A stretch of 25,278 bases of DNA from the IMG/VR virus record IMGVR_UViG_3300047562_003279, positions 1 to 25,278 of that record; one strand, given 5' to 3'. The translations under genes and the position numbers were made by a program. Shown in pieces: positions 1 to 25,278 of this stretch (position 1 is its first letter; each line of letters opens with the position of its first letter). The notes under the pieces were generated by a model that ran no database searches, had not been told where the DNA came from, and saw only the letters and a program-made list of their open reading frames with translations. Source of the stretch: a virus.

Positions 1-707
1 TAGAGGCCAAATCGGCCCTTGAGTGCATTGTGATTTTGTGTGACTTCATCATCAGATAGTGCTCTGTTATACACAATAAAATTAGCTATTTTCCCTAGCC
101 ATTTGTTTGCTATACCAGCTGCTCCTGTTTGATCCCATGTCATCGTAGGTGTACTTGTGTGTCCAGATAACACAACTTGTCCATTTTTAAAAATATGCTT
201 AACTGGAGTAGATTGCGTCCTAGTTCTCCATGTAGCATTAAAAAATCCTCCACTTGTAAGAGTAGTCCCTAATGTAGAACTTGACAATCTCTGAGTACCT
301 CCGCAACATCCTCCTACATCATAAAAAAGAAAACTACCCCAAGGAAAATGAGTAAAGATAGCTCTACTATCTGTACCTACGCTTGGCGTAGCTGACCAAG
401 CAAAAAAATTACTAGCATAAGCATTACCAATATCCAATAGGCAAAATATAGTATGCTCCATATTTGAATTAAATCCAAAAGTATTAGAAGCTGGACCTAT
501 AAAATTATAGGCAGTGTCATTATATGCAACGTCGAAGTATTTTGATGAATTATACGTTACATAATTAGTATCAAAAGTATAATCTCTACCATTTCCTGAA
601 AGGTCATACCATGTATTACCACTCCCTGGATAGCTATTCCTATCCGCTGCATCCAGACACAAAACGAGTCCATCTGTTACTATTCTGGGGCCGTAATTAT
701 TACTCAT
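1..707 (-). CDS. LamG-type tail adhesin, stop codon cut by the window edge
   Basis: A 235-residue reading frame starts at ATG 707 and runs to the edge, where only the first two bases (TA) of a stop codon remain, so the protein is essentially complete. The N-terminus (GPRIVTDGLVLCLDAADRN, then SYPGSG and TWYDLSGNG) and the ending NALKGRFGL are the hallmarks shared by the paralogues to the right. This is the LamG/concanavalin-like beta-sandwich family, common in phage tail and surface proteins, where it is thought to bind sugars. The start overlaps the stop of the neighbouring paralogue (ATGA), and that gene's last codons supply the ribosome site AAAAGGAAG. The role as a tail or baseplate adhesin is inferred from family and context. 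Confidence 0.8.
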   Translation of the reverse strand, partial: MSNNYGPRIVTDGLVLCLDAADRNSYPGSGNTWYDLSGNGRDYTFDTNYVTYNSSKYFDVAYNDTAYNFIGPASNTFGFNSNMEHTIFCLLDIGNAYASNFFAWSATPSVGTDSRAIFTHFPWGSFLFYDVGGCCGGTQRLSSSTLGTTLTSGGFFNATWRTRTQSTPVKHIFKNGQVVLSGHTSTPTMTWDQTGAAGIANKWLGKIANFIVYNRALSDDEVTQNHNALKGRFGL

Positions 708-1384
708 AATCCGTATCTTCCTTTTAATGCTTCGTAATTTTGTTTAATCTCATCAGCATTTAATGCTCTATTATAAACCGAAAAATTATAGTAAGTATGA
801 TCGCCACCATTTTGCCAAGTGGTCTGTCCAACATGTCGAGAATTTAACTTTGGATAACTAGACGACTGAGTTAAAGTCCCACCAGCAGGATATGTATATG
901 TATGATACAAGCTACCATTAATCCATGTTTTTACATAGTTTCCGTCATAAGTTATGTCTACCTTTAATATTTGGTTCAAAGTAACATCATATCCAGTATC
1001 ATACCAAAACCAAATTTGATTGCTAGTACTGACAGCCCAGGAAAGATTATTGCTTACATCTCTAAGTTCCCAAACATTTTCTTTATTCCATACTATGTGA
1101 TCACCTGTTCCACTATTACTATCCTTTTTATAGATAACAGAAACAGTAACATATGCAGTATTCATAGTATTATTTAAATATACGAAATCATTTGTAGGAT
1201 CACAATCAAATCTGCCCTTGTTGACTTCGCTAAAAACAGGACCATTTGCAATAGTGGCTTGATAAGCATTGCTAGAAAGATCGTACCAAGTTGTTCCAGT
1301 TCCTGGGTACGATTTACGATTTGCTGCATCGAGATAGCAAATCAATCCATTTGTAACTATTCTGGGGCCGTTTGCGTATGACAT
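704..1384 (-). CDS. LamG-type tail adhesin (226 aa)
   Basis: This is a single LamG/concanavalin-like domain. Residues 1-40 carry the family lead-in (GPRIVTNGLICYLDAANRKS, then YPGTGTTWYDLS), the middle is beta-rich with many Asn, Thr, Tyr and Trp, and the C-terminus is YNRALNADEIKQNYEALKGRYGL in spirit: the NRAL-x-x-DEI helix followed by KGRYG. No signal peptide or membrane segment is visible, as expected for a virion protein assembled in the cytoplasm. It overlaps the next gene by four bases and lies in the run of LamG paralogues. It is probably a receptor-binding or decorative tail protein; the ligand is unknown. Confidence 0.8.
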   Translation of the reverse strand: MSYANGPRIVTNGLICYLDAANRKSYPGTGTTWYDLSSNAYQATIANGPVFSEVNKGRFDCDPTNDFVYLNNTMNTAYVTVSVIYKKDSNSGTGDHIVWNKENVWELRDVSNNLSWAVSTSNQIWFWYDTGYDVTLNQILKVDITYDGNYVKTWINGSLYHTYTYPAGGTLTQSSSYPKLNSRHVGQTTWQNGGDHTYYNFSVYNRALNADEIKQNYEALKGRYGL

Positions 1385-1393
1385 TTTTATTCC

Positions 1394-1975
1394 TTATGTA
1401 TACAATCTGATATTTTTAATGTGTGTTCTTGCACCAGTACCCGTTGAGCTACAACTTCTAGTATGTCTTATTCCAGCTAGATTACCGCTAGTATTTCTTC
1501 TTCTGCTCATAAAAAATGTTTTTGGTTGATATGCATTAAAATCTTGAGAAAAGAAATTATCAGCATTAGAACCATCACAATTTGCTACTCTACTATGATT
1601 GGCAACAGCAGGAAATTCCCAAGAATTTTTAGGATATAAGATCTTATCTCCTAATGCCTCGTTATATGGCTCTAAATTAAGATTAACACTGGTTAAAGAA
1701 TAAGGAGCTGTGTGACAGAAGGACCAACAAGCGGCCCATCCAGTTAAAGAAAATTCAAGCGTTACGCATTTCCAATTTGGATTAGTGTCTTTAAAAATAA
1801 GAGCAATACCACTGGCAGGATTTCCACAGCCATAAGCATTGTTTTGAAATATTATTTCATAAGTATTATGCCTACCGGTGTTTCCTTGTGAAATAATTGT
1901 TCCTTCAGCGATAATCACCTCATCTATCATATCTTGATAAACAGGGAAGGATAGTTTATTATAGTTGATTCCCAT
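1394..1975 (-). CDS. Hypothetical structural protein in the adhesin cluster (193 aa)
   Basis: I do not recognise a named family. The 193-residue protein is rich in Asn, Ser, Thr and aromatic residues, has no charged coiled coil or membrane segment, and has several cysteines (a CWSFC pair near the middle and RSCSS near the end). This composition and its position between LamG genes suggest a beta-rich virion protein, probably part of the tail tip or fibre region. It starts four bases after the small Cys-rich gene and ends nine bases before the next gene, so it belongs to the same operon. It could also be a divergent carbohydrate-binding domain, which the sequence alone does not settle. Confidence 0.6.
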   Translation of the reverse strand: MGINYNKLSFPVYQDMIDEVIIAEGTIISQGNTGRHNTYEIIFQNNAYGCGNPASGIALIFKDTNPNWKCVTLEFSLTGWAACWSFCHTAPYSLTSVNLNLEPYNEALGDKILYPKNSWEFPAVANHSRVANCDGSNADNFFSQDFNAYQPKTFFMSRRRNTSGNLAGIRHTRSCSSTGTGARTHIKNIRLYT

Positions 1976-1979
1976 ATTT

Positions 1980-2192
1980 TCACCATTTACCTATAGGACA
2001 ATGATTGTCTTTCATGCCAATAAGAACTTGTATTAAACAACCACATTCAGCACAAGAACCATCGTTATATTTATCACAAGATTCACATATGGTTAAAATT
2101 GATTCTTTTTCACTATCATTACGCATATCATTTTCTTCGTATATAACTTTAGTGACTTTAATACCATCTATAATTTCTGTTTCTGTTCTCAT
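1980..2192 (-). CDS. Small six-cysteine protein, putative zinc-binding
   Basis: The 70-residue protein has a charged N-terminal half and a C-terminal half with cysteines at about residues 36, 39, 47, 50, 52 and 65 (CESC, CAECGC, then CPIGKW). The paired CxxC spacing suggests a small zinc ribbon or zinc knuckle. Similar tiny proteins ending in CP-x-GKW occur among phage structural genes as I recall them, but no function is established that I can name. It sits between LamG genes in the late operon. A structural or chaperone role is possible; a regulatory role is less likely at this position. Confidence 0.65.
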   Translation of the reverse strand: MRTETEIIDGIKVTKVIYEENDMRNDSEKESILTICESCDKYNDGSCAECGCLIQVLIGMKDNHCPIGKW

Positions 2193-2254
2193 GTATTTTA
2201 TCTCATTTTGTAAAAATGTCTTGGTCCATATAAATTTGCCATTATAATTCTCTC

Positions 2255-3532
2255 CTATACATATGCTGTTCCATTCCAGGCTTTTTTAGCTACTCTAACG
2301 TTATCAAAGCCACCGTATATGTGATTGGTGTGATAAAAAGAAGTATCAACATAAACAGTTTTTCCAGTTCCATAATTAACAGAATACTTTAATACTGAGC
2401 CATTATAATGTTTTAATGTTCCATCTGTATTGTATACTATGTATATTTTTTCATTTGTATCCCATGACACTCCAGTATTAATTCCACCACCGTTATTGTA
2501 TAGATAATACAAATCGCCCCTATGTGGATAAGCAGCATAATCTATGCTGGTATAGCTAGCATTTGTTGTTGGGTCTACATTCCATCCTATCATAGCAGCA
2601 GATGTACCATTGTAAGTATATGGAGCTTTTTTTCTAAATTCTATTGTGCATGGTGCAGTGAATCCCTGGGTTGAATAATATTGGGAGTTCCATCCACCAT
2701 TACTGGCAATTTTAACCATGTCAACACTCTTCCCTCCATTGTTGCTTATAAGAAGATTTGCAGCAGTATCAGTTGAATATGTTACATTTTCATAAATAGA
2801 AAGGTCTTCATAGTATTTTCCACTAAAAGAATTATAGTTATCTAAAATTTCTTTATCGCTAAGTTGTCTACTATAAATAGAAACAGCAGTCATTTCTCCA
2901 TCAAAATAAGTACTAGAGGTCCACCATCCTATTTGTGCCGGTTGATTATTATTGAATATTGTTCCCGTTTTTCCTGTGTTTGTTGTATTAACAAGCTGAC
3001 CATTCAAATAACCTTTCACCTGGCCAGATGTTCCGCTGTTTCCATAACGATTAAATGTCCAAGCTATATGATACCAAGTATTTCTACATATAAGATTTTT
3101 ACCTATTTGAGCACCTTTAGCGAAACCTCCTTGACCATCAAACCATACATTATCACTTTGTCTGAGATCTATGCCAATAGCATTATCAAATTGAGCAATC
3201 CATACTTGATTATTTTCTGCATATAATTGATAATAAGGCGTCACTCTAAGAGGTTGTATATTATTAAATTTTACAAAACCTGACCAAGTAAATTGATCTC
3301 TATTTGCTAAGATAGGTGAAGTATAGTTAGCATATTGATTAGTTCCTCCAAAAATAAATTTTCCTTTTCTTACTGTAGAAAATGTAGGAGAATTAACCAG
3401 TGTAAAATTTCTTCCATTACCAGAAAGATCTTTCCACGAAGTGCCGCTACCAACATAGCTCTTATTATTAGCAGCCTGTAGTCTCAAAATAAGACCATCT
3501 GTTTTTATATCGGGACCACCAAAAATACTCAT
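2255..3532 (-). CDS. Two-domain LamG-type tail adhesin (425 aa)
   Basis: This is the longest pure LamG-type protein here. Residues 1 to about 245 form one LamG domain with the usual lead-in (GPDIKTDGLILRLQAANNKS, SWKDLSGNGRNF) and the closing helix SRQLSDKEILDNYNSFSGKY. Instead of ending there, the protein continues for about 180 residues into a second beta-rich, probably jelly-roll domain (NLLISNNGGKSV, GGFDNVRVAKKAW) that lacks the lead-in. The second domain may be another concanavalin-like fold. The start codon overlaps the stop of the 232-aa paralogue, whose last codons give a strong ribosome site (AGAGGGAGG, eight bases before the ATG). Probably a fibre or tail-tip protein. Confidence 0.8.
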   Translation of the reverse strand: MSIFGGPDIKTDGLILRLQAANNKSYVGSGTSWKDLSGNGRNFTLVNSPTFSTVRKGKFIFGGTNQYANYTSPILANRDQFTWSGFVKFNNIQPLRVTPYYQLYAENNQVWIAQFDNAIGIDLRQSDNVWFDGQGGFAKGAQIGKNLICRNTWYHIAWTFNRYGNSGTSGQVKGYLNGQLVNTTNTGKTGTIFNNNQPAQIGWWTSSTYFDGEMTAVSIYSRQLSDKEILDNYNSFSGKYYEDLSIYENVTYSTDTAANLLISNNGGKSVDMVKIASNGGWNSQYYSTQGFTAPCTIEFRKKAPYTYNGTSAAMIGWNVDPTTNASYTSIDYAAYPHRGDLYYLYNNGGGINTGVSWDTNEKIYIVYNTDGTLKHYNGSVLKYSVNYGTGKTVYVDTSFYHTNHIYGGFDNVRVAKKAWNGTAYV

Positions 3533-4227
3533 ACTCCAAACCTCCCTCTGGTGGCATTATAGTTTTGTTGGATCTCTTGCGTTGAAAATATTTTATTTTT
3601 GTAAACTACAACAGATGACATGTATCCATTTAATACGTTAATAGAAGTTGCAAATCCGCCTATTGTGGCTGGATAAGTTGTAGAACCAGAATTTATTGCA
3701 CTAGTACTCAAATCCGACCTTGAGTCAACAACTGATCCATTTAAATAGGTTAATAAGTTTTCATTATTTCTAACAAATCCAACATATGACCATGTATTAA
3801 TGGGGGGATTTGGAGAAAAAACTCCTTTTCCAGTATTTCCTATATACACATCTGATTTTGCCGTAGATGAGACATAAAAAACCCAAGCACTATTAGTCGC
3901 TGTTGCTAAATCAGCCTGACCACATATTACGCATCCAGTATTGGTATTAAATCTATATACCCATGCAAATATAGCAAAATTACTATTTCCAAAAATCAAA
4001 TTTGATTTATTAGTACCAAGATTAATATAATCATTTGTTCCATCAAAATTCAAAATGCCATTGTTAGAATTGGTAAAAGTTGTACCGTTTATTAAATTAC
4101 CATTTGTTTTTGAGGTACTCAAATCATACCAAGTCGTCCCACTCCCCGGATAGCTCTTACTTATAGCAGCATCCAAGCAGAGAACTAAACCATCAGTAAC
4201 GATTTTAGGACCATTTCTATATGCCAT
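3529..4227 (-). CDS. LamG-type tail adhesin (232 aa)
   Basis: A single LamG domain covers the whole protein. The lead-in reads NGPKIVTDGLVLCLDAAISK then SYPGSGTTWYDLS, a central FDGTNDYINLG strand is typical of LamG, and the end is NYNATRGRFGV. The ATG overlaps the end of the 124-aa gene by 11 bases. Its own last codons (AGA GGG AGG) serve as the ribosome site for the next gene. Lack of a signal peptide fits a phage virion protein. It is one of five LamG copies in this window; sugar binding is the usual role of the fold, and the target is not predictable. Confidence 0.82.
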   Translation of the reverse strand: MAYRNGPKIVTDGLVLCLDAAISKSYPGSGTTWYDLSTSKTNGNLINGTTFTNSNNGILNFDGTNDYINLGTNKSNLIFGNSNFAIFAWVYRFNTNTGCVICGQADLATATNSAWVFYVSSTAKSDVYIGNTGKGVFSPNPPINTWSYVGFVRNNENLLTYLNGSVVDSRSDLSTSAINSGSTTYPATIGGFATSINVLNGYMSSVVVYKNKIFSTQEIQQNYNATRGRFGV

Positions 4228-4591
4228 TATTCTTTTCCATTAAAACCCATGTTTGATTCTCTTCGTCCCAATAGTATTCAGCATCATCTTCAGGATAAGG
4301 AACTGGAGCTTGCCAATCAAAATCTTCGTTTAAAGTCCAACTAGGAAAAGGTTGTGGTGGAATAAAAACATCATTTTCCTCATTATAATTATACCCTATT
4401 CCAGCGTATCTTTTACGGAAATTGCTGTTATAGCTAGTTTGCCGCCATGTTCCCGCTAAACCAAGCTGGTTGATGAACCTTTGCCCACAACTTTCGCTTG
4501 AGGGAAACTCTCCTCCACAGCAATTATCGTTGCTTACTACTATTACTTGTTGAACTGTACCGTTCTCGTCTATTTGTGCAAAGTGTGCCAT
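4217..4591 (-). CDS. Conserved phage structural protein of the MAHFA type (124 aa)
   Basis: The protein begins MAHFAQIDENGTVQQVIVVS and contains the blocks WRQTSYN, RKRYAGIGYNY and FIPPQPFPSW, followed by a Trp- and acid-rich end. I recall this pattern from many environmental phages, including cyanophages, next to tail fibre genes, where it is usually left without a function. It is short, soluble and aromatic-rich, consistent with a small fibre-associated or virion decoration protein. Its ATG overlaps the last base of the 72-aa gene's stop region, and its end overlaps the next LamG gene, so translation is probably coupled. Family recognition is from memory of the motifs. Confidence 0.7.
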   Translation of the reverse strand: MAHFAQIDENGTVQQVIVVSNDNCCGGEFPSSESCGQRFINQLGLAGTWRQTSYNSNFRKRYAGIGYNYNEENDVFIPPQPFPSWTLNEDFDWQAPVPYPEDDAEYYWDEENQTWVLMEKNNGI

Positions 4592-4809
4592 TATTCCTCC
4601 TCACAATTTCTACATGGTATTTCTTGATCTAGAAGTGCATATATTTCGTTATTCTCTATAACAATAGAATTGATATCTATATTAAGATCATTTTGTAAAA
4701 TACTTATAGCCTGTTCGTCAGAAACAGATTTTCCTTCTGTAAGATAAATATTAAGTATATAAGACCAGTTATTGTTAATATCTTTAATCATTAATAGTTG
4801 TTTTATCAT
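4591..4809 (-). CDS. Small hypothetical protein (72 aa)
   Basis: A 72-residue acidic protein with alternating hydrophobic and polar residues (SYILNIYLTEGKSVSDEQAI) and a C-terminal IPCRNCEEE tail with a CxxC pair. A clear ribosome site (AAGGAT) precedes the ATG. The gene abuts the MAHFA-type gene and shares the late operon. I do not recognise a family. A small fibre-associated accessory protein is possible by position only. Confidence 0.55.
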   Translation of the reverse strand: MIKQLLMIKDINNNWSYILNIYLTEGKSVSDEQAISILQNDLNIDINSIVIENNEIYALLDQEIPCRNCEEE

Positions 4810-4818
4810 TTTTTATCC

Positions 4819-5484
4819 TTATCTAGCCCATACTATTAGTTTTTCTGCTCTATCTTGAACACTGCCAGCACATCTATGATTTATAGCTGGTCCACCTTCG
4901 CATCCCGCAAACCAAGACTGAACACATGATGCTTTATAATAATTACTCCATCCTCCAACAGCACCTGAACATCCATCACTACCAGATGTTTGCCAATCTG
5001 TATAATCTGCAACTCCTCCCCATTTTCTTTTAAACCTTGCTCCTGAACTAGTAGCATTACTACTCCATAAATTTGGATTTTCAAATAAATTATATTGAGT
5101 GCCCCTATTACTCAAACTACCATTAGCAAATACAGAACCAAATTCTACTGAAGTATGATACCATTGTGTTCGTGTTTCTTTAAATCCATTGTTTAATATT
5201 GCTTTAATATCTGAATCTGATAATTTATTCATATCTGTATCTATAGTTGGATGTGGTGGAGTTGAACCATACCTAGTTGTTACATATGGAGATCTAATTC
5301 TGGGATACGCAATAAACACACAAAACCAAGCACCAGTAGGGTCTGTTTCGACATCAACCCATACCTTCTCGTTTACAAGAGGTCTACCAGTAAGTCTATC
5401 TCTTATAACAGTGTAGGCATTCTCTTTTAGTTGTGTTTTAGCACTAATGCTATCATATATAAAACCACCGTATGCTATTCCCAT
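4819..5484 (-). CDS. Putative tail protein with a fibrinogen-like C-terminal fold
   Basis: This 221-residue protein is unlike the LamG group. It is rich in Trp, Gly and Cys towards the end (WQTSGSDGCSGAVGGWSNYY, SWFAGCEGG, RCAGS) and closes with a short strand LIVWAR. The block MNKLSDSDIKAIL and this Trp/Gly/Cys ending are loosely reminiscent of fibrinogen-related lectin domains, but that is a weak impression. The ATG overlaps the stop of the 520-aa gene by one base (TAATG), and the ribosome site AAAGGGAGG lies inside that gene's KGRFG codons. Probably a virion adhesin or fibre part; the exact family is uncertain. Confidence 0.55.
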   Translation of the reverse strand: MGIAYGGFIYDSISAKTQLKENAYTVIRDRLTGRPLVNEKVWVDVETDPTGAWFCVFIAYPRIRSPYVTTRYGSTPPHPTIDTDMNKLSDSDIKAILNNGFKETRTQWYHTSVEFGSVFANGSLSNRGTQYNLFENPNLWSSNATSSGARFKRKWGGVADYTDWQTSGSDGCSGAVGGWSNYYKASCVQSWFAGCEGGPAINHRCAGSVQDRAEKLIVWAR

Positions 5485-7046
5485 TATAATCCAAACCTCC
5501 CTTTAGTAGCATTATAGTTGTCTAGGATTTGATCTGCTGACAATCCAATATTATATATCTGAAAACTAGCCATATTGATATTTGAACCAGCAGTAACAAT
5601 ACGAACATTGTCTTTTGATGCAATATGATCTCCGAACGTAAATAAAGAACCATTCCAATAAGTGCTTTTAGTTAAAGTTTGTAATGACCCATTTACATAA
5701 ACTTTCCATGTATTATTTTCTACAACACACACAGCGTTAACCCACTGGTTTTGGTAATCATAACCATTTGCTATTCCATAAAAAGTAGCTTGAGTTTGAG
5801 AATTACTACCATTATAATTATGAACACAAAATGTTTCTGCTGGTATAGTACCAGTTACATTTCCATACCTAAAAATAAAAGCATATGAACCAGTAGTTCC
5901 AACAGCGACATCATTGGACATAGAAAATAAGACAGAACCAGTATTTTTGTCATGAAGAGGCATAAACCAACAAGATATTGTCGCTGGAGAACTAAATATT
6001 AAATTATCAGCATAAGCACTACAGTCAATGTATTCATCTGTGTTAAAATTAAAATATCCCTTATTGCCACTATTATAATTACTACTCCCCATATTATTTA
6101 AAGTACCAACAATCTTACTAGTACTTAAACCATCAAGAGATTCGCTAAGAACAAAACTACCGCTACTAGTAAAAGTATGAATTGTATATCCATTTTTATA
6201 AACTATTGAATCTCCACCTGTAGCTTTTTGTTTTCCTCTGTATCGAATCATTACTATACCAGAACCACCATTTCCTCCAAATGTAGCCCTGTTAAAATAA
6301 CTGCCTCCACCTCCACCTCCACCGCCAGTATTTGCTGTTCCAGCAACACCGTCTGTGTTTGTGTCTCCTCCACTGCCACCGCCGCCTAATCCACCAGAGC
6401 CATCTCCTCTGCTACAACAACCGCCAACCCCGCCACCTCCAGCATAATATTGCCAGTTAAAATCTATTTTAGCAACTCTTCCTATTCCACCAGGAACTTT
6501 AGATAATCCACTGGTAGGAGCAGAAGTACCAGGAGTTCCAGCAGCACCAGCACCACCGCCACCACCACCTCTGTAATAATTAATTCCATCTCCACCATCA
6601 TTTCCCTGTCCAGGCACTCCAGAACCACCGACTCCATGAGGAACATTATTATTACCGTATCCACCACCACCAGAACCGCCAGCCAATCCATCTTGAATAT
6701 TCTTACATCCAGCACCACCACCGCCATATGCGATCAAAGAATCTCCAATTTGACTATCTCCACCATTTGACCCTCTTGATCCGCTACTATTAGTACCTCT
6801 TCCACCACCAGCACCAATAGTAACAGTATAAGTTCCAGAAGTTAGCTTAGTGGAGTCTAAAAGAAATCCACCAGCACCTCCCCCAACACCATCACCCCAA
6901 CCGCTACCACCACCACCACCAGCAACAATGAGATATTCAATCGTTAATCCTTCAGGATCATATCCCTTATCACTCACAGCACCAGCAGCATCTAGATTAA
7001 ATACTAATCCATCTGATACAATCTTTGGACCACCTTTTACGGTCAT
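5484..7046 (-). CDS. Chimeric adhesin: LamG domain interrupted by a glycine-rich block
   Basis: The 520-residue protein opens with the LamG lead-in (GGPKIVSDGLVFNLDAAGAVS) but then, from about residue 35, switches to a glycine-rich block with runs of four to eight Gly reaching to roughly residue 310. The block ends in YTIHTFTSSGSFV, the usual closing strand of this phage glycine-rich domain. The remaining two hundred residues resume as a LamG domain and end NYNATKGRFGL. Glycine-rich polyproline-II bundles of this type form receptor-binding tips in T-even-like adhesins of the gp38 class, which is established; applying it here is inference. Expected site is the tail fibre tip. The reverse strand shows a long proline-rich open frame that is only a shadow. 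Confidence 0.8.
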   Translation of the reverse strand: MTVKGGPKIVSDGLVFNLDAAGAVSDKGYDPEGLTIEYLIVAGGGGGSGWGDGVGGGAGGFLLDSTKLTSGTYTVTIGAGGGRGTNSSGSRGSNGGDSQIGDSLIAYGGGGAGCKNIQDGLAGGSGGGGYGNNNVPHGVGGSGVPGQGNDGGDGINYYRGGGGGGAGAAGTPGTSAPTSGLSKVPGGIGRVAKIDFNWQYYAGGGGVGGCCSRGDGSGGLGGGGSGGDTNTDGVAGTANTGGGGGGGGSYFNRATFGGNGGSGIVMIRYRGKQKATGGDSIVYKNGYTIHTFTSSGSFVLSESLDGLSTSKIVGTLNNMGSSNYNSGNKGYFNFNTDEYIDCSAYADNLIFSSPATISCWFMPLHDKNTGSVLFSMSNDVAVGTTGSYAFIFRYGNVTGTIPAETFCVHNYNGSNSQTQATFYGIANGYDYQNQWVNAVCVVENNTWKVYVNGSLQTLTKSTYWNGSLFTFGDHIASKDNVRIVTAGSNINMASFQIYNIGLSADQILDNYNATKGRFGL

Positions 7047-7061
7047 ATGGTGGCCTCCTTA

Positions 7062-9131
7062 TTATGGCGAACCACCGTCAATTAAGCAATATGATAGGAC
7101 TGTTGGAGCTGCCGCACTAGCTCCACTAATTGCAACTAATCCGTCTATTCTATTGCTACTCGACCCTAATTCAACTTCAGTAGTGCCAAAAGTAACACTA
7201 TCATTAACTAGTTGGTTATTGCTAACACCACTAGTTTTAATAGAAACAGCACCAGTTGTAACTGAAAAATCATTAGTATTAAAGCTAGCTATGCCTTTAA
7301 CAGTTGTGGTAGCTAATGTGTGGGTTGTTGTATTAAGCCCAGTTACTCTTCCATAACTGTCAACACTCACACTACTTACAAAATTAGCCGTTGGGCCTGT
7401 TGTAGTATTAGTCTGACTAACAGAAGGTAGTCTCGCTGAATTTAATGTTCCAGTAGCGATATTACTAGCATTAATATCAGTAATCTGACTACCGTTTCCA
7501 GAAAATCCTGTAGCAACTACTAAACCAGCACTAAATCCACCGCTAGAATCTCTAGCAACTAAAGTATTATTAGTATTGGCTGGAGTAGCATTGCTAGTGA
7601 TTGTTGGAGTTTGACCTTCGCCACTAGTTACATCAATACTTAGTCCAGTACCACTAACGTTTAAGCTTTCTACATAATCTCCTGTTGTATCGTCACCTAG
7701 AATAACACTATTATTAAGAACAGTAGAACCTAAGACAAGAGAAACGTTGCCACTTAAGTCTGTCCAAGTATAAGAACCACTAGCAGAAACATCTCCTGTT
7801 AAAGCAACTGTAATAGTAGGATCTGGCTTATCTGTAGCATTATTCCAGCTTCTATAGTAAGATCCGTGTTGACCATCTAAGAGGTCGGCATTTAAATTAT
7901 TCACCAAAGTATTAGAAGTAACCGAAAGAGGAGGAGTCCCTCCTGCAACTGTAGAAACAAGCGTGTTAGCTGTAATGTCTCCACCAGTATATACATCTTC
8001 TGATCCAGCAAATTCCCATCTACTATTAGCATTATTCCATATTAATTGCTTATAGTTACTAGTTGATCCATCTTGTACTTCTATACCACCAGTAGACAAA
8101 CCACTTGTATTAACCCTGATGATATTGTCACCAATTTCAACAACAGTAGAATTAACTGTGGTTGTTGTTCCAGCAACAGTAAGGTCTCCACCTATTTGCA
8201 CAGCCCCGGTGGTCGAGATCTGTCCTACAGAAAGTAAATTAGTAGCAGCGTTGTACGACAAATCCCCATCTGTTCTTACTGTTTCATCGGTAAGAGAAAC
8301 ATTGTCACTATCAACAAAAGCTAGATAGTGTGTTCCTGTATCTGTTGTGACAGTTTTGACTTGGCTAGCTGTATCGGCATTGCCTGTTAAATCTCCAACA
8401 AATCCTCCAGAAGCTGTTACAACATTAGCAGCATTAATATTATTAAAACCAGTAATATTCTTGCTTCCATCTACTACTACCGCATCTCCAGCACTAACAG
8501 TTCCAGGAGAAACTCCATCTAGTACATTAAGTTCTGAAGCGGTGGATGTAAGATTTTGTGAAAGATCTAATAAGGTATCAACAGGAGCTACAGTATAAGT
8601 ATAGTTTCTAACTGTTTCTCCGTCTACGGTTGTGTCAGAAAAAAATCTAACAGTTGTTAAGCCAGAAACTGCGCTAATATTGGTTGGAGTTCCTGTGATA
8701 CTAATGTATGTAAGTCCAGAAGTATCGTTATAGTCTTTTAATATACCGTAACCAGCAGTAACTCCGCTCTCGCCAATAATGTCTTGAACTTGTTCGGTAT
8801 CAATACTATCGGCATCTACTATAGTCTGTACAGCTGTTGTAAAATCATTAACTTGAGTAGATTGAATTCCCGTCACACCAATCGTTAAACCACTACCATT
8901 AATACCAGTAGTTAATCCTATACCATCAGTCCCAGTAAAATCAGTCGGTAAAACAGCTGCGTACCCTAAAGAATTCCATGCTGTAGACCCGTCACCAATC
9001 TTATATCTTCCAGTATCTGTTTCGTATCCCCATTCTCCTCTATATAAAATTCCTTGGCCCAGCTCTTCTGTTGCGTTAAACCATTCAGAAGAAGTACCTC
9101 TCCTGATTTGAATTAAAGTATTTACAGCCAT
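7062..9131 (-). CDS. Long tail fibre protein (689 aa)
   Basis: The N-terminus (TLIQIRRGTSSEWFNATEEL, then GEWGYETDTGRYKIGDGSTA and WNSLGY) is the common attachment start of phage fibre proteins of the IQxRRGT...IGDGxTxW type. The rest is low-complexity and fibrous: many short Ser/Thr/Gly/Val blocks, repeated VxIGDN, GDLTGNADTA and LNSARLP-like elements, typical of trimeric beta-helical or coiled fibres. The C-terminus is hydrophobic and short, perhaps a tip. It lies upstream of the chimeric adhesin in the operon, so the fibre shaft and tip or accessory adhesins are probably co-expressed. A ribosome site AGAGAG precedes the ATG. Confidence 0.85.
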   Translation of the reverse strand: MAVNTLIQIRRGTSSEWFNATEELGQGILYRGEWGYETDTGRYKIGDGSTAWNSLGYAAVLPTDFTGTDGIGLTTGINGSGLTIGVTGIQSTQVNDFTTAVQTIVDADSIDTEQVQDIIGESGVTAGYGILKDYNDTSGLTYISITGTPTNISAVSGLTTVRFFSDTTVDGETVRNYTYTVAPVDTLLDLSQNLTSTASELNVLDGVSPGTVSAGDAVVVDGSKNITGFNNINAANVVTASGGFVGDLTGNADTASQVKTVTTDTGTHYLAFVDSDNVSLTDETVRTDGDLSYNAATNLLSVGQISTTGAVQIGGDLTVAGTTTTVNSTVVEIGDNIIRVNTSGLSTGGIEVQDGSTSNYKQLIWNNANSRWEFAGSEDVYTGGDITANTLVSTVAGGTPPLSVTSNTLVNNLNADLLDGQHGSYYRSWNNATDKPDPTITVALTGDVSASGSYTWTDLSGNVSLVLGSTVLNNSVILGDDTTGDYVESLNVSGTGLSIDVTSGEGQTPTITSNATPANTNNTLVARDSSGGFSAGLVVATGFSGNGSQITDINASNIATGTLNSARLPSVSQTNTTTGPTANFVSSVSVDSYGRVTGLNTTTHTLATTTVKGIASFNTNDFSVTTGAVSIKTSGVSNNQLVNDSVTFGTTEVELGSSSNRIDGLVAISGASAAAPTVLSYCLIDGGSP

Positions 9132-9162
9132 AATAATCTCTCTCTACTAAGGTATTATTTTT

Positions 9163-9369
9163 TTAAGGTGGTAACGGGTCTCCGCAGTCGAATTCATATT
9201 CGTCTAAATACGCATCTAATCCGCTAATTTTTGATAAAGGTATATTGTCTGGCAAATCACTAATAAGCAATTTTTCTGTGTCAATAACTTCAATATTGTA
9301 AACAACTTCTTCTTGTATTAGATGATAGGTTTCTGTATCATCTACTATGTGTAAGTTGTAATTAGCCAT
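9163..9369 (-). CDS. Small fibre-associated protein (68 aa)
   Basis: I chose ATG 9369, which overlaps the stop of the preceding gene by one base (TAATG); an upstream TTG would add three residues. The protein is acidic, and its end (PLSKISGLDAYLDEYEFDCG, then DPLPP) recalls short segments seen within or next to phage tail fibre proteins. It may be an accessory fibre piece translated separately from the long fibre encoded directly downstream. No membrane segment or signal peptide. The function is unknown. Confidence 0.6.
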   Translation of the reverse strand: MANYNLHIVDDTETYHLIQEEVVYNIEVIDTEKLLISDLPDNIPLSKISGLDAYLDEYEFDCGDPLPP

Positions 9370-9773
9370 TATTGACAATCCAATGTTTCAGAATATTCGC
9401 TATTACGCTTTTTAATAGTAATTACACCTTCTAATACTCTTGTTGTATATTTACCTCCATGAGCATAAAAATCATCGGGAGATTGTAACTCTAGTTCATA
9501 CTTAGCAGCATCAAATAAAAAACCATTTGTTGTTACAGCAGGTATAAGCAGAACGATTTTCCCGTTTGGACCATCTATGTAAAAATGATACATACTATGA
9601 TCTAGATTAGTTGTTGTAAATATTTTGGTTGGAGTATTATACTTTGGATTCATAATTAATCTAGCGCACCAATCGGTTAAATCTACAATATCATGATTAG
9701 CGTTTTTATAAGTTAATGCCAATTTAAAAGAAGTTCCTTGTTCAATAATGAAGTTATAGTTAGCTGCTGGCAT
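9369..9773 (-). CDS. Putative tail or neck structural protein (134 aa)
   Basis: The protein has the layout IIEQGTSFKLALTYK, VDLTDWCARLIMNPK, then GKIVLLIPAVTT and AAKYELEL. This is the pattern of a small beta-sandwich phage protein found near fibres and necks (ligand-free immunoglobulin-like or BppU-N-like), though I cannot assign the family firmly. It sits between the neck-type gene and the fibre genes in the late operon. Start ATG 9773 opens 18 bases after the preceding gene. Most likely a virion component linking tail and fibre; a base-plate upper protein domain is one alternative. Confidence 0.6.
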   Translation of the reverse strand: MPAANYNFIIEQGTSFKLALTYKNANHDIVDLTDWCARLIMNPKYNTPTKIFTTTNLDHSMYHFYIDGPNGKIVLLIPAVTTNGFLFDAAKYELELQSPDDFYAHGGKYTTRVLEGVITIKKRNSEYSETLDCQ

Positions 9774-9791
9774 TTTATTACCTTGTATTGT

Positions 9792-10307
9792 TTATGCGTA
9801 AAAGTTTTTATTTCTATGATCACTATATGGAAAAACAAAAGGATCAAATTTATTGCCAACAAAAGGACTAAGAATAGCAGCAATCGCAGTGGCATTTTGA
9901 ACGTCCCAATGTTCAGTAAGATCATAATATGTTTTGCATGGGCCGTGCTCTAAAATTTGCTTGAAACCAGAAAGATGGTTTTGCACAGCTAAACTTGTTG
10001 GTCCTAAAGAAGCTCTAACTCCTTCTAAAGCAGCTTTTGTTCTAAATGTGCTCTGATCTAACAAGCATGCTGTACGAAGACCAAGTAAACTAACAAAGAT
10101 ATCGTCTTTATTAACAGTTGGGTCAGGACTTATTGTAATATTAGAGATATCTGCTGTATATTTTGTGTCCAGAGACACATCATACTGAACAAAATTAACA
10201 CAAGCTACTATAGATTGTAATATTTGATCGTCGCCATATACTGGTTCTTCGGATAAATCGTTAACTAATATTCTGACTAGAGTTAAGATTTCTTGTTGCC
10301 AAGCCAT
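9792..10307 (-). CDS. Putative head-tail connector (neck) protein
   Basis: This 171-residue, mostly alpha-helical protein begins MAWQQEILTLVRILVNDLSE and contains YTADISNITISPDPTV followed by helices with LGLRTACLLD and VRASLGP. The order D/YGDDQI, Y-x-x-DIS, ISPDP, LxxLxAA is one I associate with neck or adaptor genes directly downstream of capsid genes in marine phages. Position fits: it is the first gene after the capsid terminator on the minus strand. A ribosome site (AAAGG) precedes ATG 10307. It would join the portal to the tail. The assignment rests on context and weak pattern, so other small head-completion roles are possible. Confidence 0.6.
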   Translation of the reverse strand: MAWQQEILTLVRILVNDLSEEPVYGDDQILQSIVACVNFVQYDVSLDTKYTADISNITISPDPTVNKDDIFVSLLGLRTACLLDQSTFRTKAALEGVRASLGPTSLAVQNHLSGFKQILEHGPCKTYYDLTEHWDVQNATAIAAILSPFVGNKFDPFVFPYSDHRNKNFYA

Positions 10308-10361
10308 ATATAGACCTTTCTAGAAATAAAAGTTATAGTGTCAATAATTAATACACCTAAA

Positions 10362-10396
10362 TAAAAGAGGCTGGCACAGGCCAGCCCCTTTTTTTT
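10362..10396. terminator. Bidirectional intrinsic terminator after the capsid gene
   Basis: GGCTGGC (10369-10375), loop ACAG, GCCAGCC (10380-10386) make a seven-base-pair GC stem. On the plus strand it is followed by a run of eight T; on the minus strand the stem is followed by TCTTTTATTT. It lies between the stop of the capsid gene and the neck gene, so on the minus strand it can cut transcription after the capsid gene, a usual way to give the capsid more mRNA than the tail genes. Confidence 0.85.
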
Positions 10397-10416
10397 CTAG
10401 AACGTCTTTATGGAGA

Positions 10417-11430
10417 CTAGAGACTACCGAGAAGAACTCTGCGGTTATCAAGAACAGCAAAGCCTTGTTCTGCCCAGCCATAAAAACCAGCTCTCTTCTG
10501 ACGATGAAGAGAAGCGTCTTCGAAGATTTGAACTTCTTGACGAACTGGCATAATAAAGCTATCTCTCTTTCTGAGGTCTAGACCAACAACAATTTCGTTA
10601 TCGCTAGCTGGTAAAGTACCACTCAAAACATTGCTGTAAAACAACTGATACTCTTGGCCTTCTCCAAGTTCATCTAGATCGTGTAAATTGATACTAAATA
10701 CACGGTTTAGAGTACCATCGGCCGCTGTATAGATTTCTCTACGTGTCATTTCATCAACCTGATCAATTCCCCAGTTGCGAATATCTTCCATTGCTTCTGG
10801 TGAAACATAAAGATCAGTTAAAATGCCACGGTTATTGCTAGCGCTATTACCACCACCATTACGACGCATAACAGTTTTCATAAGAGAAACAAGTCTCTTA
10901 GTAAACTGACCGGCAGCAGCATCACTATCATAAACTACGATGTTGCGATCAACACCAGCGGCTAGAAGTGTATGCCAACCGTCGTCATTCATTTTCTTGG
11001 TAAAGGAAGCTTCTAGAACCTCCATAGCGCGACCAACAACATCCCATCTACCATCACGAGCATACTTTAGGAGATAGTCGATACTAGCTCCAATGTCATA
11101 GGTTGGAACCATGACATAGTCGCCTTCTACATGCTTCTCTGGAATATATCCGTGATTAGGAATGGTGTAAGCAACAAAATCTTTTTCTGTACCAGGAGCT
11201 AGGAAATCTAATGGAAATTCTGGAGTAGCACTCTGAGCCAATTGGATTGGTTCAAAAATACCATTCAGGATATCTCCACTAAGTAACCCCTGTCTTAGTG
11301 GCTGCTCTAGAGCTTTAGCAATTTCTGCGTTAGCTCCAAGAGAAACCTCTCTATTGGATGAACCAGAACGAACTAAAAGATCTGTTAGTTCAGTTGTTGG
11401 TTGAAAAGTTTTACTATTTACTGCTGACAT
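10417..11430 (-). CDS. Major capsid protein, probable HK97 fold
   Basis: The 337-residue protein lies directly after the protease-scaffold and decoration genes, where the capsid protein is expected. It has an N-terminal stretch rich in Ser, Thr, Asn and Gln, a long charged helix (RDGRWDVVGRAMEVLEASF), an ILTDLYVSPEAMEDIRNWG block and a C-terminal beta portion (NEIVVGLDLRKRDSFIMPVR, FYGWAEQGFAVLDNRR). The last block resembles the P-domain end of HK97-fold capsid proteins. Ribosome site AGGGAGAT precedes the ATG, and a strong terminator follows the stop. No residue can be assigned as a cross-link site by eye. It forms the icosahedral shell. Confidence 0.87.
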   Translation of the reverse strand: MSAVNSKTFQPTTELTDLLVRSGSSNREVSLGANAEIAKALEQPLRQGLLSGDILNGIFEPIQLAQSATPEFPLDFLAPGTEKDFVAYTIPNHGYIPEKHVEGDYVMVPTYDIGASIDYLLKYARDGRWDVVGRAMEVLEASFTKKMNDDGWHTLLAAGVDRNIVVYDSDAAAGQFTKRLVSLMKTVMRRNGGGNSASNNRGILTDLYVSPEAMEDIRNWGIDQVDEMTRREIYTAADGTLNRVFSINLHDLDELGEGQEYQLFYSNVLSGTLPASDNEIVVGLDLRKRDSFIMPVRQEVQIFEDASLHRQKRAGFYGWAEQGFAVLDNRRVLLGSL

Positions 11431-11451
11431 TTGTGATCTCCCTTTTTAAAA

Positions 11452-11901
11452 TTACTGAATATTGACTGATACTTTGGCGTAACCGTCGGAATCAACTGAA
11501 CTTAGGAAAGAACCTATCTTTACGGCGTCTGTTGAATCTGTGCTAATAAGACCATTAGCACCAACATAAGCACCACTACCTGCTGATGGGGTTCCAGTAA
11601 CACGGTCGGTTGTAACTTGACCTACTCTTAGTAGAGTTACTTTTCCGCCTACTTGTACTTCATCTTTGTGCCAATTAATGTGTTGTCTAGTTAAATCTAG
11701 ATTAACAACATCATTTAATAGAACGCCGACAGGAAGAGCACCGCTTGGATTTGTAGCATAAGCTACTACACCATTAGCATCATCCATTGATACTCCAGAA
11801 CCACTGGTTACTGCGGAAACAACTCCGCCTCTAACAGCAGTTGTGTTCATGAAGAAAGAAACGTCTGTTAATGTTTCGATACGATCAGGTTTAAGAGCCA
11901 T
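11452..11901 (-). CDS. Head decoration/stabilisation protein
   Basis: This 149-residue protein is rich in Val, Gly, Ser, Thr and Asp, with a beta-barrel-like pattern (RGGVVSAVTSGSGVS, GALPVGVLLNDVV, QVGGKVTLLRVGQV). Small beta-rich proteins between scaffold and capsid genes are commonly head decoration or capsid-stabilising proteins in phages. The gene has a good ribosome site (AAGGGAGA) and sits 21 bases before the capsid gene. It probably binds the outside of the mature shell. The family cannot be named from the sequence alone. Confidence 0.7.
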   Translation of the reverse strand: MALKPDRIETLTDVSFFMNTTAVRGGVVSAVTSGSGVSMDDANGVVAYATNPSGALPVGVLLNDVVNLDLTRQHINWHKDEVQVGGKVTLLRVGQVTTDRVTGTPSAGSGAYVGANGLISTDSTDAVKIGSFLSSVDSDGYAKVSVNIQ

Positions 11902-11903
11902 TT

Positions 11904-12659
11904 TTATTCTCCCTTATTGAGTTTTTTGCCTAGTCTAGCACATACAAATTCTAGAAGTTCTGCACGAGTTGAGTTAACATCAGAAGAATCTTCTGAACCG
12001 ACACCAAGATTAATATCTTGTTCAACTTCTACGTTTTCCAAAACAGAAGCATCTACTGTTGGTTCAGGAACTGTTTCTTCTGTCAATTCAACATCTGTCT
12101 TTTTTTGGCTAACTAGCATATTAGCAATAGCCTCAAAAGCAGTATCGTCAATATTTTCAAATGTTTCTACCGCTGAAGCGGCAACTTCTTCGGAAACACC
12201 AGCTTCTGTTAAAGCAGCCATTCTTTTCATCATCTTTGCTTTCTTAGCCATTTCTTCTTCTTGCTTCTTATAGCCAGCAAGAACTTCGTTTAATGATTCA
12301 ACCTCGGCTTTCATTTTTTCTAGCTGCTCGTCTTTCTTTTTCATTTCTTCATTCTTGTTTTTCATAGCAGCTTCAGATTCTTGAACATGAACAGATATCT
12401 GCTCATCAAATTCAGCTTTCATCTTCGTGGCCATTTCTTCCTTCTTCTTCATTTCTTCATCCTTCTTTTTCATTTCCATGTCTTTCATAGACATTTGTTT
12501 AACCGCAGCTTCTAGTTCTTGTTTAATTTGTTCGATTTCAGAAACCGATTCTTCAACAACCGTAGTTGCTGATACAAGTTCTTCGTTTTCGGTTGTTTCA
12601 ACAGTTTCTTTATTTGCACTCATTTCATATATCTCCATATTAGAGGTTGACTTATTCAT
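11904..12659 (-). CDS. Putative internal start giving free scaffold (251 aa)
   Basis: Inside the protease-scaffold gene, Met262 (ATG at 12659) is preceded by AGGTG five bases upstream, a better spaced ribosome site than that of the full gene. Starting there would give only the linker, coiled coil and acidic tail, that is, a protease-free scaffold. Nested in-frame scaffolds of this kind are established in lambda (C and Nu3) and relatives. Here it is inferred from the ribosome site and from the domain boundary falling close to it. Confidence 0.5.
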   Translation of the reverse strand: MNKSTSNMEIYEMSANKETVETTENEELVSATTVVEESVSEIEQIKQELEAAVKQMSMKDMEMKKKDEEMKKKEEMATKMKAEFDEQISVHVQESEAAMKNKNEEMKKKDEQLEKMKAEVESLNEVLAGYKKQEEEMAKKAKMMKRMAALTEAGVSEEVAASAVETFENIDDTAFEAIANMLVSQKKTDVELTEETVPEPTVDASVLENVEVEQDINLGVGSEDSSDVNSTRAELLEFVCARLGKKLNKGE

Positions 12660-13442
12660 AGATACACCTGTTTTAATTAAATCGTCATTTTTTTTCTCGA
12701 CAATATTGTTTTTAGAAAAAATTATACTTTCGGGATTGGCTGGCTTATTAACAAAACCCTTGCCTGAAAAAGTTATATTTCTCAAAACTCTTCCAATTTG
12801 ATAATCTTCATGTTCACCCATGCCACCATATGCTCTCAAGTATTTAGTCAAATGAGCAGTGTCGTCGTTTCTGCTTAATACCTGATAAGCTCCAGTATTT
12901 TTGTTTCTTAAACCATAATCAAAACCTTTGAAAAAACATTCCATACTAACATATTTAGTTCCGTTTTCTATTTCTGATATAAGTTGTTCAGCTCTTTCTT
13001 TTAGTTCTGGCTGACTAAAACCTCTATATATTACAGAACCGGTTAAGATATGATATTTGTCCGGAATTTCAGCAACGTCTAAATCATCAGGAATAATATT
13101 TCCTTCTTGATCTATAGGCCAATTGGAAGTAATGTGACCTATAATTAAAGACTCATCATGTTCTAAATTTGTTGGTTTATCTTCCGGTGTTTTCTTTGCT
13201 GCCCAAACCTCAGACTTATCGAATATATCGTCATTTTTATTCCAGCTTGAAGTAACTAAAATAGATTGGACATAATAAAGATCATCATCGCTATAAGAAG
13301 CCAAAGTTTTTAGATCTTGATCAATATGGATTTTTTCTGATTTATAAGGAACAGGTTCTGCTAAAGCAGCATACACAATTGAAGAGGACGTTGCGATCTT
13401 ATGATCAATACCGTCGTCAATTTCTGCTTGAAAAATTTTCAT
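11904..13442 (-). CDS. Prohead protease fused to a coiled-coil scaffold
   Basis: Residues 1 to about 245 look like a phage prohead protease: a His in NLEHDESLIIGHI (residues 95 and 103 are candidates) and a Ser in KYVSMECFF (Ser166) match the His/Ser arrangement of phage maturation proteases. From about 295 to 405 there is a long, very charged coiled coil with Met/Lys/Glu heptads (MKKKDEEMKKK). The C-terminus is acidic with a final FVCARLGKKLNKGE segment that could bind capsid subunits. Such protease-scaffold fusions are known in several phages. The protein would shape the prohead, then digest scaffold and capsid N-termini. An internal start may also yield the scaffold alone. Confidence 0.82.
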   Translation of the reverse strand: MKIFQAEIDDGIDHKIATSSSIVYAALAEPVPYKSEKIHIDQDLKTLASYSDDDLYYVQSILVTSSWNKNDDIFDKSEVWAAKKTPEDKPTNLEHDESLIIGHITSNWPIDQEGNIIPDDLDVAEIPDKYHILTGSVIYRGFSQPELKERAEQLISEIENGTKYVSMECFFKGFDYGLRNKNTGAYQVLSRNDDTAHLTKYLRAYGGMGEHEDYQIGRVLRNITFSGKGFVNKPANPESIIFSKNNIVEKKNDDLIKTGVSMNKSTSNMEIYEMSANKETVETTENEELVSATTVVEESVSEIEQIKQELEAAVKQMSMKDMEMKKKDEEMKKKEEMATKMKAEFDEQISVHVQESEAAMKNKNEEMKKKDEQLEKMKAEVESLNEVLAGYKKQEEEMAKKAKMMKRMAALTEAGVSEEVAASAVETFENIDDTAFEAIANMLVSQKKTDVELTEETVPEPTVDASVLENVEVEQDINLGVGSEDSSDVNSTRAELLEFVCARLGKKLNKGE

Positions 13443-13456
13443 TATAAAAACCTATC

Positions 13457-15667
13457 TTAATCGTTGTTGAAAATATTAGAATAAAATGATGACTTGATAT
13501 GCTTGATATCATCTACTGATAATTCTTTATTTACATCTGCCTTTAACTGATTTAACCATACACTATATTGATTAGTTATATACAAAATATTATCATTATT
13601 GGTTTCTGAAACATTTGCTAATATACGATCTTCATCCAAAGATTCAAAAGGATTCAGAGAAAACAAAAGCTTCGTTTTTAATTTATCAAGCTCTTTAGTT
13701 TCTTCGTTAGATAAGCTTCTCAAATTTTTTTTGTCATAAAAATCAAGCATTATAGGATTAATTGCTGCACTAATTTTTTCTTGAGCTTCTGAAGCCCAAA
13801 CCATCAGTTTAGCTCCTGTCTGAGGAGTAAACTTCCTAGTTTTTCGTGGTTCAGAATCTTTGGAGTTCATAGGTCTACCTTCACCTGGTTGTCCCGGCTG
13901 AGTTTCATTTATATTTTCAGAATTAGGCCCATTAGAAGGCAGAACTTTTGGTTCTTTGGGCTTAACCAAAGCTTGTTTTAATTCCATCAAATTCTTTTCT
14001 CCCTTTTTCTTTTCCCCAAGCTCTAAACCAACCTGGCTAGGAGTAGCCATACCTCCTTGTAAAGCGATTTTTTTAAGACTATTTTCTGGTTGAGGATCAT
14101 GCCAAGGTCCAGACTTTTTGATCATTCTATTAGTTTTCCTTTCTCTAGACTCTTTATTAAGTCTATTTTTTTCCATTTCAGGATCCATACCAAACCTTAA
14201 TTGTAATAGTTCGTCACTAATTAGATTTCTATCTGCTAGCTGAATTAGTAAAGCCTTTTCTGCTTCTTCATTACTGAGGTCCATAGTGTCAAATTCTATC
14301 TTAGCCGGATGAGCAAAACCCATTGCTTTTTGAACGATCAAAATTTCGTTTTCCCAAAATTCTGTTAATATTTCTCTACCATATTGCAAACGTTGTGTGA
14401 GAGTTTTAAGGCTGATAAAATTATTAGTAGTGCCTGCTGCTCCATAAGTACCCGTCAAAGTTGGCGGAATTCCTAATCCAGCATAAACTGAATTTAAGTG
14501 AGGAATATATTTGCCTTCTCCAAGAAATTGATGTACACTAGTTTTGCTTTCTATAAGCTCGATATCAGGACCCCAAACCAAATCCATAGTTCCTCCACCA
14601 ACATTATTACCCAATATCTGAGCTAATTTGGAGGTAGCCGCTTTAGTAGGAGCTATTTTATGATCTAGGCTACCAAGCTTAAAAATACGAATATTGCTAA
14701 TAGCACCATCAAGAGCTGCCATATCAGCAAGTTTCAATTTTTCTAGTACCGTAATATCGTCCATAATTGCATATATCATAGGATATGCCCAAGCTTGCCA
14801 ATCGTCTTTTTTATAGTGATAAACAATAGTTTTATTTGGATCTAAAGGATACGGTTTTTTTGATTTAGCTGCTTCTATTAGAGAAGTTGGTAAAGTTTCA
14901 ATAATAGCTCTAGCCGCATCTGTTTTTGGACTGTTTATAGCTTTTCTAATAGTAGCCGGTAATGTTAATTCATATCTTTTATCTATAGAAAAAGCAGCAA
15001 CTAAGCCCGCAGCAACATCTACAACAACAGGATCAATAAAAGTATATTTCCAAGGAATTTCTTTTTTTTCATTGATATACCTATCAATATTTTTAACTTC
15101 AAGATCAGGAGAGCCGACAGATCTATATAATTGATTTGTGGTTTTAATATTAATTTTAGCTGTTTGTCTGTTAATAACTATGTTTCCTGTTTTATATATG
15201 TTATTTAAAAATCTTTCGCTCCTTTCTTTACCATTAACCTTTTTAAACCACTGTTTATAAAATTTTTCTATTCTCTTATTCTTATGAACAACCCTAATGC
15301 CTTGACTAGCAAAGTCTCCCATAAGATCTATTACGTTTTTAACTAACCCAACTCTTTGATAAATATCTTCGGCCTTTTTAATAATATTTTTGACCTGATT
15401 GGGAATTTGCTCTCCAGGTCTAAAGTAGTAATAATCAGATCTTGTTAAACCAGGTCTTCCTGAAGTATTCGTGTCTAAATTAGAATAGTCTGTAGAATAT
15501 CTTCTGGAACCTATAGATCTTTCGTTAGAATTTATAGAAGTGTATTCAGATAAAGACTCAGAGGATTGTTGCATAGCAGCTGCTCTGCTTGCTTCATCGT
15601 CTCCCCATGCTATAAATGCTGGTTCTTGTTGATTGGTGGCAGCATTAACTTTTGGATGTTCTTTCAT
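13457..15667 (-). CDS. Portal protein
   Basis: I chose ATG 15667 (736 residues); a TTG at 15676 in frame would add three. The ribosome site is weak for both. The central part contains helices and the portal-type blocks SVYAGLGIPPTLTGTYGAAG and LKTLTQRLQYGREILTEFWE, typical of the stem and wing of phage portals, then NEEAEKALLIQLADRNLISDE. The last 230 residues are a charged, Pro/Asn/Gly-rich linker and a helical tail, making the protein longer than many portals. It sits 45 bases downstream of TerL, the classical neighbour. It forms the dodecameric ring at the head vertex through which DNA is pumped. Confidence 0.92.
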   Translation of the reverse strand: MKEHPKVNAATNQQEPAFIAWGDDEASRAAAMQQSSESLSEYTSINSNERSIGSRRYSTDYSNLDTNTSGRPGLTRSDYYYFRPGEQIPNQVKNIIKKAEDIYQRVGLVKNVIDLMGDFASQGIRVVHKNKRIEKFYKQWFKKVNGKERSERFLNNIYKTGNIVINRQTAKINIKTTNQLYRSVGSPDLEVKNIDRYINEKKEIPWKYTFIDPVVVDVAAGLVAAFSIDKRYELTLPATIRKAINSPKTDAARAIIETLPTSLIEAAKSKKPYPLDPNKTIVYHYKKDDWQAWAYPMIYAIMDDITVLEKLKLADMAALDGAISNIRIFKLGSLDHKIAPTKAATSKLAQILGNNVGGGTMDLVWGPDIELIESKTSVHQFLGEGKYIPHLNSVYAGLGIPPTLTGTYGAAGTTNNFISLKTLTQRLQYGREILTEFWENEILIVQKAMGFAHPAKIEFDTMDLSNEEAEKALLIQLADRNLISDELLQLRFGMDPEMEKNRLNKESRERKTNRMIKKSGPWHDPQPENSLKKIALQGGMATPSQVGLELGEKKKGEKNLMELKQALVKPKEPKVLPSNGPNSENINETQPGQPGEGRPMNSKDSEPRKTRKFTPQTGAKLMVWASEAQEKISAAINPIMLDFYDKKNLRSLSNEETKELDKLKTKLLFSLNPFESLDEDRILANVSETNNDNILYITNQYSVWLNQLKADVNKELSVDDIKHIKSSFYSNIFNND

Positions 15668-15720
15668 TTTTCTCAATTCTATTGTAATAGTAATGCAATA
15701 ATATTAAGATAATACACTTA

Positions 15721-17760
15721 TTATTTGTAAATCCCCATATATACCGAATCGTCATTAGCTCCATTAGTAAACCATTCTGGTCCTTTATACATATCTCCTT
15801 CGTGTTTACCAAAATCTCTTGCGTTTGCGCCTATAATATCGTATTCTGGAGTTTGTAATATTCTGCTAGTCTGTCTAGCTAGCATATTAGCTATTACTAA
15901 AGCGCTATATCTATCTTTTCTTAATCTTCCTTTCTTGCCATTAGGCATTTTAATTTCAGGAGTATCCCATCTATCTCTTGCGTTCGGACCAGTACTAGTC
16001 TGTGTCATAACTATAGTAGTAAGCTCATTCTTTAAGTCTTCAATTTCTAAAATACATTCTCCTAAACTATCATATAAATTCTCTAAGCTAGATTCCATAA
16101 CATCCTGTCCTTCTTTAGCTAATGTTAAACCTAAAGTAAGATTATCAAATCTAGGAAATAGCAAAACTTTATCTTCCATATCTTTTCTTAAACCATGATT
16201 CGCTTGAGCTGTCCAATCTGCTCTAGCAAATTGAACAAGTTCTAATATGTGCAATCCTTGTTGATTATCTGTGTCTTTGGATTTATTATAGTCAATAACA
16301 GGCCATATTAACAGCTCTCCTTCTTCTAATTTGTCTGGGTCGTGTAAAGCCTCCTCGATTGCAACACCTCCTCCTTGAGCATCCATACCTATCCTAGCAC
16401 AAGGAAATACCTTCATTAAGTTTCTAATTTTCCTGGCACAAAAACTATAGAAATCATGCTCGTTTACCAATCCTGTTTTTTGTCGTTCTTTAAAATTACT
16501 TCTATTAGTAGTCCAACAGTAAACAACTCTATTATGGTCAGAATTTAACTCTATAACCACAATACTAAAATTGTCATTTTCTGATGCAGGATCAATTCCA
16601 TAGATATAATGTTTATGGGAAGAACCTTTAACTGTTGCGTCAAAAACAATTTTACCGCTTGTGGGACCAATGATATCTTTCTTGTCTGAAACAACACAAC
16701 TTTCTATCAAGCTTCTCTTAAAAAATCCTTCACTATCTTCTGTAAAACATGCTGCGTATTCCATATTATATATACCAGTATGAATAGTTGCTTTGGCTCG
16801 TGCTACCTGTTTATCATCCATGAAACCTTTTGGTATTAATTCATATGGGATTCTGATAATGCTATAGTCTTTCCAATTGAAATTTTCTGGTACCTCTCCA
16901 TTAAACATGTCTTTGAGCTTATTGATATCTCCTTTGGTGTTTATAATAGTTTTGTACCTATTCCAGTACTGAGAGAAATGCTTAAAAGAATAATCCGCAG
17001 TTCCTGCAATAATTGCTTGATTGCTAATCTTATGAGAAATACTTTCTAGCTCTTCACTCCATATTCCAGCTTTTTTCATAGCTTGTTTTTTAGCTTCTTC
17101 CTTGACATTTTGTATGGGGCTTGCGCTAACTGCGGCAAAGCCAGCAACTACGGTCTCATAAATATCTGGACTAATGGAAGCAAATTCGTCAGCAATGATT
17201 ATGTGTGCCCTTAAACCTCTAATCTTACTACCGTCTCCCATAGGGACTGCAATAGCCCAGCTGTCGCCATATCGGATTGTACATCGGTCTACATCTCTTC
17301 GGGGGCCATCATCATTTCCGTTAAAAATGCTTCTTAGAATTGGGCTATTTCTCCATATGTTTTCCATGTACTCGAAAATAAGCTTACTTTGTCTAAACGC
17401 AGCACCAACAATAACTATTTTGGTTCCAGGCACGAAAATCGATTTTAGTGTTGCGTAGAGAGCTAGCGAAAAACTCTTACCAAAACCTCGGCTTGCAATA
17501 AACATAGGAAATGGTCGATTCCAGAATTCTTGTAGCACAGCTATCTGAATCGGATGAAGCTCTATACCCAATAATAATTTACAGGTCATTCCAAAATATT
17601 TAGGCTGTCTCATTATTTTGACAAGATGAGCATCAGGATTTTCTATATCCTCTTTGCTTCTGTTGATCATTAAATTTTGAGCTATTTTGATTTGAGACGT
17701 ATCGCCAATATTTAACCATGCGTCTTCAAAAATCTTTTTATTTTGATTCATATTTTGCAT
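15721..17760 (-). CDS. terL: Terminase large subunit
   Basis: The 679-residue protein is a complete packaging motor. Walker A is ASRGFGKS at residues 89-96, Walker B is HIIIADE with the acidic pair at 191-192, and a coupling region follows (IIAGTADYS near 250-258). The C-terminal RNase H-like nuclease has Asp390 (YGIDPASE), Asp460 (IGMDAQGGG) and Asp616 (RKDRYSA) as likely metal ligands. Ribosome site AAAGGA lies five bases before the ATG, which overlaps the upstream nuclease gene by 23 bases. It cuts concatemeric DNA and drives it into the prohead with the portal encoded next. Nothing is missing or broken. Confidence 0.97.
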   Translation of the reverse strand: MQNMNQNKKIFEDAWLNIGDTSQIKIAQNLMINRSKEDIENPDAHLVKIMRQPKYFGMTCKLLLGIELHPIQIAVLQEFWNRPFPMFIASRGFGKSFSLALYATLKSIFVPGTKIVIVGAAFRQSKLIFEYMENIWRNSPILRSIFNGNDDGPRRDVDRCTIRYGDSWAIAVPMGDGSKIRGLRAHIIIADEFASISPDIYETVVAGFAAVSASPIQNVKEEAKKQAMKKAGIWSEELESISHKISNQAIIAGTADYSFKHFSQYWNRYKTIINTKGDINKLKDMFNGEVPENFNWKDYSIIRIPYELIPKGFMDDKQVARAKATIHTGIYNMEYAACFTEDSEGFFKRSLIESCVVSDKKDIIGPTSGKIVFDATVKGSSHKHYIYGIDPASENDNFSIVVIELNSDHNRVVYCWTTNRSNFKERQKTGLVNEHDFYSFCARKIRNLMKVFPCARIGMDAQGGGVAIEEALHDPDKLEEGELLIWPVIDYNKSKDTDNQQGLHILELVQFARADWTAQANHGLRKDMEDKVLLFPRFDNLTLGLTLAKEGQDVMESSLENLYDSLGECILEIEDLKNELTTIVMTQTSTGPNARDRWDTPEIKMPNGKKGRLRKDRYSALVIANMLARQTSRILQTPEYDIIGANARDFGKHEGDMYKGPEWFTNGANDDSVYMGIYK

Positions 17761-18235
17761 AAATCCTTTTCATAATAGATAAAGCTGTTTTTTGAGCCCA
17801 ATCATGATTACCGCAAAACATAACATGTATACCATGATTCATTTGTAGTTCTATAATAAATTTCAGTATAAACTTAGGAGTAATTTTAATCTTGCTCCAC
17901 TTGTTTTTGGGTACGTCGGAACCATTTGGATAATTCATTAATTGGTCGTAGTCACACTCGATTAGAATATAAGAATGTTTATAATTCTTCATCCTGTCGA
18001 TAACATCCTTAAATCTTCGTTCAACTACATTTCTCGCTAATTCTGCCATCCCACTTTTTCTTTCTATGCATAATACATTTTCATAGCCTTCGATACTATA
18101 GTCTCCTGTGTCTAATTTTTTATTAGCTACAGCATGATACTGAAATTCCCACGGGTTTTGTTCCCTAGTATCGATTATAACGGTAAAATCTTCATTGTTT
18201 TTTGGAGGCAACGATTCTGAGGAATGATGCTGCAT
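17738..18235 (-). CDS. ERCC4-type nuclease
   Basis: The 165-residue protein shows the core of the XPF/Mus81-like ERCC4 nuclease: IIDTREQNPW (residues 20-29), GDYS (44-47) and CIERKSGMAELA around residues 56-67. The last motif is normally ERKxxxD; here the acidic position after ERK is Ala or, with a one-residue shift, Glu65, so activity is likely but the motif is slightly off. Such stand-alone domains in phages cut branched or flap DNA. Overlapping both HNH and TerL genes, it may trim replication or packaging intermediates before cutting by terminase. It acts in the host cytoplasm. Confidence 0.85.
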   Translation of the reverse strand: MQHHSSESLPPKNNEDFTVIIDTREQNPWEFQYHAVANKKLDTGDYSIEGYENVLCIERKSGMAELARNVVERRFKDVIDRMKNYKHSYILIECDYDQLMNYPNGSDVPKNKWSKIKITPKFILKFIIELQMNHGIHVMFCGNHDWAQKTALSIMKRIYAKYESK

Positions 18236-18491
18236 AAATTTCCTCCATACCTTTTATAGAATCATGATGATGTTTACATAAAGTAATACCATTATCAACT
18301 TCAAATCTTAAGCCAGGAAATTCTGCCCAATTTTTTATGTGATGAGCATTAAGTTTATTTTTCATGGTGCAATTTGGCCATTGACAAGTAAACTTATCTC
18401 TTTTATACACTGCTACTCTCCAGGCTTTATATTCTGGCGAATGAAAGTTTCTCATTACAATTTTTTCTACATTGCTTTTTATTGGTATCAT
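18192..18491 (-). CDS. HNH endonuclease
   Basis: The HNH core is clear: CQWPNC, LNAHHIKNW, FEVDNGITLCKHHH. The first His pair, the Asn of DNG and the final His form the catalytic beta-beta-alpha metal site, and four Cys/His-type ligands surround it. Three starts are possible: TTG 18497, ATG 18491 (used here, 99 aa) and ATG 18455 (87 aa); none has a strong ribosome site, so translation probably relies on coupling to the overlapping dehydratase gene. HNH proteins beside terminase genes stimulate or take part in packaging cleavage in several phages; a homing-type role is the alternative. Confidence 0.88.
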   Translation of the reverse strand: MIPIKSNVEKIVMRNFHSPEYKAWRVAVYKRDKFTCQWPNCTMKNKLNAHHIKNWAEFPGLRFEVDNGITLCKHHHDSIKGMEEIYAASFLRIVASKKQ

Positions 18492-19476
18492 ACTCAACCA
18501 TATTTGCTACTAATGCTTCAAAACTCAATTCTGGTTTCCATCCTAGCTTTTCAAAAGCTTTTGAACTCCTGCCTTTTAGGTAATCAACTTCTGCTGGTCT
18601 ATAAAATTCCGGGTCTTGAACAACATAATCATCCCAGTCATTAATGTCTATTAAATTAAAAGATGCATTCAAAAAATCAGAAATCGAATGAGTCCTTTCT
18701 GTACATATTACAAAATCATCAGGAGTATCTTGTTGTAGCATCATCCACATAGCACGAACATAATCTTTTGCATGCCCCCAGTCTCTTCTTGCCTCTAGAT
18801 TACCTAGTCTTAGTTTAGGAAAGTTTTCTGATCTTCCGCTATTAACAAACTCTCCAATCCATTTTGTGATTTTTCTTGTTACAAAATTCTCTCCGCGTCT
18901 TGGGCTTTCATGATTAAATAAAATACCACAACAACCAAAAATATCATATCCTTCCCTATAAATTCTTACTAGATTATGAGCAGCTAGTTTTGCAACGCCA
19001 TAAGGACTTTGAGGTTTAAAGCTAGTATTTTCATCCTGATATTTTTCTCCTGTATTAACATCAACAGAAAAATTTGCGCCAAACATTTCACTGGTACTTG
19101 CTTGATATAGTTTAGTACCTGGGCTATGTTTAACTATACTATCAAGAATATTTACAACCCCATTTGTATTGATGTTAAAAGTAGTCGTTGGCTGTTTGAA
19201 ACTTGTTCCTACATGACTCTGTGCTGCTAGGTTATAAAATTCATTTGGATTGTATTTTTCTATAATAGCGGCAACAGAAATAGGGTCTGTTAAATCAAAT
19301 TCTTCTAGAATAAATTTGGGGTGATGCAGAATGTGGTGGACTCTTGATGTGTTAACAGTTGATGATCTACGATGTAATCCAACAATTAAATCATATTCGG
19401 ATTTTTCTAGTAATAAATCTGCTAGATAGCTACCATCTTGTCCTGTGATGCCAGTAATTAAAGCTATTTTACTCAT
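18427..19476 (-). CDS. gmd: GDP-mannose 4,6-dehydratase
   Basis: The 349-residue protein is a full-length short-chain dehydrogenase of the GMD group. It has the NAD(P) motif GITGQDG at residues 9-15, HRRSS just after, catalytic Ser/Thr-Ser-Glu at 127-130 (STSE), and YGVAK with Tyr159 and Lys163. NHESPRRGENFVTRKI is the diagnostic substrate-binding block of GMD. It converts GDP-D-mannose to GDP-4-keto-6-deoxymannose, the first step to GDP-fucose, GDP-rhamnose or GDP-perosamine. No follow-up enzyme is in the window. It overlaps the putative TerS stop by eight bases, thus it is expressed with packaging genes, which is an unusual site for a sugar gene. Confidence 0.95.
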   Translation of the reverse strand: MSKIALITGITGQDGSYLADLLLEKSEYDLIVGLHRRSSTVNTSRVHHILHHPKFILEEFDLTDPISVAAIIEKYNPNEFYNLAAQSHVGTSFKQPTTTFNINTNGVVNILDSIVKHSPGTKLYQASTSEMFGANFSVDVNTGEKYQDENTSFKPQSPYGVAKLAAHNLVRIYREGYDIFGCCGILFNHESPRRGENFVTRKITKWIGEFVNSGRSENFPKLRLGNLEARRDWGHAKDYVRAMWMMLQQDTPDDFVICTERTHSISDFLNASFNLIDINDWDDYVVQDPEFYRPAEVDYLKGRSSKAFEKLGWKPELSFEALVANMVEYDTNKKQCRKNCNEKLSFARI

Positions 19477-20311
19477 CGTCCTCTTTCTCTATTATTTCAG
19501 GTATTAAAAATGGTCGATCTACACCTTTGTTTTCGTAAGTATGAAACTCTTGTAGTTTTTTTCTTGCTTTCTCTGTAGCTAAATTAATAAGCTCCATCTC
19601 ACGACCTTCTCTTTCTCTAATTTCTTCGTCTTCTAACATTCGTATAAGTCCAACCCATGAGCTTTTGCCATCTTCGATTCTTTTGATTCTTTGTTCTCTT
19701 GTGGCCTTAAGATCCTTACTAATTTTTTGTTGTTCATTTAAAAGTTTTGTATATTCGTTTGTATAATTAGCAATACTATTCCTGGCAAAATTAAGCTGGG
19801 TTTCCATATTAGCAAGCTTTGGAACATCTCGCTGATCTTCGGGCTTTTTGTATTCATCATCAACTAATTTTTGAAGTTTTTCAGTATCTGTAATATGTCT
19901 TTTTCGCTCTTTCATTGAGCGATTGATAAGAATTTCGATTGTAATAAATTGCTTTATCTGTAGTTCTTCGGCCGGTAAAACATCTTCACGAAACTGTTTG
20001 ATCAAACTTACCCATGTCTGTTCAAATAATTCTAATTCGCCGCTAGTCTCATCAAATTGTTTTTTAATCTCTGGCCAAAAAGGTTTACTGTGTAGTTTTT
20101 GTTTTAAATATTCAATGTTCTCTAGATTCTCTTGTCCCAACAGTAAATGGTTTTCTGATATGTATCTTTCTATTGGTGCAGAAGATCGATTAAGTTGTTC
20201 TGCTATGTCCTCTATAGAAATAGAGTTTATATTTTTTCTTATGAACTCTTCTTCTTGTAAAGAGAGCTGCCCTCTTTTTTTGGGTGTTTTATTTTTTTTC
20301 TGCGTAGCCAT
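19469..20311 (-). CDS. Putative terminase small subunit
   Basis: The 280-residue protein has a basic N-terminus, then a helix-turn-helix-like segment (LSLQEEEFIRKNINSISIED then IAEQLNRSSAPIERYISEN, about residues 16-55) and a long helical, charged body with a coiled-coil central part. The HTH plus coiled-coil organisation is that of phage small terminases, which recognise phage DNA and load TerL. It is encoded in the packaging module upstream of TerL, though separated by three genes. It overlaps the sigma-like gene by 23 bases. The identification is inference from architecture and position, and another DNA-binding head or regulatory protein is possible. Confidence 0.62.
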   Translation of the reverse strand: MATQKKNKTPKKRGQLSLQEEEFIRKNINSISIEDIAEQLNRSSAPIERYISENHLLLGQENLENIEYLKQKLHSKPFWPEIKKQFDETSGELELFEQTWVSLIKQFREDVLPAEELQIKQFITIEILINRSMKERKRHITDTEKLQKLVDDEYKKPEDQRDVPKLANMETQLNFARNSIANYTNEYTKLLNEQQKISKDLKATREQRIKRIEDGKSSWVGLIRMLEDEEIREREGREMELINLATEKARKKLQEFHTYENKGVDRPFLIPEIIEKEDDE

Positions 20312-20945
20312 TTTTTTTTATGATTATCATGATTTCTTGTTGGAGTTTAACGAGCTCATTGCGCGGAATTCTTTCTCCATGTTTAATTTTTAGATAATTT
20401 TCTCTTTCGCTCGGTGGTAAGTTATTATCTATAATATCTAGGATTTCTTTATTGGCAATTTTTGATATAAAAGAATTTTCTTCGCTATTAGCTATTTTTT
20501 GTTCCTCTATATATTGTGGCGACATTAGGTTCTTTTTGTTATTGTTTCTTTTTTGCCACAAGCTATATAGTTGACATTCTTCTGGTTTACAAAATTTTTT
20601 ACAAAAGTTATCGGGACCATTTTTAGGATTATGGAATTCACATTTTATGCAGGGTTTATCGGGCCTTTGATAATTGTCTCGCTTATAGTTAAAAAGTCTA
20701 TTTCTCACGTGGGTCCAAAGAAAATTTTCCAGTGGACGAGATTTATCATACTTATCTAGACACTCTAGGGCAAAGATAGTAGCTTGAGATTTCATATCCT
20801 CAAAATTATGATAGCCAAATTTAAACTTGTGTGCCAATTTTTTTGTGACATTATTTATAGCGGAAATGAATTCCTCTTCTGATATGCCTTTTGGTAGTCC
20901 TTTTTTCTTATTATTTTTCTTTGGTGTCTTCTTCTTTTTCTTCAT
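20289..20945 (-). CDS. Phage sigma-70-family factor with a cysteine-rich insertion
   Basis: After a very Lys-rich N-terminus, residues 22-92 look like sigma region 2: FKFGYHNFEDMKSQATIFAL, then LDKYDKSRPLENFLWTHVRN and RLFNYKRD, including the core-binding and -10 recognition helices. Next comes a cluster of cysteines at about 99, 102, 115, 119 and 124, likely a zinc site not usual in sigma factors. A short C-terminal helical part (PSERENYLKIKHG) could be region 4. It would redirect host RNA polymerase to late phage genes, like gp55 of T4-type phages. As one of the first genes of the late-type operon, it fits a regulator of structural genes. Confidence 0.75.
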   Translation of the reverse strand: MKKKKKTPKKNNKKKGLPKGISEEEFISAINNVTKKLAHKFKFGYHNFEDMKSQATIFALECLDKYDKSRPLENFLWTHVRNRLFNYKRDNYQRPDKPCIKCEFHNPKNGPDNFCKKFCKPEECQLYSLWQKRNNNKKNLMSPQYIEEQKIANSEENSFISKIANKEILDIIDNNLPPSERENYLKIKHGERIPRNELVKLQQEIMIIIKKNGYAEKK

Positions 20946-21060
20946 CTAGTAACTGAGCAATGCTTTTGGTTGATGTTGATTCTAGGTCTTTTGAAACATC
21001 CAAATGTTCTGAGGCGGTAATTTTTAAGGTAGAAGATACAAAATTATATTCTGGGGGCAT
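20911..21060 (-). CDS. Small acidic protein at the head of the late operon (49 aa)
   Basis: A 49-residue frame starts at ATG 21060 with a well-placed ribosome site (AAGGTG, six bases upstream) and overlaps the sigma-like gene by 35 bases. It begins MPPEYNFVSSTLKITASE and ends in an acidic, Lys-rich tail. I do not recognise it. The good ribosome site, the position as first gene of the operon and the overlap make it a likely real gene, possibly a partner of the sigma-like protein or simply a translational leader. Confidence 0.6.
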   Translation of the reverse strand: MPPEYNFVSSTLKITASEHLDVSKDLESTSTKSIAQLLDEEKEEDTKEK

Positions 21061-21140
21061 GTGTTTCACCTTGATCTCTAGAGTAAAGTTACTATTATAA
21101 TAACGTATTACACAATATTGTCTAATTTAAGGGGCATAAA
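21061..21140. promoter_or_regulatory. Divergent promoter region between the two operons
   Basis: The 80 bases between the divergent starts hold a near-palindromic TATTATAATA. It gives a TATAAT -10 box on the plus strand at 21096-21101 (TTGATC 19 bases upstream) and one on the minus strand at 21094-21099 (TAGACA 19 bases upstream). Spacing is longer than ideal for both. The arrangement suggests mutually exclusive leftward and rightward transcription, but the boxes are moderate matches only. Confidence 0.4.
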
Positions 21141-21383
21141 ATGACAACAAAATATCACAGATGGCAGGAAACTGAGCTAGAGTACATTAAAAACAACCAT
21201 AATATACTCAGCGATGAAGAGATTGCAGCAAATTTAAGTAAGATTACAAATAAGAATATTACGGTAGCTATGATAAGACGTCAAAGAAGAAAATTAGTTA
21301 TTAAAAAACCTAGAGGCAGAAGATCCAAGGATTCTGATGTTGTTATGCAGGAAGAAAAGGTGGGGGCTGTCGATGAAACATGA
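21141..21383 (+). CDS. Small helix-turn-helix DNA-binding protein (80 aa)
   Basis: The protein reads HRWQETELEYIKNNHNILSD then EEIAANLSK and TVAMIRRQRRKLVIKKPRGR. This is a short three-helix, Myb/HTH-like pattern (W...E..YI...SDEEIA..L....T..MIRRQR..L) followed by a basic tail, which suggests DNA binding. Ribosome site AAGGGG precedes the ATG by seven bases. Its stop overlaps the next gene. Codon use is AT-rich like the left arm, unlike the genes further right. A regulator of the divergent late operon, or a terminase- or homing-type accessory DNA-binding protein, are both reasonable. Confidence 0.7.
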   Translation: MTTKYHRWQETELEYIKNNHNILSDEEIAANLSKITNKNITVAMIRRQRRKLVIKKPRGRRSKDSDVVMQEEKVGAVDET

Positions 21384-21684
21384 TATTGGAAAAGATAGCA
21401 ACATTGATTTTTTGAGATGGTTAAGGGGCAGATTAGTAAATAGATATAAAGAAGATCCTTTAGTTGTAAATAATTTGGATAATATCATTAATAACAAGAA
21501 AATAGTCAGTAAAACAATCGATGTTAATTTAGTCGAAAAAATATGTGAAAAATTCTGGCCGGGGTTTACTCCAGAAACTTCAGAATTCTTTGGTTCTGTT
21601 GATAGGTATGGAGAACAGGAAAAGAACGAAATAAGGCATCTGGTCACAAAGATTCTTGGAGAAGCTAGAAGGGATTGTTCTTAG
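21373..21684 (+). CDS. Hypothetical protein coupled to the HTH gene (103 aa)
   Basis: I chose ATG 21373, which overlaps the HTH gene's stop by 11 bases and has AGGTGGGGG just upstream; a longer in-frame start at 21337 would lie deep in the HTH gene. The 103 residues are mixed charge and helical (DFLRWLRGRLVNRYKEDPLV, NEIRHLVTKILGEARRDC) with a WPGFTPETSEFFG turn-rich centre. I do not recognise a family. Coupled translation with the HTH protein suggests a joint role. Confidence 0.65.
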   Translation: MKHDIGKDSNIDFLRWLRGRLVNRYKEDPLVVNNLDNIINNKKIVSKTIDVNLVEKICEKFWPGFTPETSEFFGSVDRYGEQEKNEIRHLVTKILGEARRDCS

Positions 21685-21869
21685 GGCTAATCTGAAGGTT
21701 TAGGTAATACTATTTAATTTGGTTGGGCTTATTGTTTTTGTACCACCGCGCCTTTATAGTCAGGAGGCGTTAATAACACTATAAAATATAAAAACCCCCC
21801 TTAATATAGTCGAAATAGTATAACAACTTTTTAATGTTAATAACATATAGTAAAAATAACATCATAAAT
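21685..21869. other. Non-coding AT-rich junction before the cassette array
   Basis: No coding frame with a ribosome site is visible on either strand. It contains a weak hairpin CGCCT...AGGCG around 21750-21769, which may end transcription of the two genes to the left, a stretch of C after TATAAAAAC, and two copies of GTTAATAACA (about 21768 and 21835). Composition changes from AT-rich to GC-balanced immediately after this stretch. Confidence 0.5.
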
Positions 21870-22006
21870 CCCCCAAATGAGGGGTCTTGAGCGGGGGCGA
21901 CCCCTCGCTAGGGGGGTGCTAGCAAATCCTGTACCAAAGTTTTGGCATGAAACTTGCACGAGCAAACCCTGTGCCAAAAAAATCGCAAAAAAAACTTTTT
22001 TTCTAG
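21870..22006. repeat. Cassette repeat copy 1 (long form)
   Basis: The first copy of the separator repeat. It has a divergent first hairpin (CCCC, AAATGA, GGGG near 21871-21884), the conserved second hairpin core ACCCCTCGCTAGGGGGGT (21900-21917), three 17-bp sigma-54-like elements, and an A-tract/T-tract (AAAAAAAACTTTTTTT, about 21987-22002) directly before the TTGACA box of the next promoter. Copies 1 and 4 are the long form with three elements. Confidence 0.85.
21921..21977. promoter_or_regulatory. Three sigma-54-like elements in alternating orientation
   Basis: The minus strand reads TTGGTACAGGATTTGCT (21937-21921), the plus strand TTGGCATGAAACTTGCA (21942-21958), and the minus strand TTGGCACAGGGTTTGCT (21977-21961). 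Each has GG and GC exactly ten bases apart, as in the -24/-12 sigma-54 consensus TGGCAC-N5-TTGC. The last two face each other and also form an inverted repeat (TTTGGCA and TGCCAAA ends). They may be promoters, operator sites or RNA structure. Confidence 0.55.
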
Positions 22007-22035
22007 TTGACAGGCTCAAGTCTACTCTGTAAAAT
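22007..22035 (+). promoter_or_regulatory. Sigma-70 promoter of the 41-aa gene
   Basis: TTGACA (22007-22012), a 17-base spacer and TAAAAT (22030-22035) form a near-perfect promoter. An A-tract/T-tract sits four bases upstream of the -35 box and could act as an UP element. A purine-only leader follows to the ATG at 22078. Confidence 0.88.
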
Positions 22036-22077
22036 GTAGATATAAGAAGTAAGGAAAGAAAGAAAAGGAAAAAGAAA

Positions 22078-22203
22078 ATGAAGTTCACCGAAACGGTTAG
22101 CGAATGCTGCAACTCGATCCTCTCGCCTGAGCAAGAGCAGATCGGTATCTGCCCTCACTGTGGCGAACACTGCTCGATCATCGTGGAAGAGTGGGAAGAA
22201 TAA
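22078..22203 (+). CDS. 41-aa zinc-ribbon microprotein
   Basis: The 41-residue protein begins MKFTETVSECCNSILSPEQ and carries CPHCGEHC, giving cysteines at 10, 11, 25, 28 and 32 plus His31: a likely small zinc finger. It aligns without gaps to residues 15-55 of the 57-aa protein encoded at 23479, sharing CC-N, CP-x-C-x-x-HC and the hydrophobic residues after. The gene has its own strong promoter and a purine-rich leader (AAGGAAAGAAAG) as ribosome site. Small zinc-binding early proteins often bind host RNA polymerase or nucleic acid; that is only an analogy here. Confidence 0.75.
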   Translation: MKFTETVSECCNSILSPEQEQIGICPHCGEHCSIIVEEWEE

Positions 22204-22229
22204 AAATCCAAAAAAATCTTCTCAAGCAC

Positions 22230-22258
22230 TTGACAAGAAAAAGCCGATACTGTAGAAT
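22230..22258 (+). promoter_or_regulatory. Sigma-70 promoter of the 59-aa gene
   Basis: TTGACA (22230-22235), 17-base spacer, TAGAAT (22253-22258). It lies only 26 bases after the stop of the 41-aa gene with no hairpin repeat between them, so the 59-aa gene can be read both from this promoter and by read-through. Confidence 0.88.
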
Positions 22259-22285
22259 AGAGAAAACGAAGCAAAGGAAAAAACA

Positions 22286-22465
22286 ATGACCAACTTCATC
22301 ACATTTTTTGACGCTCAGGGAAACGAACTCGACGTGGTTCCATTCAACGGCACCAACAACCCTGCTGAACAGATTACCAGTATCGTCGATGACGCTCATG
22401 GGATGGCCGTTCGTTTTGAGATTGAAGACGAGGAAGGATTCGTCTACCATCGTGGCGTCTGTTAA
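22286..22465 (+). CDS. 59-aa acidic early-type protein
   Basis: The protein MTNFITFFDAQGNELDVVPF... is 59 residues, acidic and beta/alpha-mixed, ending YHRGVC. It is not recognised. Ribosome site AAAGGAAA lies upstream of the ATG. The stop region TCTGTTAACA is followed by the hairpin repeat, and the same ten bases mark the end of the 30-aa membrane peptide at 23299, showing that both sit at the same cassette boundary. GC-balanced codon use (GAC, ACC, ATC, TTC) differs from the structural genes. Confidence 0.72.
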   Translation: MTNFITFFDAQGNELDVVPFNGTNNPAEQITSIVDDAHGMAVRFEIEDEEGFVYHRGVC

Positions 22466-22473
22466 CATACCCT

Positions 22474-22570
22474 ACCCCTCGCAAGGGGGGTCCGGGCCGG
22501 TCGCGACCCCTCGCTAGGGGGGTCTAGCAAAAGCTGTGCCAAAAAATCGCAAAAAAAACTTTTTTTCTAG
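22474..22570. repeat. Cassette repeat copy 2 (short form)
   Basis: Hairpin one is ACCCCTCGCAAGGGGGGT (22474-22491), then CCGGGCCGG, then hairpin two GACCCCTCGCTAGGGGGGTC (22505-22524). One sigma-54-like element and an A-tract/T-tract follow, right up to the TTGACA box. Neither hairpin is followed by a T-run directly, so factor-independent termination would have to be of the hairpin-only kind; the T-tract lies some thirty bases later. Confidence 0.9.
22526..22542 (-). promoter_or_regulatory. Sigma-54-like element, repeat copy 2
   Basis: On the minus strand the sequence is TTGGCACAGCTTTTGCT, with TGGCAC and TTGCT in exact -24/-12 register. A transcript from it would start within hairpin two and run leftward, antisense to the end of the 59-aa gene. 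Promoter activity is not shown. Confidence 0.5.
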
Positions 22571-22599
22571 TTGACAGACTCAAGTTCAGTCCGTAAAAT
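22571..22599 (+). promoter_or_regulatory. Sigma-70 promoter of the first 65-aa gene
   Basis: TTGACA (22571-22576), 17-base spacer, TAAAAT (22594-22599), preceded by an A-tract/T-tract. Its sequence up to about base 22610 closely matches the promoter at 22007, showing both came from one ancestral cassette. Confidence 0.88.
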
Positions 22600-22643
22600 G
22601 TCGATATAAGAAGTAAGGGACAAGAAAGAAAGGGAAAAAGAAA

Positions 22644-22841
22644 ATGGCTAATGCTACTAAAAACCTGTTCACTGCTACCGTCTATGATGTCTTTGGTGAA
22701 GAGATTGACACGCTCACCGGAACGGATATCCTCGACCTTGAGAAGAGAGTATGGTCGCTCTGGAGTGGCAGCGATTGGGCTGTCACCTATACCATTAGTG
22801 ACGACCTCGGCGCAGAACTCATCTGCGAATCACTGGACTAG
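22644..22841 (+). CDS. 65-aa cassette protein, first paralogue
   Basis: The protein starts MANATKNLFTATVYDVFGEE and contains LEKRVWSLWSGSDWAVTYTI. It is about 60 percent identical over its full length, without gaps, to the 65-aa protein at 24605; conserved parts are LTG, the VWSLWSGS centre, TYT-x-SD and ESL at the end. The alternating pattern suggests two strands, a helix and two strands. The function is unknown. It has its own promoter, a purine-rich leader (GGGAAAAAGAAA) and the downstream TGTTCAGTATTGACA promoter junction, which is duplicated along with it. Confidence 0.75.
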   Translation: MANATKNLFTATVYDVFGEEIDTLTGTDILDLEKRVWSLWSGSDWAVTYTISDDLGAELICESLD

Positions 22842-22850
22842 TGTTCAGTA

Positions 22851-22878
22851 TTGACAAGCCAAAAAAATCTGCTAGACT
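22851..22878 (+). promoter_or_regulatory. Sigma-70 promoter of the 75-aa gene
   Basis: TTGACA (22851-22856), 16-base spacer, TAGACT (22873-22878). It begins nine bases after the stop of the 65-aa gene. The join TAGTGTTCAGTATTGACA is the same after the second 65-aa paralogue at 24802. Confidence 0.85.
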
Positions 22879-22907
22879 TAGGAAAACGAAAGAAAAGGAA
22901 AGAAAGA

Positions 22908-23135
22908 ATGAGATTCAACACCTACAATACCTACAGTTCTCCCGACTACGGTCGCTATCGTCGTCATGCCCATATCTTCCTTGGATGGGATGCCAGTTTC
23001 AAGGCTGATGGACAGCGTTGGACCTGGAAACTTCGCCCTCACCTTGAAACAAAGATGGACGCCGAAGACGCAATCTTTGAGCGATTCCCAAACGCTACTG
23101 AAATCAAACTTCGCAAGATCATTTGTGAGGAATAA
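22908..23135 (+). CDS. 75-aa basic, aromatic-rich protein
   Basis: I chose ATG 22908: the promoter -10 box at 22873 means an upstream start at 22851 would lie before the transcript begins. A leader with AAAGGAAAG precedes it. The protein (MRFNTYNTYSSPDYGRYRRH...) has an Arg/Tyr-rich start, a WTWKLRPHL centre and an acidic helix end. Not recognised. Two tiny genes follow with short spacing, making a three-gene cassette, the only one of that size in the arm. Confidence 0.7.
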   Translation: MRFNTYNTYSSPDYGRYRRHAHIFLGWDASFKADGQRWTWKLRPHLETKMDAEDAIFERFPNATEIKLRKIICEE

Positions 23136-23138
23136 AAC

Positions 23139-23210
23139 GTGACAACAACCATTGTTGCAGTGGTGTGGGTTGTATTCTGTTGGGCTATACTATTGAGGAC
23201 AAACCTATGA
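23139..23210 (+). CDS. 23-aa hydrophobic peptide (putative single membrane segment)
   Basis: A GTG at 23139, with GAGGA eight bases before it, opens a 23-residue frame: TTTIVAVVWVVFCWAILLRT in its core, nearly all hydrophobic, enough for one membrane helix. Its stop overlaps the ATG of the next tiny gene (ATGA). The ribosome site, the coupling and the hydrophobic run support a real gene, but its shortness keeps confidence low. Confidence 0.45.
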   Translation: MTTTIVAVVWVVFCWAILLRTNL

Positions 23211-23299
23211 ACGATGGCGATATGGATGTTGTTTGTGTTATGTTGTTTCTTTCTTGCGTTATTGTTTCTATTTTTTATTGTTATACTCCTATCTGTTAA
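23207..23299 (+). CDS. 30-aa hydrophobic peptide (putative single membrane segment)
   Basis: ATG 23207 follows AGGAC and overlaps the preceding stop. The 30 residues begin MNDGDMD and continue as a hydrophobic run (VVCVMLFLSCVIVSIFYCY) fit for one membrane helix. The frame ends in TCTGTTAACA just before the hairpin repeat, the same ending as the 59-aa gene, which favours this frame over an overlapping one that would run through the repeat. A small holin-like, antiholin-like or host-membrane-targeting peptide is conceivable; nothing distinguishes these. Confidence 0.5.
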   Translation: MNDGDMDVVCVMLFLSCVIVSIFYCYTPIC

Positions 23300-23308
23300 C
23301 ACACCCCC

Positions 23309-23411
23309 ACCCCTCGCAAGGGGGGTCCGGGCCGGGCGCGACCCCTCGCTAGGGGGGTCTACTAGCAAACCCTGTGCCAGAAAAAAAACAAAAAAAACTT
23401 GACCGAGGGAC
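23309..23411. repeat. Cassette repeat copy 3 (short form)
   Basis: Hairpin one ACCCCTCGCAAGGGGGGT (23309-23326) and hairpin two GACCCCTCGCTAGGGGGGTC (23340-23359), with CCGGGCCGGGCGC between, then one sigma-54-like element. The A-tract here has almost lost its T-tract (AAAAAAAACAAAAAAACTT) and the following ACTTGACCGAG is present twice, thirteen bases apart, so the -35 box may be duplicated. Confidence 0.88.
23364..23380 (-). promoter_or_regulatory. Sigma-54-like element, repeat copy 3
   Basis: Minus-strand sequence CTGGCACAGGGTTTGCT, in -24/-12 register. The five bases between the two conserved halves differ from copy 2 (AGGGT against AGCTT), while the halves are unchanged, which suggests constraint on the halves. 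Confidence 0.5.
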
Positions 23412-23439
23412 TTGACCGAGCCGATACAGAGAGTATACT
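23412..23439 (+). promoter_or_regulatory. Sigma-70 promoter of the 57-aa gene
   Basis: TTGACC (23412-23417), 16-base spacer, TATACT (23434-23439). An extra TTGACC lies 13 bases further upstream. The expected start of the transcript, about 23446, coincides with an in-frame ATG, which would be leaderless. Confidence 0.82.
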
Positions 23440-23478
23440 TGAGACATGGTAACCAACCCCACTAACGGAGACTCACTC

Positions 23479-23652
23479 ATGAGCATCGCCTTCGAAACCC
23501 GTCAGATCGAGGAAACCTATGTCGAAGTTCAGGTCGCAACTAGCGGCTGCTGCAACGTGTTCCTGAACGACACCGAGGTAGAATATGAAGTCTGCCCGTG
23601 CTGCAAGGATCACTGTGAGGTGGTTCTCGATTACATGCCCGTTCAACTGTGA
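23479..23652 (+). CDS. 57-aa zinc-ribbon microprotein, paralogue of the 41-aa protein
   Basis: I chose ATG 23479, preceded by GGAG; an ATG at 23446 would be leaderless with respect to the promoter. The protein has CC at residues 24-25 and CPCCKDHC at 39-46. It aligns without gaps to the 41-aa protein at 22078: the CC to CP distance is 14 residues in both, and His and the last Cys match. The N-terminal extension (MSIAFETRQIEETYVEVQVA) is unique. A small zinc-binding protein; target unknown. It is followed after 11 bases by the 66-aa gene. Confidence 0.75.
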   Translation: MSIAFETRQIEETYVEVQVATSGCCNVFLNDTEVEYEVCPCCKDHCEVVLDYMPVQL

Positions 23653-23663
23653 GGAGTAAACCT

Positions 23664-23864
23664 ATGTTCAACATTGAAAACAATGGCCCATACTTTCAGG
23701 CTGCGATGGAAGCTATGACTGATCAAGAGATCACCACCTCGATGAGGGGGGCTCAAGATGCGTTGCCTAATCCAACGATCAGTACTGCATACCGTACACT
23801 ACTGCGGTGCATTATCATCGAAGGTGCAACCGAGTTACGAAAGCGTTGGTTTCCGGCCCACTAG
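23664..23864 (+). CDS. 66-aa helical protein
   Basis: ATG 23664 has a strong ribosome site (GAGGAG) overlapping the end of the 57-aa gene, so both are on one transcript. An upstream in-frame GTG is less likely. The protein (MFNIENNGPYFQAAMEAMTD...) is mostly helical with QEITTSMRGAQDALPNP, then a helix rich in Arg and Leu (YRTLLRCIIIEGATELRKRW). Not recognised. Confidence 0.7.
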   Translation: MFNIENNGPYFQAAMEAMTDQEITTSMRGAQDALPNPTISTAYRTLLRCIIIEGATELRKRWFPAH

Positions 23865-23881
23865 TGTAAACCTGTATACCC

Positions 23882-24045
23882 GCCCGATTGAGGGACTACC
23901 CCTCTTTCGGGGGGTCCGGGCCGGTCACGACCCCTCGCTGGGGGGGTGCTAACAAATGTCGTACCAAAACCAAAAAGCTAGGTTTGGCATGGTATTTGCA
24001 CGAGCAAACGGTGTGTCAGAAAAAACTTTTTGTGGATTTTGGCTG
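23882..24045. repeat. Cassette repeat copy 4 (long form)
   Basis: Begins with GCCCGATTGAGGGACTACC, shared only with copy 5, then hairpin one ACCCCTCTTTCGGGGGGT (23898-23915), CCGGGCCGG, and hairpin two with CCCCTCGCTGGGGGGG (23931-23946). Three sigma-54-like elements follow as in copy 1. The A-tract is short. The rest of this 278-base gap between genes is the promoter and leader of the 85-aa gene. Confidence 0.87.
23951..24019. promoter_or_regulatory. Three sigma-54-like elements in alternating orientation, copy 4
   Basis: Minus TTGGTACGACATTTGTT (23967-23951, one half degenerate), plus TTGGCATGGTATTTGCA (23984-24000, good match) and minus CTGACACACCGTTTGCT (24019-24003, first half degenerate). 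Order and orientation equal copy 1, though the distance between the first two is longer here. The central plus-strand element is the best conserved. Confidence 0.5.
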
Positions 24046-24073
24046 TTGACCTGGACGATAAAGAGTGTAGAAT
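24046..24073 (+). promoter_or_regulatory. Sigma-70 promoter of the 85-aa gene
   Basis: TTGACC (24046-24051), 16-base spacer, TAGAAT (24068-24073). The leader to the ATG at 24143 is about 58 bases, longer than in other cassettes, and contains CCGCCAACACTGAGAGGCGG, able to fold into a small hairpin (CCGCC/GGCGG). Confidence 0.82.
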
Positions 24074-24142
24074 AACGAAGATCCCGCCAACACTGAGAGG
24101 CGGATACTAGGTCTAATCAGAGCATCACAAGGAGAACCAACC

Positions 24143-24400
24143 ATGTACAAATGCGTTATCACCACATTCTTTGGTCCATGTGGCGGCGAAGGTGGATATG
24201 GTTCTATCACCCAAATCGGTATGGACCGCTGCTCCCCAAAGCGGGCCGTATGGAAAGCCTCTCACTGGAGCGTCTCTGATGGCAAGGCCACCAGAAACTA
24301 TATCAACCAACAGCCTTGGGGGGCTGGTGGTGGCGTACCAATTCTTGGGCACTTCCAACTCATAAAGGATAACAAAGTCATAAAGGAGGTTTGGGATTAG
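24143..24400 (+). CDS. 85-aa glycine- and aromatic-rich protein
   Basis: ATG 24143 has a strong ribosome site AAGGAG. The protein (MYKCVITTFFGPCGGEGGYG...) is rich in Gly, Trp and Lys, with two Cys early and a C-terminal strand-helix (HFQLIKDNKVIKEVWD). The N-terminal half looks like a small beta structure. No family is recognised. It is the single gene of its cassette, bounded by repeat copies 4 and 5. Confidence 0.7.
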   Translation: MYKCVITTFFGPCGGEGGYGSITQIGMDRCSPKRAVWKASHWSVSDGKATRNYINQQPWGAGGGVPILGHFQLIKDNKVIKEVWD

Positions 24401-24419
24401 GTCTTTAATCACTTTTATG

Positions 24420-24533
24420 GCCCGATTGAGGGACTACCCCCTCTTTCGGGGGGTCCGGGCCGGGCGCGACCCCTCGCTAGGGGGGTCTAGCAAAAGCTGT
24501 GCCAAAAAAATCGCAAAAAAAACTTTTTTCTAG
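24420..24533. repeat. Cassette repeat copy 5 (short form)
   Basis: GCCCGATTGAGGGACTACC as in copy 4, hairpin one ACCCCCTCTTTCGGGGGGT (24436-24454), CCGGGCCGGG, hairpin two GACCCCTCGCTAGGGGGGTC (24468-24487), one sigma-54-like element and an A-tract/T-tract. Its left part is copy-4-like and its right part nearly identical to copy 2, consistent with recombination between copies. Confidence 0.9.
24489..24505 (-). promoter_or_regulatory. Sigma-54-like element, repeat copy 5
   Basis: Minus strand TTGGCACAGCTTTTGCT, identical to copy 2, in -24/-12 register and pointing leftward towards the 85-aa gene. Confidence 0.5.
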
Positions 24534-24562
24534 TTGACACGCTCAAGAAAATCTGCTCTATT
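24534..24562 (+). promoter_or_regulatory. Promoter of the second 65-aa gene, weak -10 box
   Basis: TTGACA (24534-24539) with a 17-base spacer, but the -10 position reads TCTATT (24557-24562) where the first copy has TAAAAT. The boundary and downstream GTCGATAT are retained. This promoter is probably weaker than that at 22571. Confidence 0.65.
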
Positions 24563-24604
24563 GTCGATATGACAAGTAGGAAACAGTTCTCGAAAGGAAA
24601 TGAA

Positions 24605-24802
24605 ATGAGCAACGCAACTGAAACCCTGTACACCGCACATGTTCATGACTGCTATGGTGAAACCATCGACGTTCTAACTGGAAGCAATATCATCGAACTA
24701 GAGCGACAAGTGTGGTCCCTCTGGAGTGGTAGTGAACAGGCTACCACCTACACTCTCAGTGATTCTTGTGGCGTAGAACTAGCCTATGAATCACTGGAAT
24801 AG
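24605..24802 (+). CDS. 65-aa cassette protein, second paralogue
   Basis: I chose ATG 24605 (MSNATETLYTAHVHDCYGET), preceded by AAAGGAAA, and not an upstream in-frame start at 24569, which would add 12 residues without counterpart in the paralogue. It is the same length as the 22644 protein and aligns gap-free with about 39 of 65 identical residues, including VWSLWSGS. Most changes lie outside that block. The copy has diverged enough to suggest selection or age, yet remains open. The function is unknown. Confidence 0.75.
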   Translation: MSNATETLYTAHVHDCYGETIDVLTGSNIIELERQVWSLWSGSEQATTYTLSDSCGVELAYESLE

Positions 24803-24811
24803 TGTTCAGTA

Positions 24812-24840
24812 TTGACAGCCACAAAAAAGTTTTGTAGACT
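24812..24840 (+). promoter_or_regulatory. Sigma-70 promoter of the 103-aa gene
   Basis: TTGACA (24812-24817), 17-base spacer, TAGACT (24835-24840). It follows the stop of the 65-aa gene by nine bases, as in the first copy, but the gene after it is unrelated. Confidence 0.86.
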
Positions 24841-24877
24841 CAGCGTATCAATGAAACCAACCCCAAGGAAAACGAAG

Positions 24878-25189
24878 ATGACCTTCAACGAAGAACTCGC
24901 AACGCAACTCCTCGCCCAAGCAACTGAGGTTCGCAAGGCTCACCCCCTAGTGGAAGGGGATGACTTTTTCGATGTGATGGAAGAATGGGACGCATTCGAA
25001 GATGATGGTGGGGAATGCGAATATGATCCTATCATGAGTGAGGATTACTATCGCAACTGGCTTGCAAAACGAGAAACCAAACGAGCAGAGAAGACTGCCG
25101 CTGACCATGAGGCTGAAACGCGAGCGAAGACGCTGGCGTTCTATATGAACGAAGACAACATACTGAACGAACGTTCACTGTGGGACTGA
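24878..25189 (+). CDS. 103-aa acidic helical protein
   Basis: I chose ATG 24878, with AAGGA eight bases upstream; an ATG at 24851 in frame lies close to the transcript start. The protein (MTFNEELATQLLAQATEVRK...) is strongly acidic with a DFFDVMEEWDAFEDDGGE stretch, then a charged helix (KRETKRAEKTAADHEAETRA). It could mimic nucleic acid or bind a basic partner, as many acidic early phage proteins do, but that is inference. It ends the last cassette before the truncated repeat copy 6. Confidence 0.7.
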   Translation: MTFNEELATQLLAQATEVRKAHPLVEGDDFFDVMEEWDAFEDDGGECEYDPIMSEDYYRNWLAKRETKRAEKTAADHEAETRAKTLAFYMNEDNILNERSLWD

Positions 25190-25234
25190 ACACCTGATCA
25201 CTGTACGCATGTACACCCCACCACCTAGGGAGGA

Positions 25235-25278
25235 ACCCCCTCCTTTGGGGGGTTGGGGCCGGGGACGACCCCTCAGGC
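25235..25278. repeat. Cassette repeat copy 6, cut by the window edge
   Basis: Hairpin one ACCCCCTCCTTTGGGGGGT (25235-25253), then TGGGGCCGGGGACGACCCCTC and the window ends in hairpin two. It follows the 103-aa gene and shows that the array continues beyond this window. Confidence 0.8.

Follow-up and report, generated by a model that had tools for sequence, protein, structure and literature searches.

A Probable Early Region Built of Small-Gene Cassettes with Paired-Palindrome Borders in a Large Uncultivated Phage

The DNA analyzed here (the window) is 25,278 nt long, one strand, and comprises positions 1–25,278 of the uncultivated virus record IMGVR_UViG_3300047562_003279 in IMG/VR. Its right end, from 21870 to 25278, is a row of self-contained cassettes and, judging from sequence, is probably the early, host-takeover-type region of a large phage. 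The anatomy of the row, the link between its boundary element and a promoter, the recurrence of the layout in relatives, some regrouping of genes and the replacement of the palindromes across a whole array were all observed. A typical cassette begins with the boundary element, usually continues with an A/T-rich stretch and a sigma70-type promoter, where a CGATA box is frequent, and ends in one to a few small genes or tRNAs. The boundary element itself consists of two palindromes with a GC-rich core between them, and in many cases a backward sigma54-type site lies 4–8 nt beyond. We suppose that the cassettes are read early by the host polymerase and its main sigma factor, and that the element keeps neighboring units apart, whether as DNA or as RNA. 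Because it is repeated, the element may also be a place where cassettes recombine, duplicate or are lost. The copies within one genome would be kept alike either by exchange among them or by adaptation to one phage-specific binding protein.

Extent and Gene Content of the Array

The initial annotation described six copies of a repeat alternating with tiny genes, and that count holds, with five complete copies and a sixth cut by the end of the window. The elements, all given on the plus strand, lie at 21870–21917 (the array head), 22475–22523, 23310–23358, 23899–23947, 24437–24486 and, truncated, 25236–25278. A repeat 19-mer starts at 21899, 22505, 23340, 23929 and 24468, and the reversed-pattern control gave none. 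A contig that overlaps the window with 3,032 identical bases (L001) extends the array to at least 15 copies. The sixth element is whole there, from about position 2990, and a TTGACA directly follows its second palindrome on the 3′ side. About 390 nt, an element plus a gene, are present twice within the window at 76.5% identity. The cassettes were first described as holding one to five genes; those in the window hold one to three, and longer ones are found in L001. That the array belongs to a phage agrees with its place in a virus record. Chance as an origin of the array features was ruled out with shuffled sequences. A second GC-type pattern searched in IMG/VR had no match, and Rfam searches of five and then four sources returned tRNAs and no other family.

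The genes of the array within the window are short and all on the plus strand. The first (22078–22203) encodes a 41 aa protein with the motif CPHCGEHC and has a 95% identical relative in the related contig L041; it is followed by a 59 aa ORF with no Pfam match (22286–22465). Next come a 65 aa protein (22644–22841), a 75 aa protein with a 50% relative in L063 (22908–23135) and a 44 aa ORF with a GTG start and relatives of 75–78% in L041 and L048 (23165–23299). The 65 aa protein is a 60% paralog of another of the same length at 24605–24802, which itself has an 86% relative in L041. A small CPCCKDHC protein at 23446–23652 (68 aa long, or 57 aa if it starts at the in-frame ATG at 23479) has relatives of 88–91% in L041 and L068, and the 66 aa protein at 23664–23864 has relatives of 71–74%. 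The remaining genes encode an 85 aa ORF with no Pfam match (24143–24400) and a 103 aa protein at 24878–25189 (112 aa from the ATG at 24851), with relatives of 59% in L068 and 46% in L041. Third codon positions were the most changed in all 12 gene pairs compared, which cover nine genes of this array. Only two of 26 array proteins scanned reached the Pfam cut-off, with DUF7249 and DUF7227/GP88. To the left of the array, a candidate phage sigma factor is encoded on the minus strand at 20289–20945 (PHROG RNA polymerase sigma factor, 5.5e-6; Pfam Sigma70_r2, 1.6e-4, below the cut-off). The host-takeover module of phage SPO1 is likewise a cluster of small genes with strong promoters of their own, and we suggest a similar role for the genes here. 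We know of no repeated palindrome boundary element in the SPO1 module.

Sigma70-Type Promoters Follow the Elements

TTGAC/TAnnnT promoters are directional in the array, with 27 forward, a few of them within genes, and one backward. The interval 21700–25278 has 13 promoter-like sites as opposed to 4.1 in dinucleotide shuffles, and there is no excess in window positions 2000–21000 (76 vs. 74.7). Eight plus-strand sites reach a score of 10 or 11 out of 12; the one at 22705 falls within a gene. The promoters are TTGACA-17-TAAAAT at 22007–22035, TTGACA-17-TAGAAT with GCCGATA in the spacer at 22230–22258, TTGACA-17-TAAAAT followed by GTCGATA at 22571–22599, TTGACA-16-TAGACT at 22851–22878, TTGACC-16-TATACT with GCCGATA at 23412–23439, TTGACC-16-TAGAAT with GACGATA at 24046–24073, and TTGACA-17-TAGACT at 24812–24840, all on the plus strand. 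CGATA occurs in or just 3′ of 12 of the 27 promoters and in 6.4% of random windows. It had been stated that a TTGACA/TAnnnT promoter opens nearly every cassette. Strong forward sites are indeed present, but the TTGACA box at 24534–24539 (plus strand) has no good TAnnnT partner and is absent from the promoter scans.

The coupling of element and promoter can be examined on a larger scale in the relatives whose elements are of the TGCCA type. Among 82 unique copies, 45 are followed by a promoter no more than 130 nt away on the 3′ side and 4 have one on the mirror side, and random windows have one in 84 of 1,440. Extra promoters without an element occur inside some cassettes. The claim that the repeats divide the cassettes is borne out, in that the borders are marked by repeats and the sigma70-type promoters come after them. 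Upstream of 61 long ORFs in the late regions, a separate candidate motif, GGTGTATA, showed a 14- to 16-fold enrichment, yet it was dropped, as its genome-wide occurrence was like that of the reversed control.

Folding of the Element

The initial annotation called the element a double hairpin, which is only part of the picture. The arms are also able to pair across to make one long nested hairpin, and by our reading the nested fold is best in 10 of 15 copies, the side-by-side fold in 4 and neither in 1. Predicted fold energies are −25.7 to −36.2 kcal/mol, and the loops resemble tetraloops, with GCAA in this array and TTCG and TCCG in L041, which we take to be stable RNA loops. These features suit a role in which the palindromes would matter at the RNA level alone, as 3′-end stabilizers or processing sites, or are selfish repeats of the REP kind with no part in gene exchange. 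However, the folding exceeds that of dinucleotide shuffles only modestly (z between −1.25 and −2.86 for the window's five complete copies), and the coupling to downstream promoters and to a −24/−12 site, as well as the positions at cassette borders, would be unexpected for selfish repeats. We therefore think an RNA-only or selfish origin unlikely. Compensatory change among the copies of this array is nearly absent, with no pairs in the tandem fold and two in the nested fold, neither exceeding shuffles. The modest folding and the scarcity of compensatory change were both counted against the cassette interpretation, as were the lack of U-tracts, the extra promoters inside some cassettes, the conserved borders between relatives G006 and G002 and the positional memory shared with L041, which are described below.

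Comparison with PeSLs and Other Known Systems

Promoter-early stem-loops (PeSLs) are reportedly a feature of T4-type phages, as credited to Arbiol 2010 and Comeau 2014. They are described at second hand in PMC4503421 and PMC3950731. The array is like them in that units of a repeated stem-loop and an early-type promoter stand in many copies around small genes, and in that genes are regrouped among relatives. It differs in having two palindromes with a GC core and a backward sigma54-type site, and in the replacement of palindromes over a whole array. A further difference is in termination. Among the GC hairpins within 110 nt of the promoters of this array, 13 of which are element palindromes by our reading, a U-tract was found at 0 of 16, so the palindromes are not U-tract terminators. 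The same script found U-tracts at 3 of 5 hairpins in RB49 and at 0 of 1 in nt-1, and in the relatives at 1 of 6 (L041), 0 of 4 (L068), 1 of 3 (L023) and 1 of 12 (G006). A terminator scan flagged no element on the plus strand and one palindrome of the first copy on the minus strand. The distance from hairpin to −35 box is mostly 27–89 nt in this array and is 16 nt in two canonical-looking RB49 examples.

The array probably works like the PeSLs of T4 but fails a terminator test that defines them. The initial description of a PeSL-like system stands as far as the borders, promoters and gene regrouping are concerned, but membership among PeSLs is not borne out, given the missing U-tract and a promoter that is mostly farther off than in the RB49 examples. 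To regard the elements as true PeSLs belonging to a T4-like phage is a very improbable reading, since the element is double as well as lacking a U-tract, and since the nearest annotated relatives in terminase and capsid are not T4-like. In INPHARED, those relatives are Bacillus and Microcystis phages at 21–25% identity. A Gp23 search matched 0 of 6, and the controls were likewise without a match. Assignment of a host was also attempted by a terminase search, which led to three MAGs of three different groups; these are probably misbinned phage contigs, and so no host is called.

The haloarchaeal virus HGTV-1 has a partly similar arrangement, in which a TATA-box-like region and an inverted repeat precede most left-hand ORFs (PMC3950731, accessible text). 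An inverted repeat and promoter before the ORFs of one genome arm, together with many tRNAs, are common to both, but the promoter of HGTV-1 is of the archaeal type, and the accessible text of that source does not mention a sigma54-type site.

Sigma54-Type Sites at the Borders

The scans used a longer form of the sigma54 consensus. Sites scoring at least 10 of 11 number 10 in this array as opposed to 0.08 in shuffles, a 125-fold excess, and there are none in window positions 1–21000, so the sigma-54-like elements of the initial annotation are upheld. They fit GG-N10-GC and TGGCACG-N4-TTGC, with up to 11 of 11 matches, and satisfy the published consensus TGGCA-N7-TGC (PMC4459075, accessible text). 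In the window they are at 21922–21936 (minus strand, 9 of 11, 5 nt beyond palindrome 2), 21943–21957 (TGGCATGAAACTTGC, plus strand), 21962–21976 (minus), 22527–22541 (TGGCACAGCTTTTGC, minus, 4 nt beyond palindrome 2), 23365–23379 (TGGCACAGGGTTTGC, minus, 7 nt beyond), 23985–23999 (TGGCATGGTATTTGC, plus) and 24490–24504 (TGGCACAGCTTTTGC again, minus, 4 nt beyond), each scoring 10 of 11 except the first. A backward site follows palindrome 2 in 10 of the 15 copies, and in 9 of those 10 the distance is 4–7 nt. In the TGCCA-type family, 55 of 82 copies have one, 52 of them at 4–6 nt.

The match to the consensus and the nearly fixed distance invite the idea that these are working sigma54 promoters, which would fire into the palindromes, antisense to the upstream cassette, and either shut down the early genes or hold polymerase at the border. 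Sites with a TATAT-like stretch 3′ of the −12 box point the same way, as 15 of 18 in the relatives lie just upstream of ORFs compared with 51 of 311 others, counts that include loci closely related to each other; the clade therefore probably does use such promoters. The TATAT stretch, however, is missing from most of the backward sites. Where the stems of the TGCCA family have changed, a G-U pair is retained more often in the antisense than in the sense RNA (29 vs. 8), but these events are not independent, and the fixed U-G pairs of this phage's own family fit the sense strand. The sites are also scarce in G006 (1 of 10 elements) and L023 (2 of 5) and only weakly enriched in G002 (4 vs. 1.13 at 9 of 11). 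No sigma54 DNA-binding domain or activator was found in 16 large relatives, many of which may be fragments, while the control genomes were positive; the host could supply both. On balance, working promoters at the backward sites seem improbable to us. In the open-licence literature, where most subscription journals are missing, we found no phage arrays of sigma54-type promoters. A putative sigma54-like protein, not promoters, is reported for a Pectobacterium phage in the accessible part of PMC7693777.

A more elaborate version, which we offer as speculation and also consider unlikely, would make each border a two-way switch. Host sigma70 would read forward, and −24/−12 starts in palindrome 2 would run antisense over the preceding cassette, so that some ten sites reverse or freeze early transcription when the host activator fires. 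The palindromes would then be genome-specific control sites replaced in concert.

Gene Regrouping and Palindrome Replacement in Relatives

Relatives found through the terminase have the same array design with unrelated palindrome sequences, and the terminase is shared by 13 of the 16 records that have TGCCA elements. The comparison of cassette content among relatives proposed at the outset shows that some of the small genes recur in other combinations, which is what a PeSL-like shuffling system would predict. Gene family F8 follows F2 in this array and F0 in L041 and L068, so that the gene content at element borders differs in its F0, F2 and F8 combinations. The relatives of the gene at 24878–25189 in L068 and L041 come after a different first gene.

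The replacement of palindromes is clearest between G006 and G002, which have 11 orthologous cassettes with a mean protein identity of 0.67. Their boundary elements are 0.57 identical, the same as the shuffled level of 0.57, and the best local score is 8.6 vs. 7.8 for shuffled sequences. Within each genome, element identity is 0.71–0.73 and the best local scores are 28.5–35.1. The full set of figures from this comparison is 0.57, 0.58, 0.73 and 0.71, with 0.57 for shuffled sequences; two G002 stretches lying outside the array and one half element were left out of it. The element lists were made with a separate pattern for each genome, and the palindromes of G002 are loose. Border positions are mostly conserved between these two, so the shuffling is not constant. 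Between this array and L041, orthologous elements show a slight positional memory (0.72 vs. 0.68).

That every palindrome of an array changes between phages with orthologous cassettes could mean that a single DNA-binding protein encoded by the phage uses the palindromes as its operators. Copies in a genome would match because all share the one protein, and they would change together with its specificity. Both palindromes of an element have the same half-sites, and a possible DNA-binding protein of 80 aa is encoded at the array head (21141–21383, plus strand; PHROG D5-like regulator at 2.6e-4, no Pfam match), with relatives in G002 and L063. A precedent is stoperator control in cluster A mycobacteriophages, where motif distances correlate with repressor distances (PMC6550527). 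There, too, many genome-specific copies, mostly in one orientation, shift in sequence together. But stoperators are 13-bp sites (PMC6550527) that are asymmetric (PMC9283540) and have a known repressor, and the accessible text of PMC6550527 describes no hairpin or promoter unit; the elements here are palindromic. Moreover, the stems in this array consist simply of runs of C and runs of G, while the loops vary, and the cognate protein is only putative. We hold operator control to be possible but rather unlikely, and self-contained cassettes, at whose borders recombination may occur, remain our preferred explanation.

Implications

The array documents a cassette-style layout, with genes that are small and probably early, in phages for which the closest annotated relatives are not T4-like. 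The clade is little known and occurs in many IMG/VR records. Because all the palindromes are replaced between phages and the borders keep their places, it can serve as a natural experiment to tell homogenization of regulatory repeats by recombination from their tracking of a binding protein. If the −24/−12 sites do work, the use made of sigma54 would be unusually extensive for a phage.

Organization of the Array

The tiny-gene array at the right end of the window and its continuation in an overlapping contig are a probable early-gene region, organized in cassettes with composite borders as judged from the sequence. The window is a linear virus record of 25,278 bases. The first 21 kb are occupied chiefly by minus-strand genes of structural type, including terminase, a capsid-like protein and a weak portal match. 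From about 21.9 kb, the GC content climbs from ~33% to 42–52%, and tiny plus-strand ORFs follow in series, split by a repeat element. The repeat array claimed in the initial annotation is present, with five complete copies and the sixth truncated where the window stops. Scanning IMG/VR for the exact repeat pattern turned up one further contig, IMGVR_UViG_3300043420_001189 (L001), identical to window 22247–25278 across 3,032 bases. The joined sequence, here the own array, has 15 copies, 14 of them in L001, which also contributes two tRNA genes and more small genes. A blastn-level search of the 50,697 phage records in INPHARED gave no match to window 21000–25278.

Between the structural genes and the array head are a candidate phage sigma factor (20289–20945, minus strand) and a possible DNA-binding protein gene (21141–21383, plus strand). 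Adjoining the terminase is an ERCC4-domain nuclease gene (17738–18235, minus strand; Pfam 6.9e-11), possibly encoding a branched-DNA nuclease.

Cassette Content

Among related contigs, some of the small genes occur in differing combinations, in keeping with the PeSL-like system proposed in the initial annotation. Family F8 (window 24878–25189) follows an F2 gene in the own array and an F0 gene in the related loci L041 and L068; F10 and F4 share one cassette in the own array and occupy separate cassettes in the large related record G006. The own array holds a duplicate pair of 65 aa proteins (at 22644 and 24605), whose DNA matches at 76.5% over ~390 nt, extending from the element up to the following promoter. 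Third codon positions are the most changed in 12/12 gene pairs (nine own genes, five in the window); therefore, at least the compared ORFs are genes.

A family of tiny CPxCxxHC proteins (window 22078–22203 and 23446–23652) has been copied and reused across several cassettes, and constitutes family F0 in L041, L068, L063, L081 and G002. L001:7805–8111 holds two ORFs overlapping in different frames, one Gln/Tyr/Pro-rich and the other basic; the basic frame is kept in L068, G006 and G002 at 55–59%. The arrays of relatives also have tRNA genes between elements: 12 in L094 (G006 43.4–47.8 kb) and 8 in L099 plus L100 (G002 about 19–22.7 kb).

Relatives and Palindrome Types

A terminase search of IMG/VR gave 141 relatives, of which the best 80 were kept. 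Two adjacent GC-rich hairpins were detected in 10/81 loci, our own two among them, by a scan that is blind to AT-rich palindromes and over loci many of which end before the region. The same kind of region occurs on the same side of terminase in relatives with other palindromes: in G006, L023 and L067 the sequence is CTGCCAAAATGGCAG, present twice; L041 and L068 have GC palindromes of other types, and G002 has a looser TAAGT...ACTTA form. Searching IMG/VR for the exact TGCCA-type element gave 73 stretches, about 58 contigs by name count. Among 82 unique copies with sufficient flank, from 72 new loci, a promoter lies up to 130 nt 3' of 45 copies and on the mirror side of 4, compared to 84/1,440 random windows. 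The window's terminase is found in 13/16 large records with this element; the three lacking a match may be fragments. In G021, G025 and G031 (records of L177, L147 and L137), the terminase match is in two pieces within frames of 1,024–1,031 aa, suggestive of an intein-like insertion.

Promoters and Element Structure

Sigma70-like sites number 13 in window 21700–25278 versus 4.1 in shuffles and 52 in L001 versus 19.1, with no excess in window 2000–21000 (76 versus 74.7). TTGAC/TAnnnT sites in the own array are directional, 27 forward (a few intragenic) and 1 backward. CGATA lies in the spacer or directly 3' of the -10 in 12/27 of the forward promoters, compared to 6.4% of random 39-nt windows; the relatives give 4/9 (L041), 4/7 (L068), 12/28 (G006) and 17/36 (G002), with random rates of 4.5–8.9%.

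In each element, palindromes 1 and 2 flank a GC-rich core. The arms are predicted to form either two hairpins side by side or a nested structure, in which the 3' arm of palindrome 1 pairs with the 5' arm of palindrome 2 and the outer arms pair together. Over the 15 own copies, the best predicted fold beats the best side-by-side fold by a mean of 3.3 kcal/mol; by our reading, 10 copies fold best as nested structures and 4 as side-by-side hairpins, with 1 fitting neither form. Folding of the five complete window copies modestly exceeds dinucleotide shuffles (z of -2.86, -1.29, -1.25, -1.99 and -2.10). The tandem form pairs in 91.0% of cells with two-sided changes in 0 pairs, and the nested form in 92.0% with two-sided changes in 2; neither is above shuffles, and the pair counts favor neither form.

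PeSLs of T4-type phages are units of a stem-loop with an early promoter around small genes. The initial annotation's likening of the array to PeSLs stands insofar as the small, exchangeable genes come with a hairpin-bearing repeat coupled to a promoter, but it fails on termination. A terminator scan flagged no element as an intrinsic terminator on the plus strand, and on the minus strand palindrome 1 of copy 1. Under a single rule for every genome, applied wherever a GC hairpin lay within 110 nt of a promoter, a U-tract was found at 0/16 own promoters, where 13/16 hairpins are element palindromes by our reading. The relatives gave 1/6 (L041), 0/4 (L068), 1/3 (L023) and 1/12 (G006), and the comparison phages 3/5 (RB49) and 0/1 (nt-1); two of the three RB49 cases are textbook terminator–promoter pairs, 16 nt from the -35. 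By this test, the array is not a PeSL proper. It also resembles virus HGTV-1, described in a passage of PMC3950731 as having a promoter and inverted repeat ahead of many ORFs.

Sigma54-Type Sites

The longer sigma54 consensus is TGGCACG-N4-TTGC with GG-N10-GC, and our scans were scored against its 11 positions. Read on the minus strand, the conserved block 3' of the palindromes is TGGCA-N7-TGC, the form given as the sigma54 consensus in a methods passage of PMC4459075. Sites of at least 10/11 exceed shuffles in the own array (10 versus 0.08), L041 (7 versus 0.05), L068 and L023 (4 versus 0.04 each), G006 (4 versus 0.17) and G002 (3 versus 0.14; at 9/11 or better, only 4 versus 1.13). There are zero such sites in window 1–21000, and all those of at least 10/11 within the 122 kb of G006 and 223 kb of G002 are at the array or array head.

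A backward site lies 3' of palindrome 2 in 10/15 own elements (9/10 at 4–7 nt), 5/6 in L041 and 3/5 in L068, and in 55/82 TGCCA-type copies (52/55 at 4–6 nt), where any sigma54-type site on the 5' side occurs in 6/82. It accompanies only 1/10 elements in G006 and 2/5 in L023. Transcription from sigma54 promoters begins about 12 nt beyond the GC, and at that spacing a backward start would sit within palindrome 2. A TATAT-type stretch directly follows the -12 in 18 of 329 unique sites in the scanned loci, and an ORF 35 aa or longer lies within 75 nt ahead of 15/18 of these versus 51/311 others, with some of the loci being close relatives of one another. Forward -24/-12 promoters therefore probably work in this clade, and so the backward sites merit serious consideration. 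No sigma54 or activator domains were found in the 16 large relatives searched. Terminase matches among GTDB genomes are to MAGs from three unrelated groups and so point to no single host.

Other Conserved Elements

A second intergenic element of ~55 nt, CCTAATCC-TTCG-GATTTGG...TAGTCAGC, occurs beyond the window at L001:8189–8244 and in relatives (41 unique copies), much alike in phages with different palindrome types. A TTGAC promoter lies within 100 nt 3' of 29/41 copies (mirror, 1/41), and no Rfam match appeared in the sources searched. A conserved stretch of 600–700 nt (L094:1100–1860, G006 about 41.1–41.9 kb; L100:5489–6167) has pieces of at least 100 nt kept at 74–94% in 13 other loci. 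Its longest stop-free run is 58 codons on the plus strand and 152 on the minus, and Rfam gives no match to it even with the cut-off at E 1; the stretch is a candidate large phage RNA.

Concerted Change of the Elements

Genes were grouped by BLAST and then compared with element positions. G006 and G002 are almost collinear, including most cassette borders, with a mean protein identity of 0.67 over 11 orthologous cassettes. Identity of their 75-nt element windows is 0.57 for orthologous, 0.58 for non-orthologous and 0.57 for shuffled pairs, versus 0.73 within G006 and 0.71 within G002. Best local scores behave likewise: 8.6, 9.0 and 7.8 between genomes, versus 35.1 and 28.5 within. The own array shows the same pattern against G006 (four cassettes) and G002 (three). 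Against L068 (eight cassettes, both GC types), orthologous elements are at 0.67 and others at 0.68; against L041 (five cassettes), the orthologous elements are slightly more alike than the others (0.72 versus 0.68), a faint trace of their position. Either recombination homogenizes the element copies or they track one binding specificity. The nearest conceptual parallel is the stoperator system of cluster A mycobacteriophages, for which a passage of PMC6550527 relates that the distance between site motifs correlates with the distance between repressors.
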